A DNA stretch of 64,000 bases from Actinomycetota bacterium (lineage in GTDB: Bacteria > Actinomycetota > Acidimicrobiia > IMCC26256 > VFJJ01): contig VFJJ01000043.1 in assembly GCA_009886115.1 (NCBI GenBank), forward strand, positions 1 to 64,000, read 5' to 3'. The translations under genes were made by a program, and so were the position numbers. The notes under the pieces were generated by a model. It saw nothing but the letters and a program-made list of their open reading frames with translations, was not told the DNA's origin and searched no databases. Shown piece after piece: positions 1 through 64,000 of the stretch; position 1 is the first letter of the stretch; each line of letters starts with the position of its first letter.

Positions 1-351
<351 letters not shown>

Positions 352-776
352 AAAACTGATCCCCGTCGCCACCGAGAAACTCGGGTGCGGCGTGGATTCG
401 AAGAAGAGCAACCACGTTCGCAATCCACAAGGGATTGGATTGTGGCCACCCAGCGCAGACGCTGGTCCTTCGACCCACCGAGGTGGGTCGGAACCGTTGT
501 CCTTGCATTGAGCTGTTTGGGTTCTTGAGGGTTGACCCCTCTCCTTACCCGCACTTGCTGTTGGCTGAACTATTCCGTTTTCAAGGAGCGACTGCCATGG
601 CAGGGCCGAAGAACGGTTGCCTGGCCGACACACTGTCAGCGGTAGCGTGCTCTCGAAGGAGGCGCCGCCGCTCGTTCGTGTCAGGAGATGCTCGATCGTG
701 GAGCGCTCATGCATCGGGCGCTCGTCTGCCCGGTAGGTCCGGCTGTGTACGAATCCGGTCCGGCGGGCGGAGGGGT
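352..776 (-). other. rRNA operon leader, no protein gene
   Basis: This stretch between the rRNA promoter and mature 16S holds no convincing coding region; short reading frames on both strands lack coding signal. It contains a 9-bp hairpin at 471-490 (cgacccacc, 2-base loop, ggtgggtcg) and an antitermination-type boxA-like sequence at 578-592 (minus strand CGCTCCTTGAAAAC). In rRNA leaders of this kind boxA loads the NusB antitermination complex, and sequences close to 16S pair with the 3' flank to form the RNase III processing stem. The 3' flank is outside the window, so that stem cannot be checked. Confidence 0.7.
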
Positions 777-805
777 AATCTACACTGCTTCGCTGTCGGT
801 GTCAA
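777..805 (-). promoter_or_regulatory. rRNA operon promoter
   Basis: On the minus strand a perfect -35 hexamer TTGACA (805-800) is followed by a 17-base spacer and a -10 hexamer TAGATT (782-777). This is the best sigma-70-type match seen in the window and it is placed correctly for a strong rRNA promoter, with transcription expected to start near 770 and to leave a leader of about 420 nucleotides. Confidence 0.8.
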
Positions 806-820
806 CTCGGAGCCGAGATT

Positions 821-843
821 CTCGTCCGTTTGATCCGGACGAG
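821..843 (-). terminator. tyrS: Candidate tyrS terminator hairpin
   Basis: An 8-bp perfect stem, ctcgtccg / cggacgag, with a 7-base loop lies about 50 bases after the tyrS stop and just upstream of the rRNA promoter. There is no U run, so it is at best an intrinsic terminator of the U-poor actinobacterial kind. Its place between a housekeeping gene and the rRNA promoter is what suggests the role. Confidence 0.45.
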
Positions 844-890
844 GTTCTCGGAGTTCCAGGCTGCGCTGACGGCGGTCAACGTAGCCGGGC

Positions 891-2123
891 TCAGGAGCCC
901 AGCTCGTACCGGGCCCACCGACGTTTTCCGACCTGGACGACCATGGTGCCGAGTGATTCGGCCGAGAGATCGTGCTCGGGGTCGGCGACACGCTCACCGT
1001 CGATCCGTACCGCTCCTCCGGTGATCTGCCGGCGGGCGTCGCCGTTGCTCGTGACCAGTCCCGCGAGCGCCAGGAGCCTCACCAGACCGATGCGCCCGTC
1101 GACGATCTCCGATGGCGCCACCACGGTGGTCGAGATCTCGTCGGGGCGCCCGCCGGCCTTGAACACCTGGTCGAACGCGGCCTCGGACGCCGCTGCGGCG
1201 TCGAGTCCGTGGTAGCGCTCGACGACGGTCCGCCCCAGGAGGCGCTTGGCGGCATTGGGATGCAGCGTGCCCGCTGCCAGCGCAGCCGTGGTGGAGGCGA
1301 TCTGGGCGGGGTGCCAGCCCGTGGCCAGCTCGAGGTAGCGGGGTAGAAGGGTGTCGGGGATGCTCATGAGCTTGCCGAACTGCTCCGCCGGCGACTCGGC
1401 GATCCCGACGTAGTTCCCCAGGGACTTCGACATCTTCTTGACCCCGTCGAGTCCCTCGAGCAGCGGCGTCGTGAGCGCGATCTGGGGGAGCTGGCCCTCG
1501 GCACGCTGGAGGTCGCGCCCGACCAGGAGGTTGAACAGCTGGTCGGTTCCCCCGAGCTCGACGTCGGCGCGGACCATCACCGAGTCCCACCCTTGCAGCA
1601 ACGGGTAGAGGAGCTCGAGGATCGAGATCGGCTGTCCGCCCGTGTAGCGGTTGTGGAAGTCGTCACGCTCGAGCATGCGGGCCACGGTGTAGCGCGAGGT
1701 GAGGGCCAGGACATCGGAGATGCCCATCGCTCCGAGCCACTCCGAGTTGCGGCGGATCTCGAGGCGCTCGGGTGCCGGGTCGAGGATCCGCTGGACCTGC
1801 TCGATGTACGTCGCTGCGTGGCGATCGACCTCCTCGGCCGAGAGCTGCGGCCTCGTCGCCGACCGTCCGCTCGGATCGCCCACGCGCGCTGTGAAGTCTC
1901 CGATGATCAGGACCGCACGGTGCCCGAGGTCCTGGAACTGGCGGAGCTTGCGCAACACGACGGCGAAACCCAGGTGGATGTCTGACGCGGTGGGGTCGAT
2001 CCCGAGCTTCACGCGCAGCGGGCGTCCCGAGGCCAGACGGTGGCCGAGCTCGTCGGCCGACACGAGTGCTGCGGACCCGGAGGTGAGGACGTGCAGCTGC
2101 TCGTCGACGCTGATCTCGGCCAT
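891..2123 (-). CDS. tyrS: Tyrosine--tRNA ligase (TyrS, type 2 subfamily)
   Basis: This cytoplasmic class I aminoacyl-tRNA synthetase activates tyrosine and charges tRNA-Tyr. The 410-residue protein has a HIGH-type motif HLGF at about 50-53, the GDPSGRS-TRP segment (83-92) that marks the type 2 (TyrZ-like) subfamily, and KMSKS at 230-234. The last 80 residues form an S4 RNA-binding domain (GGAVRIDGERV). The ATG at 2123 gives the usual family length; the open frame continues much further upstream, but only as antisense of the divergent penicillin-binding protein gene. Its start lies 108 bases from that gene's start, so promoters for both must sit in 2124-2231. Confidence 0.97.
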   Translation of the reverse strand: MAEISVDEQLHVLTSGSAALVSADELGHRLASGRPLRVKLGIDPTASDIHLGFAVVLRKLRQFQDLGHRAVLIIGDFTARVGDPSGRSATRPQLSAEEVDRHAATYIEQVQRILDPAPERLEIRRNSEWLGAMGISDVLALTSRYTVARMLERDDFHNRYTGGQPISILELLYPLLQGWDSVMVRADVELGGTDQLFNLLVGRDLQRAEGQLPQIALTTPLLEGLDGVKKMSKSLGNYVGIAESPAEQFGKLMSIPDTLLPRYLELATGWHPAQIASTTAALAAGTLHPNAAKRLLGRTVVERYHGLDAAAASEAAFDQVFKAGGRPDEISTTVVAPSEIVDGRIGLVRLLALAGLVTSNGDARRQITGGAVRIDGERVADPEHDLSAESLGTMVVQVGKRRWARYELGS

Positions 2124-2231
2124 GGCGCCGACGGTAGCAACCGGGCACCCGACCCGGAGAACGTGTTTCGCCGCACCGAGCGCATCCGGCTGACTCCGGG
2201 GCCACGCCCGGGATCGGTACGATCGCGGGAG

Positions 2232-4817
2232 ATGCCGTCCGATCCTGCTGCTCCCTGTCGCGCCGGCGACCGCACGCCTCCTCGTCGAGGTCTGACGGCG
2301 CGACGCCTTCGAGCCACTGCCGCCCTCGCGGTCGCGGCCGTCGTGGCCACGGCGTGCGACGGGCTGTACCGCTACGACGTCGAGATCGAGCAGCAGGACT
2401 TCACGAACGCTCAGCCGTCGACCATCTTCGCTCGGGACGGCACGCCCATCATCACGCTCAAAGCCGAGGAGAACCGGGCCAAGATCGATCTCATCGAGAT
2501 GGGCGAGGATCCGCGGTGTCGTGCCGTGGTGAAGCCACCGGAGACCCAGGTCGACTGCGGGAGCGTCGTCAACGCCGTCATCGCCATCGAGGACGAGCGT
2601 TACTGGGACCACCAAGGCGTCGACGTCAAGGCCCTCCTCCGCGCCCTGGTGCGCAATGCCGAGGAGGGTGCGATCGTCGAGGGTGGCTCGACCATCACCC
2701 AGCAGTGGGTGAAGAACCAGATCCTGAGCGACGAACAGACCGCCGGACGCAAGGCGCGTGAGGCCATCACCGCCCTCCAGGTCACCCAGAAGTACCCCAA
2801 GGAGTACGTGCTCGAGAGCTACCTGAACACGATCTACTTCGGCAACGGTCAGTACGGCGTGGAGGCCGCGGCGCTCTACTACTTCGGCGAGCACGCCAAG
2901 GACCTCAGCGTGGCCCAGGCGGCGCTCATCGCCGGACTGCCCAAGTCGCCCTCGACGCTCGACCCGTACACGAACCCCGAGGACGCCCGGGCCCGCCGCA
3001 ACCTGGTGCTCGACGCCATGCTCGAGCAGGGGTACATCTCCAAGGAACGCTACGACCAAGCGAAGCTGACGCCGATCGCGGGGCCGACCCTGGCTTCGAT
3101 CGCCGGGCTCGACGGACGAGCGCACCTGCGCCCGGGCGAGCTCCTCGACCACAGCCCGTCGAACGTCGGGTACCCGGCACCCCACTTCGTCGACGCCGTG
3201 AAGCGGTGGATCCTCAACGATCCCGAGTTCGGCAGGGCCCTCGAGACCAACGGCTACGAGGACACCAAGGAGGTGCGAGAGGACCTGCTGTTCCGCCAGG
3301 GCCTGCGCATCACCACCACCGTCGACCTCGGGCTCCAAGCTCTCGCCGAACAGGCGATGGAGGGCGTCCTGCCGGACCCGGCCGAGCAGTGGCCCACCGC
3401 GGCGCTGGTGACGGTCGACCCGCTCACGGGCGAGGTGTTGGCCATGGTGGGCGGCCGGCCCGGATACTTCGGCGACGATCCTCGGGCCAAGTTCGATTTC
3501 GCCAGCGTCGGCCGCCGCCAGACGGGCTCGTCGTTCAAGACCTTCGTGCTCGCCGCCGCTCTCGAGCAGGGCATCCCGCCGCTGACCCAGGTCGACTCGA
3601 CGTCGCCGGCGCACATCCTGCTCCCCGACGGCAAGTACTGGGAGCCCCGCAACGCCGAGGGCAGCGGCCACGGCATGGTCGATCTGATCGAGTCGACCCG
3701 CTCGTCGATCAACGCTGCATATGCCAACCTGATCGTGATGGTCGGCCCGGAGTACGCGGTCTCGGTGGCCGAGAAGCTGGGCATCGAGTCACCCATGCAG
3801 CCGTTCTACTCGTCGGTGCTGGGCTCGAACGAGGTGACACCGCTCGACATGGCGACGGCCTACGCCACGCTCGCCAACGACGGTGTGCGCAACGACAACA
3901 CGTTCGTGCTGAGCGTCACGACCGCCAGCGGGCGCGAGATCTACGACCACACGCCCACGGCCGAGACGGCGGTCAGCGACCGTACGGCCCGAACAGTGAG
4001 CCAGATCATGACCCAGGTGATCTGCTGCGGTACCGCGGCCCGGCGCGGCCCGCTCCCCGACGGACGACCGGCCGCCGGCAAGACGGGCACCAACCAGGAT
4101 TACAAAGACGCCTGGTTCGTGGGCTACACCTCGTGCTTCGGAGCCGGTGAGGGCGATCGCTGCCTCTCGACTGCGGTCTGGGTCGGCTTCGGCGACCGGC
4201 CCCGGCCCATGCAGCCCCCGGCGACGCCGATCAAGGTATTCGGCGGCACCTATCCCACCCAGATCTGGCACGACTTCATGGCGGCGGCCCACGCCGGCCA
4301 CGAGATCATCCCGTTCGCCGAGATGCCGCCGTGGGCGGTTCCGGTGACGACCACGACGCAGGCCCTGCCCATCTCGCTCCCCAACGTCATCGGCCTTCCC
4401 GTCGAGGAGGCCCGGACCATCCTGCGGACGGCGGGATTCAACTCGATCACCGAACTCCAGCAGCTGGTCGGTCCCGAGACCGCCCCAGGGACGGTGCTGG
4501 CCCAGGAGCCGGCGGCCGGCCTGTTCTTCATGCCCGACACGACGATCGCCCTCGACGTGGCCACCGCCTCGCCGGTGGTGCCCAACGTGCTGGGCAAGAG
4601 CGCCGCCGAGGCCCGGGCCGCTGTGGAAGCGGCCGGGTACATCGTGCAGGTGCAGGTGGAGCTGCGCGCCGGAGCGACCGACGCCGAGGCCGGTCGGGCG
4701 TGGCGCACCGTGCCCGCAGCGGGCATCCCCACTGCCGGAGGAACGACGGTCGTGCTGAGCGTCAACCCCGAGCTGCCGGCGACGACGCCCACGCCCACCT
4801 CGTCCGCCACGGGCTGA
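2232..4817 (+). CDS. Class A penicillin-binding protein with two PASTA repeats
   Basis: This bifunctional peptidoglycan synthase polymerises glycan strands and cross-links peptides outside the membrane. An 861-residue protein: a basic start, one membrane segment near 27-42 that ends in VATAC (possibly a degenerate lipobox), a GT51 transglycosylase domain with EDERYWDH at about 120 (catalytic Glu) and GGSTITQQ at 151, then a transpeptidase domain with SSFK (433-436), SIN (492-494) and KTGT (617-620). The C-terminal third carries two PASTA repeats and a Thr/Pro tail. It is one of only two plus-strand genes and separates tyrS from mpg. The start at 2232 was chosen because it places the membrane segment near the N terminus; the ribosome site (gggag) is unusually close to it. 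Confidence 0.95.
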   Translation: MPSDPAAPCRAGDRTPPRRGLTARRLRATAALAVAAVVATACDGLYRYDVEIEQQDFTNAQPSTIFARDGTPIITLKAEENRAKIDLIEMGEDPRCRAVVKPPETQVDCGSVVNAVIAIEDERYWDHQGVDVKALLRALVRNAEEGAIVEGGSTITQQWVKNQILSDEQTAGRKAREAITALQVTQKYPKEYVLESYLNTIYFGNGQYGVEAAALYYFGEHAKDLSVAQAALIAGLPKSPSTLDPYTNPEDARARRNLVLDAMLEQGYISKERYDQAKLTPIAGPTLASIAGLDGRAHLRPGELLDHSPSNVGYPAPHFVDAVKRWILNDPEFGRALETNGYEDTKEVREDLLFRQGLRITTTVDLGLQALAEQAMEGVLPDPAEQWPTAALVTVDPLTGEVLAMVGGRPGYFGDDPRAKFDFASVGRRQTGSSFKTFVLAAALEQGIPPLTQVDSTSPAHILLPDGKYWEPRNAEGSGHGMVDLIESTRSSINAAYANLIVMVGPEYAVSVAEKLGIESPMQPFYSSVLGSNEVTPLDMATAYATLANDGVRNDNTFVLSVTTASGREIYDHTPTAETAVSDRTARTVSQIMTQVICCGTAARRGPLPDGRPAAGKTGTNQDYKDAWFVGYTSCFGAGEGDRCLSTAVWVGFGDRPRPMQPPATPIKVFGGTYPTQIWHDFMAAAHAGHEIIPFAEMPPWAVPVTTTTQALPISLPNVIGLPVEEARTILRTAGFNSITELQQLVGPETAPGTVLAQEPAAGLFFMPDTTIALDVATASPVVPNVLGKSAAEARAAVEAAGYIVQVQVELRAGATDAEAGRAWRTVPAAGIPTAGGTTVVLSVNPELPATTPTPTSSATG

Positions 4818-4851
4818 CAGCCCAGCAGCCCGGCAGCCCGGCAGCGGCCAG
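4818..4851. repeat. Short GC-rich tandem repeat after the penicillin-binding protein gene
   Basis: Immediately after the stop, an 8-base unit (agcccggc and near copies) is repeated about three times between two convergent genes. It has no coding role. It is one of many such small repeats at gene ends in this window. Confidence 0.6.
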
Positions 4852-4888
4852 CCCAGGAGGGTTCGAGCCTGCGACTGCGTGGTGACGC

Positions 4889-5569
4889 TCAGCTCACGTT
4901 GGGATCGCCACTCACGTACCAGCGCCAGCTGTGCTCGACCGCCTTGCTGATGCCGATGCGCGGGCTCGCGCTCGGCCGGGCCGGCGGCGCCGTGTCGTCG
5001 TCGGCGATCCAGACCGCAGCCGATGCCGCGCAGAGATCGAGCCCGTTGTGCCGCCCGTCGAGCCCCAGGGCCTGGGTGAGCCGGGCCGGGCCCGAGCACA
5101 GGTCGCGCTCACGGCGGGCTGCGGGCCGCCGCTCGTGCATCGTTGCGCGGCCCTCGAGCGGGGCCAGGGCCCGCACCAGGACGGCCGTCCCGACGCCGTC
5201 ATCGCCGGTGACGGCGTTGGCGCACCAGTGCATCCCGTAGCTGAAGTACACGTACAGGTGACCTGCGGGCCCGAACATGACCTGCGTGCGCGGTGTCGTG
5301 CCCCGATACGAATGGCTCGCCGGATCGTCGGCGCCGAGGTAGGCCTCGACCTCCACGATGCGGCCGGCGATCAGCCCCGCGCCGGGATCGTCGTGCACCA
5401 GCACCTTGTTCAAAAGCTCGACGGCCACGACCCGACTGTCGCGGGCGAAGAACTCTCGTCCCAACCGCCGAGCCTGGCTCAGGGGCGCCGGCCCGGGACG
5501 CTCGGCGGCCTGGGCCCCGTCCCCAGACGTCGAGCCGGCCCCGGGGACGGCCGTCACTCGCCGAGCCAC
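4889..5569 (-). CDS. mpg: DNA-3-methyladenine glycosylase (MPG/AAG family)
   Basis: Base-excision repair enzyme of the eukaryote-like AAG fold, which flips out and removes alkylated purines. The 226-residue protein shows the family core: ELLNKVLVH, GRIVEVEAYLG (catalytic Glu region), DPASHSYRG.TPR.QVMFG, then LYVYFSYGMHWCANAV and the CSGPARLTQALG segment. The first 30 residues are Pro/Ala-rich linker. The start overlaps the end of argH by 16 bases, so it is probably co-translated as the last gene of the arginine operon; a later start would still leave the whole domain. Mycobacteria also have mpg close to tyrS. Confidence 0.93.
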   Translation of the reverse strand: MARRVTAVPGAGSTSGDGAQAAERPGPAPLSQARRLGREFFARDSRVVAVELLNKVLVHDDPGAGLIAGRIVEVEAYLGADDPASHSYRGTTPRTQVMFGPAGHLYVYFSYGMHWCANAVTGDDGVGTAVLVRALAPLEGRATMHERRPAARRERDLCSGPARLTQALGLDGRHNGLDLCAASAAVWIADDDTAPPARPSASPRIGISKAVEHSWRWYVSGDPNVS

Positions 5570-6957
5570 GCCTTCTGCGCCGCCAGCCGGTCGTGCACCG
5601 CGACGAGCTGGGCCGCGAGCGGACCGGGACCGGCGCCGCCCGGCGACGATCGGCGGCGCACCGCGGCACCGGGTTCGAGGTGGGTGAGGGCCTCGGGACC
5701 GAGCCGGGGCTCGGTCATCACCAGCTCATCGATCGGGATACCCCGTTCGAGGGACTGGCGCACGATGCTGCCGACGATCCCGTGGGCGTCGCGGAACGGG
5801 ACGCCCCGACGCACCAGATCCTCGGCCAGGTCGGTCGCTGACGACGAGGGCATGTCGGCGGCCTTGCGCATGCGCTCGACGTCGAACGTGACCGTGCTCA
5901 TCATGCCGGTCACGGCGTTGAGGGTGAGCGCCAGCGTGTCGAACGCGTCGAACAGCGGTTCCTTGTCCTCCTGCAGATCGCGGTTGTAGGCCAACGGGAG
6001 CCCCTTCAACGTGGCCAGGAAACCGGTGAGATCGCCGATGAGCCGACCGGCCTTGCCGCGGGCCAGCTCGGCGATGTCGGGGTTCTTCTTCTGCGGGAGC
6101 ATGGAGGAGCCCGTCGAGTAGGCATCGGCCAGCCGAGCGAAGCCGAACTCCTCACTGGTCCACAGCACGATCTCCTCGCCCATCCGAGAGAGGTGGATCT
6201 GGGTCAAGGCGCAGGTGAACAGCAGCTCGGCAACGAAGTCTCGGTCGGAGACGGCATCGATCGAGTTCTGGAAACGAGCGTGAAAGCCCAGATCGGCGGC
6301 AACCTTGTCGGGATCGAGGGGGAGGCTCGACCCGGCCAGCGCGCCGGCGCCCAACGGGGAGACGTCGGCCCGGTGCAGCGCATCGCCGAAGCGGTCGACA
6401 TCGCGTACGAAGGCCCAGACGTGCGCCAGGAGGTGGTGCGCGAGCAGCACGGGCTGGGCCCGCTGGAGGTGGGTGTATCCCGGGAGGTAGGCGTCGCCCA
6501 TCTCCACGGCCCGTTCCAGCAGCACGAGCTGGAGGCCATGGATGCGCCGGGCCAGGTCGCGGCCTTCGCGACGAACGAACAGTCGCAGATCGAGCGCCAC
6601 CTGGTCGTTGCGGCTACGACCGGTGTGCAACTTGGCCCCGGCCGGACCGGCCAGCTCGGTGACCCGCCGTTCGATGGCGGTGTGGATGTCCTCGTCGGTC
6701 GGCTGGAACACGAACGTCCCGGCCAGGAGCTCCTTCTCAGCCTGGGCCAGGGCCGCCATGACGAGTGATCGCTCCTCCTCGGTGAGCAGGCCCACGCTGG
6801 CCAGCATCGCCACATGGGCCCGGGAACCTTCGATGTCGTCGCCAGCGAGGCGCCGGTCGAAGGGCAGGCTCACCGTGAACGCCATCAGCTCGTCGGCCGG
6901 CGCCTCGGTGATCCGTCCGTGCCACAGGGTGCGGCTCTCGCCGGCGGTGTCGCTCAT
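5554..6957 (-). CDS. argH: Argininosuccinate lyase
   Basis: Last step of arginine synthesis: splits argininosuccinate into arginine and fumarate. A 467-residue member of the fumarase/aspartase superfamily with the signature GSSMLPQKKNPD, the SRNDQV loop and the YTHLQRAQP segment. The ATG at 6957 (MSDTAGESRTLWHGR) follows a GAGAGAG ribosome site; upstream in-frame starts add only a proline-rich stretch. It follows argR after a 64-base gap and overlaps mpg. argG, which usually precedes argH in actinobacteria, is not in this position or elsewhere in the window. Confidence 0.97.
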   Translation of the reverse strand: MSDTAGESRTLWHGRITEAPADELMAFTVSLPFDRRLAGDDIEGSRAHVAMLASVGLLTEEERSLVMAALAQAEKELLAGTFVFQPTDEDIHTAIERRVTELAGPAGAKLHTGRSRNDQVALDLRLFVRREGRDLARRIHGLQLVLLERAVEMGDAYLPGYTHLQRAQPVLLAHHLLAHVWAFVRDVDRFGDALHRADVSPLGAGALAGSSLPLDPDKVAADLGFHARFQNSIDAVSDRDFVAELLFTCALTQIHLSRMGEEIVLWTSEEFGFARLADAYSTGSSMLPQKKNPDIAELARGKAGRLIGDLTGFLATLKGLPLAYNRDLQEDKEPLFDAFDTLALTLNAVTGMMSTVTFDVERMRKAADMPSSSATDLAEDLVRRGVPFRDAHGIVGSIVRQSLERGIPIDELVMTEPRLGPEALTHLEPGAAVRRRSSPGGAGPGPLAAQLVAVHDRLAAQKAWLGE

Positions 6958-7021
6958 GGAGCTCGCTGCTCTCTCTCGGGTTCGCACTGGGGCCTGAGGC
7001 CCGGGTGGGGTCGTTGGTGGG

Positions 7022-7492
7022 TCAGAGCCCGGCCAGGGTCCTGAGGTGGTTGGCGACATCGCGGCCCGGGAAGCGCTCTGCGCAGACGATCAGGATGGTG
7101 TCGTCGCCGGCGATGGTGCCCACGATCTCGGCCAGACCAGCGCGGTCGAGGGCCGAGGCCACGACGTGGGCCGAACCCGGTGGCGTGCGCAGGACGACGA
7201 GATTGTGGCTGTGATCGGCCTCGACCACGAACTCGCCCATGACCCGACGGAGATGATCTTCGGGAACCACCCGGTCGTGCGCGTGCTCGGGGATGGCGTA
7301 GGCCATGGTGCCGCCGGGGATGCGGACCTTGACCGCGCCCAGCTCCTCGAGGTCGCGACTCACCGTGGCCTGGGTGGCGACGATCCCTTCGGAGGCCATC
7401 AGCTCGAGGAGCTGCTGCTGGCTGGAGACGACCTGCTCCTCGAGGAGACGGGCGATCCGGTGCTGGCGCTGGGGCTTGCCGAGCGTTCCCAC
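7022..7492 (-). CDS. argR: Arginine repressor
   Basis: Hexameric arginine-sensing repressor of the arg genes. The 156-residue protein has an N-terminal winged helix (IARLLEEQVVSSQQQLLELMASEGIVATQATVSRDLEELG is its core, with the SRDLEELG recognition helix) and a C-terminal oligomerisation and arginine-binding domain with GTIAGDDTILIV. The GTG at 7492 is preferred because AAGGAG lies six bases before it; another GTG 15 bases upstream overlaps the argF stop as GTGA. Its likely target is the palindrome in the argC promoter at 12981-12994. Confidence 0.95.
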   Translation of the reverse strand: MGTLGKPQRQHRIARLLEEQVVSSQQQLLELMASEGIVATQATVSRDLEELGAVKVRIPGGTMAYAIPEHAHDRVVPEDHLRRVMGEFVVEADHSHNLVVLRTPPGSAHVVASALDRAGLAEIVGTIAGDDTILIVCAERFPGRDVANHLRTLAGL

Positions 7493-7503
7493 GTCGGGCT
7501 CCT

Positions 7504-8442
7504 TCACTGCGGTCGCTGCGGGTCGAGCAGCTCGACGAGCAACGCTCGGACGGCATGCATGCGGTTCTCGGCCTGGTTCCACACCACCGACGACGGCCCG
7601 TCGATCACCTCGTCGGTGACCTCCTCGCCCCGATGCGCGGGCAGGCAATGCAGGAACACCGCATCGGGCTCGGCATGGGCCATCAGGTCGATGTCGACGC
7701 GGTACGGGTCGAACACGGCGAGCCGATGCTCGTGCTCGGATTCCTGGCCCATCGAGGTCCAGACGTCGGTGTAGACGGCGTGCGCGTCGCGCACCGCCTC
7801 GATCGGATCGGAGGTGAGCTCGACGACGCCTCCGAGGTGGCGGGCTCGGGCCACCACGACCTCGGGGAGCTCGTATCCGGGCGGGCTGGCCAGCACGATC
7901 TCGACACCGGTCATCGCCGCCCCGAGCGCCAGCGACGCCGCCACGTTGTTGCCGTCGCCCACGTAGGCCAGGCGCCGCCCTTCGAGCTCGCCCCACGATT
8001 CACGTAGGGTGAGCAGATCGGCGAGGGCCTGGCACGGATGGGCCTGGTCGCTGAGCAGGTTCACGACCGGGACCGAGACCGCAGCCTGCATGGTCTCGAG
8101 CACGGCGTGATCGAACACCCTCGCTGCGATCGCGGTGCAGTAGCTGGCCAGGGTACGGGCGACATCGGCCGCGCTCTCGCGGGCGCCCAGGCTCACCTCC
8201 TGCTCTCGCAGGCTCACCGGATGGCCCCCGAGCGTGGCGACGGCCATCTCGAACGAGACCCGGGTACGCAGCGACGGCTTCTGGAACAGCGCAGCGATGC
8301 CCCGGCCGGAGAGCACGCCCGCCGGGACGAGGCCCGGATCGGTCTTCCACGCCGTGGCCCGATCGAGCACCGTCGTGATCTGGCCGCTCGTGAGGTCGTC
8401 GACCTCGAGCACTCCCCGGTGGCCGCCGGGACCGGCCGTCAC
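7504..8442 (-). CDS. argF: Ornithine carbamoyltransferase
   Basis: Makes citrulline from ornithine and carbamoyl phosphate. 312 residues with the carbamoyl-phosphate site FQKPSLRTRVSFE, the HPCQALADL motif and the ornithine-binding FLHCLPAHRGEEV. The carbamoyl phosphate would come from carA/carB at 35-40 kb. The GTG start at 8442 overlaps the argD stop as GTGA, as at many junctions here, and places the first conserved residues (VLEVDDLTSGQ) near the N terminus. Confidence 0.96.
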   Translation of the reverse strand: MTAGPGGHRGVLEVDDLTSGQITTVLDRATAWKTDPGLVPAGVLSGRGIAALFQKPSLRTRVSFEMAVATLGGHPVSLREQEVSLGARESAADVARTLASYCTAIAARVFDHAVLETMQAAVSVPVVNLLSDQAHPCQALADLLTLRESWGELEGRRLAYVGDGNNVAASLALGAAMTGVEIVLASPPGYELPEVVVARARHLGGVVELTSDPIEAVRDAHAVYTDVWTSMGQESEHEHRLAVFDPYRVDIDLMAHAEPDAVFLHCLPAHRGEEVTDEVIDGPSSVVWNQAENRMHAVRALLVELLDPQRPQ

Positions 8443-9686
8443 CGGACTGCCCCCTGGTCGGGCGCTTCGAGCTGCTCGGCGAGGACGCTCCCCACGATCG
8501 CCACGGCGGCGGCGATCTCGTCGTCGGTCACGGTGAGCGGCGGCGCCAGACGCAGAGCCGTCGGCGTGACGGCGTTGACGACGAGCCCCCGTTCGAGCAG
8601 CGTGGCGGCGACCGCCTTGGCGTCGATCGGGGGTTCGAGCTCGACCGCCAGGAGCAACCCCAGGCCGCGCACATGGGCGACGCCGGCGACATCGGCCAGG
8701 GCTGCGCGGAGCGCGGCCCCGGCCCGGGCGGCCATCGCCGGGGCGTCGTCGCGTTCCATGACCGCCAGCGTGGCCAGAGCGGCCCGAGCCGCGAGGGGTT
8801 GGCCGCCGAACGTCGTGGCGTGCAGGCCGGGCACGAACGCCGAGGCCACCTCGGAGCGAGCCCAGCAGGCGCCGATGGGCATGCCGTTGCCCAGCGCCTT
8901 GGCCATGGTGACCACGTCGGGCTGAACGCCCATGTGCTCGAAGCCGAACCATCGCCCGGTACGGCCCATGCCCACCTGCACCTCGTCGCAGACGAGCAGG
9001 GCGTCGCGCTCGTCGCAGAGCTCCCTGACCGCCTGGAGGTACGCGGTGTCGGTGGGGTGCACGCCGCCCTCGCCTTGGACCGCTTCGATCATCACGGCAC
9101 AGACGCGGTCGTCGAAGGCCTTGGTGAGCTCGTCGACGTCGTTGAGCAGCACGTGCCGGAAGCCGTCGGGCAGGGGCTGGAACTGCTCCTGCTTCTCGGG
9201 CTGGCCCGTGGCGGCCAGCGTGCTCAGCGTGCGTCCGTGGAACGAGCCGTAGGCGCTGAGGACGTGGAAGCGCTCGCGGCCGTGGCGGGTCTGGCCGTAC
9301 CGGCGGGCCAGCTTGATCGCGCACTCGTTGGCCTCGGCCCCGGAGTTGGCGAAGAACACCCGTCCGCCACCCCCGAGCAGCCGGTCGAGGACCGCCGCCA
9401 ACCGGGGCTGGATGTCGTTGTAGTACAGGTTCGAGACGTGGAGCAGCGTGCGGGCCTGGTCGGCGATGGCGTCTGCCACCTCGGGATGGGCGTGGCCCAA
9501 CGCCGTGACGGCGAGCCCGCCGAGGAAGTCGAGGTACTCGCGGCCCTCGGTGTCGTAGAGCCGCGTGCCCGCACCACGGACGAACGCCACCGGGATGCGG
9601 CCGTAGGTCTGCATCACGTGGGCGGCGTCGAGGGCGCGGAGCTCGTCGAACGTCATCGGGGTGGGCGCGTCGCTCGGCCCGGTCAT
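8439..9686 (-). CDS. argD: Acetylornithine aminotransferase
   Basis: PLP-dependent class III aminotransferase converting N-acetylglutamate semialdehyde to N-acetylornithine. 415 residues; visible family marks are the NSGAEANE cofactor loop, the LLVCDEVQVGMGRTG aspartate segment and the PLP lysine in TMAKALGNGMPIGA. The ATG at 9686 overlaps the argB stop as ATGA and gives the normal family length; a longer reading frame upstream is arginine-rich antisense-style sequence. Confidence 0.96.
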   Translation of the reverse strand: MTGPSDAPTPMTFDELRALDAAHVMQTYGRIPVAFVRGAGTRLYDTEGREYLDFLGGLAVTALGHAHPEVADAIADQARTLLHVSNLYYNDIQPRLAAVLDRLLGGGGRVFFANSGAEANECAIKLARRYGQTRHGRERFHVLSAYGSFHGRTLSTLAATGQPEKQEQFQPLPDGFRHVLLNDVDELTKAFDDRVCAVMIEAVQGEGGVHPTDTAYLQAVRELCDERDALLVCDEVQVGMGRTGRWFGFEHMGVQPDVVTMAKALGNGMPIGACWARSEVASAFVPGLHATTFGGQPLAARAALATLAVMERDDAPAMAARAGAALRAALADVAGVAHVRGLGLLLAVELEPPIDAKAVAATLLERGLVVNAVTPTALRLAPPLTVTDDEIAAAVAIVGSVLAEQLEAPDQGAVR

Positions 9687-10591
9687 GGCAGCACCATCGT
9701 TCCGATTCCCTCCCGGGTGAAGAACTCGAGCAGCAGCACATGGGGGATGCGGCCGTCGAGGATGTGGGCCCGCTTCACCCCGGCCCGCAGGGCGTCGACG
9801 CACGAACGGAGCTTGGGGATCATCCCCTCGCTCACCGAGCCGTCGTCGAGCATGGCCTGGAGACGGTCGGCGTCGACCTGGGCGAGGAGCGAGGTCTTGT
9901 CGGCGAAGTCGGCGTAGAGCCCGGCGACATCGGTGAGGTAGACGAGCTTCTCGGCCTGGAGCGCCTCGGCGACAGCGCCCGCCACCGTGTCGGCGTTGAT
10001 GTTGTAGGCCTGACCGTCGTCGTCGACGCCGACACCGGCGACCACCGGGATCAGCTCCTCCCGCAGGAGCTTCACGAGGATGCCGGGGTTGACCGATCGC
10101 ACGTCGCCGACGAAACCCAGCCGGGGATCGCGCTGGGTGACGGTGATGAGACCGGCGTCCTCGCCCGAGAGCCCCACAGCGTAGGGCCCCTGCTTGTTGA
10201 TGGCGCCGACGACCTCACGGTTGACCCGACCCACGAGGGCCATGCGCACGATGTCGACGGTCTCGGCGTCGGTGACCCGCAGCCCGTCGACGAACGTGGC
10301 CTGCTTGCCCAGGCGGTTCATGAGGTCGGTGATCTGGGGGCCGCCGCCGTGCACGACGACCGGATTGATGCCCACCAGTCGCATGAGCACGACGTCCTGC
10401 GCGAAGAGATCGGCCAGATGGGGCTCGTTCATGGCGTGGCCGCCGTACTTGATGACCACGGTGCGCCCCGAGAACTCGCGGATGTACGGGAGGGCCTCGG
10501 CCAGCACGGCCGCCTTCTCGCGGGCGGTCTCCAGACGAGCCAGGGCTGCGCTGCCGGCCGTCGTGGTGTCGGCCGTCGTGGTGCCGCTCAC
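9683..10591 (-). CDS. argB: Acetylglutamate kinase
   Basis: Phosphorylates N-acetylglutamate and is usually the arginine-feedback step of the linear and cyclic pathways. 302 residues of the amino-acid kinase fold with VIKYGGHAM and VVVHGGGPQIT near the N terminus and the NINADTVAGAVA nucleotide site. The GTG start overlaps the argJ stop as GTGA. The first 15 residues include a threonine/aspartate duplication coded by a 15-base direct repeat at 10557-10586. The N-terminal helix before PYIREF is of the type found in arginine-sensitive enzymes, so feedback inhibition is likely, but this is inference. Confidence 0.96.
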   Translation of the reverse strand: MSGTTTADTTTAGSAALARLETAREKAAVLAEALPYIREFSGRTVVIKYGGHAMNEPHLADLFAQDVVLMRLVGINPVVVHGGGPQITDLMNRLGKQATFVDGLRVTDAETVDIVRMALVGRVNREVVGAINKQGPYAVGLSGEDAGLITVTQRDPRLGFVGDVRSVNPGILVKLLREELIPVVAGVGVDDDGQAYNINADTVAGAVAEALQAEKLVYLTDVAGLYADFADKTSLLAQVDADRLQAMLDDGSVSEGMIPKLRSCVDALRAGVKRAHILDGRIPHVLLLEFFTREGIGTMVLP

Positions 10592-11805
10592 GACGTGCCC
10601 ATGTTCTCGTCGATGTAGCCGTGACCCAGGTCGGTGGTGAGGATGGCGCTCGCGCCGTTGCCGAGCCCCAGATCGGCGGTGACCACGATCTCCTTGGCCT
10701 CCATCGATTTTCGGGCGGCCTCGACGTCGTGGGCCGCGGCGATCCCGTGCTCGCAGACCACGATTCCGTTGTAAGCGATGCTGACCCGATCGGGATCGAT
10801 GAACGAGCCGCTGGCCCCGAGCTCCGACAGCACCCGTCCCCAGTAGGGATCCTCGCCGTACCACGAGCACTTGACGAGCAGGCTGTCGGCGACGGCCCGC
10901 GCGGCGCGCGCTGCGTCGGGCCGGGAGCGGGCGCCGACGACCTCGACCCGGACGAGCTTGGTGACACCCTCGGCGTCACGGGCGATCTGCTCGGCGAGCG
11001 AGGCGCACACGGCCCTGACCGCCTCGGCCACGGTGTGGTACCCGATCGAGGTCGTGTCGGCGATGGGCGCGTTGCCCGCCGCACCCGAGGCCAGGATCAA
11101 CACCGTGTCGTTGGTGCTCGTGCACCCGTCGACCGTGAGGGCGTTGAACGAGCGGTCGACGGCGTCTTCCAGCATCCGTTGCAGGACGACGGGCTCCACG
11201 GCGGCGTCGGTCGTGAGCAGCGCCAGCATCGTGGCCATGGCCGGCGAGATCATCCCGGCGCCCTTGGCCATGCCCCCGACCGAGAACGCGGGGCCGCCCT
11301 CGGGCAGGCTGGCCTGGGCCAGTGCCGTCTTGGCCACGGTGTCGGTGGTCATGATGGCGCTCGCAGCCCGGGCCCCGGCTGCGTCGCCGGTCTCGAGACC
11401 CGCAGCGACCAGCGGGATGCCGTGCTCCAGGTGGGCCATCGGCATGGGAATCCCGATCAGCCCGGTCGAGCAGACCAGGATCTGCTCTGCGGGCACTCCC
11501 CCGCCGAGGCCGGCGGCGGCCAGCTCGCACATGCGCTCGGCGTCGCGCCGACCCGCCGCACCCGTCGCCGCGTTGGCGTTGCCCGAGCTGAGCACGACAC
11601 CCGTGCTGCGCCCGCCGGTGGCCCGCAGGTGCTCGCGCGACACGAGGACGGGCGGCGCGGTGGCCAGGTTGGTGGTGAAGACGCCGGCCGCGGCCACGGA
11701 CCGGCCATCCGTCGTGGCCACGAACGCGAGATCGGGGTTGCCGCTCAGCTTGATCCCGCAGGCGATGCCCGCGGCCCGGAATCCCTTGGCAGCAGTGACG
11801 CTCAT
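10588..11805 (-). CDS. argJ: Bifunctional glutamate N-acetyltransferase / ornithine acetyltransferase
   Basis: Recycles the acetyl group from acetylornithine to glutamate, making the pathway cyclic, and may also use acetyl-CoA. 405 residues of the ArgJ family. The precursor cleaves itself between Ala and Thr in the sequence ending PAMATMLALLTTD, following the KGAGMI motif; the new N-terminal Thr is the nucleophile. The C terminus ENMGTS is close to the usual family end. It is preceded by a spacer with a 9-base tandem repeat that separates it from argC. Confidence 0.96.
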   Translation of the reverse strand: MSVTAAKGFRAAGIACGIKLSGNPDLAFVATTDGRSVAAAGVFTTNLATAPPVLVSREHLRATGGRSTGVVLSSGNANAATGAAGRRDAERMCELAAAGLGGGVPAEQILVCSTGLIGIPMPMAHLEHGIPLVAAGLETGDAAGARAASAIMTTDTVAKTALAQASLPEGGPAFSVGGMAKGAGMISPAMATMLALLTTDAAVEPVVLQRMLEDAVDRSFNALTVDGCTSTNDTVLILASGAAGNAPIADTTSIGYHTVAEAVRAVCASLAEQIARDAEGVTKLVRVEVVGARSRPDAARAARAVADSLLVKCSWYGEDPYWGRVLSELGASGSFIDPDRVSIAYNGIVVCEHGIAAAHDVEAARKSMEAKEIVVTADLGLGNGASAILTTDLGHGYIDENMGTS

Positions 11806-11840
11806 CGGCCATCCCCTCTGTTCACGGCGCGGCTGGCCCG

Positions 11841-11889
11841 CTGCTGTCGCTGCTGTCGCTGCTGTCGCTGCTGTCGCTGCTGTCGCTGC
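11841..11889. repeat. Nine-base tandem repeat between argC and argJ
   Basis: The unit ctgctgtcg occurs five times in a row, with a partial sixth, in the 108-base argC-argJ spacer. The copies are identical, which suggests recent slippage expansion. It lies in the untranslated part of the arg transcript. Confidence 0.85.
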
Positions 11890-11913
11890 ACCCAGTGTGC
11901 CCGTCGCCCCGGG

Positions 11914-12960
11914 TCACGGCATGATCCCGATGGCGCTCAGCCCGCAGGTTTCGGGGAGACCGAGCAGGAGGTTGGCGTTCTGAACGGCCTGCCCACTGCC
12001 CCCCTTGACGAGGTTGTCCTCGGCTGCAAGTGCCAGCACGGTGCCGGTGCGGGCGTCGTAGCGGGCGGTGACGTGCACGGCGTTCGATGCGAGTGCCGCC
12101 TTGGCCTGGGGCGGGTTCTCGCCGACGATGACGAAGGGCTCGCCGGCCCAGGCCTCGCGGAGACGATCGAGCAAGCGGGCCGTGGTGAGGCCCGACACCG
12201 CCGGTCGCGCCGTGCAGGTGGCCACGATCCCCCGGTTCATGGGCACCAGGTGCGGCGTGAACAGCACCTGCACGGGCGCGCCCGCCGGGGGCGCGACGTG
12301 CGTGAGCGCCTGCTCGATCTCGGCCGTGTGTCGGTGCGTCATGAGCCCGTAGGCCATGGCGTTCTCGTTGGCCTCGCTGTAGAGGCTGATGGTCGACAGC
12401 CCCCGACCCCGCCCCGACACGCCGCTCATGGCGTTGACGACGATCCCGGTGGGCTCGATCCATCCGGCGCTCATGAACGGCGCCAGGGCGATCGAGCTGG
12501 CCGTGGGGTAGCACCCGGGGTTGGCGACGTGGGGTCGCCCGGTGATGTCGGCGCGGTACAGCTCGACCATCCCGTACGAGAACTCGTCGAGCAGCTCGGG
12601 GGCCTGGTGGGCCTCGCCGTACCACTGCTCGTAGACGTCAGCCGGGAGTCGGAAGTCGGCACCGACGTCGACCACGTGCCGGGCCGCGGCGGTGATCGCC
12701 GCCATCTGCTTCTGCGACTCGCCGTGGGGAAGGGCACAGAAGACGACGTCGAGCCCGGCGACGGCCTCGGCGTCGAAGGCCGCCAGCGTCCGATCGCCGT
12801 AGGCCGACGTCAGCGAGGGATAGAGATCGGCGATGCGGGCCCCGGCGTTCGACTCGCCGCTGGCGTAGACCACGTCGATCTCGGGATGGCCGGCGAGCAG
12901 ACGCAACAGCTCGGCGCCCATGTACCCGGATGCACCGACGATCCCCGCGGACAAGCTCAT
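11914..12960 (-). CDS. argC: N-acetyl-gamma-glutamyl-phosphate reductase
   Basis: NADPH-dependent reduction of acetylglutamyl phosphate to the semialdehyde. 348 residues with an N-terminal Rossmann GIVGASGYMGAELLRLL and the catalytic cysteine in ANPGCYPTA. First gene of the arg operon. The ATG at 12960 lies only six bases from the -10 hexamer of the promoter, and no ribosome site separates them, so the mRNA is probably leaderless or nearly so. Confidence 0.96.
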   Translation of the reverse strand: MSLSAGIVGASGYMGAELLRLLAGHPEIDVVYASGESNAGARIADLYPSLTSAYGDRTLAAFDAEAVAGLDVVFCALPHGESQKQMAAITAAARHVVDVGADFRLPADVYEQWYGEAHQAPELLDEFSYGMVELYRADITGRPHVANPGCYPTASSIALAPFMSAGWIEPTGIVVNAMSGVSGRGRGLSTISLYSEANENAMAYGLMTHRHTAEIEQALTHVAPPAGAPVQVLFTPHLVPMNRGIVATCTARPAVSGLTTARLLDRLREAWAGEPFVIVGENPPQAKAALASNAVHVTARYDARTGTVLALAAEDNLVKGGSGQAVQNANLLLGLPETCGLSAIGIMP

Positions 12961-12966
12961 CCCGCC

Positions 12967-12995
12967 ATCATACAGCGAACTGCATAGCTATGCAA
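12967..12995 (-). promoter_or_regulatory. argC: arg operon promoter with overlapping ArgR box
   Basis: On the minus strand TTGCAT (12995-12990) and TATGAT (12972-12967) are spaced by 17 bases. The 14-base perfect palindrome tgcatagctatgca (12981-12994) covers the -35 element and matches the TGCATA..TATGCA type of ArgR operator known from actinobacteria. Binding of ArgR-arginine here would block RNA polymerase. Transcription would begin at or within a base or two of the argC ATG. Confidence 0.75.
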
Positions 12996-13002
12996 GCCCC
13001 TC

Positions 13003-13049
13003 CGAGCACCTGTCGCTGCCACGACGTCGATGCGTGGTCAGCGACAGGT
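13003..13049. terminator. Strong hairpin between the lipoprotein gene and the arg promoter (palindromic element P1)
   Basis: An 11-bp arm acctgtcgctg / cagcgacaggt encloses a further ccacg / cgtgg stem with one bulged base, making a nearly continuous 16-bp hairpin with a 9-base loop. It lies downstream of the small lipoprotein gene and just upstream of the arg promoter, so it can end the incoming transcript. The sequence cgagcacctgtcgct in its left arm recurs in inverted form at 42883-42897. Confidence 0.65.
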
Positions 13050-13130
13050 ACGGGAGATCTTGGCGGCAGCATCAGCCCACGATGGCTCGAGGTCAGGCCT
13101 CAGCGGGGGGCCGAGTGCTGGTGGGTCCGA

Positions 13131-13418
13131 TCAGCCCTCGCCGAGCGCGGCGAGGTCGGCGCCGCATTCCTCAGCAGCCGCCAGCGTCACGTCGAAGGCA
13201 CGGGAGAGGAGCTCCTCGTCGGCGGTGTCCTCGGATACGGCCTTGATCTCGTCGCCGGATAACTCGGCCTCGATCTTGGTGCCGATGCAGTCGGCGGTGT
13301 CCGCGTCGACGCCAAGGCTCGACTGGATGTCGCCGCGGTCGACGGTGGTGTCCTTCGAGCAGGCCGACAGGGTCAGCATGAGGGCGGATGCAGCGATGGC
13401 AGCAAGGAACTTCTTCAT
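13131..13418 (-). CDS. Small predicted lipoprotein, unknown function
   Basis: A 95-residue protein with a clear lipoprotein signal: Lys-Lys start, hydrophobic AAIAASALML core, and lipobox LSAC with Cys at 20. The mature part is acidic, predicted mostly helical, and has two further cysteines (DADTADCIG and AEECGAD) that could form a disulfide outside the membrane. A GGGAG ribosome site lies seven bases before the ATG. It is flanked by its own terminator-like hairpin and by pheT, so it is probably a single-gene unit. I do not recognise a family; it has the size and pattern of small actinobacterial lipoproteins of the DUF732 kind, but the match was not tested. Confidence 0.8.
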   Translation of the reverse strand: MKKFLAAIAASALMLTLSACSKDTTVDRGDIQSSLGVDADTADCIGTKIEAELSGDEIKAVSEDTADEELLSRAFDVTLAAAEECGADLAALGEG

Positions 13419-13545
13419 GGTTGTCTCCCAGTGTGTCCAGTGGTGACCCGGCTATCGACGCGCCACTGAGCGAGGTTGAATCAACCGCTCCAAGCAGTCG
13501 ACGTGCACCTCGGACTTGCCCGAACTTGTCGGCTCTGTCCCGTTC

Positions 13546-15945
13546 TCAGCCCCGGAGCCGGGCCCCGGTGGCGGCCAGGACGGCGTCGATCGCACCCTGG
13601 CGTAGCCCGGCCACGTCCTGGTCGGTGAGGGTGCGATCGGGTGCCCGGAACCAGATCGAGAACGCCAGCGAGACGTTGCCGGCGCCGACGGCCTCCGACC
13701 GGAAGGCGTCGAAGAGCGCGATCGACTCGACGAGCGCTCCACCGCCCGCACGCAGCGCGTCCTCGACCGAACGAGCAGGAACGCTGTCGTCGACCACGAA
13801 GGCCAGATCGATCGACGAGGCCGGAAACACCGAGACCGGCTGGAACTGGCGAGAGCGACGCCTGGAAGCCAGCAACCGGTCGAGGTCGCACTCGAAGCCG
13901 ACGATCGGGCCTCCGCCGAAACGGGCCGCGACCTCGGGATCGACCTCCCCCACCCATCCGACGGCGGCACCGTCGACCACCACGGCGGCCGAACGGGCCG
14001 GGTGCAGTCCGGGACCCGGGCCCGCCTCGATGCGCACGTCGGCGATCTCGAGCGTGTCGAGCACCGAAGCGAGCGCCGCGGTCGCGTCGTGCACGTCGAC
14101 GGGACGATCGTCGGCGTGAGGACGCTGCCGCAGCAACCCCGCCAGCACGCAGGCCACGTGCTCGCGTTCGTCGGGCAGTGGCGCTGTCGCCGCGCTCGGC
14201 GGTCCGAAGACATGCCCGAGCTCGAACAGGGCCACATTGGGCTGGCCGTGGCTGGCGTTGTAGCCGACGGCGCGCACCAGGCCGGGGAGGACGGCCGTCC
14301 GCAGGCACGACTCCTCGGCCCGCAGCGGGTTCTCGAGCTCGACGGCACCATCGGACGAGAACCCGCACCGTTCGAGATCGATCCGAGCGACGAGCGACGA
14401 GGTGAACGCCTCCGACGCCCCGACGCCGGTGAGGGCGTGACGCACGAGTCGCCGCTCCTGCTGGGCGCGGGTGAGCCCGCCCGAGGTGCCAGCCGGGCGC
14501 GGCACCGTGCGGGTGATGTTGTTGAAGCCGTGGTGGCGCCCGACCTCCTCGATCAGGTCGATCTCACGCTCGATGTCGGGCCGGAAGGTGGGGACGACGG
14601 CCGTGCGGACGTCGGGGTCGCTCGATTCCAGGCACTCGATGCCCAGGGGCTCGAGGCGCCCCACGATCTCATCGGTGCTGAGCGCGGTGCCCAGGACCGC
14701 GTTGACCCGCGACGTGCGGACCACGACGCGGGCGCGCTCGGCGGGGACGGGATGGGCGTCGAGCGGATCGCTGCCGGCGCTACCCGATGCCACGATCTCC
14801 AACAACGCCATGGCCCGCGCTGCCGCGTCGAGCGTCCCGGCCGGGTCGACACCACGTTCGAACCGGGCCGAGGCGTCGGTACGCAGGCCCAGGCGCTTCG
14901 ACGTGAGCCCGATGCCGGGCGCGCTGAAGAAGGCCGCTTCGAGCAGCAGCTCGGTGGTGGAATCGACGACCTCGGAGTCGGCGCCGCCCATGATGCCAGC
15001 GACGGCCGTCGGCTTCGAGTGCCCGTCGCAGATGAGGAGATCGTCGACCGTGAGCTGCCGTTCGACACCGTCGAGGGTGGTGAGCCCTTCACCGGCGCCG
15101 GCCAGGCGCACGACGATGCCGCGTCCCGGCAGCCGGGCCAGGTCGAAGGCATGGAGGGGCTGTCCCCGTTCGAGCATCACGTAGTTCGTGACGTCGACCA
15201 CGTTGTTGATGGGACGCATGCCAGCCATCGTGAGCCGTCGGGCCAGCCATGCCGGTGACGGCCCGACCACCACGTCGGCCGTCCAGCCCACGTAGCGGGG
15301 GCAGCGGTCGGGCGCTTCGATGCTGACGGTCGCCCGTCCGCCGACGCCGGGACCGCGCGTCGACGGTGCTACCAGCGGGATCGTGAACGGGATCCGGAAG
15401 TGGGCGGCGAGGTCGCGCGCGATCCCCACGATCGACATGGCGTCGGGGCGGTTCGGCGTGATCTCGAGCTCGAGCACGAGGTCGTCGAGGCCCAGCACGA
15501 TCCGCACGTCGGCGCCGAGCTCGGCGTCGGCCGCGAGCTGCACGATCCCCCCGTGGTCGTCGCCGAGTCCCAGCTCGCGAGCCGAGCAGAGCATCCCGTC
15601 GGAGACCTCGCCGCGGATCGTGCGCCGTTCGAGACGGAACCCGCCAGGCAGGCTCGCTCCCGAGGGAGCGAACGGCACGAGCTGCCCGGCCTCGATGTTG
15701 GGAGCGCCGCACACCACGCGGGTGGTGCCCGTCCCGAAATCGACCTCGGCCAGGCGCAGCTTGTCGGCATTGGGATGGGCGACCACGTCGAGGATGCGAG
15801 CGACGATCACACCCTCGATCTCGCGGCCGGGCTCGTCGATGGCGTCGACGATCAGCCCGATCCCGTTGCACGCATCAGCCAACCTCCCCGCATCCCGCGG
15901 CAACTCAGCAGCAAACTCCCCCAACCACGACAACGGTGCCCTCAT
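13546..15945 (-). CDS. pheT: Phenylalanine--tRNA ligase beta subunit
   Basis: Large subunit of the heterotetrameric class II synthetase; it binds tRNA-Phe and edits mischarged tyrosine. 799 residues: an EMAP-type tRNA-binding domain (ADKLRLAEVDFG..RVVCGAPNIEAGQLVPFA), the B3/B4 editing domain, the B5 domain, and the C-terminal ferredoxin-fold anticodon-binding domain beginning near VSVFPASSIDLAFVVDD. The ATG at 15945 (MRAPLSWLGEF) has GGAGAG five bases upstream and matches the usual family start. pheS lies 160 bases upstream. Confidence 0.96.
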   Translation of the reverse strand: MRAPLSWLGEFAAELPRDAGRLADACNGIGLIVDAIDEPGREIEGVIVARILDVVAHPNADKLRLAEVDFGTGTTRVVCGAPNIEAGQLVPFAPSGASLPGGFRLERRTIRGEVSDGMLCSARELGLGDDHGGIVQLAADAELGADVRIVLGLDDLVLELEITPNRPDAMSIVGIARDLAAHFRIPFTIPLVAPSTRGPGVGGRATVSIEAPDRCPRYVGWTADVVVGPSPAWLARRLTMAGMRPINNVVDVTNYVMLERGQPLHAFDLARLPGRGIVVRLAGAGEGLTTLDGVERQLTVDDLLICDGHSKPTAVAGIMGGADSEVVDSTTELLLEAAFFSAPGIGLTSKRLGLRTDASARFERGVDPAGTLDAAARAMALLEIVASGSAGSDPLDAHPVPAERARVVVRTSRVNAVLGTALSTDEIVGRLEPLGIECLESSDPDVRTAVVPTFRPDIEREIDLIEEVGRHHGFNNITRTVPRPAGTSGGLTRAQQERRLVRHALTGVGASEAFTSSLVARIDLERCGFSSDGAVELENPLRAEESCLRTAVLPGLVRAVGYNASHGQPNVALFELGHVFGPPSAATAPLPDEREHVACVLAGLLRQRPHADDRPVDVHDATAALASVLDTLEIADVRIEAGPGPGLHPARSAAVVVDGAAVGWVGEVDPEVAARFGGGPIVGFECDLDRLLASRRRSRQFQPVSVFPASSIDLAFVVDDSVPARSVEDALRAGGGALVESIALFDAFRSEAVGAGNVSLAFSIWFRAPDRTLTDQDVAGLRQGAIDAVLAATGARLRG

Positions 15946-15976
15946 GCGCTCTCCAGATCTGCTCAGGCTTGCTGAT

Positions 15977-16006
15977 GGGTCTTGCCGGGTCTTGCCGGGT
16001 GTTGCC
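15977..16006. repeat. Ten-base tandem repeat in the pheS-pheT spacer
   Basis: Unit gggtcttgcc, three copies in a row, the last with one change. It occupies part of the 160-base untranslated spacer between pheS and pheT, which are normally much closer together. Confidence 0.8.
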
Positions 16007-16105
16007 GTTGACCTCCGCCGAGCGCAGCGAGGTCTCGAATTCGCAGACGACGCCGAGACGCCGACGGAGTCGGTGGCTCGGCTTGGAGTCTGCACAAGCG
16101 CAGCA

Positions 16106-17152
16106 CTAGAATTGCTCCAAGAACCTCAGGTCGTTGTCCCAGAAGGCCTTGATGTGGTCGACGCCGTAGCGGGTCATGGCCATGCGCTCGAGCCCGAAAC
16201 CGAAGGCGAATCCGCTGTACTCCTCGGGGTCGTAACCAACGGCGGCGAAGACGTTCGGGTCGACCATCCCACAGCCGCCCAGCTCGAGCCAGCCCGTCCG
16301 TGAGCACACGCCGCACCCAGACCCTGCGCACATGAAACACGTCACCTCGAACTCGGCCGAGGGCTCGGTGAACGGGAAGAAGCTCGGGCGCAGCCGTGCG
16401 GTGCGACCGTCTCCGAAATAGGCCCGCGTGAAGGCCTCGATGGTGCCGGCCAGGTCACCGAAGGTGATCCCGCGATCGACGACGAGCCCTTCGATCTGGT
16501 GGAACACCGGCGAATGCCGGGCGTCGAGGGTGTCGCGGCGGTAGCACCGGCCGGGCATGACCGTGGCGATCGGCGGACGTTGGTCTTGCATGACCCGGAT
16601 CTGCACGGGCGAGGTGTGGGTGCGCAGCAGCACCTCCTCGGGCTGGCCCAGCTTCACGTACAGCGTGTCCCACATCGACCGGGCCGGATGGGCCTGCGGC
16701 ATGTTGAGCGCCTCGAAGTTGTAGAAGTCGGTCTCGACCTCGGGGCCCTCGGCCACCCGGAAGCCCAGGCCCACGAACACGTCCTCGAGCTCCTGCTGCA
16801 CCTGGGTGACGAGGTGCAGGTGCCCCCGGGGCCGGCCTCGGGGCGGCAACGTGAGGTCGACCGCGTCGCGGGTCAGACGCAGCGTCCGTTCGACGTCGGC
16901 GAGCTCGGTCCGGCGCTGCTCGACCAGCGCCGTCACGACCTGCTTGAAGGCTCCGACCGCCTTACCGAGCGCGGGGCGGTCGACCGGTGGGAACGTCTTG
17001 ATCTGCTCGTGCACGTCGGTCACGACGGCCCGGCGGCCGAGCAGCGTGCGTTCGCACCCAGCCAGCCCGTCGAGGTCGGCTGCCTGCGGCACCTCGGCCT
17101 GAGCCCGGGTGAGCTCGACATCGAGGCGGGAGAGTGCGTCAGCGAGATCCAT
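16106..17152 (-). CDS. pheS: Phenylalanine--tRNA ligase alpha subunit
   Basis: Catalytic subunit of PheRS. 348 residues: N-terminal coiled-coil arm, then the class II core with motif 2 (PGRCYRRDTLDARHSPVFHQIEG) and motif 3 (GFAFGFGLERMAM). A cysteine cluster CFMCAGSGCGVCSRTGW..LGGCGM in the core is found in many bacterial PheS proteins and can hold a metal ion. The ATG at 17152 (MDLADALSRL) is chosen over an upstream in-frame start because it begins at the coiled coil. Confidence 0.96.
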   Translation of the reverse strand: MDLADALSRLDVELTRAQAEVPQAADLDGLAGCERTLLGRRAVVTDVHEQIKTFPPVDRPALGKAVGAFKQVVTALVEQRRTELADVERTLRLTRDAVDLTLPPRGRPRGHLHLVTQVQQELEDVFVGLGFRVAEGPEVETDFYNFEALNMPQAHPARSMWDTLYVKLGQPEEVLLRTHTSPVQIRVMQDQRPPIATVMPGRCYRRDTLDARHSPVFHQIEGLVVDRGITFGDLAGTIEAFTRAYFGDGRTARLRPSFFPFTEPSAEFEVTCFMCAGSGCGVCSRTGWLELGGCGMVDPNVFAAVGYDPEEYSGFAFGFGLERMAMTRYGVDHIKAFWDNDLRFLEQF

Positions 17153-17186
17153 CGGGCGCTGACAGTACCGAAGCCCGGCGCTCCCA

Positions 17187-17206
17187 CCCGGGATCATTCC
17201 CGGGTC
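17187..17206. terminator. Hairpin between the SpoU methyltransferase gene and pheS
   Basis: A perfect 8-bp inverted repeat, acccggga / tcccgggt, with a 4-base loop lies in the 109-base spacer, 35 bases before the pheS start. It could end transcription from the ribosomal protein genes or regulate pheS. There is no U run and no T-box-like specifier structure that I can see. Confidence 0.4.
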
Positions 17207-17261
17207 GCGCTCTCCGGCGGTCTGTCGCCGGTCAGTCGCCGGCCATGGAGGGGCGCGGCCG

Positions 17262-18176
17262 CTACGGAAGCTGGAGGTGGCGCTGGCGACGGATCTCGAA
17301 GCAGAGGATGCCGGCCGCGACGGCCACGTTGAGCGAATCGCATCCGGCGGCCATGGGGATGGCCACCAGCTCGTCGACCCGGAGACCGTCGGGGAGCCCG
17401 TGGGTCTCGCCCCCGAGGAACAGGGCGAGGGGTCGCCGCAGATCGACGCTGTCGTAGGGCCGACCCGAGGTGTCGGCGCCCAGCATCGTGAACCCCCGGG
17501 CGGCCAGTGCGACTATCACGCCCGAGACGGGCACGTCGGCGACGCAGCGCATCCGCAGCAGCGCTCCCCCGCTCGCCCGCACGACCTTGGGGGCGTACAG
17601 ATCGGTGGTCCCGGCCAGGGCGACGACCGCACCGATCCCGGCGGCCTGGGCCGTGCGCAGGATGGTCCCGACGTTGCCGGGGTCCTGCAGCCCGGCCAGC
17701 ACCAGCACCGGCTCGCTGGCACAGGCCTCGGCCAGGCTCGTTGGGACGATCCCGACGATCGCCAGCACGGGCTGCGGGGTCACCGTGTCGGCGATGCGCT
17801 CCATCACGCCGGGCTCGAGGGTGAGGATCGCGACGCCCGCCGCCTCAGCCGCGGCCAGAACCTCGGGATGCCGGCGAGCCTCCGGAGCGACGTACAGGGC
17901 CTCGACGACCGCACCCGAGGCGATGGCGTCAGCGACGAGGGTGAGGCCCTCCACCACGAAGGCCCGTTCGGAGCGTCGCTGCGCCCGATCGCCGAGCAGC
18001 ATCCGGACGCGCCGGACGGGCGCAGACCGGAAGCCGAGCGTGCGCTCCGGAGGCTCGTTCACCGATTCGGCATCGATCGTTGAGGGCGCGGGTTCAGCGG
18101 GTGACGGGCGCCCGGCCGCGGCCGGGCCACCGTCACGCTGCGTCTTCGTCGGCTCCGGCACTCCCGTCGGGACCAT
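17262..18176 (-). CDS. SpoU/TrmH-family RNA 2'-O-ribose methyltransferase
   Basis: SAM-dependent rRNA or tRNA ribose methylase. It has an L30e-like substrate-binding N domain ([18 protein letters not shown]) and the SPOUT knot with motif 1 [22 protein letters not shown], motif 2 [11 protein letters not shown] and motif 3 [18 protein letters not shown]. Same neighbourhood as mycobacterial tsnR, between rplT and pheS. The start is uncertain: ATG at 18176 overlaps rplT by 44 bases and adds a proline-rich leader; a GTG at 18062 would give a compact protein. The target nucleotide cannot be told from sequence. Confidence 0.9.
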
Positions 18177-18579
18177 GCGTGCCATCGGTGCCATCGGTGC
18201 CATCGGTGCCGTCGGGGCCGGCAGCCGTGCTGGCCTGCTTGGCCGTCTCGACAAGCGCCGCGAAGGCCGGGGCGTCGGACACGGCCAACTCGGCGAGCAT
18301 CTTCCGGTCGACCTCGATCCCGGCGGCGTTCAGCCCGGCGATGAACCGGGAGTACGACAGACCATTCTCGCGACAGCCTGCGTTGATCCGCATGATCCAG
18401 AGCTTGCGGAACTCACCCTTGCGGGCTCGACGGTCGCGGTAGGCGTAGCGCAACGAGTGCATGACCTGCTCGTTGGCCTTGCGGTAGTGCTTCGAGCGCG
18501 CACCCGAGTACCCCTTCGCGCGCTCGAGGACGACCTTGCGACGCTTCTTCGAATGGACGGAACGTTTCACACGTGCCAC
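18133..18579 (-). CDS. rplT: 50S ribosomal protein L20 with an acidic repeat tail
   Basis: 23S rRNA-binding protein needed early in 50S assembly. Residues 1-117 are a standard L20 ([36 protein letters not shown]). The last 30 residues are an extra Gly-Asp-Thr tail, coded by four copies of a 9-base tandem repeat at 18179-18214. Such a tail is not part of the usual protein of about 118-120 residues. It follows rpmI and infC in the classic IF3-L35-L20 order. Confidence 0.97.
18179..18214. repeat. Nine-base tandem repeat in the 3' end of rplT
   Basis: Unit gtgccatcg, four copies, the last with one change. On the coding strand it gives the Asp-Gly-Thr repeat of the L20 tail. The unit length is a multiple of three, so copy-number change does not break the frame. 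Confidence 0.85.
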
Positions 18580-18622
18580 GGGAGTTCTCCTTACGACCGG
18601 GTCGGACGGGCTCTGGAACCTC

Positions 18623-18817
18623 TCAGAGACCGAGCATCCGCTTCACGGCCTTCACGTCGGTGGGGTGGACATCGGCCGGACCGCTCAGGCGGCGGCGACG
18701 TCGGCTGCTCTTGTGCTCGAGCAGGTGGCCCTTGAACGCCTTGCGCCGCCGGAGCTTGCCGGTACCGGTCGTCGTGAAGCGCTTGGCCGCGCCCCGGTGC
18801 GTCTTCATCTTGGGCAT
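18623..18817 (-). CDS. rpmI: 50S ribosomal protein L35
   Basis: 64-residue basic ribosomal protein with the family opening [31 protein letters not shown] and LEHKSS. It lies between infC and rplT with short spacers (44 and 43 bases), consistent with one transcript. Confidence 0.97.
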
Positions 18818-18861
18818 CGTGGATCTCCTACGGGGTCGGGCGAGCCGACAGCGGATGGTGC

Positions 18862-19530
18862 TCAGGCGGGTGGAGTGGGGCTCTCAACGACGGGAGCCTC
18901 GGGAGGTGCAACGGCGACGGCGGGAGGCGCCGGGCTCTCGCCGTTCGTCGCTGCTGGCGGGGCCGGCCTCGGTTCATCGGTTCGCAGCGGAGCGGCTTTG
19001 GTGGGCTTACCGCCCGGCTTGCGCGATGGCGCCACCACCATGGTCATGTTACGGCCGTCGAGCTTGGGTGAGGCTTCGATCACGGCGTAGTCCCTGACCT
19101 GCTCGGAGACCTTCTCGAGGATCTTCATCCCGAGCTCCGGATGGGCGACCTCTCGGCCACGGAACATGATCGTGAGCTTGACCTTGAACCCTTCGGAGAG
19201 GAAGCGCTCGACGTGCTTCATCTTCGTGGCGTAGTCGTGCTGATCGATCTTGGGCCGGAACTTCATCTCCTTGATGATGATGTTCGTGGCCCGCTTGCGC
19301 GATTCCTTGCGCTTTTGCTGCTCGTCGTACTGGTACTTCTTGAAGTCCATGATCCGGCAAACCGGTGGAGCGGCCATGGGCGCGACCTCGACCAGGTCGA
19401 GCTGCTGCTCGCGAGCGATCTGCAATGCCTGTGGAAGCGCCTTGATGCCGAGCTGCGCTCCGTCGGACCCGATCAGACGAACCTCGCGGGACCGGATCTG
19501 ATCGTTGATCCGGGTGTCGGTGACGGCGAT
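18862..19530 (-). CDS. infC: Translation initiation factor IF-3, probable AUC start
   Basis: Binds the 30S subunit and checks start codon and initiator tRNA. Family core: N domain [42 protein letters not shown] linker, C domain [21 protein letters not shown] and [13 protein letters not shown] 45-residue Pro/Ala tail is extra. The only well-placed start is ATC at 19530, before AVTDTRIND, with AGGCAGG seven bases upstream. Upstream in-frame ATG codons would add about 75 poorly conserved residues. infC is known to use rare AUU or AUC starts so that IF-3 limits its own synthesis; the same is inferred here. Confidence 0.93.
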
Positions 19531-19839
19531 GTCTGGACCTGCCTTTCGTCGGGGCGATGACGCCGGCACGCGAGGGACGCGCGAACGGGCGGGGAGAGAA
19601 GCGTCAGCCCGGGCACATCCCGCACGCACCATCCCGGAAGATGGCTCGGTGGTCCGTGGTGTCGTCGTGACCAACCCGCCGCACTCGACGATCACCGTGG
19701 AAACGATGTCGCGGTGGCCGGGTGGGGACCCATGACCGGTGCTCGCCGCCCGACCCACGTGACGTGGGGCTAGGTTTGCGCACCAGGCAGGAGCGGGTCC
19801 CGCTTCGTGTTTTTGCTGTTGGACGGGGAGGTTACCAGG
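19531..19839. promoter_or_regulatory. Divergent infC / DUF1844 intergenic region
   Basis: No gene is recognised here. It must hold the infC leader and both promoters. A 15-base perfect palindrome cccacgtgacgtggg at 19754-19768 lies directly before a TAGGTT sequence (19771-19776) that could be a -10 element for the DUF1844 gene on the plus strand, so it may be an operator. A small agcggg / cccgct hairpin follows at about 19792-19806. No good -35 element was found for either direction. Confidence 0.4.
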
Positions 19840-20271
19840 GTGAGCTCACTGTGGACACCATCCGGCGAGCAGCCGGTCGAATCGGCGGGATCAGGCTCGG
19901 TTCCCACGGGTTCCGGCGCGGGGCCCGTCTCGTCCCACGGCCATACAGGGCACGACGAGCACGACGAGCACGACGGGCACGATGAGGCCGCCGAGCTGGC
20001 GCAGCTCCAATCCGAGCTCAGGGCGACGCCCGCGGCCGACATCATCGCCAACCACGCCATCGGTCTGTGGCAGCTGGCCGTGTTGCACCTTGGCCTCGAC
20101 AATCCCTCGATGGCCAAGCTCGCCGAGGCCAGCCTGGCCATCGACGCCATGGGAGCCATCGTCGACAAGCTGGCCGGGCGCCTCGGTGCCCACGCCGAGC
20201 CCCTCACCGACGCCCTCACCCAACTCCGCATGGCCTTCGTGCAGCAGTCCCGCCGCATCAACGAGACCTGA
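19840..20271 (+). CDS. DUF1844 family protein
   Basis: 143 residues from the GTG at 19840, which has GGGGAGG eight bases upstream. The C-terminal half carries the DUF1844 pattern: PAADIIANHAIGLWQLAVLHLGL, then LAIDAMGAIVDKLAGRLG and PLTDALTQLRMAFVQ, all predicted helical. The N-terminal half is low-complexity with a His-Asp-Glu repeat coded by a 9-base tandem repeat (19951-19986). Function is unknown; the family occurs next to infC in other actinobacteria. It is divergent to infC and convergent with the cold-shock-domain gene. Confidence 0.88.
   Translation: MSSLWTPSGEQPVESAGSGSVPTGSGAGPVSSHGHTGHDEHDEHDGHDEAAELAQLQSELRATPAADIIANHAIGLWQLAVLHLGLDNPSMAKLAEASLAIDAMGAIVDKLAGRLGAHAEPLTDALTQLRMAFVQQSRRINET
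19951..19986. repeat. Nine-base tandem repeat in the DUF1844 gene
   Basis: Unit cacgacgag, four copies with minor changes, coding for a His-Asp-Glu run in the disordered N-terminal part. The run could bind metal ions, but this is not tested. Confidence 0.8.
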
Positions 20272-20299
20272 ACGAGCCGACCCGCCCCCGACCTGGCGC

Positions 20300-20527
20300 T
20301 CAGCTCGGGGTGGAGCCCCGGGTGATCGCGCCGGCCTCCCAGCGCCCACCGAGTCCCGCCATGATCTCGAACCGGACGGGCGTTCCAACCAGGATCCTCC
20401 GGGTGCCGTCGGCGATCGTGACGCAGTGGAACCGCAGCCGACGACCATCGGTCGTTTCCACCTCGCCGAGACCCCGCGCCTCGTCGAACTCCACCACGAC
20501 GCCGTGAGCCCTCTGCGCCTCACCCAT
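20300..20527 (-). CDS. Small cold-shock-domain-like protein
   Basis: A 75-residue protein from the ATG at 20527, with GGAGGG just upstream. HGVVVEFDEARGLGEVETTDGRRLRFHCVTIADGTRRILVGTPVRFEI follows the Csp plan: KGxVxxF..xxGxG opening strand, then HxxxIxdG and VxFxI. The classical RNP1 motif KGFGFI is replaced by ARGLGEV, and RNP2 VFVH by RFHCV, so nucleic-acid stacking residues are partly lost. It lies 29 bases after hisG and is probably co-transcribed with it. Function is unproven; it could bind RNA or have lost that ability. Confidence 0.8.
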   Translation of the reverse strand: MGEAQRAHGVVVEFDEARGLGEVETTDGRRLRFHCVTIADGTRRILVGTPVRFEIMAGLGGRWEAGAITRGSTPS

Positions 20528-20556
20528 GTGCCCTCCGATCGACGGGTCGCACGCCG

Positions 20557-21432
20557 TCAGTGGATGATCTTGGCGATGGGGAGCTCGATGATGTCGGTCG
20601 CGCCGTGGTCCTTCAGGGCCGGGATGAGCGTGTTGATCTCGGTCTTTGGCACGACCGTCTCGACGGCGTAGCCGCCGTTGCCGAACAACTTCGAGACCGT
20701 GGGGGCCTTCATGGCCGGGAGGAGCGCGATGACCCGGTTGAGGTTGGCCTCGTCGACGTTGAGCTTGACGAGCACCCGGCCCCGGGCCTCGAGGGTTCCG
20801 TTGAGGAGCGTGGTCAGCTGCTCCATGGCGTGGCGCTTGACCGGGTCGGCATAGCTGGCCGGATTGGCGATGAACTCGGTGTACGAGACGAGGATGGTGT
20901 CGATCACCTTGAGCCCCGCCGCGCGCAACGCCCGTCCGGTCTCGGTGATCTCGACGACCGCGTCGGCGATCTCGGGGATCTTGGCCTCGGTGGCGCCGTA
21001 GCTGAGGGAGATGCGGGCGTCGATGCCGTGGCGCTCGAAGAACCGGCGGGTCAGCTCGGGATACTCCGTGTGCACCCGCAGGCCGGGCCGGAGGTCGGCG
21101 ACGGTCATCGCCGGCGAGTCGCCGGCCACCGCGAGCACCATGCGGATGGGCCGGGCGGTGGCCTTCGAGTAGTGGAGCTGCGCCAGCGTGTGCACGTCGG
21201 CGCTGGTCTCCTCGATCCAGTCGCGCCCGGTGATGCCGATGTCGAAGAGCCCGTCGGTCACGTACCGCGGGATCTCCTGCGGGCGCAGGATCCGCACGTC
21301 GTCGATGCGGGGATCGGCGATCGTGGCCCGGTAGTCGACGTCGGAGGCCCGCGAAACGGTGAGGTCGGCGTCCTCGAACAGCCGCATCGTCGCCGCTTCG
21401 AGGGAACCCTTGGGCAGCACCAGACGCAACAC
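20557..21432 (-). CDS. hisG: ATP phosphoribosyltransferase, long form
   Basis: First step of histidine synthesis, ATP plus PRPP. 291 residues, so the long type with a C-terminal HisG_C regulatory domain (VKLNVDEANLNRVIALLPAMKAPTVSKL...), which binds histidine and makes a separate HisZ unnecessary. The catalytic part shows LVLPKGSLE, GLFDIGITGRDWIEE and the PRPP-binding ADAVVEITETGRALRAAGL. GTG start six bases after ribA. No other his gene is nearby; grouping with the riboflavin genes fits a shared demand on purine nucleotides, but this is inference. Confidence 0.96.
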   Translation of the reverse strand: MLRLVLPKGSLEAATMRLFEDADLTVSRASDVDYRATIADPRIDDVRILRPQEIPRYVTDGLFDIGITGRDWIEETSADVHTLAQLHYSKATARPIRMVLAVAGDSPAMTVADLRPGLRVHTEYPELTRRFFERHGIDARISLSYGATEAKIPEIADAVVEITETGRALRAAGLKVIDTILVSYTEFIANPASYADPVKRHAMEQLTTLLNGTLEARGRVLVKLNVDEANLNRVIALLPAMKAPTVSKLFGNGGYAVETVVPKTEINTLIPALKDHGATDIIELPIAKIIH

Positions 21433-21438
21433 GGGGGA

Positions 21439-22092
21439 TCAGGCCTCGTTCGGGAGCGCGTCGGGCAGGTCGAGGACATGACCGAACTTGTCGCGCTTGG
21501 TGCGGAGGTAGCGCAGGTTGTGAGCGTTGGGGCTGGTCGCGATGGGAACCCGCTCGATCACCGCGAACCCATGGGAGATCAGGGCTTCGGCCTTGGCCGG
21601 GTTGTTCGTGAGCAGGCGCAGGCTCCGGATGCCGAGATCGGCCAGGACGGCCGCCGCAACGCTGTACTCGCGGGCATCGGCGGGGAAGCCAAGGTCGAGG
21701 TTGGCCTCGACCGTGTCGCGGCCGCGGTCTTGGAGCTCGTAGGCCTGGAACTTGTGGGCGATACCGATGCCGCGGCCTTCGTGGCCGCGCAGGTAGACGA
21801 CCACCCCGCACCCGAGCTCGCCGATGGTCTCGAGGGCCCGGTGGAGCTGGGAGCCGCAATCGCAGCGGAGCGATCCGAAGAGGTCGCCGGTGAGGCATTC
21901 GGAGTGCAGGCGCACGAGCACGTCGGCCCGCCCGACCACGTCGCCCATCACGAAGGCCACGTGCTCCTCCCCGCCGACCGTCCGGTAGGCGAGCGCCGTG
22001 AAATCGCCGTAGATCGTGGGGATTGTTGTGCCCGCGGCGCGCGTCACGATGGGGATGGCAGCGAAGCGGGGATGGCGGATGGGTTCGGTCAC
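21439..22092 (-). CDS. ribA: GTP cyclohydrolase II
   Basis: Opens the GTP ring to start riboflavin synthesis. 217 residues holding only the cyclohydrolase domain: zinc ligands in SECLTGDLFGSLRCDCGSQ, the GRGIG arginine-containing HEGRGIGIAHKFQAYELQ segment and the LLTNNPAKA motif. The DHBP synthase (RibB) domain that is fused in many actinobacteria is missing and must be elsewhere. The GTG start overlaps the ribD stop as GTGA. Confidence 0.95.
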   Translation of the reverse strand: MTEPIRHPRFAAIPIVTRAAGTTIPTIYGDFTALAYRTVGGEEHVAFVMGDVVGRADVLVRLHSECLTGDLFGSLRCDCGSQLHRALETIGELGCGVVVYLRGHEGRGIGIAHKFQAYELQDRGRDTVEANLDLGFPADAREYSVAAAVLADLGIRSLRLLTNNPAKAEALISHGFAVIERVPIATSPNAHNLRYLRTKRDKFGHVLDLPDALPNEA

Positions 22093-23267
22093 GGGCGTGG
22101 GTCGCACTCGATCCGGAGGTCGTCGACCAACTGGGAGGCGGTGAGCGTACGCCACCGCTGCGCCGCCGCCATGGTTGCGGGCCCGGGATCGTCGAAGAGG
22201 GGCCGTCCACCGGTTCCGAGCACCACCGGAGCGACGTAGAGCACGAAGCGGTCGACGAGGCCGGCGGCGAGGAACGCCGCGTGCAGCCGGGCGCCGCCCT
22301 CGACGAGCACCTGGAGGATGCCGCGGTCGCCGAGCAGGTCGAGCGTGGCCGCCAGGTCGACACCGTGGCCGTCGGGACCGGGGGGAACGAGGGGTGGCGC
22401 GACCACGAGCGTGGGGGCCGAGCCGTCGAACATCGGGCCGGCCGTCGGGCCCGACGTCGGCACTCGCCGGCGGGCGTCGAGCACGACCCGCAGCGGCGGA
22501 TCCGACGCGACCGAACCGTGACGAACCGTGAGCGACGGGCGGTCGGCCAGGGCGGTCCCCGCTCCCACCACGATCGCCTGCGACTGCGCCCGCAGGCGAT
22601 GGGCGTCGGCCCGGGCGGCCTCCCCGGTGATCCAGCGCGAGGTGCCGTCGGCCGCGGCCGTACGTCCGTCGAGGCTCATGGCCGCCTTGGCCACCACGTA
22701 GGGCCGGCCCGTCCGCCGGTGATGCAGGTAGGGTGCCAGTGCCGCCTCGGCCAGGGCCTCGCCGACGCCCACGTCGACGGTGACACCCGCCTCGCGCAGC
22801 GCCGCCACTCCCCTGCCCGACACGCGCGGGTCGGGGTCGAGGACCGCGACGACGACTCGGCCGATCCCGGCGGCCACGAGCGCGTCGACGCAGGGTGGCG
22901 TGCGGCCGTGGTGCGAGCACGGCTCGAGGCTCACGTACAGCGTGGCGCCGCGTGCTTCGGCAGGACCGACGGACGCGAGGGCGTTGACCTCGGCGTGCGG
23001 CTCACCGGCCCGGCGGTGGTGACCGGCGCCGACGACCACACCGTCACGCACGACGACGCACCCCACCCACGGGTTGGGTGCGGCGCCGATCCGGCCCCGA
23101 TCGCCCTCCGCGAGCGCGAGGCGCATCAGCGCCAGGTCACGGTCGGGACCTTCAGGGGCGTCGGGGGCGTCGGCGGGCTCGGCGCGGGCGGGCTCGGCGT
23201 CGTCGGCGTTGCCGGCGTTGCCGTGGCCGGCGTGGTCGTTCGCGCTGTGGCCGTCGGCGGTGCTCAA
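22089..23267 (-). CDS. ribD: Bifunctional riboflavin deaminase/reductase
   Basis: Second and third riboflavin steps. The N-terminal CMP/dCMP-type deaminase domain has HAEVNALA and PCSHHGRTPPCVDALVAAG zinc motifs and APNPWVGCVVV; the C-terminal DHFR-like reductase has KAAMSLDGRTAAADGTSRWITG and LVEGGARLHAAFL. The start is uncertain. A TTG at 23267 overlaps the stop of the preceding gene as TTGA, fitting the pattern in this genome, and gives 392 residues with a 45-residue acidic Ala/His leader. An ATG at 23126 would cut into the first conserved residues. Confidence 0.92.
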   Translation of the reverse strand: MSTADGHSANDHAGHGNAGNADDAEPARAEPADAPDAPEGPDRDLALMRLALAEGDRGRIGAAPNPWVGCVVVRDGVVVGAGHHRRAGEPHAEVNALASVGPAEARGATLYVSLEPCSHHGRTPPCVDALVAAGIGRVVVAVLDPDPRVSGRGVAALREAGVTVDVGVGEALAEAALAPYLHHRRTGRPYVVAKAAMSLDGRTAAADGTSRWITGEAARADAHRLRAQSQAIVVGAGTALADRPSLTVRHGSVASDPPLRVVLDARRRVPTSGPTAGPMFDGSAPTLVVAPPLVPPGPDGHGVDLAATLDLLGDRGILQVLVEGGARLHAAFLAAGLVDRFVLYVAPVVLGTGGRPLFDDPGPATMAAAQRWRTLTASQLVDDLRIECDPRP

Positions 23268-23788
23268 TGTGGACGGCCGCCACCGAGCAGGTCGAGCGCG
23301 TGCGGCACGGCGTCGAGGACGGCCTCCAGGCACTCGACGGCCCCACCGGGCGATCCCGGCACATTGCAGATGAGGGCCTGGCCCCGGGTCCCGGCCACGG
23401 CACGGGAGAGGAGCCCGAACACGTTGCGGCCGTGGGTGGCCATCCGCATGGCCTCGGCGAAGCCGGGAGCCTCACGTTCGAGCACGACCCGGGTGCCCTC
23501 GGGTGTGAGGTCGCGCGGCCCGAAGCCCGTCCCGCCGGTGGTGACGACGAGCCCGTGGAACCCGTCGGTCAGGCCGCGCAAGGCCTCGGCGACGTTGTCG
23601 ACGCCGTCGGCACTGACCCGGTGCTCGACGACCTCGTACCCGGCCTCGCCGAGACGGGCGACCAGGCCCCTGCCCGAACGGTCGTCGCGCACGCCTTCGG
23701 CCACGCCGTCGGAGACCGTGAGCACCTTGGCCCGCCAGGGCGCCGGCGATTCGCCGGCCGCGGAACCCGCCTGCGCCGACGTGTTCAT
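23264..23788 (-). CDS. MogA/MoaB-family molybdopterin-binding protein
   Basis: 174 residues of the MoCF-binding fold: VLTVSDGVAEGVRDDRSG, VVTTGGTGFGPRDLTPEGT and the NVPGSPGGAVECLEAVL end. Such proteins adenylate molybdopterin (MogA/MoaB) during molybdenum cofactor synthesis. No other moa or moe gene is close. It overlaps rpe (ATGA) upstream and ribD downstream, so it is part of a tightly coupled rpe-mog-ribD-ribA-hisG unit, although the pathways are unrelated. Whether it acts as MogA or MoaB cannot be told from sequence alone. Confidence 0.92.
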   Translation of the reverse strand: MNTSAQAGSAAGESPAPWRAKVLTVSDGVAEGVRDDRSGRGLVARLGEAGYEVVEHRVSADGVDNVAEALRGLTDGFHGLVVTTGGTGFGPRDLTPEGTRVVLEREAPGFAEAMRMATHGRNVFGLLSRAVAGTRGQALICNVPGSPGGAVECLEAVLDAVPHALDLLGGGRPH

Positions 23789-24471
23789 CGCGCCTCGACC
23801 GCCACGGCCGCGGCCAGCTGCTGGAGTCGCCTCACCGCCGCCAACGGATCGGGGGCGCCGAACACGGCGCTGCCGGCGACGAAGATGTCGACCCCCGCAG
23901 CAGCCGCCTGCTCGATCGTGGCGTCGTTGATGCCACCGTCGATCTCGATCTCGACGTCGAGACCTCGAGCGTCGATGTACCGGCGGGCCGCTCGCACCTT
24001 GTCGAGCACCTCGGGGATGAACGGCTGGCCACCCCAGCCCGGGTTCACGCTCATCACGAGGAAGATGTCGGCCAGTGCGAGGTACGGCTCGGCGGCTTCG
24101 AAGGGGGTCTCAGGGTTGACGACGATCCCGACGCCGAGGCCGAGCTGGCGCATCTCGGCGATGAGCGCGTCGGTGTCGCCGAGCTCGACGTGCACGGTGC
24201 AGGAGTCGGCCCCGGCCTTGGCGAACGCCTCGAGGAGGTCGCCCGGATTGTCGATCATCAGGTGGCAGTCGAGGAACAGGTCGGTGTGGGGGCGCAGGCT
24301 CGCCACCACGGGCGGGCCGATGGTGAGGTTGGGCACGAAGTGGCCGTCCATCACGTCGACGTGGAGCACGTCGGCCCCGGGGGCGATCGTGGCCACGGCG
24401 GCTGCGAGGGCCGCGAAATCAGCCGACAGGATGGACGGGGCGATCTTCGGAGCGGTACCGGGTAAGGCCAT
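23785..24471 (-). CDS. rpe: Ribulose-phosphate 3-epimerase
   Basis: Interconverts ribulose-5-P and xylulose-5-P in the pentose phosphate pathway, giving the sugar needed by RibB. 228-residue TIM barrel with APSILSADF, LHVDVMDGHFVPNLTIGP (catalytic Asp and metal His), DCHLMI, VMSVNPGWGGQPFI and EIDGGIN. The ATG at 24471 gives the standard start (MALPGTAPKIAPSILSADF). The longer open frame upstream is only the palindromic element read through. Confidence 0.96.
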   Translation of the reverse strand: MALPGTAPKIAPSILSADFAALAAAVATIAPGADVLHVDVMDGHFVPNLTIGPPVVASLRPHTDLFLDCHLMIDNPGDLLEAFAKAGADSCTVHVELGDTDALIAEMRQLGLGVGIVVNPETPFEAAEPYLALADIFLVMSVNPGWGGQPFIPEVLDKVRAARRYIDARGLDVEIEIDGGINDATIEQAAAAGVDIFVAGSAVFGAPDPLAAVRRLQQLAAAVAVEAR

Positions 24472-24505
24472 TCCGGGGATCGTACCCAGCCCACCCCTCC
24501 CCCCG

Positions 24506-24552
24506 AAATTTGTGCGGAAACAGTCGCCACGCGACTGTTTTTGCACAAATTT
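24506..24552. repeat. Long AT-rich palindrome between rsmB and rpe (element P2)
   Basis: Two 22-base arms (24506-24527 and 24531-24552) separated by a 3-base loop; the arms begin aaatttgtgc and end gcacaaattt. The only mismatches are two positions that would be G-U pairs in plus-strand RNA. It is far more AT-rich than its surroundings. The flank just before the left arm is cccctccccccg, which also precedes the palindrome inside priA. It may act as a terminator after rsmB, but its form suggests a small dispersed palindromic element. Confidence 0.85.
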
Positions 24553-24569
24553 GGGACGGTGGTGGCCGT

Positions 24570-24601
24570 CAGCCCGTCAGCCCGTCAGCCCGTCAGCCGG
24601 T
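24570..24601. repeat. Eight-base tandem repeat across the rsmB stop
   Basis: Unit cagcccgt, three exact copies and one degenerate copy. The rsmB stop codon (24593-24595 on the plus strand) lies inside it, so changes in copy number may move the C terminus of RsmB. Confidence 0.75.
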
Positions 24602-25930
24602 CGGCATGGCACGGCGATAGCGGACGACGAACATGCCGTCGGTGTCGGCGTCGTGGGGCAGGAGCAGGGACCCCCGTCCGTGAGCTCGCCATGGAGCGGG
24701 CAGGGGCTCCAGCGGCTCGAGCTCGGGGAGGTGCTCGGCGACGAACGCGTCGACATCGACGGTCTCCTCGCGGGCGAAGGTGCACACGGAATAGACCAGC
24801 GTGCCGCCAGGGCGCACCGCAACTGCCGCGCCGACGATCAGGCGGCGTTGGAGCGCACCGAGGGTCGCCACGGCGGTCTCCTCCAGGCGCCAGCGGGCCT
24901 CGGGACGTCTCCTGAGGGCGCCCAGGCCGCTGCAGGGCGCGTCGACCAGCACCCGGTCGAACGTGGCTGGAGGCACCGGGAGGTGATCGCCACTGGCGAC
25001 CACGGCCTCGATGCTCGTGAGGCGGAGGCGGCGCACCGCTCGCGCAAGCTGCTGCAAGCGCGCCTCACGCACGTCGAGCGCCACCACCAGCCCCCGGTCG
25101 CCCATCTGCTCGGCCAGGGCCGTGGTCTTGCCCCCGGGCGCGGCAGCCACGTCGGCGATGCGCTCCCCCGCCCGGGCGCCCACGGCGATGACGACGGCCT
25201 GGCTGGCCTGATCCTGCGGTGTCGCCCGTCCGTCCCGAACCGCTGGGAGCGCGGCAGGATCGCCGGTGCGGCGCACCACCATCGAGCCCGGCACGAGCAC
25301 GCCGGGCTCGGCCTCGACGCCCGCGGCGCGCAGCTCCATGAGCAGCGCATCGGCGGTGCCCCGCAGGGGGTTGACCCGCAGCGTCACGGGTGCAGGACGA
25401 TTGGCGATGCTGAGCGCGGCCAGGGCGTCGGTCGGGCCGAGGTCGTCGATGAAGCGGCGCACGAGCCAGTCGGGCATCGACTCGCGGACGCCGATGGCCT
25501 CGATGCTGTCGCCGTCGGGGAGCGCCCAGGATGGCCCGCCGGTCGCCAGCTTCCTGAGCACCGCGTTCACGAAACCCTTGGCACTCGTGCATCTCATGCC
25601 CACTGCACCCACCGTGGCACTGACCGCCGCGTGGGGGGCGGTGCCGGCCTTGGTGATCTGGTAGGCCCCGAGGCGGAGTGCCGCCCGCACCGGAGCGTCG
25701 AGCAGCTCGATGGGGCGGTGACTCAAGGGAGCGAGGAGATGATCGAGGGTTCGCCTCCAGCGCACCGTGCCGTACACGAGGTCTGTGACCATCGACCGAT
25801 CACGTGCGTCGAGGGCGCCAGCGCGCAGCATCGAGGGGAGAACGAGGTTGGCGAAGGCGCCGTCTTCGACCCGGACGAGCGCGTCGAGGGCGACGAGGCG
25901 GACGGGATCGACCCTGGCCTTGGCGCTCAC
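24593..25930 (-). CDS. rsmB: 16S rRNA (cytosine-967-C5)-methyltransferase
   Basis: Methylates C967 of 16S rRNA with SAM. 445 residues: an N-terminal NusB-like RNA-binding domain (VRLVALDALVRVEDGAFANLVL) and a NOL1/NOP2 methyltransferase domain with IADVAAAPGGKTTALAEQMG, DAPCSGLG (motif IV, base-release Cys) and YSVCTF (motif VI, catalytic Cys). GTG start overlapping the fmt stop as GTGA. The order fmt-rsmB-rpe is the same as in mycobacteria. Confidence 0.95.
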   Translation of the reverse strand: MSAKARVDPVRLVALDALVRVEDGAFANLVLPSMLRAGALDARDRSMVTDLVYGTVRWRRTLDHLLAPLSHRPIELLDAPVRAALRLGAYQITKAGTAPHAAVSATVGAVGMRCTSAKGFVNAVLRKLATGGPSWALPDGDSIEAIGVRESMPDWLVRRFIDDLGPTDALAALSIANRPAPVTLRVNPLRGTADALLMELRAAGVEAEPGVLVPGSMVVRRTGDPAALPAVRDGRATPQDQASQAVVIAVGARAGERIADVAAAPGGKTTALAEQMGDRGLVVALDVREARLQQLARAVRRLRLTSIEAVVASGDHLPVPPATFDRVLVDAPCSGLGALRRRPEARWRLEETAVATLGALQRRLIVGAAVAVRPGGTLVYSVCTFAREETVDVDAFVAEHLPELEPLEPLPAPWRAHGRGSLLLPHDADTDGMFVVRYRRAMPTG

Positions 25931-26904
25931 CGGGGCTCGAACACGACGGGTGCGCCCCGCCGACCAGCCAGCCACGCGGCGGCGGTCATGGCCGTACGCC
26001 CCTCGGGCTGCACCTCGATCAGCTCGAGCATCCCGGCACCGGTGGCAACCGCCACCACCGGGCCGGACCCGACACCGGACCCGACGTCGAGCCCGTCGAG
26101 CACGGTGCCCGGGGCCGGACGTGCGACCTGCGCCGGACGGTCGTCGCCAGGCGCCGGCTGAGCGTCGTCGAGGGGACGGGCCCGCAGCACCTTGAGCCGC
26201 TTGCCGTCGACGATCGCGAACGCCCCCGGGCGAGGGTTCCCGGCCCGGACCACGCGGGCGAGCTGCCCGGCCGGTTCCGCGAAGTCGAGCCGGAACTCGC
26301 CGGGATCGAGCTTCTTGGCGTAGGTGGCCTCGCCCTCCTGGGGTCGCGGCCGGCGGGTCGGAACGGCGTCGAGATGCTCAACCAGCAACTGCACGCCGAG
26401 AGCGCCGAGGCGGGTGCGCAACTCGCCAGCGGTCTCGTCGGCGCCGATCAGGGTTCGAGCTTCGGCGAAGCACCCGCCGGTGTCGAGACCCTCCTCCATG
26501 GCCATCAGCCACACCCCGGTCTCGGCGTCGCCAGCCAGCACGGCGCGCTCGACGGGAGCCGCTCCCCGCCAGCGAGGCAGCAGCGAGAAGTGCACGTTGA
26601 CGAATCCGTGGCGGGTGGCAGCGAGCAGCGGTGGCGGGAGCAGCTGACCGAACGCCACGACCACACCGAGATCGAGGTCGAGGGCCCGCACCTCGTCGAC
26701 GATCTCGCCCGATTTCACCGGCGTGCGGACCACGAGCCCCCGTGCTTGGGCCGCCAACTTCACGGGTGACGGCTCGAGCGCGCCCCCGCGACCGCGACGG
26801 CGATCGGGCTGGGTGACCACGAGCACCACCTCGTGGCCGGCCTCGACGAGCACCTCGAGGGGCGCCACGGCGTCGATGGGTGTGCCGAGATAGACGATGC
26901 GCAC
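25927..26904 (-). CDS. fmt: Methionyl-tRNA formyltransferase
   Basis: Formylates initiator Met-tRNA using 10-formyl-THF. 325 residues: MRIVYLGTP start, the folate-binding loop NVHFSLLPRWRGAAPVERAVLAGD (family usually has SLLPRYRGAAPI), the catalytic Asp in EEGLDTGG, and a C-terminal OB-fold tRNA-binding domain that starts near GNPRPGAFAIVDGKRLKV. It is paired with the deformylase gene, as usual. Confidence 0.96.
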   Translation of the reverse strand: MRIVYLGTPIDAVAPLEVLVEAGHEVVLVVTQPDRRRGRGGALEPSPVKLAAQARGLVVRTPVKSGEIVDEVRALDLDLGVVVAFGQLLPPPLLAATRHGFVNVHFSLLPRWRGAAPVERAVLAGDAETGVWLMAMEEGLDTGGCFAEARTLIGADETAGELRTRLGALGVQLLVEHLDAVPTRRPRPQEGEATYAKKLDPGEFRLDFAEPAGQLARVVRAGNPRPGAFAIVDGKRLKVLRARPLDDAQPAPGDDRPAQVARPAPGTVLDGLDVGSGVGSGPVVAVATGAGMLELIEVQPEGRTAMTAAAWLAGRRGAPVVFEPR

Positions 26905-26931
26905 GCGTTCGGGCCGACCGGGCCGGAGCTC

Positions 26932-27504
26932 TCAGCCCAGCCCGAAAGCGGGCTTGGATGCAGCCTGAGTGACCGGCGCGCCCGGCGTGACGGGCGTGAC
27001 GGGCTCGATCTCAGCGGCGAGATCGGCCATGCGCCGCAGCTCCCGCATCACCTGCTTGCGCGTGTCGGGATCGAGGCGATCGAGCATCAGCACGCCGTCG
27101 AGGTGGTCGAGCTCGTGGAGCACCACCCGTCCGAAGAGGTCGTCGGCCTCGAAGTCGACGTCGTTGCCATCGAGGTTGCGGCCGGTCACATGCACCCGCT
27201 CGGCCCGCACGATCGGGATGTGCATCCCGGGGATCGACAGGCAGCCTTCTTCGAACTCGAGCTCGCCGTCGGTCTCGGCGATCACGGGGTTGACCATCAC
27301 CTCGGGACCGTCGCCGATGTCGTACACGAACAGCCGTTTCAAGATGCCGACCTGGGGCGCCGCCAAGCCCACGCCAGGGGCGTCGTACATGGTGACGAAC
27401 ATGTCGTCGCAGAGCCTGGCGATCTTGCCGTCGATCTCGGTGACCTCGGCCGCTCGTTGGCGCAGAACCGGATCGCCGAACGTCCGGATGGGGAGGAGGG
27501 CCAT
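26932..27504 (-). CDS. def: Peptide deformylase
   Basis: Removes the formyl group from new proteins. 190 residues with the three motifs: GVGLAAPQVG, EEGCLSIPG (metal Cys) and HELDHLDG (HExxH-type metal site). Residues after the third motif form an extra tail of about 45 residues rich in Pro, Val and Thr. Two ATG codons stand side by side (27507 and 27504); the second is taken because MALLPIRTFGDPVLR matches the usual start. No clear ribosome site precedes either. Confidence 0.95.
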   Translation of the reverse strand: MALLPIRTFGDPVLRQRAAEVTEIDGKIARLCDDMFVTMYDAPGVGLAAPQVGILKRLFVYDIGDGPEVMVNPVIAETDGELEFEEGCLSIPGMHIPIVRAERVHVTGRNLDGNDVDFEADDLFGRVVLHELDHLDGVLMLDRLDPDTRKQVMRELRRMADLAAEIEPVTPVTPGAPVTQAASKPAFGLG

Positions 27505-27572
27505 CATCCGAGGATACCTGACGCGCCCGACATCTCGGGAAGCCCCGGGCCCGCGACCGAGCCCCCCGCCTC

Positions 27573-29390
27573 TCACACGCGACGAGGGTCGACCTCGATG
27601 CGCACGGGGCTCGGAGCATGGGCCGTTCCGGCGATCTGCGCCAAGGCGTCGCAGAGCATCACAACCGTCGACGCCTTGACGAGGGCCCGGTGGCTGAGGC
27701 CCCGAGCCGCGGCCAGGGGCCCGAGCACCACGATCCCGGTGATGGCTTCGAGCACCGCCGCGCTCTGGGCGACCTCGGACGGTGATCCCCTGATCTCGGC
27801 CAGCGCCGAGAACGGCGGCACGTTGCTGATGAGACGCCGCTCACGTTCGGCCTCGACGGCCAGCGACGGGTTGGCGTGCACCACGGCACGCACCACGGGA
27901 TGATCAGGCATCCGGGTCTGGAGCAGGAGCCGACCTGGGCCGGGGCGCCCCCCGACGAGGCGGGCGGCTCGGGCCATCATCCACAGCGTCTGCTCAGCGG
28001 CCCGGAACCGGGGTGCCGCGAGCTCCTCGTCGAGATCGAGGAACGCCACCAGACCCACACCCCGACCGGCCCGATGGAGGGCCGCCTCGGTGCCGACGAT
28101 CACCGCGGCGTGCGCGATCGCGCTCGGGTCGACGGGTGCGTCGCCGGTGAGCTCGATCGTGGTGCTGCGAGGAACCAGCGCCGACAGTTCCTCGACGAGC
28201 CGCTTCACTCCCGGGCGCAGCAGGGCCATTCGGATGGAGCCGCACGCGCCGCAGACCCGGGGTCGACGGGTGCCGCACAGGGGGCACACGAGTTGCTCAC
28301 CGTCGTCGCGCAGCGCGCTCGCGCAGTGCTCGCACGTGACCAGCGCTCGGCACTGACCGCAGGCCAGCAGCCGCGCCCGACCCTTGCGGTTCAGGACGCA
28401 CACGACCCGACGACCGGCCTCGACGTGGGCCCGGAGCCCGTCGACCAGCGCCGGCGAGATCAGGCCCAGTCCCGGCGGCTCTTCGCGGCGGTCGGCCACC
28501 TCGACCACGGGCCATCCGGCGCGCTCGGCGTCGCGACCGGGCACCTCCAGCGTTCCGGCCGCCAAGGCCTCAAGCGTGAAGAGGGGCCCCATCGACACCA
28601 TCGGTACCCCGAGGCGACGGGCCCGTTCCCGAACCACGTCCCGGGCGTCCCAGCTGGGGGCGCGCTCCTCTTTGTGCGACTCGTCGGGATCGTCGAAGAG
28701 AACGACCAGCGCCAGGTCGGGGACGGGCGCCCACGCGGCGATCCGGCCGCCGACCACCACCACCCCACCTCGGCGTGCCGCCGTCCACGATGCTCGGCGC
28801 TCGGCGTCGCTCTGGTCGCTGCTCCAGAGCACGGCCCGGCGGCCCTGCCGGCTCAGCATCTCGACCAACCGTGCGGCCCTGCGGCTGTCGGGGTCGATGA
28901 CGATGGCCGAACCCTCGGTGCCGGCCCCCGACCCGTCGATCAGGTGCTCGTCGAGCAGCGCCGACAGGCGGGGCAGCCGATCGACGTTCGGCGCCGTACG
29001 GATCAGCCGCGGCCCCTCCCCCGTTCTTTGCGTCCAGGACCGTGCCTGGCGCAGTTCTGGACGCAAAGAAGGCTGGGGGACGAGCCCCGGAGGCGCAGCG
29101 GCACGGAAGAACGCGACCCGGGGGCCAGCCCAGCGCCAGGCGGCCCACGCCGTGAGATCGACGATCTCGGGCGGCGGCCCGTCGCCGAGCATCGCGACGA
29201 TCGGCCGCAGTCGAGCGGGCTCGACCCCGGGCTCCACGTCGACCTCGACGACCCACCCCCGAAGGCGCCGACCGTGCAGCGCGATCCTCACGAGAGCGCC
29301 GACGCGGACCTGCTCGACGAGCGAGGCCGGCACCAGGTAGTCGAAGACGCGATCGAGCGCCGGCACGTCGGGCAGAACCCGACAGACCAA
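27573..29390 (-). CDS. priA: PriA-like primosomal protein N', helicase motifs degenerate
   Basis: Replication restart protein family. The N-terminal DNA-binding part (LPDVPALDRVFDYLVPASL...VRIALHGRRLRGWV) and eight zinc-binding cysteines (CGQC, CEHC, CPLC, CGAC) are present. The Walker A motif is missing: the matching place reads DGSGAGTEGSAIV, and the DEAH box is FDDPDESH. Loss of the helicase motor is typical of actinobacterial PriA. A 17-base inverted repeat is inserted in frame near residues 107-122. Start uncertain: TTG at 29390 with AGGA upstream, or CTG at 29438 overlapping the metK stop. Confidence 0.9.
   Translation of the reverse strand: MVCRVLPDVPALDRVFDYLVPASLVEQVRVGALVRIALHGRRLRGWVVEVDVEPGVEPARLRPIVAMLGDGPPPEIVDLTAWAAWRWAGPRVAFFRAAAPPGLVPQPSLRPELRQARSWTQRTGEGPRLIRTAPNVDRLPRLSALLDEHLIDGSGAGTEGSAIVIDPDSRRAARLVEMLSRQGRRAVLWSSDQSDAERRASWTAARRGGVVVVGGRIAAWAPVPDLALVVLFDDPDESHKEERAPSWDARDVVRERARRLGVPMVSMGPLFTLEALAAGTLEVPGRDAERAGWPVVEVADRREEPPGLGLISPALVDGLRAHVEAGRRVVCVLNRKGRARLLACGQCRALVTCEHCASALRDDGEQLVCPLCGTRRPRVCGACGSIRMALLRPGVKRLVEELSALVPRSTTIELTGDAPVDPSAIAHAAVIVGTEAALHRAGRGVGLVAFLDLDEELAAPRFRAAEQTLWMMARAARLVGGRPGPGRLLLQTRMPDHPVVRAVVHANPSLAVEAERERRLISNVPPFSALAEIRGSPSEVAQSAAVLEAITGIVVLGPLAAARGLSHRALVKASTVVMLCDALAQIAGTAHAPSPVRIEVDPRRV
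29024..29070. repeat. Palindrome inside priA (element P3)
   Basis: Arms ttctttgcgtccaggac (29024-29040) and gttctggacgcaaagaa (29054-29070) are inverted repeats with one G-T difference, and outer tccccc / ggggga (29017-29022, 29075-29080) extend the stem. The flank cccctcccccg directly before the left arm matches that of the palindrome at 24506. It is read through in frame as part of PriA between two poorly conserved segments, which suggests an insertion tolerated by the protein. Confidence 0.8.
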
Positions 29391-29434
29391 CGCTCGATCC
29401 TGAACGGCAGACCCGTCGCCCGTGGGGACCTCGA

Positions 29435-30634
29435 TCAGGCCAAGGCTGCGGCAGCGTTTTGGAGGTCGGCTGCCTCGGCGTCGACCTGCTCCCACGTGAA
29501 CTCGGGTTCGGAGCGACCGAAATGACCGTAGGCCGCGGTCTTCTGGAAGATCGGTCGGCGCAGGTCAAGCCGCTTGATGAGCGCGGCGGGACGCAGGTCG
29601 AAGCGTTCCTGGATGAGCCCTTCGAGCTTGGCCGGATCGATCTGCGACGTTCCGAACGTCTCGACGAGGATAGAGACCGGCCGGGCCGTGCCGATCGCGT
29701 AGGCCACCTGCACCTCGCAGCGGCTGGCGATGCCGGCCGCGACCACGGCCTTGGCCACGTGCCGGGCCGCGTAGGCCGCGGAACGGTCGACCTTGGTGGG
29801 GTCTTTGCCCGAGAACGCGCCGCCGCCGTGGCGGGCGAAGCCGCCGTAGGTGTCGACGATGATCTTGCGCCCGGTGAGCCCGCAGTCGGCGTGCGGGCCG
29901 CCCTTCTCGAAGATGCCCGTCGGGTTGGCGAGCACACGGAAGTCGTCGTCGCGGAACCGCTCGGGGAGCACGGGACGGATCACGTGCTCGACGAGGTCGG
30001 GCTTGAGGACCTGGTCGACGTCGATGCCGGGACCGGTCTGGGTGGAGATCAGCACGGTGTCGAGCCGGACCGGGATGCCGTTCTCGTACACGACCGACAC
30101 CTGGGTCTTGCCGTCGGGACGCAGGTACGGAAGCACCTTCTGCTTACGTACCTCGGCGAGCCGCTCGGCCAGCCGGTGCGCGAGCCAGATCGGCATGGGC
30201 ATCAGGTCGGGCGTGTCGTCGGAGGCGTAGCCGAACATCATCCCCTGGTCGCCTGCGCCGGTGAGGTCGAAGTCGTCGCCACCACCCTCACGCAGCTCGA
30301 GGGCCCTGTTGACGCCCGCCGCGATGTCGGCCGACTGCGCGTCGATCGAGGTGAGCACGCCGCACGAATGCCCGTCGATCCCGTAGGCCGGGTCGTCGTA
30401 GCCGATCTTCAGCAGCGTGTCGCGGACGATCCGCGGGATGTCGACGTAGGCGTTGGTCGTGATCTCGCCCGCGACGACCACGAGACCCGTGGTGCACATC
30501 GTTTCGCACGCCACGCGGCCGTGGGGGTCGGCGCCGAGGATGGCGTCGAGCACACCGTCGCTGATCTGGTCGGCGACCTTGTCGGGATGGCCTTCGGTGA
30601 CCGACTCCGAGGTGAAGGTGAAACGCTGGCTCAC
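29435..30634 (-). CDS. metK: S-adenosylmethionine synthase
   Basis: Makes SAM from methionine and ATP. 399 residues with [17 protein letters not shown], the [12 protein letters not shown] signature and the P-loop-like [19 protein letters not shown]. The GTG at 30634 ([12 protein letters not shown]) has GAGG five bases upstream and is the family start; an in-frame start 51 bases upstream is less likely. I see no SAM riboswitch in the 123-base leader. SAM supply links it to the two methyltransferases in this window. Confidence 0.97.
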
Positions 30635-30757
30635 GAAAGCCTCGCTGGGGAAGGGGATGGACGGGTCGATGTCGGGGTGCAGCACGGGCGGCGCCCGGTG
30701 GGGCGGCTCGGCGCTGGCCCGCCATCAGGGACGGGATGTTATCGCCGCACACCTGAT

Positions 30758-32005
30758 TTATCGGCGTTCGTCGAGCGCGAGGTGCGCCCGAGCGTCGACG
30801 ACGAGGTCGTAGATCCGATCGGCCAGGGCCAGCTTGGACATGAGCGTCGTCTCCTCGACCCGTCCTGAGGGGTCGAGCAGGAGCGCCCGGTTGGTCTCGA
30901 CCTCGAAGCCGGCATCGGGTGCACTCACGTCATTGGCCACCATCAGGTCGACGTTCTTGCGCAACATCTTCTCGGTGGCGTGCCCTCGCACGTCGGTGGT
31001 CTCGGCAGCGAAGCCCACGAGGATCTGCCCGGGCCGCTTCGATGCGCCGAGCGCAGCCAGGATGTCGGGGGTCGGCTCGAGCACGACCCGAGGCGGGCCG
31101 CCCGCCTTCTTGATCTTCTGCTCGGCGACGGCGACGGGCCGGAAGTCGGCCACGGCCGCGGCCATCACCACGACGTCGACAGGGCCCATCCGCGCCATCA
31201 CGGCGTCGTGCATCTCCTGCGCCGACTCGACCTTCACCACCTCGGCTAGGGCGGGAACGGGCCGCTCCACCGTCGTGACGAGCACGACCCGAGCGCCTCG
31301 GTCGGCCGCCGCGTGCGCCAGCGCGTGGCCCATCTTCCCCGATGACCGGTTGCCGATGAAACGCACCGGGTCGATCGCCTCCCTGGTGCCGCCCGAGGTG
31401 ACGAGCACCGTGACACCCTCGAGGTCGCGACGGCCCGCGCGACTGCCGAGAATCGCCGCGATCGCCTCCACGATGCTCGCCGGTGAGGCCAGCCGACCGG
31501 CGCCCACGTCGCCTCCGGCGAGGCGGCCCTCTTCGGGCTCGACCACGTGCACACCCCGACGGCGCAGGGTGGCCAGGTTCTCCTGGACCGCGGGGTGCTC
31601 CCACATCTCGGTGTGCATCGCCGGGCACACAAGCACCGGCGCACGGGTCGCCAGGAGCGTCGCGCTCAGCAGGTCGTCGGAGATGCCGGCGGCGTACTTG
31701 CCAAGCAACTTGGCCGTCGCCGGAGCCACCACGACCAGATCGGCGGTCTGGCCGAGCCGCGTGTGCGGGATGGGCTCGGCGGTGTCGAACAGCGCCATCC
31801 GCACCGGCTCCGAGGCCAGCGCGGAGAAGGTGGTCGCACCCACGAAATGGAGGGCGTCAGCCGTGAGGACCGGCGCCACGTGCACGCCCGCGTCGACGAG
31901 TCGTCGACAGATCTCGACCGCCTTGTAGGCGGCGATACCGCCGCTGACACCGAGGACGACCCGGCGGCCGGCCAGCCGAGTGTCGCCGGCCGCGGACTCA
32001 CTCAT
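30758..32005 (-). CDS. coaBC: Bifunctional phosphopantothenoylcysteine decarboxylase / phosphopantothenate--cysteine ligase
   Basis: Two middle steps of coenzyme A synthesis. The N-terminal CoaC flavoprotein part has GVSGGIAAYKA, the catalytic His in PIPHTRLG and the PAMHTEMW substrate loop. The C-terminal CoaB part has VTSGGTREAIDPVRFIGNRSSGKMG, AAAVADFRP and the KIKK lysine motif that holds CTP-activated substrate. 415 residues, standard length. TAA stop, rare in this region. Follows rpoZ by 35 bases, as in mycobacteria (dfp). Confidence 0.96.
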   Translation of the reverse strand: MSESAAGDTRLAGRRVVLGVSGGIAAYKAVEICRRLVDAGVHVAPVLTADALHFVGATTFSALASEPVRMALFDTAEPIPHTRLGQTADLVVVAPATAKLLGKYAAGISDDLLSATLLATRAPVLVCPAMHTEMWEHPAVQENLATLRRRGVHVVEPEEGRLAGGDVGAGRLASPASIVEAIAAILGSRAGRRDLEGVTVLVTSGGTREAIDPVRFIGNRSSGKMGHALAHAAADRGARVVLVTTVERPVPALAEVVKVESAQEMHDAVMARMGPVDVVVMAAAVADFRPVAVAEQKIKKAGGPPRVVLEPTPDILAALGASKRPGQILVGFAAETTDVRGHATEKMLRKNVDLMVANDVSAPDAGFEVETNRALLLDPSGRVEETTLMSKLALADRIYDLVVDARAHLALDERR

Positions 32006-32040
32006 GGGAGCCGTGCCGGAGCCGGAGGGCCCGTCGCCGC

Positions 32041-32322
32041 TCAGGCAGCCGGCTCTTGGCTGCCCTCGGCGACCGCAACCGGACGCTCGAAGGTGATCTT
32101 GTGCGCCTGGATCTCTTCCAGCGCGATCGACAGCGGCTTGCGCGACACCGAGGTGACCTGAGGCGGGACGATCGAGCCGAGACCGTCGCCCAGCTGGTTG
32201 AAGTACGAGTTGATCTGGCGGGCCCGGCGAGCGCTCACCGTCACCAGCGTGAACTTGGCGTCGACGGTGGCGAGCAACTCCTCCAGCACCGGCTCCATCA
32301 ACGAGGCTCGACGGTCGACCAC
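32041..32322 (-). CDS. rpoZ: RNA polymerase omega subunit
   Basis: 93-residue subunit that helps assemble the beta' subunit. MEPVLEELLATVDAKFTLVTVSARRARQINSYF is the conserved opening, and KPLSIALEEIQAHKI the conserved end. The GTG at 32322 has a strong GGAGG site six bases upstream. It lies between gmk and coaBC, the usual actinobacterial order. Confidence 0.96.
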   Translation of the reverse strand: MVDRRASLMEPVLEELLATVDAKFTLVTVSARRARQINSYFNQLGDGLGSIVPPQVTSVSRKPLSIALEEIQAHKITFERPVAVAEGSQEPAA

Positions 32323-32391
32323 TCAGGTTCCTCCAGGGTCATGGCCGGGCGGTGCAGCACCGCTCCCAGCCGAGGCCGGCCGCGCTCTGAC

Positions 32392-32964
32392 TCAGGTCCG
32401 GGCGCGGCGGTACCGCTCGACAATAGTCGCAACTTCGTCCACGGCCCGATCGAGGTCGTCATTGACGACGATGGCGTCGAATTCCCGCTCGGCGATGCGC
32501 TCCTCGTCGGCGGCACGGGCCAGGCGCCGATCGATGTCGGCCGGGTCGTCGCCCCGCAGACGCAGCCGGTCGTGTTGCACCTCGCGCGACGGCGGGCGCA
32601 GGAACACGAGCAGGGCCTCGGGGTATCGGCGCCGGATGGCCTGAGCTCCCTTGACGTCGACCTCGAGCACGACGTCGGCCCCGTCGGCCAGCTGACGTTC
32701 GACCCACGGTCGCGGGGTGCCCTTCAGATCGCCGAACACCTCGAACCATTCGACGAAGCCGTCGGCGGCGATGCGCCGACGGAACTCGGCATCGTCGATG
32801 AAGAAATAATCGCGGCCCTCGACCTCGTCGGGGCGGGGTGGCCGGGTCGTGGCCGACACGCTCACGCAGAGCGTGGGGTCATGCTCGAGAAGGCGCCGCA
32901 CCACCGTGCCCTTGCCGGTCCCCGAGGGGCCGGCGACCACGATCAGCACGGCGGAGGGCGCCAC
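32392..32964 (-). CDS. gmk: Guanylate kinase
   Basis: Phosphorylates GMP. 190 residues with P-loop GPSGTGKGT, the SVSATTRPPRPDEVEGRDYFFID GMP-binding segment and RLARAADEERIAEREFDAIVVND lid region. GTG start. It lies 29 bases after mihF. Confidence 0.97.
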   Translation of the reverse strand: MAPSAVLIVVAGPSGTGKGTVVRRLLEHDPTLCVSVSATTRPPRPDEVEGRDYFFIDDAEFRRRIAADGFVEWFEVFGDLKGTPRPWVERQLADGADVVLEVDVKGAQAIRRRYPEALLVFLRPPSREVQHDRLRLRGDDPADIDRRLARAADEERIAEREFDAIVVNDDLDRAVDEVATIVERYRRART

Positions 32965-32993
32965 TCGATACGGATTCCGCCGTTCGACGGGCC

Positions 32994-33317
32994 TCAGCCC
33001 TCGCCGCCGAAGCGGGCGAGCAGGGCGCGTCGCTGGTTCTGCCCGAGGCCCCGGACCCGCCGGGTGTCGCTGATCTCGAGCTCCTCCATGATGCGGCGGG
33101 CCTTGACCTTGCCCACGCCGGGCAGCGACTCGAGGACGGTCACCACCTTGATCTTGGCGACGACATCGTCGCCATCGGACCGGCCGAGCAGCTCGCTCAG
33201 GGTGATGGAACCCATCTTGAGCTTCTCCTTGAGCTCGGCACGGGCCCGACGGGCAGCCGCGGCCTTGTCGAGGGCAGCTTGGCGCTGCTCAGGGCTGAGC
33301 GTGGGCGGCAACGGCAT
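32994..33317 (-). CDS. mihF: Integration host factor, actinobacterial type (mIHF)
   Basis: Nucleoid-associated DNA-binding protein, unrelated in fold to the HU-like IHF. 107 residues: helical N-terminal part (AALDKAAAARRARAELKEKLKMGSITLSELL), then an H2TH/HhH-like DNA-binding domain with LESLPGVGKVKARRIMEELEI and RVRGLGQNQRRALL. The ATG at 33317 has a perfect GGAGGAAA site. Placed between pyrF and gmk exactly as in Mycobacterium. Confidence 0.96.
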   Translation of the reverse strand: MPLPPTLSPEQRQAALDKAAAARRARAELKEKLKMGSITLSELLGRSDGDDVVAKIKVVTVLESLPGVGKVKARRIMEELEISDTRRVRGLGQNQRRALLARFGGEG

Positions 33318-33361
33318 GGGTTTCCTCCGAGGGTTCGGTGCGGCCGGCAGGCCACACCTCC

Positions 33362-33397
33362 GTGAGATCGGTGAGATCGGTGAGATCGGTGAGATCA
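33362..33397. repeat. Nine-base tandem repeat in the mihF leader
   Basis: Unit gtgagatcg, four copies (last ends in a). It sits in the untranslated leader of the mihF transcript, between its -10 element and the ribosome site. Confidence 0.85.
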
Positions 33398-33442
33398 ATC
33401 TGCCATCGCGGGAGCGTGGTCTCGCGCCAGCACGGCGCCGCG

Positions 33443-33460
33443 AGTATACGCAGCGCTGCG
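33443..33460 (-). promoter_or_regulatory. mihF: Candidate mihF promoter
   Basis: A strong -10 hexamer TATACT (33448-33443 on the minus strand) is directly preceded by a 12-base perfect palindrome cgcagcgctgcg (33449-33460), a possible operator. No convincing -35 element is seen. Transcription would give a leader of about 120 bases containing the tandem repeat. Confidence 0.5.
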
Positions 33461-33482
33461 ACTTTGCCCGGTTCGGGCCCGG

Positions 33483-34199
33483 TCAGCACGGTGTGGTGCG
33501 AGCCTCGACGTCGGCGTGCACCGCGGCCGCGGCCCGGGCCGGATCGGGGGCGTGGGTCACCGTTCGCCCGATGACGAGCAGGCTCGCTCCCGCGGCGATG
33601 GCACTCGCTGGCGTGGCCACGCGGGCTTGGTCGTGCGCCTCGTCACCGGCGAGGCGGATGCCGGGCACGACCGTCGTGAGGCCGGGGGCGAGCCGGGCGA
33701 CGGCCGAGAGCTCGTGGGCGCTGCAGACCACGCCACCACAGCCGGCATCCATGGCCCAGCCGAGGCGGGACCCGAAGGCCGACGTGTCGACGTCGCTCGT
33801 GAGGACGGTGACGCCGAGCACGCAGCGATCGTCACCGAACCCATCGACCGCCGCCTCGAGCATGGCCACACCGCCGGCCGTGTGCACGGTGAGGTAGTCG
33901 GCGCCCACGTGGGCCGCCGCAGCGGCAGCCCGCCCGACGGTGGTGGGGATGTCGTGCAGCTTGAGGTCGAGGAACACCCTGAAACCCATGTCCTGCAAGG
34001 CGTGCACGGCCGTCGGACCAGCGGCCGTGAAGAGCTCGAGGCCCACCTTGGCGACGCCGAACCAGGGCTGCAGCGCGCCCGCCAAGGCGAGCGCCTCGTC
34101 GAGCGCGGTCACGTCGAGCACCAGCGCGAGGCGCTCGCTCGTGGTCGTGGTCGGTGTGGGCCTGGCCGGTGTGGGCCTGGCGGCCGAGGTGTCCGTCAT
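33483..34199 (-). CDS. pyrF: Orotidine-5'-phosphate decarboxylase
   Basis: Last step to UMP. 238 residues with the catalytic DLKLHDIPTTV (Asp-Lys-His-Asp) of the short, E. coli-like type, and GVTVLTSDVD and VPGIRLAGD segments. Mycobacterial PyrF is of a longer, different type, so this is a point of difference. ATG at 34199 overlaps the pyrD stop as ATGA. The N-terminal 20 residues include a 15-base direct repeat (34152-34181) coding Ala-Arg-Pro-Thr-Pro twice. Confidence 0.95.
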   Translation of the reverse strand: MTDTSAARPTPARPTPTTTTSERLALVLDVTALDEALALAGALQPWFGVAKVGLELFTAAGPTAVHALQDMGFRVFLDLKLHDIPTTVGRAAAAAAHVGADYLTVHTAGGVAMLEAAVDGFGDDRCVLGVTVLTSDVDTSAFGSRLGWAMDAGCGGVVCSAHELSAVARLAPGLTTVVPGIRLAGDEAHDQARVATPASAIAAGASLLVIGRTVTHAPDPARAAAAVHADVEARTTPC

Positions 34200-35167
34200 G
34201 GGTGCACTCCTCCGGTGAGCTCCGCTACGGACGGGAATCCTCGGTCCCGGCAGAAGCTGAGGAGCTCGGTCGTGATCTTCAACGGCGCCTTGGGGTCGCG
34301 GAAGGTGGCCGTCCCCACTCCCACAGCCGCAGCCCCCGCCAGCATCAGCTCGGCTGCATCCCGTCCCGAGGCCACACCACCGGTCCCGACGATCGGAACG
34401 CCCGGTCGTCGTGCCCAGACCTCGTGGACGGACCGCACCGCCACGGGCTTGATGGCCGGTCCCGAGAGGCCACCGCTGCGGTTGGCGATGCGGTACGAAC
34501 GCGTCTCGGGGTCGATCGCCATACCCAGCACGGTGTTGACGAGCGTGAGCCCGCAGGCGCCGGCATCGACGGCAGCCTCGGCGACATCGGGGAGCTCCCA
34601 CGTGTTGGGAGAGAGCTTGGCCAGGACCGGGAGCGGGGCAACGGCCGCGACCACGCCGGCGACCACCTCGGCCGTGGCCTCGCGTGAGTGGGCGAACATG
34701 TGGCTGGCCGATTCGAGGTTGGGGCAGCTCAGGTTGACCTCGAGCGCTACGAGCCTCCCGGCCGCCGCCGAGACGGCCTGCGCCGCAGCGACGTACTCGT
34801 CGATGCTGCGGCCCCAGATGCTGGCGATCACCCGGGCGCCGAGCGCTTCGAGGTCGGGGAGCTCATGGGCGATCCAGTAGGCCACGCCCGGGTTCTGGAG
34901 GCCGACGGCGTTGAGCATGCCGGCCGTGGCCTCGTGCACCCTCGGGGCCGGGTTGCCGGCCCAGGCGAACGACGACAGTGACTTCACCGTGACCGCGCCG
35001 AGCCGCCGGGGATCGCACAGCCGGGCCACCTCGGCCCCATGACCGAACGTCCCCGATGCCGCGATCACCGGATGGGGCAGGCGGATCGGACCGATCGACA
35101 CCGCTGGGTCGACGGACGCCGACGACCTACCCGAACGAGGACGGCGACGCCGCAGGCCCGGCATCAC
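34196..35167 (-). CDS. pyrD: Dihydroorotate dehydrogenase, class 1B-like
   Basis: Oxidises dihydroorotate to orotate with FMN. About 320 residues. VTVKSLSSFAWAGNPAPRVHEATAGMLNAVGLQNPG is the class 1B FMN/substrate region and NLSCPNLE holds the catalytic Cys. Class 1B enzymes normally pair with the iron-sulfur flavoprotein PyrK to pass electrons to NAD; no pyrK is in this operon. Start GTG 35167 or ATG 35164, which lie side by side at the end of a repeat that carries two more start-like copies in other frames. Confidence 0.93.
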   Translation of the reverse strand: MMPGLRRRRPRSGRSSASVDPAVSIGPIRLPHPVIAASGTFGHGAEVARLCDPRRLGAVTVKSLSSFAWAGNPAPRVHEATAGMLNAVGLQNPGVAYWIAHELPDLEALGARVIASIWGRSIDEYVAAAQAVSAAAGRLVALEVNLSCPNLESASHMFAHSREATAEVVAGVVAAVAPLPVLAKLSPNTWELPDVAEAAVDAGACGLTLVNTVLGMAIDPETRSYRIANRSGGLSGPAIKPVAVRSVHEVWARRPGVPIVGTGGVASGRDAAELMLAGAAAVGVGTATFRDPKAPLKITTELLSFCRDRGFPSVAELTGGVHP

Positions 35168-35191
35168 CGGGTCGCCATCACCGGGTGGCCA

Positions 35192-35197
<6 letters not shown>
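35163..35197. repeat. Fourteen-base repeat at the carB-pyrD junction
   Basis: The coding-strand sequence gtgatggccacccg is repeated twice and followed by a third gtgatg, with period 14. Each copy carries a possible start codon, but because 14 is not a multiple of three only the last is in the pyrD frame. Confidence 0.8.
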
Positions 35198-38488
<3,291 letters not shown>

Positions 38489-38494
38489 CTCGTC

Positions 38495-39664
38495 TCAGGC
38501 CTTGCTCGAGGTCATCAGGTCGACGAACTCGTCGAAGAGATACGCGGCGTCGTGCGGTCCGGGACCGGCTTCGGGGTGATACTGCACGCTGAACGCCGGC
38601 ACGTCGGTGACCCGCATCCCCTCCACCGTGCGGTCGTTGAGGTTCAGGTGCGTCACCACCGCCCGCTCGGCGATGGAGTCGGGGTCGACGCAGTAGTTGT
38701 GGTTCTGGGCGGTGACCTCGACCCGTCCGCTCGCCAGGTGCGACACCGGGTGGTTGCCCCCGTGATGACCGAACGGGAGCTTGTAGGTGCGGCCACCGAT
38801 GGCACGCGACAGGAGCTGATGTCCGAGGCAGATCCCGAACACCGGAACCTCACCGAGGAGCCCCTCGATCGTGGTCACCGCTCCGGCGACCGCGGCCGGA
38901 TCACCCGGGCCGTTGCTGAGGAAGACGCCGTCCGGTCCGCGGGCCAGGATCTCGGCTGCGGTCATCGCGGCCGGCACGACCTCGACGTCGCAGCCGACCC
39001 GGGTGAGATGGCGCAGGATCGTGCGCTTGATGCCGTAGTCGACGGCCACGACGCGCAGACGACCGTCGAGCCCGGCGCCCGATCGGTAGGGCACCGTGGT
39101 CGAGACCAGCGAAGCCAGGTCGCAGCCGTCGGTGCCGCCGTCGGCCACCGCCGCGGCCTGCAGGGTTGCGGCGTCGCCCGTCCCGAAGGCGCCCGGGATG
39201 GCGCCGGCGTCGCGGAGGTGGCGCGTGAGTCGACGGGTGTCGATGCCGGTGATGGCCGGGATCCGTTGGCGCGACAGGAACTGCGCCAGGGATTCGGTGC
39301 TGCGCCAGTTGCTGGGCATGCGGGCGAGGTCGCGAACGATGGCGCCCCGCACATGGGTGCGCGATGCCTCGTCGTCGTCGGGGTTGGTTCCGTAGTTGCC
39401 GATGTGCGGATAGGTGAACGTGACGATCTGACCGGCGTACGACGGGTCGGTGAGGATCTCCTGATACCCCGAGAGCGCCGTGTTGAACACGACCTCGCCG
39501 ACCCCGGCGACCGCCGTCCCACGACCGTCGCTGCCGTCGGAGGCCGGGTCGTCGTCGACGTCGTCGCCGGGCAGCCAGCCGCACAGCTCGCCCTCGAAGC
39601 TCTCGCCGTCGGCCAGCACGAGCTGTCCCGGTACGATCCGGTTGTCGGCGGTGTACGTGCTCAT
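38495..39664 (-). CDS. carA: Carbamoyl-phosphate synthase small subunit
   Basis: Glutamine amidotransferase that passes ammonia to CarB. 389 residues: CarA N domain (LVLADGESFEGELCGW, GEVVFNTALSGYQEILTDPSYAGQIVTFTYPHIGNYG) and a class I GATase with VFGICLGHQ (nucleophile Cys) and HPEAGPGPHD. An Asp-rich insertion of about 20 residues (PGDDVDDDPASDGSDGRG) in the first domain is unusual. ATG overlaps the pyrC stop as ATGA. Confidence 0.96.
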   Translation of the reverse strand: MSTYTADNRIVPGQLVLADGESFEGELCGWLPGDDVDDDPASDGSDGRGTAVAGVGEVVFNTALSGYQEILTDPSYAGQIVTFTYPHIGNYGTNPDDDEASRTHVRGAIVRDLARMPSNWRSTESLAQFLSRQRIPAITGIDTRRLTRHLRDAGAIPGAFGTGDAATLQAAAVADGGTDGCDLASLVSTTVPYRSGAGLDGRLRVVAVDYGIKRTILRHLTRVGCDVEVVPAAMTAAEILARGPDGVFLSNGPGDPAAVAGAVTTIEGLLGEVPVFGICLGHQLLSRAIGGRTYKLPFGHHGGNHPVSHLASGRVEVTAQNHNYCVDPDSIAERAVVTHLNLNDRTVEGMRVTDVPAFSVQYHPEAGPGPHDAAYLFDEFVDLMTSSKA

Positions 39665-41022
39665 CGGGTCACCTCCCCGTCGATCACGACGGCCTCGCCG
39701 AGCACGATGGTGTGGCGGACCTTCCCGGTGAGCTTGCGCCCGTGGTACGGCGTGTTCGTGGCCCTCGAAGCCAGGGCCAACGCGTCGACCTCCCATGCGT
39801 GGCTGGGGTCGAAGATGCACAGGTTGGCGGGCCGGCCCTCGGCAACCGGTCCGCCGTGGGTCTCGGCCAGTCCGGCGATGCGGGCCGGATTCCACGACAG
39901 GAGGGCCAGGGCCCGCTGCAGCGTGATCACCCCCGGCTCGACCAGCTCGGTGAGGGTCAGCGCCAACGCGGTCTCCAGTCCCAGCATGCCCGAGGGGGCT
40001 TCGTCGAACGGACGGTCCTTGGCCTCGGCCGGGTGGGGGGCGTGGTCGGTGGCGATCACGTCGATCGTCCCGTCAGCCAGGCCCCGCTTGATGGCGGCGA
40101 TGTCGTCGGCGGTTCGTAGTGGCGGGTTCACCTTGAACACCGGGTCGTAGGAGGCGCAGCATTCGTCGGTGAGCGTGAAGTGGTGCGGTGTGGCCTCGGC
40201 GGTGACCCGGCGGCCGGCGAGCTTCGCCACCCTGACGATGTCGACCGACTCGGCCGCCGAGAGGTGCTGGAAGTGCACGACCCCGCCGGTCATCCGGGCC
40301 AGGACGATGTCGCGGTGCACGATGAGCGCCTCCGCCTCCGACGGGCGCCCGCCGATGCCCAGGCGGGCCGACCAGGCTCCCTCGTGCATGTGGCCCCCCT
40401 TGACCAGGGCTGGGTCCTCGGCGTGCTGAGCGATGACCGCGCCCGGGAAGGCGGTTGCGTACTCGAGCGCCCGTCGCATCACCTGGGAATCGCCGAGGCA
40501 GGTTCCGTCGTCGGTGAAGATCCTCACCCCGATGTCGTAGAGCTCGCCGATGGGCGCCAGGTGCTCGCCCAGCCGGCCGACGGTGATCGCGGCCGCGGTG
40601 TGCACGTCGCACACCGCCCGCCGTCCCTGCTCGAGCACGTAACGGGCCGTGCCCACGTTGTCGATGGCCGGATCGGTGTTGGGCATGGCCACCACCGCCG
40701 TGTACCCGCCGCGCACCGCGGCCCGGGAGCCCGATTCGATGGTCTCGGCCTCTTCCATCCCCGGTTCGCGGAGGTGGGTGTGCACGTCGACGAGGCCGGG
40801 AGCGACCACGCAGCCCGAGGCGTCGAGGACGATGGTCGCCGCGCTCTCGGGTGCCAACGACTCGCCGACCTCGACGATGACGCCGTTGCGGACACGGACG
40901 TCGGCGCGCCGCTCCCCCGTCTCGTCGACGATCCGTCCGCCCCGCACGACGATCTCGGCAAGCTCGGCCGGCGATGAGCGTCCGAGGTCTCCTGCCCCTG
41001 CAGCGCGGGCATGCACGGTCAT
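39661..41022 (-). CDS. pyrC: Dihydroorotase
   Basis: Closes carbamoyl aspartate to dihydroorotate. 453 residues of the class I amidohydrolase type: [20 protein letters not shown] metal site, a carboxylated-lysine-region [12 protein letters not shown], and TDHAPH with the catalytic Asp. ATG overlaps the pyrB stop as ATGA. The first 25 residues are a weakly conserved leader before the amidohydrolase start. Confidence 0.96.
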
Positions 41023-42019
41023 CGTGATGCTCCTTGTCCGGTGACGTCACGGGTTCCGGCGGCTCCGGTGGCCGTGCCGGCCCCGGCGGCTCGGGAACCA
41101 CCACCGGCACCGGCGTCGCCGGCCAGCAGCTTGAACAGGACCCCCATGCGCACGGCCACGCCGTTCGAGACCTGCTCGAGGATGAGCGAGCGGGGAGAAT
41201 CGGCGACGGCCGAGGAGATCTCCACGCCCCGGTTCATCGGGCCCGGGTGCATCACCAGCACGTCGGGCTTGAGGCGCGCTGCACGCTCGTCGGTGAGACC
41301 CCACCGGGCCGTGTACTCCCGCAGCGTCGGGAAGAGCGCCGCGTCCTGGCGCTCGCGCTGGATGCGCAGCAGGTACACGACATCGGTGTCGCACAACGCG
41401 TCGTCGAGATCGTGGGTGATCGTGACCGGCCAGCCCTCGGTCGCCCCCGGCAGCAGCGTCGGCGGTCCGCACACCGTGACCTGCGCCCCCAGCGTCGTGA
41501 GCACGTGCACGTCGCTCCGGGCGACCCTGGAGTGCTTGACGTCACCGGCGATCAGCACGCGGAGACCGTCGAGCGACGGGCCCCGGTGGCGACGCAGCGT
41601 GAACGCGTCGAGCAGGGCCTGGGTCGGATGGCCGTGCCAGCCGTCACCGGCGTTGACGACGCTGGCGTTCACCCAGCCGGCCACCCGGTGCGGCGCACCC
41701 GACGACGAGTGGCGCACGACGATGGCGTCGGCGCCCATGGCCTCGACCGTCTGCGCCGTGTCCTTCAAGCTCTCTCCCTTCTTCACCGACGACGTGCTCA
41801 CCGAGAACGACAGGGTGTCGGCCGAGAGGCGCTTGGCGGCGGTCTCGAAGGAGAGCTTCGTGCGGGTGGAATCCTCGAAGAACATCGTGGCCACCGTGCG
41901 GCCCCGCAACGCCGGGACTTTCGCGATGTCGCGCTGCGTGACCTCGAGGAAGGAGTCGGCGAGGTCGAGGAGCTCTTCGATGTCGGCCCTGGTGAGGTCC
42001 TCGACGCCCAGGAGGTGCT

Positions 42020-42023
<4 letters not shown>
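41019..42023 (-). CDS. pyrB: Aspartate carbamoyltransferase catalytic subunit
   Basis: Joins carbamoyl phosphate and aspartate. 334 residues with [14 protein letters not shown], the HPTQALLD motif and [13 protein letters not shown]. No regulatory subunit PyrI is present, as usual in actinobacteria. The last 30 residues are a Gly/Ala-rich tail beyond the normal end. ATG overlaps the pyrR stop as ATGA. Confidence 0.97.
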
Positions 42024-42712
<689 letters not shown>

Positions 42713-42729
42713 GGTGGATCCTCCGTCGC

Positions 42730-42743
42730 GGTCTCTCGGGACC
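42730..42743 (-). promoter_or_regulatory. pyrR: PyrR-binding hairpin next to the pyrR ribosome site
   Basis: Minus-strand RNA GGUC-CCGAGA-GACC forms a four-pair stem with a hexaloop that fits the CNGNGA consensus known for PyrR-binding loops. It ends about six bases before the GGAGG of pyrR. In Mycobacterium smegmatis PyrR represses translation through such a site next to the ribosome binding site; the same layout here argues for translational control of the whole coupled operon by UMP-loaded PyrR. Confidence 0.7.
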
Positions 42744-42852
42744 ACCGTTAACGGGTCGAAACAGACGAGCCGACTTTAGCGAGCGCCCGCGGCCCAGGCT
42801 CGGATCGATCCGGGGTACGCGTCCGCGTGCCCCAGACCTCACACCAGCGGAA

Positions 42853-42895
42853 CACCTGTCGCTCAACCGCATCTCTGCCCGTTGAGCGACAGGTG
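42853..42895. terminator. Strong hairpin between DUF2017 gene and pyrR (palindromic element P4)
   Basis: A 15-bp perfect stem cacctgtcgctcaac / gttgagcgacaggtg with a 13-base loop, just after the DUF2017 stop and upstream of the pyrR leader. It probably ends the nusB-clpS-DUF2017 transcript. Fifteen bases of its right arm and flank are identical, in reverse complement, to the left arm of the hairpin at 13003. Confidence 0.7.
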
Positions 42896-42906
42896 CTCGA
42901 TGGGGT

Positions 42907-43509
42907 TCAGCTCATGAGGGCGTCGAGGAGGGCGCCTTGGACCATGGTGAGCCAGGCGTAGATGGCGAATGGCGCGGTCTCTGGATCGTCGGGATCGAGA
43001 TCGTCGTCGTTGCTGTCCTCGGTCACGCCGAGGACCGTTCCGAGGGCCAGGCGAGCGTCGTTCAGAACGCCCAGCCAGGCCTGCGTCTCGTCGGGGCTGA
43101 GCTCGAGCTCGACGAGGCCGCCGGGCCTGGTGATGGCCCGTTCGAGCGTCACCGACACCAGCGAGAGCGCGGCTAGGCGCTCGCGCACGAGATCCTCGTG
43201 CACGAGCCGCTGGAACTCGGTCTCGGCTTCCTCCTCGGTGGGATCGAGGTAGGCCCGGGGGAACAGGCGGGCGAAGATCGGGTCGACCGGCCGTGGCGCG
43301 TCCAGCGCGTCGGGGGTGTTCTGCGCATCAGGGTCACCCGGTGTCGCAGGGGCATCCGACCCGCCGGCCTCGTCGGGAGCAGCCGCGGCCATTGCACCGC
43401 CGACGACCTGTTGCAGCTCGCCGGGAAGGCGGTTCAGGAGCTCGCGCTCCTCCGACAGCATCCGTACCAGCACGAAACCGTTGCGGAGGAGCTTGAAGCG
43501 CCGGGCCAT
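42907..43509 (-). CDS. DUF2017 family protein
   Basis: 200 residues. The opening MARRFKLLRNGFVLVRMLSEERELLNRLPGELQQVV and the end ETQAWLGVLNDARLALGTVLGV.. YAWLTMVQGALLDAL match the pattern of DUF2017 proteins that follow clpS in many actinobacteria. A low-complexity Asp/Pro insert (about residues 44-75) splits the domain. Cytoplasmic, function unknown; six bases after clpS, so a role with ClpS or the Clp protease is a fair guess only. Confidence 0.88.
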   Translation of the reverse strand: MARRFKLLRNGFVLVRMLSEERELLNRLPGELQQVVGGAMAAAAPDEAGGSDAPATPGDPDAQNTPDALDAPRPVDPIFARLFPRAYLDPTEEEAETEFQRLVHEDLVRERLAALSLVSVTLERAITRPGGLVELELSPDETQAWLGVLNDARLALGTVLGVTEDSNDDDLDPDDPETAPFAIYAWLTMVQGALLDALMS

Positions 43510-43515
43510 GACGGC

Positions 43516-43833
43516 CTAGGAGTCCTTCTGCATCGTCGCCCACAGGCCGTGTGCGTGCAGCCGGGACACATCGGCCTCGGCCTTCTCGCGGGCGCCCGAC
43601 GACACCACGGCCTTGCCGAGGTGGTGCACGTCGAGCATCAGCTTGGTGGCCTTCTCGCGCGAGTAGCCGAACAGCTTCTGGAGCACGAAGACCACGTACG
43701 ACATGAGGTTGACGGGGTCGTTCCAGACGATGACGATCCAGGGCACGTCGGGCGTGACGACGTCGTCGACGATCGGCTCGTCGATCTCGACGGGCGCGAT
43801 CGTCGCCACCGCCTCACCCATCGGCACCGTCAC
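43516..43833 (-). CDS. clpS: ATP-dependent Clp protease adaptor ClpS
   Basis: Adaptor that brings N-degron substrates to ClpC/ClpA. 105 residues with the family core [46 protein letters not shown]: the NDPVN loop and hydrophobic pocket for the N-terminal residue are present. The GTG start overlaps the nusB stop as GTGA; an ATG four codons on is also possible. Confidence 0.95.
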
Positions 43834-44426
43834 CCATCCTCACCGTCACCCGCGATCTCCAACTGGGAGCCCTCCGACAGCGCACCCTCCGACAGCGCAC
43901 CCTCCGACAACACACCCTCCTGCAGCACGCCCTCGAGCACCACGCCCTCCAGCACGGCGCCCTCGGGCACCTCGACGAGGGCGGGACGAGGCAGCTCGAT
44001 CACATCCGGTACGTCGGGCAGCTCGCCCCGACCCTCGGGACGCACCTGATCGGCGATCCGGGCCAGGAGCCCGTTCACGAACCGGCCGGAGCCGTCGGTC
44101 GAGTACTGCTTGGCCAACTCGACGGCCTCGGTGATGACCACCGCGACAGGGATCTCGGGACGATGGCACAGCTCGTAGCAACCGATCCGCAACAGGTTGC
44201 GATCGACGACAGGCATCCGGTCGACGCTCCATCGCTCGGCGAAGCGCCCGATGAGCGCGTCGATCTCGACCCGGTGCTCGTCGATCCCCCTGACGAGGTC
44301 GTCGGCGTAGGGATCGGCCGCGACCGGGAGCGCGTCGAGCACCGTGGCCGCCGACGAGCTGCGGATGTCCTGCTCGTAGCACAGCGACAGCGCACGTTCT
44401 CGTGACTCTCGCCTCGTCCGCAACAC
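43830..44426 (-). CDS. nusB: Transcription antitermination factor NusB with a repeat tail
   Basis: Binds boxA RNA with S10 during rRNA antitermination. Residues 1-140 are a normal NusB ([64 protein letters not shown]). The last 55 residues are an unusual acidic tail, including an Ala-Leu-Ser-Glu-Gly repeat coded by a 15-base tandem repeat (43870-43929). GTG at 44426 is the best start, although its ribosome site is weak. A boxA-like site occurs in the rRNA leader at 578-592. Confidence 0.94.
43870..43929. repeat. Fifteen-base tandem repeat in nusB
   Basis: Unit ccctccgacagcgca, about four copies with increasing changes, in frame. It codes for the repeated Glu-Gly-x-x-Ser part of the NusB tail. 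Confidence 0.8.
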
Positions 44427-44481
44427 GTCGTCTCGTCTCTCTCGATGGTGTGCCCCGGCCTCGCCCGGGCGCAGGGCTGGC

Positions 44482-44518
44482 TCGCCCAGTGCCCGCCCAG
44501 TGCCCGCCCATGGCGGGC
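44482..44518. repeat. Eleven-base repeat and hairpin in the efp-nusB spacer
   Basis: Unit cgcccagtgcc occurs about two and a half times; overlapping its end, gcccgcc / ggcgggc (44502-44518) forms a perfect 7-bp hairpin with a 3-base loop. It could attenuate transcription between efp and nusB. Confidence 0.6.
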
Positions 44519-44539
44519 CCATGCCGGGCCGCTGAGCGG

Positions 44540-45103
44540 TCAGGCCCGGCTCATGTACTCCCCGGACCGGGTGTCGACCTTGATCCGCTCGCCGGGACCG
44601 ACGAACAGCGGCACCTGGAGCACCAGCCCGGTCTCGAGGGTCGCGGGCTTGCGGGCCCCCGAGACGCGGTCGCCCTGCACACCGGGCTCGGTCTGGGCGA
44701 TGTTGAGCTCGACCGACGCCGGCAGCTCGGTCCCGACGATCTCGCCGTTGTAGAACGCCATCTCGATCATCGAGGTCTCGACGATGTAGTTCACAGAGTC
44801 GCCCAGCACGGCGGCGTCGACCTCGGTCTGGTCGAAGGTCTCGGTGTCCATCATCACGAAGTTGATGCCGTCCCGGTACAGGTACTGCATCTCGCGCCGC
44901 TCGATGTGGGCCTGGTCGACCTTCTCGTCGGCCCTGAAGGTGCGTTCGATCACGGCGCCAGAGCGGAAGTTCTTGAGCTTGGTGCGCACGAACGCCCCGC
45001 CCTTGCCCGGCTTGAAGTGCTGGAACTCGACCACGCTCATGAGGCCCTCGGACAGGTTGAGGATCATGCCGTTCTTCAGGTCGTTGGTGGAGACATTGGC
45101 CAT
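44540..45103 (-). CDS. efp: Elongation factor P
   Basis: Relieves ribosome stalling at proline runs. 187 residues, three beta-barrel domains; the tip loop FKPGKGGAFVRTKLKN carries the Lys in PGKGG that contacts the P-site tRNA. End of protein GERIKVDTRSGEYMSRA is the standard one. efp next to nusB, pepP and the aro genes is a common actinobacterial order. Confidence 0.97.
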   Translation of the reverse strand: MANVSTNDLKNGMILNLSEGLMSVVEFQHFKPGKGGAFVRTKLKNFRSGAVIERTFRADEKVDQAHIERREMQYLYRDGINFVMMDTETFDQTEVDAAVLGDSVNYIVETSMIEMAFYNGEIVGTELPASVELNIAQTEPGVQGDRVSGARKPATLETGLVLQVPLFVGPGERIKVDTRSGEYMSRA

Positions 45104-45168
45104 GGGAGCGCTTTCTCAGGTGTGCAGACAGGACGGGATCGCATCGAGCCGGGGGCCGCTCGAACGCC

Positions 45169-46392
45169 TCAGAGACACAGCACTTTGGGGGTCCGGGTGA
45201 GGATCCGACAGCCGTCGTCGGTGACCACGACGCTGTCTTCGATGCGAACACCCCCGACACCCGGGAGGTACACGCCGGGCTCGACGGTGACGATGTCGTC
45301 GGTCGCCAAGGTATCACGGGTCCTGGGCCCGACCCGGGGGGCCTCGTGGATCTCCAGCCCGACCCCGTGCCCGGTGCCGTGGGTGAAGCGCTCTCCCCAA
45401 CCGGCGGCTTCGATGACGTCGCGACACGCTGCGTCGACCGCCACGGACTCGGTTCCCGCCCGCACAGCAGCGACCCCGGCCTCTTGGGCTTCGAGGACGA
45501 GGTGCCACAGCCGGCTGGCGTCTGGCCCCGGATCGCCGAGCGAGACGGTCCGGGTCATGTCGGAGCAGTACCCGTCGACCATGCAGCCGAAATCGAGGAT
45601 CAGCAGCTCACCGGGGCCGATGCGACGGTCGGAGACGCGGGCATGGGGACGGGCGCCGTTGGGGCCGGCCGCGATGATCGGCTCGAAGCTCGTGCCCGAC
45701 GCCCCCCGCTGGCGCATCGCGATCTCGAGCTCGAGACCCAGCTCACGCTCGGTCGGCCCGTCGACCAGTCGGGTCAGGCACCCGGCGAGCGCCTCGTCGG
45801 CGATCGCACAGGCGGCCTCGACCCGGGCGATCTCGCCAGCGTCCTTGCGACGCCGGAGGCCTTCCACCAGGCCCTCGGTGGCGACCAGCTCACACTCGGG
45901 GAACCAGGTCGTGGCGTACGAGCGCTGCTGGGCCCAGGTGACGCCGTCGGCTTCCAACCCGAGGCGCCGCACACCTGCACGGGCGACGGCGTCGGTGACG
46001 ATCGTCTGTTGGTGCTGGTTGGAGATCTCGATGGTGGCCGTCACACCCGCGGCCGAGAGCTGCAGCTCGGCCTGTTCGCCGTAACGCCCGTCGGAGACGA
46101 AGAGCGTAGCGTCGGGCGTGACCAGCACCATCGCGGCCGAGCCGGTGAACCCGGTGAGGTAGCGCACGTTGACCAGTCGGGTCACCAGGATGGCCCCGAG
46201 CGCTGCGTGCGGCGACTCGGCGGCCGCCGGATCGCCGACCTCGGTGGCCTGTTCGGTCGTGAACGCCCGCGCCCGCAGCCGATCGAGCCGGCCGGCGACA
46301 TCGCACGGGGTGAGCGAGGCCCCGTCGAGGCGAGCAGTGCGTGCGACGGGTGCCGCGCCATCCGGGCGCGACCCGCGTGTGGACGGGCTCAC
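45169..46392 (-). CDS. pepP: M24B-family Xaa-Pro aminopeptidase
   Basis: Cytoplasmic dimetal peptidase that removes an N-terminal residue before proline. 407 residues: creatinase-like N domain and pita-bread C domain with metal ligands in LDFGCMVDGYCSDMTRT (two Asp), HGTGHGVGLEIHE (His), TVEPGVY and RIEDS (two Glu). The GTG start overlaps the aroQ stop as GTGA. Its exact class (PepP or PepQ-like) is not certain. Confidence 0.93.
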   Translation of the reverse strand: MSPSTRGSRPDGAAPVARTARLDGASLTPCDVAGRLDRLRARAFTTEQATEVGDPAAAESPHAALGAILVTRLVNVRYLTGFTGSAAMVLVTPDATLFVSDGRYGEQAELQLSAAGVTATIEISNQHQQTIVTDAVARAGVRRLGLEADGVTWAQQRSYATTWFPECELVATEGLVEGLRRRKDAGEIARVEAACAIADEALAGCLTRLVDGPTERELGLELEIAMRQRGASGTSFEPIIAAGPNGARPHARVSDRRIGPGELLILDFGCMVDGYCSDMTRTVSLGDPGPDASRLWHLVLEAQEAGVAAVRAGTESVAVDAACRDVIEAAGWGERFTHGTGHGVGLEIHEAPRVGPRTRDTLATDDIVTVEPGVYLPGVGGVRIEDSVVVTDDGCRILTRTPKVLCL

Positions 46393-46889
46393 CGACTCGC
46401 CGCTTGCTGGGCCAGGTCGATCGCCGCCCCGACCGCCAGCCGGTAGCCCACACCGCCGAAGCCGGCGATCGTGCCGGTGACGACCGGGGCCACGACCGAC
46501 CGGCGCCGCCATTCCTCGCGGGCCGCCGGGTTCGAGAGGTGCAGCTCGACCTTGACCCCCTCGAACGCCGCCAGCGCGTCGGTGAGCGCGTACGCGTAGT
46601 GGGTGAAGGCGCCGGGGTTGATCACGACCGCCCGGCATCGGCCCCGCGCACCGTGGATGGACTCGACCACGACCCCCTCGTGGTTCGACTGGACATCGTC
46701 GAGCGCCCAGCCCCGCTCCTCGGCGGTCGCGCGGGCGACGGCGACGTGATCGGCCAGGGTGGCGGTGCCGTAGATGGCCGGCTCGCGATGGCCGAGCAGG
46801 TTGAGGTTGGGCCCGTGCACGAGCAGCACGATGTTGGAGGCCGGGCCATGGGGGACGAGCGGGTCGGGCGATGTGGTCGGCGAGCTCAT
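46389..46889 (-). CDS. aroQ: 3-dehydroquinate dehydratase, type II
   Basis: Third shikimate step. 166 residues with GPNLNLLGHREPAIYG (catalytic Tyr), QSNHEG, INPGAFTHYAYALTDAL and VELHLSN motifs of the dodecameric type II enzymes. The ATG at 46889 is four bases after the aroB stop. A Pro/Ser-rich leader of 20 residues precedes the fold. Confidence 0.96.
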   Translation of the reverse strand: MSSPTTSPDPLVPHGPASNIVLLVHGPNLNLLGHREPAIYGTATLADHVAVARATAEERGWALDDVQSNHEGVVVESIHGARGRCRAVVINPGAFTHYAYALTDALAAFEGVKVELHLSNPAAREEWRRRSVVAPVVTGTIAGFGGVGYRLAVGAAIDLAQQAASR

Positions 46890-46893
46890 GACG

Positions 46894-48009
46894 TCATTCA
46901 ACACCCACGGCGGCGAATGCCACGTCGAGGGCATGCGCGGGCGGATCGTCGACGCGGGTGACACCCGACGGCCCGGGGAGGACGAACGTGAGCCCGCCCT
47001 CGGACTTCTTGTCGCGCCGCATCACCGCGACGAGCTCAGCGCGAGCGAGCCCCGGGGGCGCCACCATGGGGAGGCGCAGCGCGGCCAGCACGTCGTGCTG
47101 GCGGGCCAGCCACGCGGCGTCGACCCGTTTGAGGGCTCGGGCCAAGGTCCCCGCGAACACCAGTCCGATGGCCACGGCCTCGCCGTGGAGCACGTCGTAC
47201 TCGGCCAGGGTCTCGATGGCATGGGCCAGGGTGTGCCCGTAGTTGAGGACGGCCCGGATGCCGAGACGCTCGTGCTCGTCAGCGGCGACCACCGCGGCCT
47301 TCATCGCTGCGCACCGGGCCACGATGCTCGCGAGCACTGCGGCGTCGCGCCCGTCGATGGCCTCGGCGTCACGGACCAGCACCTCGGCCAGGTCGCCGGG
47401 CGGCTCCGGGGCGCCGTCGAGGAACGCGTACTTGGCGATCTCACCGAGCCCCGCCCGGTACTCGCGCTCGGGGAGCGTGGTGAGCGTGCTCGTGTCGGCC
47501 AGCACCGCGATGGGCTGGTGGAACGCACCCAGCAGGTTCTTGCCTTCGGGCAGGTTCACCGCCGTCTTGCCGCCGATCGCCGCGTCGACCTGGGCCAGCA
47601 GCGTCGTCGGAACCTGCACCACGGCGACACCCCGGTGGTACACCGAGGCCGCGAACCCGGCAGTGTCACCGACCACACCGCCACCGACGGCGATCACGGC
47701 ATCGCCGCGCAGCAGCCCCCACGCGGCGAACTGCCGACAGAGCGCTTCGACCGTGGTGAGGCTCTTGGCCGGCTCGCCGTCGCCGATGAGGAACAGCTCA
47801 GCGGCGATGGACCGGTCGACGAGCGAGGCCACGATGGGGGCTGCGTAGCGCTCGGCCAGGCCGGCCTGGCTCACCACCGCCACCCGGGTCCGAGCGCCCA
47901 CCACGTCGCCGACCAGGGCCGTCGCACCGGGGCCCACGACGATGTCGTACGACCGGTCGCCCAACCTGACCGGTACCCTCCGCACCGGCCGCGCCGCCGC
48001 CGGGCTCAC
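46894..48009 (-). CDS. aroB: 3-dehydroquinate synthase
   Basis: Second shikimate step, NAD- and metal-dependent. 371 residues: GGGVVGDTAGFAASVYHRGV, TTLLAQVDAAIGGKTAVN and the metal site NYGHTLAHAIETL and HGEAVAIG. A GTG at 48009 overlaps the aroK stop as GTGA and is preferred over one three codons upstream. Confidence 0.96.
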   Translation of the reverse strand: MSPAAARPVRRVPVRLGDRSYDIVVGPGATALVGDVVGARTRVAVVSQAGLAERYAAPIVASLVDRSIAAELFLIGDGEPAKSLTTVEALCRQFAAWGLLRGDAVIAVGGGVVGDTAGFAASVYHRGVAVVQVPTTLLAQVDAAIGGKTAVNLPEGKNLLGAFHQPIAVLADTSTLTTLPEREYRAGLGEIAKYAFLDGAPEPPGDLAEVLVRDAEAIDGRDAAVLASIVARCAAMKAAVVAADEHERLGIRAVLNYGHTLAHAIETLAEYDVLHGEAVAIGLVFAGTLARALKRVDAAWLARQHDVLAALRLPMVAPPGLARAELVAVMRRDKKSEGGLTFVLPGPSGVTRVDDPPAHALDVAFAAVGVE

Positions 48010-48599
48010 CGGGTGCACCTCGTGAACGCGTCGAGCACGCCCAACGCGGCCTCGTCGACCGAGCAGCCTTCGGTGTCGAGCACGACATGGGCGGCGGCCA
48101 CGTAGGCGGGGGCCCGGAGCCGGCCCAACCGGTCGAGGCGGGCCTCGATGGCCTCGACGCCGGCGAGCAGCGGCCGACCACTGCCGGACCCGACGCGCAG
48201 GACCAGGGTGGAGGTCGGCACGCGCAGCCAGACCACGCAGCAGGCGGCCCGCAGCGCCCGCCGGTTGTCAGGATCGATGACCGCTCCGCCCCCGCAGGCG
48301 ATCACCCCGGGCTCGATGCCGGCACAGGCCTCGGCCAGCGCGTCGCGCTCGAGCAGGCGGAACGCGGCCTCGCCGTCGGTCGCGAAGATCTCGGAGATCA
48401 CCCGGCCGGTGGCGAGCTCGACGACCTCGTCGACATCGACGAACGCACGGTCGAGCCGCCGGGCACAGGCTCGACCGACGCTGGTCTTGCCCGCGCCCAT
48501 CAGCCCGACGAGCGCCAGGTGCCGGGCGGGGTAGCGACCAGCGCCGGGATCGGGCCCAGAAGCACCACCGGGACCGGGCCCGGGAGCAGGACCGTTCAC
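48006..48599 (-). CDS. aroK: Shikimate kinase
   Basis: Phosphorylates shikimate. 197 residues with P-loop GLMGAGKTSVG, DVDEVVE, the GGGAVI loop and the lid arginine in GSGRPLL. GTG start overlapping the aroC stop as GTGA; the first 25 residues are a Gly/Pro-rich leader. Confidence 0.96.
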   Translation of the reverse strand: MNGPAPGPGPGGASGPDPGAGRYPARHLALVGLMGAGKTSVGRACARRLDRAFVDVDEVVELATGRVISEIFATDGEAAFRLLERDALAEACAGIEPGVIACGGGAVIDPDNRRALRAACCVVWLRVPTSTLVLRVGSGSGRPLLAGVEAIEARLDRLGRLRAPAYVAAAHVVLDTEGCSVDEAALGVLDAFTRCTR

Positions 48600-49750
48600 C
48601 GGAGGTTCTGGAGGTACGAGGCGTGGTTGCGCACGAGCTCGTCGACGGTGTCGCCGCCGAACTTCCGCAGCGCTTCCGAAGCCAGCACGAGGGCCACCAT
48701 CGCCTCGGCGACCACACCCGAGGCCGGGACGGCCGTGACGTCGGTGCGTTCCTTGAACGAGACCGTCTCGGCCTTGGTCGAGACGTCGACGGTCCGCAGC
48801 ACCGGCCGGTTGAGCGTGGAGAGGGGCTTCATCGCGACGCGGGCGACGAGCAGATCGCCGGTGGTCATGCCGCCCTCGACGCCACCCGCCCGATGGGTTC
48901 CACGGACATAGGCACCGGCCTCGGCGTCCCAGAGGATCTCGTCGTGGGCCTCGCTCCCCCGTCGCGACGCGACATCGAAGCCGTCGCCTATCTCGACGGC
49001 CTTCATGGCCTGGATGCTCATCAGCGCCTGCGCGAGCAGGGCGTCGATGCGCCGGTCCCAATGGACGTGCGAGCCCAACCCGGGCGGCAGGCCGAAGCCG
49101 AGCACCTCGACAACCCCCCCGAGACTGTCGCCGTCTTTCGCCGCCGCCTTGATCTGCTCGATCATGGCCACCTCGGCCACCGGATCGAAGCACCGCACTT
49201 GGGACGCGTCGATGATCGGCAGATCGTCGCGACCCGGCCGCGAATCGGACGAGGCTCGCGCCGTGCCCATCTGCACGACGTGGCTGATCACGCTGGCGCC
49301 GAGATGGCCCAGCAACAGTTTGGCCAGCGTACCGGCAACGACACGGGCGGCCGTCTCGCGCGCCGACGCCCGTTCGAGGACGTTGCGAGCGTCGTCGAAG
49401 CCGTACTTCTGCATCCCTGCGAGGTCGGCGTGGCCGGGTCGGGGCTCGCGCAGGGGCTTGCTCGTGCGACCAGGTGCCGGCGACATCTCCTCGACCCACT
49501 TCGGCCACTCGGTGTTGCGAATCAGCACCGAGACGGGCGAGCCGATCGTGACGCCGTGGCGGACGCCCGACAGCAGCTCGATGTCGTCCTGCTCGAAGCG
49601 CATGCGGGGGCCGCGCCCGTAGCCCATCCGCCGACGGGTGAGCTCCTCCGAGAGGTCCTCGATCAGCACCGGCAGGCCAGCCGGCAAGCCTTCGACGACC
49701 GCGACGAGCGCAGGTCCGTGGGATTCGCCGGCGGTCAGGAAGCGCAGCAC
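48596..49750 (-). CDS. aroC: Chorismate synthase
   Basis: Last shikimate step, needs reduced FMN. 384 residues with the three family signatures GESHGPALVAVVEGLPAGL, GKxx-type replaced by PLREPRPGHADLAGMQKYGFDDARNVLERASARETAARV, and GGVEGGMTTGD. GTG start. First gene of the tight aroC-aroK-aroB-aroQ-pepP unit. aroA, aroE and aroF are not in the window. Confidence 0.97.
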   Translation of the reverse strand: MLRFLTAGESHGPALVAVVEGLPAGLPVLIEDLSEELTRRRMGYGRGPRMRFEQDDIELLSGVRHGVTIGSPVSVLIRNTEWPKWVEEMSPAPGRTSKPLREPRPGHADLAGMQKYGFDDARNVLERASARETAARVVAGTLAKLLLGHLGASVISHVVQMGTARASSDSRPGRDDLPIIDASQVRCFDPVAEVAMIEQIKAAAKDGDSLGGVVEVLGFGLPPGLGSHVHWDRRIDALLAQALMSIQAMKAVEIGDGFDVASRRGSEAHDEILWDAEAGAYVRGTHRAGGVEGGMTTGDLLVARVAMKPLSTLNRPVLRTVDVSTKAETVSFKERTDVTAVPASGVVAEAMVALVLASEALRKFGGDTVDELVRNHASYLQNLR

Positions 49751-49829
49751 GAGCAGAGGTTACCGGTCGACTCGCGACGTGGGCTCACCTGGACGGGCGA
49801 ATGCTCCGGCCCGGCCGACGCTCCGACGC

Positions 49830-50603
49830 TCAGCCGCCGCGGTACCAGTCGAGCAGCGGGGCCCCCCACAGAACGGCGGTGATCGTCCCGGCGGCGAGGA
49901 ACGGGGCGAACGGGATGTGCTGCTTGCGGCCACGTTTCTTCGAGGCCATGAGGACGACGCCCACGACGGCTCCGAAGAGGAACCCGGAGAACAGGCCCAG
50001 GGCCACGTGCCCCCAGCCCAGCCAGCCCAGGTACAGGCCGAGGATTGCCGACAGCCGCACGTCGCCGAAGCCCATCCCGCGGGGTTGCACGATGTGGAGG
50101 ACGTACAAGAACGCGAAGGCGACCACGGCGCCCCCGAGGGCTCGGGGAACCTGACCCCACCGGTCGTCGAGCGCCGCCGCCAGGGCCAACAGGGGCAACG
50201 ACGCGAACCCCACGGGGTACACGATCCGGTTCGGCACGATGTAGTGCTCGAGATCGATGACCGCAATGGCCAAGAGCGCGGCAAACAGCAGGCAGAACGC
50301 CGGGATCTGCCACGACCCGTCGAAGCGGATCGCCACGGCGCCGAACAGGGCCGCCGTTCCCAGCTCGACGAGGGGATAGCGCACCCCGATCTGGGCATGA
50401 CAGCGCCGGCACCGCCCCTTGAGGAGCATCCACGACACGACGGGGACGAGGTCGCGGGGTGCGAGCACGTGGTCGCACTGCGGGCAGTGCGAGCCCGGCG
50501 ACCCCACCGATTCCTTCCGGGGAACACGCCAGATGACGACGTTGAGGAAGGAACCGACGAGCAGCCCCAGCACCGTGCACCCTATGGCGACCTCTGTGGC
50601 CAT
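49830..50603 (-). CDS. pilD: Type IV prepilin peptidase (A24A)
   Basis: Membrane aspartyl protease that cleaves and N-methylates prepilins. 257 residues, about seven membrane segments. Zinc-finger cysteines CPQC and CRRC in the first cytoplasmic loop mark the methylating type; the catalytic aspartates are in VIDLEHYIVPN and GFGDVRL (GxGD). It lies downstream of a pilin-like gene, its probable substrate. Confidence 0.95.
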   Translation of the reverse strand: MATEVAIGCTVLGLLVGSFLNVVIWRVPRKESVGSPGSHCPQCDHVLAPRDLVPVVSWMLLKGRCRRCHAQIGVRYPLVELGTAALFGAVAIRFDGSWQIPAFCLLFAALLAIAVIDLEHYIVPNRIVYPVGFASLPLLALAAALDDRWGQVPRALGGAVVAFAFLYVLHIVQPRGMGFGDVRLSAILGLYLGWLGWGHVALGLFSGFLFGAVVGVVLMASKKRGRKQHIPFAPFLAAGTITAVLWGAPLLDWYRGG

Positions 50604-50676
50604 GCGTTCCTCCCCGATTCTCGACCAGGACCGATCGGGCCGGGCGGGCTGGCCCCTCCGGCACGGGCTCGTCGGA

Positions 50677-51162
50677 CTACCAGGTCGTCCCGCTGGTGAC
50701 GGTCAGGGCGTGGTTCGCGGTGCAGAGCGAGGCATCGGTGGTGGAGCCGTAGAAGGGACTGGCCTCGACCCCGACGACGTCGTGGATCACGTAGCAGGTC
50801 CCGCTGGTGGCCATCACCGCGATCCCGAGCTCCTGGTCGTTCGACGTGACCCCCACGCTGACGACCTCCACGTCGTTCGACGGAGCGGCGGGGGCCAGGT
50901 AGGTGTAGGTGGGCTCGATCGTGGGCAGCGCGGCTTCGGCGTCGCCGTAGGTGGAGGCGTCGGCGTAGAGGATCCTCGCTGCGGTCAGGACGTTGCGGGC
51001 GACCGACTGCGCCTCGCGGTTGTCGGCCCGGGTTCGGGCACTCAAGAACGTGGGCACGGCGATCACGATCAACACGCCGAGCACCAGCGCGACGACGAGC
51101 AGCTCGACCAGGGTGAACCCCCGGTCGTCGCGTCGCGTCCTGCGTCGGAGAACCTGGATCAT
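50677..51162 (-). CDS. Type IV pilin-like protein
   Basis: 161 residues with a short basic leader and the prepilin cleavage site in DDRGFTLVELLVVALVLGVLIVIAVPTF: cut between Gly and Phe, Glu at mature position 5, then a hydrophobic helix. The globular part has two cysteines near the C terminus (GTCYVIHD and DASLCTANH), probably a disulfide. ATG at 51162 with a GAGGGGG site. With pilD it forms a small pilus or pseudopilus module; motor and secretin genes are not here. Confidence 0.92.
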   Translation of the reverse strand: MIQVLRRRTRRDDRGFTLVELLVVALVLGVLIVIAVPTFLSARTRADNREAQSVARNVLTAARILYADASTYGDAEAALPTIEPTYTYLAPAAPSNDVEVVSVGVTSNDQELGIAVMATSGTCYVIHDVVGVEASPFYGSTTDASLCTANHALTVTSGTTW

Positions 51163-51335
51163 CGATGCGCCCCCTCGGCCCGGCTTGCGGAGTCGCGCGG
51201 CGGTGCCGCGGCTCCCGTGTCTGTCCCAACACATCGGAACCGGACCCGTCCAGGTTGAGCGCGTTTCGCCCTGAACGGACATATCGCTCGTGCGGCAGGC
51301 GGCCGAGGGCGGGCTCGGGCGCCTCTCAGCGACCG

Positions 51336-52193
51336 CTACACCGTCATGCCGCCGTCGACGGGGATGACCGCGCCGGTGAGGCCGCTGGCCTCGGGCGAGC
51401 ACAGGTAGGCGATGGCCGAGGCGACCTCCTGGGGATCGAGGAGGCGGCCGGTGAGGTGGTGCACGGCGAAGTCGTCGACCGAGGCCAGGTCGTAGATGAC
51501 AGCCGAGGCTGCCAGCATGGGGGTGCGCATCGACCCGGGACAGACCGCATTGGCGGTCACGCCCAGCGGCCCGAGATCGCAGGCCAGGCCGCGGACGTAG
51601 CCGACCACCGCGTGCTTGGCGGCGTTGTAGGCGCCGAGCCGGGGCATGCCGGTGAGACCGGCCGCGGAGGCGACGGCGACGAACCGTCCCCGACCCGCAG
51701 GAGCCGTGGCCACGATGGCGGGGATGGCCGCCCCGGCGAGGTGGTGGACCCCGTCGACGTTGACGGCGAACAGCTCGCGCCACAGATCGGACGGGGTCTC
51801 CCAGGCTGGTGGTCCGCCGCCCATGAGCCCGGCGCAGGCGATCGCCGCGTCGAGACGCCCGAAGCGCGCGACGACGTCGGTCACGGCCCTCACCAGGGAG
51901 TGAGCCTCGCGAACGTCAGCGACCAGGGCCATCGCCGGCGACCCCGCAGCCTCGCAGGCGTCGCGCACCGCTTCCAGCTCCGCGACCGTGGCCTGTGGGT
52001 ACGGCACGGCCGGGTTGGGCGCGCAGGCGTCGACCAGGCCGACCCGCCATCCCCGGCTGGCGAGCAGTCGAGCGGTCGCGGCCCCGAGGCCGCGTGCGGC
52101 CCCGGTGACGATGGCGACCGGGGCCGCGCCGGGGCCGCCCTCGGAGCCAGCAGCGCCCCCAGAATCGGCAGCGCCCTCAGAAGGTGATGACAC
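51336..52193 (-). CDS. Mycofactocin-coupled SDR family oxidoreductase
   Basis: Short-chain dehydrogenase, 285 residues: TGAARGLGAATARLLASRGW cofactor motif, catalytic Ser in VASAAGLTGMPRLG, YNAAK Tyr/Lys, PG and C-terminal GAVIPVDGGMTV. After the second strand it has an insertion (DACAPNPAVPYPQATVAELEAV) of the kind that marks mycofactocin-dependent SDRs, in which NAD(H) is not exchanged and mycofactocin takes the electrons. The start, GTG at 52193, overlaps the alcohol dehydrogenase end by 17 bases; the first 25 residues are a Gly/Ala linker. Substrate unknown. Confidence 0.9.
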   Translation of the reverse strand: MSSPSEGAADSGGAAGSEGGPGAAPVAIVTGAARGLGAATARLLASRGWRVGLVDACAPNPAVPYPQATVAELEAVRDACEAAGSPAMALVADVREAHSLVRAVTDVVARFGRLDAAIACAGLMGGGPPAWETPSDLWRELFAVNVDGVHHLAGAAIPAIVATAPAGRGRFVAVASAAGLTGMPRLGAYNAAKHAVVGYVRGLACDLGPLGVTANAVCPGSMRTPMLAASAVIYDLASVDDFAVHHLTGRLLDPQEVASAIAYLCSPEASGLTGAVIPVDGGMTV

Positions 52194-53283
52194 CGCGGAT
52201 GTTCTTGCCGGCCAGGAGGTCGGCGTAACCCTCGTTGATCTGGTCGAGCGTGTACGTGGTGGTGATCAGCTCGTCGAGCTTGAGGAGGCCGTCTCGGTAG
52301 AGCCCCAGCAGCTTGGGGATGTCGACACGAGGGTTGCAGGATCCGAACAGCGTGCCCCTGAGCTGCTTGTTCATGAGCGTCAGATCGAGCAGGCTGAGCT
52401 GCACGTCCATCTGCATCATCGGAGCGACGGCCGTCGCCACGCAGGTGCCGCCCTTGGCCGTGAGGGCCATGCCCGGAGCGATGAGATCGCCCGTGAGCAC
52501 CCCCGGGCACAGGATCACCGAGTTCGCCATGAGACCGTACGAGAGCTGCTGGACCAGCGGCATGGCCTCCTCCATGGAGGCGACGGCGTGGGTCGCCCCG
52601 AGGCTCATGGCGGTCTCGCGCTTGAACTCGAGGGGGTCGACGGCCACCACGTACCGAGCTCCGGCCATCCGGGCGCCCTGGACCGCGTTCATGCCGATCC
52701 CGCCGCATCCGACGACGACGACCGTGTCGCCGACCGTGACCTCGGCCCGGTTGACCGCCGATCCCCAGCCGGTGGCCACGCCGCAGCTCACCAACGCGAC
52801 CTGCGGCATCGGGAGGTCGGGCTCCACCTTGACGAGCGACATCTCACTGCACACCGTGTGCTCGGAGAACGTCCCGATGGCACACATCGAGTTGAGCTCG
52901 ATCCCCTTGGCCCGGACCCGACTCGTGCCGTCGAGCATCCGACCCGAGAGCAGCATCGCTCCGGTGTCGCAGAGGTTCTGTCGACCCGTCGAGCACATCC
53001 GGCACCGGCCGCACGACGGGATGAACGAGAACGAGACGTGATCGCCCGGAGCGAGGTCGGCGACACCCGGGCCGACCTCCATCACGACGCCGGCACCCTC
53101 ATGACCGCCGATGATGTTCGGGGCGGCGGGCATGTCACCGGTGATGAGGTGCTCGTCGGAGTGGCACATCCCTGCTGCGGCCATCTTGACCAGGACCTCA
53201 CCGGTCTTGGGCCCGTCGAGATCGACGTCCTCGACCGACCACTGCTTGGCCCCGTCCCACAGCACCGCAGCACGCGTCTTCAT
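52177..53283 (-). CDS. NDMA-dependent-type zinc alcohol dehydrogenase
   Basis: Medium-chain dehydrogenase, 368 residues: catalytic zinc ligands in GMCHSDEH and GGHEGAGVV, structural zinc Cys in CGRCRMCSTGRQNLCD, and Rossmann VVVGCGGIGMNAVQGARMAGA. MKTRAAVLW opening, GAMLLSGRMLDGTSRV and the ITTTYTLDQINEGYADL end fit the NDMA-dependent alcohol dehydrogenase group that keeps NAD bound and needs mycofactocin in vivo. The ATG at 53283 is used; a GTG three codons upstream is possible. It is translationally coupled to the SDR gene. Confidence 0.93.
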   Translation of the reverse strand: MKTRAAVLWDGAKQWSVEDVDLDGPKTGEVLVKMAAAGMCHSDEHLITGDMPAAPNIIGGHEGAGVVMEVGPGVADLAPGDHVSFSFIPSCGRCRMCSTGRQNLCDTGAMLLSGRMLDGTSRVRAKGIELNSMCAIGTFSEHTVCSEMSLVKVEPDLPMPQVALVSCGVATGWGSAVNRAEVTVGDTVVVVGCGGIGMNAVQGARMAGARYVVAVDPLEFKRETAMSLGATHAVASMEEAMPLVQQLSYGLMANSVILCPGVLTGDLIAPGMALTAKGGTCVATAVAPMMQMDVQLSLLDLTLMNKQLRGTLFGSCNPRVDIPKLLGLYRDGLLKLDELITTTYTLDQINEGYADLLAGKNIRGVITF

Positions 53284-53637
53284 GCTCTCCACCGTTTCGT
53301 CTCGCCGACTCGGCCCGATCGTTCGCCGTACGCTAGTGCCACCGTCGACGTCGATCGACCCCGCCGACCCCGGACCGGGTCCCGTGCCGCACGGCGGCCC
53401 CGCCTCGCCGGCGACCGGCGTGCGCGCCGTGCGCGCCGAGGGCGCCGACCTCCGGCGAGCCGGCGGGCGGCAACTCGCCGTCAGTGGTCCTCGGTCCCGG
53501 TCGGACGGCCCCTGCGGTTGGCGGCGAGACGGTATCCGCCCACGCTGGCGGCGCTGACGCTCACTCTCGAGATCGCTGCGACCCTGCCGGCCATCGGCTT
53601 GCTGGTCGCAGGCATGCCACCCACGGTGATCCGACCG
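53284..53637. other. 354-base region between the VWA gene and the alcohol dehydrogenase gene, no gene seen
   Basis: No reading frame on either strand has convincing coding signal. It should hold the alcohol dehydrogenase promoter; a TAGCGT about 55 bases before the ATG could be a -10 element, but no good -35 partner is visible. GC-rich direct repeats such as gtgcgcgcc occur near 53420-53435. The space separates the dehydrogenase pair from the MoxR-VWA pair, so these may be different transcripts. Confidence 0.6.
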
Positions 53638-54558
53638 TCATGCGATCAACCCCCGGAGCGCCTCGGGCACCCGCGATGGGCCGGCCAGCTCCACACAGCG
53701 TCCCCCGCCGGCCCGGGCCAGCGCCCTGGCGTCTTCAGCGTCGCCGAGGGGTGCCACCACGTGCAACTGCTCGAGTCGCCGGGCCTCGACCACGGGATCG
53801 GTGCCTGCTGTCGGACGGCCGTCCGAGAGCAAGATCACGACCTTGCGCCGCGCCGGGCTTCGTTCGAGCTGCTCACGAGCCACGCGCAGGGCCAGCGAGA
53901 GATTCGTCGTCCCGTACCCCTTGAGCGCGAGGAGGTCGTCGACGACCTCCTCGACGTCGCGGGGCACGTCCTGGGACTTGAGGACGATGGCGTCACCGGC
54001 GAAGGCGACGACCGAGTGATCGAGGGGCGCCCGCCAGGCGACGGTGGCGGCAGCGACGGCCGCGGCCGCCAGTCGGGCCCCGCCCATCGAGCCGCTGCGG
54101 TCGACCAGCAGGCACACGGCCAGGCGAGCCTTCACCCAATCGCGCGACCGGAGCTCGTCGATGGCCGGCGCTCGACCGGCGGCGCGGGCCTCGACGAGAG
54201 CGTCGAGCGAGGCGTCGATGTCGAGATCGCCACCGTCGCTCCATCGGGCCGTGCGTAGACGCTCGATGCCCCGGCGAGCGAGCGCATCACTTCGGGCGAA
54301 GCGGACGATCACCCGCCCGGCCAGCCGGCGCGCGAGCTCCTTGAGCTGGGCGTCCGTCACGTTCGCCAGGTCGGCCAGGAGGCCGAGCGCGTCGTCGGGG
54401 GACTCCTCGAACACCTGGGCGAACGCATCGACGTCGAGCTCGCCGGTCTGGGGTGAGACCCGTTCGAACTCGGGGCGCCGGGCGAGCAGCTGCCGGGCGG
54501 TGGTGCGACGACGCTCCTGGCGGACGGCGTCTGCGGCCTCGTCGCCCTCTCGGATCAG
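53638..54558 (-). CDS. VWA-domain protein, partner of the MoxR ATPase
   Basis: About 306 residues. A C-terminal von Willebrand factor A domain with the metal-site motif LLVDRSGSMGG, a Thr in GYGTTNLS and the Asp in LLSDGRPTAGTD. The N-terminal half is helical (LANVTDAQLKELARRLAGRVIVRF). MoxR-VWA pairs act as chaperones that load metals or assemble enzyme complexes (for example CoxD/CoxE). Codon use shows coding sequence up to the moxR stop, but no ATG, GTG or TTG lies there; a CTG at 54558 overlapping the moxR stop as CTGA is the likely start. A GTG at 54414 would lose about 48 residues. Confidence 0.88.
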   Translation of the reverse strand: MIREGDEAADAVRQERRRTTARQLLARRPEFERVSPQTGELDVDAFAQVFEESPDDALGLLADLANVTDAQLKELARRLAGRVIVRFARSDALARRGIERLRTARWSDGGDLDIDASLDALVEARAAGRAPAIDELRSRDWVKARLAVCLLVDRSGSMGGARLAAAAVAAATVAWRAPLDHSVVAFAGDAIVLKSQDVPRDVEEVVDDLLALKGYGTTNLSLALRVAREQLERSPARRKVVILLSDGRPTAGTDPVVEARRLEQLHVVAPLGDAEDARALARAGGGRCVELAGPSRVPEALRGLIA

Positions 54559-55616
54559 GCCCCGTCCCGCCGAGCCTCGGCCGGGAACGGGGCTGGAGCT
54601 TTTCCCGCGGCCCCGGCTTCACGCTCGCCGTCGTCCCGATCGTCACCGACGTCGTCGTCGTTCCCGGTGCCGTCCCCGGCGTCGGTGTCGTCGGTGTCGT
54701 CGTCGGCGGGGAAGATGCGGTCGTAGAGCTCCTCGATCACCGACTCGGGCGTGCGCGACGAGCCCTCGTACAGGCGGATCCGACCCGACAGCGCACTCAC
54801 CGCAGCGTCGAGAGCCACCGAACGCTGGCGCGGCGGCCGGGCCCGGATCAGCCCCAGCTCGAGAGCCAGGATCTCGCAGTCGACGGCCCCCCGCACCGAC
54901 GATCCGACCCGCACCTCGGGATGCTCGCGGGTGGCTCGCACCAGCTCCACGACCCGCTGGCGCCACCGCCGGCCGGACGCGCCGACATCCTCGGCCTCGG
55001 TGTACGGCGCCACGGCCCGCCCCACGATCTCGGCCTCGTCGGCCGCGCTCTGGTAGCCCATGGCGATGCGGCAGGTCCGGTCGTAGATCGCCGCCGAGAT
55101 GCGTGCCGTCCCCACCGCGTCGAACGGGTTCATGGCTGCGACCAGCCGAAACCCGGGCGAAGCGGCGATGCGACCGACCCGGGGGACGTGCAGCTCGCCC
55201 TCGCTCATCACCGTGACGAGGACGTTGAGCGTCTCCTCGGGGATCCGGTTGATCTCCTCCAGGTACAGCAGGCCACCCTCGTGGAGGGCCACGGCCAGCG
55301 GGCCGGGCACGAAGGTCGACGGGCCGTACCCCTCGCTGAGAACCCGGGCCGGGTCGTGCGCGCCGACGAGGCGGGCCGGCGTGAGCTCGGCGTTGCCCTC
55401 GACGAACTCGAAGGGCACACCGCACCGGTGGGCCACCGAGCGCAACAGCGTCGACTTCCCGGTCCCGGGTGGGCCTTCGAGCAGCACGTGACGGCTCCCG
55501 GCCAGGGCCGCCACGACGATCTCGATCTCGCGCCGGCGACCCACGACGTCGAGCGTCAGAGCGTCGAGCAGCGCCCGACCATCGGTGAACGCGGCGGGCT
55601 GGCGGGACGGGCTCAT
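54555..55616 (-). CDS. MoxR-family AAA+ ATPase
   Basis: 353 residues. Walker A GPPGTGKST, Walker B LLYLEEINRIP, sensor 1 AAMNPFD, and the MoxR-typical GNAELTPARLVGAHDPA loop. The last 45 residues are a strikingly acidic linker (Asp-rich between PADDDTDD and DDGER) before an Ala/Pro tail, probably unstructured. Its partner VWA gene follows directly. It sits between mftE and the alcohol dehydrogenase, which suggests the pair matures a component of this redox system; that is inference. Confidence 0.93.
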   Translation of the reverse strand: MSPSRQPAAFTDGRALLDALTLDVVGRRREIEIVVAALAGSRHVLLEGPPGTGKSTLLRSVAHRCGVPFEFVEGNAELTPARLVGAHDPARVLSEGYGPSTFVPGPLAVALHEGGLLYLEEINRIPEETLNVLVTVMSEGELHVPRVGRIAASPGFRLVAAMNPFDAVGTARISAAIYDRTCRIAMGYQSAADEAEIVGRAVAPYTEAEDVGASGRRWRQRVVELVRATREHPEVRVGSSVRGAVDCEILALELGLIRARPPRQRSVALDAAVSALSGRIRLYEGSSRTPESVIEELYDRIFPADDDTDDTDAGDGTGNDDDVGDDRDDGEREAGAAGKAPAPFPAEARRDGA

Positions 55617-55706
55617 CGGCGCCGGACCCTACTCGCGCCGTGGCCCGTCAGCGCTTCCCGCCCGCCAGTTCGGACCGCCGACCGCCACGCGCCAGCACCG
55701 AGCCGT

Positions 55707-56417
55707 TCACCCTTCCGGGGTCGGCGCCGTGGAGGAGAAACCCGGGCGGAGGAGCTCCAGCAGTGCATCGACGAGCCCGTCGAGCAGACGCCGACCTTCG
55801 GCGGCCGAGGCGCCGGTGGCGTCACCGAGCACCCCGTCGAGGGCGTGGGGTCGCACCCCGTCGAGGTGGAGCCCGTCGAGGAGCTCGGCCAGCGGCGTCG
55901 TGTTGCCCACCGGTCGGACGGGCCGGACGGTCTCGGGAGCGAGGGCCAGCATCAGCGAGGTCTCGGTGCGACCGGCATGGGCGTCGCCACCGGGTACCGA
56001 CGCAAACCAGGCGATCGCCGGCCGTCCCTCGCGACAGAGCTGGTCGGCGGCCTGCCTGACGGTCGGGGCGTTCCCGCCGTGGCCGCACACGAACACCGTT
56101 CGGGCGAAGGTGTGCGCCGCCGATCGGCCCAGCTCCACGAGCACGGCCCGGAGCGCGTCGTGGCCGATCGAGAGGGTGCCGGGGAAGCCCTGGTGCTCGC
56201 CCGAGGCACCGAAGACCAGCGCCGGAGCCACGACCAGGCCCGAGGCCCGACCGGCTGCGGCCCGGGCCACGCCGGTGGCCACCACGGTGTCGGTGTCGAA
56301 CGGGAGGTGGGGCCCGTGCTGCTCGGTCGCCCCCAGGGGCACGAGCAACGTCTCGTGGGCATCGGGCCCCGCTCGAACCTGGCTCAGCTCGGTCCAGGTC
56401 GCGTGCGCCAGGTCCAT
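55707..56417 (-). CDS. mftE: MftE-like creatininase-family peptidase
   Basis: 236 residues of the creatininase fold with metal-binding GATEQHGPHLPFDTDT, CGHGGN and HAGRTETSLML. MftE is known to release the C-terminal Val-Tyr-derived dipeptide from the modified MftA precursor in mycofactocin synthesis. The identification rests on the family and on the flanking ETF, OYE and dehydrogenase genes, since creatininase relatives also serve other pathways. ATG at 56417 (MDLAHATWTEL) begins at the fold; the open frame upstream is antisense-like. Other mft genes are not in the window. Confidence 0.85.
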   Translation of the reverse strand: MDLAHATWTELSQVRAGPDAHETLLVPLGATEQHGPHLPFDTDTVVATGVARAAAGRASGLVVAPALVFGASGEHQGFPGTLSIGHDALRAVLVELGRSAAHTFARTVFVCGHGGNAPTVRQAADQLCREGRPAIAWFASVPGGDAHAGRTETSLMLALAPETVRPVRPVGNTTPLAELLDGLHLDGVRPHALDGVLGDATGASAAEGRRLLDGLVDALLELLRPGFSSTAPTPEG

Positions 56418-56490
56418 CAGCCGACGGCCGGCGCCGAGACCGCGTCGCGACCCGCCGGGCGAGGCCTCAGCAGCACGCGACCCGAGCGGG

Positions 56491-57459
56491 TCACGGGAGG
56501 TATCCCCAGGTCCGGAGCTGTCCGACGATCTCGGCTGCGGCCTCCTCAGGTTCGAGATGCACGAGCCGAGGGGGGCTGCGATCGACGAGCGCTCCGGTGA
56601 GGGCCAGGATGCGTTCGAGCGGCGTGAGCTCGGCGGACGGCGGCGACAGCACCCGGGGACGCGGACGATAGGGGCCGCGTCGGACGACCACGGGATCGAC
56701 ACGCTCCGACACCGTCAGCCGGGCGGCGGACGCGGCCACGACGACGCCAACGGGCTGATCGCGCGCCGCCAGCACTCCGGCGAGGCTGGCCCGACGGAGC
56801 CGGACCGGTCCGCCCTCGACCGAGATCACGACCGGCGAACCGAGACGGAGTCGCTCGCGGCGGCCCCCGTCGAGGCGACGTTCGACGACTCCGGTGGTGA
56901 CGTCGATGGTCACCACACCGAGGGCCTGCCCGACGCCGAGCTCGGCCGCCAGGAACGCCGGCACCGAGGCCGAGCCCCGGTCGAGCGACGCGTTCCCGCA
57001 CACCACCAGGTGCGATCCGTCGACCACCCCGGCGAGCTGGTGGGCCACGACCGGCGACGGAGCGTCGTCCGGGAGGCCGTCGATGCGCACCGCCGCGCTG
57101 GCACCCGAGGCCAGGGCTTCACGGAGCATCGCATCGGCCGCGGCCGGACCGACGCACACCACCGTCACGGTCGAACGCTCCAGCGGCGCCACTCCGCGAC
57201 CAGCACCCTCAACAGGGCTAACGCTTGGGCTAACGCCGTCGGCAGGACCAACGCCGTCGGAGGGCGCAACCCGGTGGGCCCGGTCAGCAGCGTCGGCGGC
57301 GTCCGCGGCGTCGGCGATCCGTAGCGCCCATTCGAGTGCAGCCTCGTCGGCGGGCGACGGTCCGAGGCTGTGACGGTCGACGGTGACCGTCCCGGTGAGG
57401 GCGTCCACCTCGAACCGCCGGGCCACGAGCTTCCAGCACACCGCCAGCGCCACGCTCAT
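56491..57459 (-). CDS. Electron transfer flavoprotein beta subunit (mycofactocin-associated type)
   Basis: 322 residues. The opening ALAVCWKLVARRF.VDALTGTVTVD..SPADEAALEWALRIADA is the ETF-beta pattern (usual start KQVPD...), followed by a low-complexity Ala-Asp and Pro/Gly/Val insert and the AMP-binding region VVCGNASLDRGSASVPAFLAAELGVGQALGVV. Longer than the usual 250-260 residues because of the insert and a C-terminal extension after VVVRRGPYRPRPR. ATG overlaps the ferredoxin stop as ATGA. ETF alpha is not adjacent but three genes upstream. Confidence 0.85.
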   Translation of the reverse strand: MSVALAVCWKLVARRFEVDALTGTVTVDRHSLGPSPADEAALEWALRIADAADAADAADRAHRVAPSDGVGPADGVSPSVSPVEGAGRGVAPLERSTVTVVCVGPAAADAMLREALASGASAAVRIDGLPDDAPSPVVAHQLAGVVDGSHLVVCGNASLDRGSASVPAFLAAELGVGQALGVVTIDVTTGVVERRLDGGRRERLRLGSPVVISVEGGPVRLRRASLAGVLAARDQPVGVVVAASAARLTVSERVDPVVVRRGPYRPRPRVLSPPSAELTPLERILALTGALVDRSPPRLVHLEPEEAAAEIVGQLRTWGYLP

Positions 57460-57764
57460 GACGCGTGGAAGACGACACCGTGGCCGCCCTCGGGGTAGCT
57501 CCAGCTGATGGCCCCTTCGGTGTCGCAGACCAGGTAGCAGGTGCCGCACTCGAAGCACTGCTCGTAGTTGAACACGATGCCCCCGTCGGACGTGGGCACG
57601 AACAGGTTGGCAGGGCAGGCCGTCACGCACGCCCGCGTCGAGCATCCCCGGCACGAGTCGCCGTCGACGACGATGTGCGGGGTCGGCGAGACACGGAACT
57701 CGACGGTGCCCATCCGGTCGTCGAACGACACCCGGGGCCAGGTTCGGGACGAGTCGTTGGTCAT
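57456..57764 (-). CDS. fixX: FixX-like ferredoxin
   Basis: 102 residues with two iron-sulfur cysteine sets: CRGCSTRACVTACPANLF and YEQCFECGTCYLVCD, like FixX and the C-terminal ferredoxin domain of ETF:quinone oxidoreductase. It would pass electrons between ETF and the FixC flavoprotein. The ATG at 57764 shares a base with the fixC stop (TGATG). Confidence 0.93.
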   Translation of the reverse strand: MTNDSSRTWPRVSFDDRMGTVEFRVSPTPHIVVDGDSCRGCSTRACVTACPANLFVPTSDGGIVFNYEQCFECGTCYLVCDTEGAISWSYPEGGHGVVFHAS

Positions 57765-59107
57765 CAGCCGTAGCTCCTGATCGCTGTCCAACCGTCGCGA
57801 GCCAGATCACGCAGACGCACCCTGGATCGGCGGGCCGACTTCCACGCGAGCCGAGCGATGCCCTGCTTGGGGGCGGGGTTGCGCACCGTGAAGAGGTCCT
57901 CGACGACGTCGCACGTGAGCTGCGGATACTGGAACTGGGCTCGCCCCGACAAGAGGAACTCGGGGACCCGGCGCAGCTTCTTGTGGTCGGCGAGCACGAA
58001 GTTGGCCTCGAGTCGGGCGCGGTAGCCGGCGAGGCCTCGCGCCGCGGTCGTGTCGCCGCTGCGGATGGCCTCGACGGCGGTCGCCCCGGCGGCCAGGCCC
58101 GAGCCGATCGCGAAGTTCACACCCTCGAGCCAGACCCCGGCCGCGAGGCACAGCCCGGCGGCGTCGCCGGCCACGAGCAGACCGTCGCCGGCCAGGGTGG
58201 GGATCTGGTCGTAGCCGCCTTCGGGGATCAGGTGGGCCGAGTACTCGACGATCTCGCCGCCGGCGACAAATGGCGCGATCGAGGGGTGGGCCTTGAAGCC
58301 AGCGAGGATCTCCTCGGGGCGGTGCTTCGACGCGGCCAGGCCCGGGAGGTGCAGCACGACGCCGACGGAGATCGTGTCGAGGTTCGTGTAGAGGAAGCCG
58401 CCCCCGGGGACGTCCATCGTGCAGCCGACGACCTCGAAGTCGGCACCCTCACGGCCCGTGAGATTGAACCGCTGTTCGATGCTCTCCCGGGGCAGTCGCA
58501 GCACTTCCTTGACGCCGAGCGTGGTGTGCTCGGCCTGCTCGCTCGCCCCCGGATACAGGCCGGCGGCCTTGGCGATGAACGAGTTGACGCCGTCGCAGGC
58601 GATGACCACGCGGGCTCGTAGCGCTGAGGTCGAAGCGCCCGTGGCGGGGTCGGGCCGGTCGGTGACCACACCGACCACCCGCCCGGACGGGTCACGCACG
58701 ACATCGGTGGCCACCGTGGAGGTGACCAGGACGCTGCCCGCGGCCTCGGCCTTGGCCGCCAGCCACGCGTCGAAGTCGGGGCGCAGCGCCGTCGCGCCGT
58801 TGTACGGGGGCCCGGCCCAGGTCTGCGATCGGAAGTCGAGGCACAGGCTCTGCGTGGGAGTGAGGATCATCGTGCCGCGTCGGGTGATCCACCGCTGGAT
58901 GGGAATCTCGTCCCACCAATTGGGAATGACCTGGTCGAGGACCCGTCCGTAGATCACGCCGCCGTACATGTTCTTCGACCCGGGGAACGGGCCGCGCTCG
59001 AGCAGGGCCACCCGGAGCCCGGCCCGGGCGACGGCCAACGCAGCCGCCGATCCCGCCGGGCCGGCGCCCACCACGATCACGTCGAACGGGTCGGGGGCCG
59101 CGGTCAT
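57764..59107 (-). CDS. fixC: FixC-like ETF:quinone oxidoreductase flavoprotein
   Basis: 447 residues. FAD-binding VIVVGAGPAGSAAALAVARAGLRVALLERG, the SKNMYGG segment and GDGLLVAGDAAGLCLAAGVWLEGVNFAIGSGLAAG are typical of FixC/ETF-QO. It lacks a fused ferredoxin domain, supplied by the next gene. Expected at the membrane, passing electrons from ETF to the quinone pool. ATG overlaps the etfA stop as ATGA. Confidence 0.94.
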   Translation of the reverse strand: MTAAPDPFDVIVVGAGPAGSAAALAVARAGLRVALLERGPFPGSKNMYGGVIYGRVLDQVIPNWWDEIPIQRWITRRGTMILTPTQSLCLDFRSQTWAGPPYNGATALRPDFDAWLAAKAEAAGSVLVTSTVATDVVRDPSGRVVGVVTDRPDPATGASTSALRARVVIACDGVNSFIAKAAGLYPGASEQAEHTTLGVKEVLRLPRESIEQRFNLTGREGADFEVVGCTMDVPGGGFLYTNLDTISVGVVLHLPGLAASKHRPEEILAGFKAHPSIAPFVAGGEIVEYSAHLIPEGGYDQIPTLAGDGLLVAGDAAGLCLAAGVWLEGVNFAIGSGLAAGATAVEAIRSGDTTAARGLAGYRARLEANFVLADHKKLRRVPEFLLSGRAQFQYPQLTCDVVEDLFTVRNPAPKQGIARLAWKSARRSRVRLRDLARDGWTAIRSYG

Positions 59108-60375
59108 GTTCCTCCAACGCTCGGGAGTGCGTCCTGGTCGACGGGCTCGGCGGGGTCGAACGGCTCGGCGGGGTCGACGGCGATGAGCCGGGCCAGCGCA
59201 TCGAGCACGGCCCGGGCGTCGCTCACGATCGCCAGGTCGGCCAGGCCCATCATGGGGCAGCTCGGATCGGTGTTCACCGAGATCACATGGTCGGGATCAC
59301 CCAGACCGGTCACGTGCTGCACGGCGCCGCTGATCCCGAAGGCAAGGTAGAGCCGGGGGTTCACGGCCACCCCCGTGGTCCCGATCTGGCGCTCGAAGGG
59401 GAGCCAGCCGGCGTCGGTGGCGACCCTGGTTCCGCCGAGCGAGGCTCCGAAGCGGGCGCCGATGGCCGCCAGCAGGTCGAAGCGCTGCGTGCTCGCCCCG
59501 TCGTCGGGGCCGGCCAAACCCTGGCCGCCGGCGACGATCCGGCGGGCCTCGGCCAGGTCGACGGTGCTCGGGTCGGCAGCCACGAGCTCCACCAGCTCGG
59601 GATCGCCGGCCCCCATTCCGACGCTCACCACGACCGACGTGACCTCGTTCGCGGAAGGTGCCGGCGCGGCCGGGCCGGAGGTCGCGCCAGGCCCGGGCGC
59701 CCCACTCACCCCGGCCGCGATGCCTCGGGAGCCGGGGACGAGCGTCGCCACCGCCGGGCCGGCGAGGCGCACGTCGGTCTCGACCCCGCCGTGGTGGGTC
59801 ACGACCGTGGCGCCGTGGAGGTCGATGCGGACCGCGCCCGCGACCAGGGGTCGATGAAGGACATGGGCCAACCGCGGCGCGAGGTCTCGGCCGTCGGCCG
59901 AGGCCGGCAGCACCACGACCGTCTCCGATGCCAGTGCCGCTGCCAGGGCCTGCGCCCACGCCGCCGGTGCGTACACGCCGAGCTCCGAGACCCGCAGCAG
60001 GCGCGCGGGGACGGCCAGGGTCGCTGCGGCCTCGACGACGCCCGAGCCCACGAGCCACACCCGTCCGCCGGCTTCGGCGACGACCTCGTCGGCCCCGAGC
60101 GGGAGCTGACCGTCACGCACGGGCACGAGCGCCAGCATCCCGGCGTCGGGATCGCCGCTGGCGACGGTCCGGAGACCGGTGTCGGGGCCGGGATGGGCGC
60201 GGGGATCGGTGCCCCCGACCGCGTCGACGGGGGCACCAGCCGCCGGGACAGCACCAACCGCCGGAGCAGCGCCAGCGGCCGGGGCCACAAAGCGGCCGTC
60301 GGGGCCCCTTCGACGAGCCGGTCGAGGCGCGCCCCGACCGGCGTCGAGTGGTTCATCGGGTCGGCGCGCGCTCAC
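59104..60375 (-). CDS. Electron transfer flavoprotein alpha subunit (mycofactocin-associated type)
   Basis: 423 residues. The C-terminal FAD domain is clear: AGGQGLAG, GARFGASLGGTRVATDAGWLP, RQIGTTGVAVNPRLYLAFGISGAVQHVTG and ISVNTDPSCPMMGLADLAIVSD. The N-terminal 70 residues are an Arg then Pro/Ala/Val-rich stretch absent from ordinary ETF alpha, and the first domain starts near MLALVPVRDGQLP. GTG at 60375 overlaps the upstream oxidoreductase stop as GTGA; a later start is possible because the leader is so unusual. Confidence 0.88.
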   Translation of the reverse strand: MSARRPDEPLDAGRGAPRPARRRGPDGRFVAPAAGAAPAVGAVPAAGAPVDAVGGTDPRAHPGPDTGLRTVASGDPDAGMLALVPVRDGQLPLGADEVVAEAGGRVWLVGSGVVEAAATLAVPARLLRVSELGVYAPAAWAQALAAALASETVVVLPASADGRDLAPRLAHVLHRPLVAGAVRIDLHGATVVTHHGGVETDVRLAGPAVATLVPGSRGIAAGVSGAPGPGATSGPAAPAPSANEVTSVVVSVGMGAGDPELVELVAADPSTVDLAEARRIVAGGQGLAGPDDGASTQRFDLLAAIGARFGASLGGTRVATDAGWLPFERQIGTTGVAVNPRLYLAFGISGAVQHVTGLGDPDHVISVNTDPSCPMMGLADLAIVSDARAVLDALARLIAVDPAEPFDPAEPVDQDALPSVGGT

Positions 60376-62384
60376 AACCGCTCCCCCACCCGCTGCCCCT
60401 CGACGACCGCGGCGTGGATGCGGCGCGGCGCCACGCAGTCGCCCACACGCTCGACCCGGATCCCGGCGTCGCGACAGGCCCGCCAGAGACCGTCGGCGGG
60501 CGCGGCGGGAACGCACAACACCAGCCAGTCGACCTCGCGGAGCTCGGACCCGCCGGTCGGATGGTGCACGAGCTGCAAGGCCAGGCCCGGCCGGCCGTCG
60601 GCGCACGGCCCGGCACCCATCACGAGGGTGTCGGTCGTCTGGGCGATGCCCTTGGCCGACGCTCGCATCCACCACTGCTCCAGGTCGAGCGTGATCCCGA
60701 GGTCTTGGCCCACGACCATGCCCGGGGTGATCACCTCGACCGCGCAGCCCCGATCGGCGAGCAGCTCGGCGACCGACGTGGCCTGGTGGAACCCCAGCTC
60801 GTCGAACACGGCCACCCGGCCTGTCGGTGCCGCCCGTCCGGCGAGCACGTCGGTCACATCGACGACCAGCGCCCCGGGGGCTTCGGCCAGGGACGGGTCG
60901 ACCTGCGGTACCCACCAGGGCCGTTCGGGCACCGAACCCGTGGCGACCACCACGACGTCGGGCCGCAGCGCCCGCAGCGAGTCGACCGAGGCCTCCTCGC
61001 CGTAGCGCATCGTCACGCCGGCCCGGCGGCACTCGGTGACCTGGTTGCGAATCACGTCGCCGAGCTCGGCCCGGTTGGCCACCGTGGCCGCCAGACGGAC
61101 CTGCCCGCCCGGCACCGGATCGCGCTCGATGACCGTCACGCGATGACCCCGATTCGCGGCGGCGATGGCGGCCTGCATCCCGGCCGGGCCCGCCCCGACC
61201 ACGACCACCCGTTGCGGACGGTCGACCAGGGCCACCGCCGAGGCCCACCGGCCCCGCTCGGCCTCGCGGCCCGTGCGCGGGTTCTCGATGCAGCCCAGCC
61301 AGCGGTTGAGACCCATCCGCCCGACGCACTCCTGGTTGCACGACAGGCACAGGCGCGTGTCGTCGACATGACCGGAACGGGCCTTGGCCACGAAGTCGGC
61401 GTCGGCGATCTGGCCGCGCACCACCCCGACGAGGTCGCAGTGCCCGGCATCGAGGGCCCGCTCGGCCTGCAGCGGGTCCTTGAACCGACCGACGCCGACC
61501 ACCGGCAACGAGATCGCCTTGCGAATCGCGCTCGGGATGAACATGGCGTATCCGGGCGGCACGTGCATCGACGCCTCGATCATGTACAGGGTCGCGGTGG
61601 CGACGCCGATCGAGGTGTTGACGTAGTCGACCTGCCCGGTGGCTTCGACCATCCGGGCCACCTCGACAGCATCGTCGATGGTCGTGCCGTGCTCGATCAG
61701 CTCGTCGCCGCACAGGCGCACGCCGAGCGCCAGGTCGCGCCCGATCGTCTCCCTGACTGCGGCCACGATCTCGAGCAGCAACCGAGCCCGCCGCGCCAAC
61801 GTGCCGCCGTAGTCGTCGGTCCGGTGGTTCGTGGCGAGAGACAGGAAGCCCCGCACGATCGACGAGTGCGAGCATTGGAGCTCGATGCCGTCGAAGCCGC
61901 CCTGGCGGCAGTGCCCGGCCACGAGGGCGTATCCGGCCACGATCTCGGCGATCTCGCGGACCTCGAGCTCCTTGGGCACCTCCCGGAACAGCGGGTCGGG
62001 CACGCTCGAGGGGGCCCACACCGGCAAGCGGGAGTACATCGACGATGCCTGCCCGCCGTTGTGGTTGATCTGGGCGAAGATCGGCGTGCCGTGGGCGTGC
62101 ACGGCGTCGGTGATCTGCCGGTACCCGGGGATCACCGACGGCGAGAACCCGTGGATGAGCTTCTCGTAGGGCCAGTCGGTCGGGTGCACCGAGTGCTCCT
62201 CGGTGATGATCAGCCCCGCACCCCCCGCGGCCCGGGCTTCGTAGTACGCAGCGTGCTGATCGGTCGCGTGGCCGTCCTCGGCGTAGTTCGTGAGGTGGGC
62301 GCTGAACACGACCCGGTTCTCGACGGTGACCGGTCCGAGCCGCAGCGGGCTGAACAAGCGGGGATAGCGCGCGACGGTGGGCAT
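60372..62384 (-). CDS. FadH/OYE-family oxidoreductase (mycofactocin system, type 2-like)
   Basis: 670 residues laid out like 2,4-dienoyl-CoA reductase: an FMN-binding TIM barrel (1-340; RYPRLFSPLRLGPVTVENRVVFSAHLTNYAEDG), four iron-sulfur cysteines (346, 349, 353 and 365 in CLSCNQECVGRMGLNRWLGC), then an FAD/NAD-binding half with VVVGAGPAGMQAAIAAANRG at about 394. Two such proteins accompany mycofactocin genes in many actinobacteria. Substrate unknown; a part in mycofactocin re-oxidation or maturation is inferred from location. Confidence 0.9.
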   Translation of the reverse strand: MPTVARYPRLFSPLRLGPVTVENRVVFSAHLTNYAEDGHATDQHAAYYEARAAGGAGLIITEEHSVHPTDWPYEKLIHGFSPSVIPGYRQITDAVHAHGTPIFAQINHNGGQASSMYSRLPVWAPSSVPDPLFREVPKELEVREIAEIVAGYALVAGHCRQGGFDGIELQCSHSSIVRGFLSLATNHRTDDYGGTLARRARLLLEIVAAVRETIGRDLALGVRLCGDELIEHGTTIDDAVEVARMVEATGQVDYVNTSIGVATATLYMIEASMHVPPGYAMFIPSAIRKAISLPVVGVGRFKDPLQAERALDAGHCDLVGVVRGQIADADFVAKARSGHVDDTRLCLSCNQECVGRMGLNRWLGCIENPRTGREAERGRWASAVALVDRPQRVVVVGAGPAGMQAAIAAANRGHRVTVIERDPVPGGQVRLAATVANRAELGDVIRNQVTECRRAGVTMRYGEEASVDSLRALRPDVVVVATGSVPERPWWVPQVDPSLAEAPGALVVDVTDVLAGRAAPTGRVAVFDELGFHQATSVAELLADRGCAVEVITPGMVVGQDLGITLDLEQWWMRASAKGIAQTTDTLVMGAGPCADGRPGLALQLVHHPTGGSELREVDWLVLCVPAAPADGLWRACRDAGIRVERVGDCVAPRRIHAAVVEGQRVGERL

Positions 62385-62387
62385 CGG

Positions 62388-64000
62388 TCAGGCCCCCGGA
62401 CCGTCGAGCGCCAGCGCCGCCCGTCGACCTTCGAGGATGGCCTCGTGGATGGTGCGCGGGGCGACGGCGTCGCCGGCGCGGGGATGGCGCTCGCCGGTGG
62501 CGCGCCACAGGGCGTCGTCGGGCAGGAGCGTGCCGCAATCGACGAGCGCCGCGCAGGCGATGACCGTGGTGAGGCCCGTGTACCGCTCCTCGACGACGAC
62601 CCCGGTCGTACCGAGGCTCCGCAGCACCGATCGCTTCACGAGCGCGACGCCCGCTTGGAGCAGCCGGGTGTTGGCTGGGGCCAGGTCGCCGGTGAGCGAG
62701 AGCTGGGTGCCGACGGTGAAGTCGGGGCAGACCAGCGTGACCTGCCGGCCCCGCGATGCCAGGAGCTCGGCGATCGAGACGGCGACGGGTCCTCCGACGG
62801 GGTCCCAGACCACGACCGGGCCCTCCGGCAACGCCGCGTCTAGACCCCGGACGGTGCCGGTGGGCGACCGGCGCTCGGTGGCCAGCAGGTCGGATGCGCT
62901 CCACACCACGACGCCGCTCGACCCGCTCGACGATGCCCCGCCCGACCCGCGCGCGGGGGCCCCGCCGGTCGACGGCGGCGAGGTACCGGCGTAGGGCCGC
63001 AGCCCTGGACGGGCGCCGGTGCACAGCACGACGGCGTGGTCGCCGGCGATGCGTTCGACGAGCCCCGGTTCGATCTCGCTGCTGGTCTCGATGGTGACCC
63101 CGAGGCGGCGGCACTCGGCTTCGAGCCAGTCGGCGATGAGCGCCAGCCTCGACCGACCCGAGCCCGCCGCGGCCGTCCGCACCGATCCGCCGAGCCCGCT
63201 CGACCGCTCGACGAGGCGCACCCGGTGTCCTCGGGCTGCGGCGACCCGGGCGCACTCCAGGCCGGCGACACCCGCCCCGACAACGAGCACGTCGCGTGGC
63301 GCGCCGGCTGTCCGTCCGGTTCCTTCACCGATGTCGACGCCGATGTCGACGCCGGCGCAGGGATCGGGGTCGTCGAGCTCGTGGCCCGACCGGGGCTCGC
63401 CGACACAGCTGACGATGGGGTTGCGGCCGTCGCGCACCTGGCACTTCTGGTTGCAGAGCAGGCACGGACGCACGCGGTCGGCGTGGCCGGCGGCGACCTT
63501 CGCACCCAGGTCGGGGTCGGCGATCTGGGCCCTGGTCATCTCGACGGCGTCGGCCCGGGCCGGATCGTCGAAGCCGCCGAGCGCCCACTCGGCCTGGCCC
63601 CACTCGACGATCGAGCCCTGGGCCACGACCGCGACGCCCGGTCGGACAGCCGTGACGGCTTCTCGGATCTGCGCCACGAGACCGAGGTTGAATCCGGGCT
63701 CGGTGTGGCCGTCGGGCCGCGTGGCGCCCGTCGAGAAGATCGAGCCCCGCACCACGGTGATGGCATCGACGGTCTCGGCCAGCGCGGCGGCGACCAGGGC
63801 ACCCACGTCGGCGACGATGCCAGCCCAGGGGGCGAGCTCGTCGCACGAGAGCCGGATGGCCAGAACGGCGTCGGGGCCGATCGCATCACGAACAGCGGCC
63901 AGCACGCGCTGGGCGAATCGCAGGCGGAGGCCGTCGTCATGGCCGCCGTCGGACCCCGTCCACTCGTCGCTGCGCTGGTTCGTGAGCCCGGAGAGGAACT
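62388..64000 (-). CDS. FadH/OYE-family oxidoreductase (mycofactocin system, type 1-like), N terminus beyond window
   Basis: Only the last 537 residues are present. The reading frame stays open to the edge, where it reads FLSGLTNQRSDEWTGSDGG, the usual Q-F-L-S-P-x-x-N-x-R-T-D-x-Y-G-G region of the TIM barrel. It also has the cysteines CLLCNQKCQVRDGRNPIVSC and the FAD motif VVGAGVAGLECARVAAARGH. A Gly/Ser/Ala-rich insert (GGAPARGSGGASSSGSSG) splits the second half. It lies three bases upstream of its paralogue; the two are clearly different proteins, so this is an old duplication. Confidence 0.9.
   Translation of the reverse strand, partial: FLSGLTNQRSDEWTGSDGGHDDGLRLRFAQRVLAAVRDAIGPDAVLAIRLSCDELAPWAGIVADVGALVAAALAETVDAITVVRGSIFSTGATRPDGHTEPGFNLGLVAQIREAVTAVRPGVAVVAQGSIVEWGQAEWALGGFDDPARADAVEMTRAQIADPDLGAKVAAGHADRVRPCLLCNQKCQVRDGRNPIVSCVGEPRSGHELDDPDPCAGVDIGVDIGEGTGRTAGAPRDVLVVGAGVAGLECARVAAARGHRVRLVERSSGLGGSVRTAAAGSGRSRLALIADWLEAECRRLGVTIETSSEIEPGLVERIAGDHAVVLCTGARPGLRPYAGTSPPSTGGAPARGSGGASSSGSSGVVVWSASDLLATERRSPTGTVRGLDAALPEGPVVVWDPVGGPVAVSIAELLASRGRQVTLVCPDFTVGTQLSLTGDLAPANTRLLQAGVALVKRSVLRSLGTTGVVVEERYTGLTTVIACAALVDCGTLLPDDALWRATGERHPRAGDAVAPRTIHEAILEGRRAALALDGPGA

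Follow-up and report, generated by a model that had tools for sequence, protein, structure and literature searches.

Hairpins beside argC and pyrR in an acidimicrobial genome: probable solo copies of a REP-like dispersed palindrome with a candidate nuclease mobiliser

Two hairpins in a 64,000-nucleotide stretch of an Actinomycetota genome of the class Acidimicrobiia (contig VFJJ01000043.1; the whole stretch is called the window here) have one 15-mer in common, which raises the question of what kind of element they are and whether they act as terminators. The 15-mer, CGAGCACCTGTCGCT, occurs exactly at 13003-13017 on the plus strand and at 42885-42899 on the minus strand, as the original prediction had stated, with partial arms at 13040-13054 (minus) and 42849-42863 (plus); when up to three mismatches are allowed it has 14 matches in the window, against a mean of 5.6 and a maximum of 12 in shuffled sequence. 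The full elements, a 57-nt palindrome at 13001-13057 and a 56-nt palindrome at 42847-42902, both on the minus strand, exceed the extents first given for them (13003-13049 and 42853-42895). Folded on the transcribed minus strand they reach -44.6 and -42.4 kcal/mol (z-scores of -5.7 and -6.0), respectively, and no shuffled sequence was as stable. The copy at 13001-13057 is atypical: its loop has diverged and it lacks one outer arm. Neither hairpin, nor any of the copies found in relatives, matched a family in Rfam.

The 13001 copy is preceded by a small ORF with a weak lipoprotein-like N-terminus (13131-13418, minus strand; a gene call with only a sub-cut-off match to YgdI/YgdR), whose stop codon is 74 nt away, and is followed by argC (11914-12960, minus strand; TIGR01850, E 1.8e-107), whose start codon is 41 nt away. 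The 42847 copy starts 5 nt past the stop codon of a DUF2017 gene with distant similarity to AosR (42907-43509, minus strand; PF09438, E 6e-37; NF051854 below cut-off) and lies upstream of pyrR (42020-42712, minus strand; NF003549 above cut-off). This layout fits the proposal that each hairpin separates the 3' end of a transcript from the promoter of an arg or pyr operon, but no sigma-70-like promoter was detected at either copy. Elsewhere in the window, a partial 16S rRNA gene (RF00177) occupies positions 1-351 on the minus strand at the very start, and the argJ-argC junction (11806-11915) carries a short tandem repeat near the argC 3' end, read as SDSSDSS, or as CRCCRCC in other frames.

A search of the 5.45-Mb assembly found that the 15-mer is not unique to the two sites. 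Its 10-mer core, ACCTGTCGCT, occurs 64 times, compared with four occurrences of the reversed control, and many of these matches form inverted pairs at a fixed spacing. Many unpaired matches lie within coding sequence, where their codons specify Leu-Ser-Leu, so that the paired copies are the feature of interest. A covariance model (R1) built from 13 hairpins identified 24 intergenic copies, which we call family A, plus two weak matches within coding sequence. The 13 hairpins match the model by construction and both window copies are among them, so that the R1 scores of the latter (51.7 bits, E 3.9e-11 at 13001; 71 bits, E 8e-17 at 42847) are partly built in. The family A unit is about 55 bp long and consists of two inverted arms of conserved sequence around a variable centre, with stems of approximately 18-24 pairs and the consensus CGAGCACCTGTCGCT(C/G)AAGGG...GTGCGGTTGAGCGACAGGTGCTCG on the transcribed strand. 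The 15-mer arm is exact in 16 of the 24 genomic copies and within two mismatches in 23.

Genes were called by a finder whose training used codon-position composition, and the placement of the copies relative to them is strongly biased. Nineteen lie in co-directional gaps, five in convergent gaps and none in divergent gaps, an absence with a probability of 8e-5 if judged by placeable length (33% of which is divergent) and of 0.003 if judged by gap count (21%). The median distance from the stop codon to the copy is 24.5 nt, with 23 of the 24 copies within 100 nt, and within the co-directional gaps copies lie closer to the upstream stop codon than expected from random placement in those same gaps (P 0.004). 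The polarity of the loop agrees with the direction of transcription in 19 of the 24 copies (P 0.007). We also observed that for 16 of the 19 co-directional copies the genes are on the minus strand of the contig; contig orientation should be arbitrary and this may be chance.

Family A is not the only palindrome of this kind in the genome. A scan for palindromes based on structure alone, with no sequence requirement, revealed family B (AAATTTGTGCGGAAA), of the same size class as A and with at least 24 copies, 24 of them with the exact core; family C (CAACTGTCAGCGTG), with about 33 copies, nearly all in pairs at identical spacing; and family D (GTTCTTTGYGKCC), of the same size and with several members. 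Families B and D have one copy each in the window, at 24503-24555 (AAATTTGTGCGGAAA..., 21 of 24 positions paired, fold z -6.3) and at 29022-29072 (GTTCTTTGCGTCC..., 20 of 24 paired, fold z -5.7), respectively. Some family C palindromes are paired 1032 (C52), 1322 (C120) and 1053 bp (C131) apart, spacings expected for a bracketed nuclease gene of the type described below.

A scan for the exact arm pair, with each GTDB species represented by one genome, found no other genome that had it in family A form. Eight scattered single arm-pair matches were attributed to chance by our own estimate and are read as coincidences of the 10-mer, and the same reading was given to an unrelated palindromic family in a metagenome-assembled genome labelled Prevotellaceae and to tandem hairpins in viral contigs. 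The former (CASGAM01 contigs) has about 20 copies of a palindrome of its own, of approximately 73 nt with nested GCGACAGGTCG and CGACCTGTCGC motifs (L066, L068-L070, L072-L077, L079, L080, L084-L086, L088, L090-L093), in which only the 10-mer core is common with family A, and the latter, eleven IMG/VR contigs (L094-L104), have in common a short array of GCGACAGGT hairpins and apparently form one related group.

With the looser pattern GTCGCTC-N19-GAGCGAC, homologous hairpins turned up in relatives of the same order. A second covariance model (R2) matched 19 of 61 genomes, namely the genome of the window and 18 of 60 relatives, all within the order, and beyond it yielded only single weak matches across some 280 other genomes from the phylum. 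Gene content and GC suggest that the order probably consists of Acidimicrobiia-like actinobacteria. The stems covary among relatives, with 27 double (compensatory) changes compared with 10.0 after shuffling, and a covariation score of 0.357 compared with 0.132. In the relative G003, which like G013 carries several palindrome families located mostly at gene ends, none of the 26 intergenic R2 copies with both neighbours known is in a divergent gap (P 8.6e-7), and the copies lie a median of 5 nt past the stop codon. In G020, some copies lie within called genes or between divergent genes, indicating that the 3'-end rule is not absolute. Two genomes of one genus, G003 and G018, have 84 and 2 R2 strand-hits, respectively, so that copy number or arm sequence appears to shift fast within a genus. 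The original suggestion of a dispersed element is thus borne out and was an understatement, given that family A alone has 24 copies, that at least three more families accompany it in this genome and that relatives in the order have homologous ones.

Are these hairpins terminators, as was first proposed? One could suppose that the palindromes are sequence-conserved, U-less bidirectional terminators: in this order the stem sequence would be read by the polymerase itself or by a termination factor, and selection would keep the arms alike. The avoidance of divergent gaps, the proximity to stop codons, the high stability of the hairpins and the agreement of loop orientation with transcription all accord with this. 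However, neither window copy has a U-tract, and a canonical intrinsic terminator (a GC-rich hairpin followed by a U-tract) was detected at neither place. Selection on the stem in the transcript would be expected to leave more G·U than A·C mismatches, but on the transcribed strand of the co-directional copies the two are about equally common (30 and 26), with no sign of selection at the RNA level; stems as stable as these tolerate single mismatches, so this result is also compatible with a terminator. Several unrelated arm sequences coexist within one genome, and the G020 copies that break the 3'-end rule do not suit terminators either. Moreover, repetitive extragenic palindromes (REPs) of other bacteria are also located near gene 3' ends, between convergent or co-directional genes (PMC3733652); since 3'-end placement is normal for REPs, it is no proof by itself of a role in termination. 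Recruitment as a terminator is therefore possible but unsupported, and we regard a family of dedicated terminators as unlikely. Once in place, family A copies may nevertheless be U-less, weakly bidirectional 3'-end hairpins.

A different explanation is offered by genes that such palindromes bracket. In the relative G015, two near-identical palindromes 1032 bp apart (L165) flank a gene for a protein of 317 aa whose N-terminus is AbiEi_4 and whose C-terminus is DUF559/MTES_1575 (PF04480, 4.6e-9; PF13338, 8.5e-6), the MTES_1575 domain being a Vsr-type restriction endonuclease (REase) domain (PMC3710099). Four more relatives of this protein, at distinct loci, were identified among all ORFs of the regions examined. 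One is in the genome of the window (L118, 5546-6562), where family D palindromes bracket the gene; another, in G003 (L237), is bracketed by an R2-type palindrome; the one in G020 (L240) has a good palindrome on one side and a degenerate one on the other; and a second gene in G003 (L212) has no palindromes. In four genomes, this one included, AbiEi plus Vsr-like endonuclease genes are thus bracketed by two palindromes that belong to the same family as each other. In three of the five nuclease genes the two flanks have an identical stretch of 18-28 nt, compared with none of 1188 control genes at 18 nt or more (control maximum, 16 nt). The predicted structure of the nuclease (pLDDT 82) was matched by Foldseek to the AbiEi antitoxin (6y8q) and to the catalytic domain of the homing endonuclease I-Bth0305I (3r3p). 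Plasmid and viral searches with the nuclease of the window's genome as query returned nothing useful. AbiEi and DUF559 proteins are usually discussed as parts of defence or toxin-antitoxin systems, and among the papers searched none connected either nuclease type with dispersed palindromes, which is not proof of absence.

The association extends to stand-alone DUF559 genes in other phyla. With a DUF559 consensus that serves as a probe only, we examined 19 such genes from alphaproteobacteria, Deinococcus, cyanobacteria and Neisseria, all in plasmid records. The flanks have at least 13 nt in common in 12 of the 19, compared with 7 of 113 control coding sequences from the same regions (Fisher 5e-8), and the common sequence is usually a hairpin. 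Several of the genes interrupt operons (suf, pnt and paa). In Deinococcus psychrotolerans, the DUF559 unit lies directly past the stop codon of paaD and is bounded by terminal inverted repeats of about 56 bp, whereas in Deinococcus QL22 paaD-paaZ lacks both the unit and the terminal repeats and represents an empty site. A Sinorhizobium DUF559 gene is bracketed by a hairpin that is itself dispersed, with at least 950 occurrences in 223 plasmid records. On three Deinococcus plasmids (L307, L313 and L315) a DUF559 gene is found in the hpa cluster at differing positions, which suggests repeated insertion or movement.

On these grounds, the two hairpins probably belong, as solo copies, to a dispersed REP/REPIN-like palindrome family, for which a Vsr-like nuclease is the candidate mobiliser; that the palindromes move at all is inferred. 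The evidence that carries this reading is the multicopy, intergenic occurrence next to gene 3' ends, the coexistence of several families of one size class in a genome, the homologous families with compensatory changes in relatives of the order, the lack of a RAYT, and the bracketing of AbiEi/Vsr-like genes by palindromes of the same class at a far higher rate than for control genes. It is reasonable to suppose that the AbiEi-like N-terminal half of the nuclease would recognise the palindrome and that the Vsr/homing-endonuclease-like half would nick or cut, after which the bracketed gene, and solo palindromes in trans, would be copied to new places. The copies that survive would be mainly those just past stop codons, which either do no damage or reflect a preference of the insertion step. 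Several observations weigh against this explanation. No family A copy was found to bracket a nuclease gene, and because the bracketed copy in the same genome belongs to family D, a nuclease partner for family A is an assumption. Among the five nuclease genes of the order, L212 lacks palindromes and L240 has a degenerate one on one side. Neither a target-site duplication nor an empty site has come from the window's own order, the single empty site being that of Deinococcus. Furthermore, the agreement of loop polarity with transcription is not predicted by simple mobility.

The nuclease association could also reflect a guest gene that prefers such sites. In this case the nuclease would be a passenger, for example a homing or defence gene inserting at existing palindromes, and the palindromes themselves would spread by another route such as gene conversion or an undetected transposase. 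Homing endonucleases do insert at sites that they recognise, and the catalytic half of the protein resembles I-Bth0305I. However, the regions examined seem to contain more solo palindromes than nuclease genes, and in D. psychrotolerans the terminal repeats are part of the insert and missing from the empty site. We consider a mere passenger improbable and keep the Vsr-like nuclease as the candidate mobiliser.

How do the palindromes compare with known systems? Family A is multicopy, extragenic, 3'-biased and structurally palindromic, as REPs are, and the bracketing of a nuclease or transposase gene by the same repeats is seen for family D and in the relatives. The resemblance to REP/REPIN systems with a RAYT (TnpA_REP) is broad: the palindromes are short, extragenic and present in tens of copies, their arms are conserved and their centre varies, a genome has several families, they lie next to gene 3' ends and avoid divergent gaps, and the same repeats flank a nuclease gene. 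In contrast to REP/REPINs, in which REPs of 20-40 bp are paired, the unit here is a simple palindrome of about 55 bp, and the candidate enzyme is an AbiEi plus Vsr-like REase instead of a Y1/HUH transposase. Spread by a RAYT (a Y1 tyrosine transposase), for which copy number, 3'-end location and the several families per genome would speak, is largely refuted: Y1_Tnp (PF01797) was found neither in the genome of the window, of which about 4% is missing from the assembly, nor in any element-bearing relative, the five genomes in which it is present all lack R2 elements, and a GTAG tag next to the stem is not a conserved feature of the aligned copies. The palindromes are consequently REP-like but not RAYT-REPs. 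The CGTC REPs resemble them in being dispersed palindromes with a 3'-end bias and no dedicated transposase reported, but have stems of 8-9 bp, an unpaired CGTC tag and CCA tails (PMC3733652), unlike the single long stem of about 18-24 pairs with no unpaired tag; the GCGTC within the stem of some arms was not counted as such a tag. Palindromic MITEs and insertion sequences with terminal inverted repeats are similar in having a gene-between-repeats copy, many solo copies and, in one Deinococcus case, an empty site, and differ in that no transposase homology was detected and no target-site duplication was shown here.

That the arms are uptake signals, as DUS in Neisseriaceae, with inverted pairs at gene ends doubling as terminators and different arm versions among relatives recalling species-specific DUS dialects, is very hard to sustain, given that the unpaired 10-mers inspected lack the extended GAGC... 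context and seem to be accounted for by the Leu-Ser-Leu coding stretches in which they lie, that several unrelated families of the same size coexist, and that family A copy numbers are far below those of DUS. Integron attC sites were also considered and rejected: the RYYYAAC/GTTRRRY end boxes are absent, the ends are CGAGCACC...GGTGCTCG, and the copies are dispersed singly and form no cassette arrays.

More tentatively, Vsr/homing-endonuclease-like proteins, both AbiEi-REase and stand-alone DUF559, may constitute an unrecognised class of mobilising enzymes that, in bacteria of several phyla, spread families of short palindromes and parallel the REP system without a RAYT. Many bacteria carry REP-like palindromes, and some families, such as the CGTC REPs, have been reported without a known mobilising enzyme; a named nuclease that is bracketed by palindromes in several phyla would turn the open question of their mobiliser into a direct bench test. 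It would also provide a candidate role for DUF559 and AbiEi-REase genes, which are otherwise classed with defence genes or as being of unknown function.

Follow-up and report, generated by a model that had tools for sequence, protein, structure and literature searches.

A mycofactocin gene cluster without MftD, and an OYE_2-ETF-FixCX module proposed to stand in for it

How could a locus for mycofactocin, a redox cofactor derived from a peptide, work when its genome has no recognisable mftD? MftD converts AHDP to pre-mycofactocin and so completes the redox centre of the cofactor. Deletion of mftD in M. smegmatis abolished PMFT and all mycofactocins and led to accumulation of AHDP (PMC7491314), and a working locus that lacks MftD therefore needs a replacement for a step which has been described as aerobic (PMC8406134). 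The question is raised by a cluster in which mftC, mftB and mftA accompany a set of flavoproteins, in a genome with no mftD above the profile cut-off (best 306 bits against 471). MftG, which couples mycofactocin to respiration in M. smegmatis (PMC11778925), was likewise not found above the TIGR03970 cut-off: the genome's best match, on another contig, reached 329 bits where 387 are required. Graca et al. 2025 left open what takes over the role of MftG in organisms that lack it (PMC11778925).

The window, i.e. the whole stretch of 64,000 nucleotides that was analysed, lies on contig C181 (67,081 bp), and the 3,081 bp of the contig to its right were also examined, gene identities being assigned by NCBIfam profiles with curated cut-offs together with Pfam domains. 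The minus strand between 51336 and 64000 carries, in order of transcription, OYE_1, OYE_2, etfA, fixC, fixX, etfB, mftE and genes for a MoxR-type ATPase, a VWA/CoxE-like protein, an NDMA-type alcohol dehydrogenase (ADH) and an SDR, with operon-like spacing in which adjacent genes mostly overlap or abut. OYE_1, the mycofactocin system FadH/OYE oxidoreductase 1 (62388–64000 in the window, reaching 64526 on the contig), scored 716 bits over the whole protein against a cut-off of 628 (TIGR03996), and OYE_2, oxidoreductase 2 of the same system and the proposed replacement for MftD (60372–62384), scored 950 against 793 (TIGR03997). The mycofactocin-associated ETF subunits alpha (etfA, 59104–60138, start uncertain; NF038209 [mft_etfA], 359 bits against 240) and beta (etfB, 56491–57459; TIGR04503 [mft_etfB], 211 bits against 200) were both backed by Pfam as well. 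Between them lie fixC (57764–59107), encoding an ETF:quinone-oxidoreductase-like flavoprotein which matched FixC families below cut-off (E to 3e-97) and the ETF-QO ubiquinone-binding domain PF21162 (ETFQO_UQ-bd) marginally (28.1 bits against a gathering score of 27.7), and fixX (57456–57764), encoding a ferredoxin-like protein with 4Fe-4S Pfam domains, a FixX family match below cut-off (E 2.6e-15) and a Fer4_ETF_QO score of 21.1 against the Pfam threshold of 24. The peptidase MftE, which releases AHDP (55707–56417; TIGR03964, 253 bits against 172), the NDMA-dependent-type ADH (52177–53292; TIGR03989, 548 against 440) and the mycofactocin-coupled SDR (51336–52193; TIGR04504, 338 against 250) all scored above cut-off.

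Immediately to the right of the window, on the same strand, mftC (64523–65722; TIGR03962), mftB (65722–66123; TIGR03967) and mftA (66108–66224; TIGR03969), whose product ends in IDGMCGVY, were each above cut-off; to the right of mftA, a divergent gene truncated by the contig end had mftF (TIGR03965) as its best match, at 150 bits against 280. Across the window and the 3 kb beyond it, ten locus proteins exceeded curated mycofactocin-family cut-offs, and the locus is a genuine mycofactocin gene cluster. A first, sequence-only reading of the window had named the genes from OYE_1 to the SDR, and all of them are present on the minus strand, with the ETF, OYE and SDR proteins above the curated cut-offs of their mycofactocin-associated families and FixC and FixX matching their families below cut-off. 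The mycofactocin locus it had proposed was borne out by mftA and mftC just beyond the window, so that the genome does hold an mftA-mftC pair; of the five genes it had pointed to right of the edge, mftA, mftB and mftC were there, mftF was the best match of the gene cut by the contig end, and mftD was not found.

Among 397 Actinomycetota genomes, 67 carried mftC, and MftD was above cut-off in 54 of these. OYE_2 was above its own cut-off in 12 genomes and was recognised in one more (G361, 764 bits, adjoining mftC), and these 13 were exactly the mftC-positive genomes without MftD (54 + 13 = 67, with zero overlap and zero gap; Fisher p 4e-14, kinship ignored). The etfA-fixC-fixX-etfB genes were present in all 13: mft_etfB was above cut-off in 9/67 mftC-positive genomes, all nine without MftD, as against 0/330 of the other genomes, and the remaining four OYE_2 genomes had, at the corresponding position, an etfA-fixC-fixX-etfB set that has diverged further (the etfB-like ORF of G361, L024:4728–5615, was judged by eye). 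OYE_1 went with the mft_etf type and was also detected in G361 with a low score; it was absent from the f44 genomes and from two archaeal loci, which retain OYE_2, ETF and FixCX. Where the parts of the module are scattered over separate contigs (G090 and G187), all were nevertheless retained.

A second survey, for which the prediction was recorded beforehand, covered 58 additional mftC-positive genomes of the same class, and 56 of these held exactly one of the two enzymes (MftD alone in 27; OYE_2 alone in 29, including partial matches in G492 and G617). The two exceptions were G480, with neither enzyme, a fragmented assembly with a contig that breaks off within mftC, and G586, with both, which has two mftC genes, one of them adjoining MftD. 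In G586 an MftD locus, an MftD-less locus and, on a third contig, OYE_1-OYE_2-ETF-FixCX were distinguished (L171, L172, L173). Pooled over 125 mftC-positive genomes, 81 had MftD only, 42 OYE_2 only, one both and one neither, which makes 123 of 125 with a single one of the two enzymes, and both types were found within single families and within the genera g307 and g318. This distribution suggests that the OYE_2-ETF-FixCX module stands in for MftD.

With kinship taken into account, a 130-row mftC tree showed at least 20 changes of type, 10 of them forced by well-supported branches, against a mean of 38 for shuffled labels, a count that is only rough because this was a quick tree with several long branches. 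Independent pairs on supported branches were opposite in 8/8 cases (p = 0.008). None of 80 named OYE_2 loci (0/80) had mftD within the available sequence of up to 10 kb on each side. When the whole genomes behind 46 of these loci were searched, 40 were without MftD and six had it, namely four Saccharopolyspora and two assemblies from metagenomes, in which MftD lies on contigs 5–7 kb long; the rule is therefore strong, not absolute. The four Saccharopolyspora (L227, L228, L230, L231) combine an OYE-type locus with a lone MftD that has no mft genes within about 9 kb, and one of them also has a second, mftC-mftD locus. Outside the bacteria, plasmids of Haloterrigena turkmenica and Halolamina sp. 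CBA1230 carry mftA, mftB2, mftC, etfB, fixX, fixC and etfA together with an OYE that fits the OYE_2 family best (625 and 615 bits, below cut-off), and MftD was not found in the sequence of these two plasmids. Thermomicrobium roseum has MftD, and the module is absent beside its mftC.

The electron path proposed by the sequence-only reading, from the dehydrogenases through mycofactocin to ETF, FixCX and quinone, survives as a putative, family-level route to quinone provided by ETF, FixC and FixX; that the route mainly re-oxidises reduced mycofactocin coming from the dehydrogenases has become less likely, given that the module tracks the absence of MftD and not the loss of MftG. If the ETF-FixCX proteins and an OYE did re-oxidise mycofactocin reduced by the SDR and ADH, they would feed quinone in place of MftG, and the absence of MftD would require some other, unseen replacement. 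Such a role would fit the absence of MftG above cut-off from 13/13 module genomes, the quinone-linked enzyme type at the end of the module, and the link between mycofactocin and respiration that MftG provides and for which a substitute elsewhere is still sought (PMC11778925). However, MftG was above cut-off in 15/67 mftC-positive genomes (with at most three further low-scoring genes near mftC), and at least 36 MftD-positive genomes have neither MftG nor the module. The module is associated weakly with missing MftG (p 0.03) compared with missing MftD (p 4e-14), and hardly any mftC-positive genome has neither MftD nor OYE_2. The module comes with the loss of MftD, in all but one fragmented assembly, and is not called for when MftG is lost. 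In view of those 36 or more genomes, substitution for MftG was rejected as its main role, and we regard this explanation as unlikely.

A combination of the two functions, in which OYE_2 makes pre-mycofactocin and OYE_1 re-oxidises the finished cofactor through the same ETF and FixCX, would account for the sharing of one ETF by two distinct OYEs in the type seen in the window and for the restriction of OYE_1 to the mft_etf type, but OYE_1 is missing from both archaeal loci and from the f44 genomes, all of which keep OYE_2, ETF and FixCX, and this arrangement seems doubtful to us. A further possibility is an unlinked catabolic OYE-ETF operon that merely travelled with the mft genes: catabolic functions are common among OYE-family enzymes, and the genes of an operon are inherited together. 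Against this stand the 20 or more type changes on the mftC tree, the exclusion of MftD even within genera g307 and g318, the retention of all parts in G090 and G187 although on separate contigs, and the occurrence of this module in the mft loci of archaea as well, which together make mere co-inheritance very improbable.

The observed gene content, the absence of MftD, the complementarity of OYE_2 and MftD and the accompanying ETF and FixCX point instead to the replacement of MftD: OYE_2 probably takes its place in AHDP deamination, with electrons leaving through ETF and FixCX to the quinone pool, although we infer the reaction itself, the sequence of electron transfers and the final acceptor, quinone. 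MftA, B, C, E and F would make mycofactocin, with the redox centre finished without MftD. OYE_2, a 4Fe-4S enzyme of the trimethylamine-dehydrogenase (TMADH)/dienoyl-CoA-reductase class, would oxidatively deaminate AHDP, the MftC/MftE product, to the alpha-keto amide pre-mycofactocin, and its 4Fe-4S cluster would pass the electrons on to the dedicated EtfAB, from which they would reach the quinone pool by way of FixC/FixX; deamination could then do without oxygen as the immediate oxidant. OYE_1, which some of the module genomes lack, would be an accessory or partner, and the SDR and NDMA-type ADH would be users of the finished cofactor; OYE_1, OYE_2 and ETF are indistinguishable by co-occurrence as the partner that acts on AHDP. 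Since the module tracks the absence of MftD and not that of MftG, the quinone-bound electrons would most likely come from cofactor synthesis, perhaps with a second role in re-oxidation through OYE_1. More broadly, we lean towards regarding OYE_2-ETF-FixCX as a second system for pre-mycofactocin synthesis, one that is unrelated to MftD, works without oxygen as direct oxidant, would have been swapped with MftD many times, would occur in Bacteria and Archaea, and would couple cofactor synthesis to respiration.

Both locus types contain MftE, and MftA ends in CGVY in 45/45 OYE-type and 81/82 MftD-type loci in which MftA was found (the single deviating MftA was probably picked in error); both types are thus expected to share the AHDP intermediate. 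OYE_2 itself consists of an OYE barrel, 4Fe-4S cysteines (113/114 sequences) and an intact first nucleotide-binding fingerprint (114/114). In the OYE_2 of L027 (G341), Asp replaces a 4Fe-4S cysteine (CVADNQMC). The second nucleotide site reads DE(L/I/V)GFHxA or similar (98/114 by pattern) and, unlike that of NADPH-dependent dienoyl-CoA reductase, lacks the canonical NAD(P)H glycine motif, the stretch recalling DDDHYY of histamine dehydrogenase. An AlphaFold model of moderate quality (pLDDT 75) gave full-length fold matches to 2-naphthoyl-CoA reductase (NCR), dienoyl-CoA reductase (DCR), HPON amine oxidase, histamine dehydrogenase and TMADH. In sequence as in fold, the 2-naphthoyl-CoA and dienoyl-CoA reductases lie closer to OYE_2 than the amine dehydrogenases do, and the Cys that binds FMN covalently in TMADH is absent from OYE_2 (PHCNG of histamine dehydrogenase aligns with SAHLT). 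Two arguments were dropped in the course of the analysis: sequence closeness to the amine dehydrogenases, as NCR and DCR score higher, and a conserved His (H173) taken to prove amine chemistry, as YqjM-type OYEs also have His at the matching position. In TMADH, electrons pass from the 4Fe-4S cluster to ETF, and a structure of the complex exists (PMC8097209), so this enzyme class is capable of amine oxidation with ETF, a capability that we extend to OYE_2 by inference.

Compared with the mycobacterial cluster (mftA–F and mftG), the present type shares mftA, B, C and E, a probable mftF, the nicotinoprotein SDR/ADH partners and the MftA core, whereas MftD and MftG are absent and OYE_1, OYE_2, EtfAB and FixCX are there instead. 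OYE_2 shares with the TMADH-ETF and histamine dehydrogenase systems the OYE barrel, the 4Fe-4S site, a non-canonical second nucleotide site and, for TMADH, the ETF partner, but differs in its identity of at most 27% in the fold match, its missing FMN-binding Cys and a substrate that is proposed. MftG, a GMC oxidoreductase, also ties mycofactocin chemistry to respiration, but it belongs to an unrelated family, re-oxidises the finished cofactor and has a distribution that does not mirror that of the module. The locus proteins are members above curated cut-offs of mycofact_OYE_1, mycofact_OYE_2, mft_etfA and mft_etfB, families already named in NCBIfam, where the names convey association only, and a Streptomyces plasmid already carries this operon with RefSeq annotation; the present analysis contributes the complementarity between OYE_2 and MftD, together with the role that it suggests. 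In the literature searched, which included few subscription papers, mycofactocin was never mentioned alongside FixC, electron transfer flavoprotein or Acidimicrobi-, and earlier notice elsewhere is possible. If the proposal is true, the MftD-less genomes would be explained, the OYE_2, mft_etfA and mft_etfB families would be assigned a function, and mycofactocin synthesis could proceed with no oxygen as its direct oxidant; the question of what replaces MftG is narrowed, in that it is not OYE_2-ETF-FixCX in most genomes.

The MoxR-VWA pair named by the first reading was confirmed by Pfam as a MoxR-type AAA ATPase (54555–55616; PF07728 and bpMoxR domains) and a CoxE-like VWA protein (53638–54414, start uncertain, with the frame open upstream to about 54555; PF05762, VWA_CoxE). 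Together with the ADH these genes form a recurrent cassette (52177–55616) which is also seen in mft loci of other genomes, and in 37/43 mft-region loci with this MoxR it neighboured the ADH in the same orientation, in OYE-type and MftD-type loci alike. The cassette may have a role in ADH maturation rather than in electron transfer. In the haloarchaeal mft loci (L164:24305–27479 and L166:20874–23998) the module likewise has VWA and AAA ATPase genes as neighbours, whose products in Haloterrigena resemble chelatase D/I subunits. To the left of the locus, on the same strand (46894–51232), lie aroB, aroK, aroC, a prepilin peptidase gene and a type IV pilin-like gene, as judged by eye from the translations.
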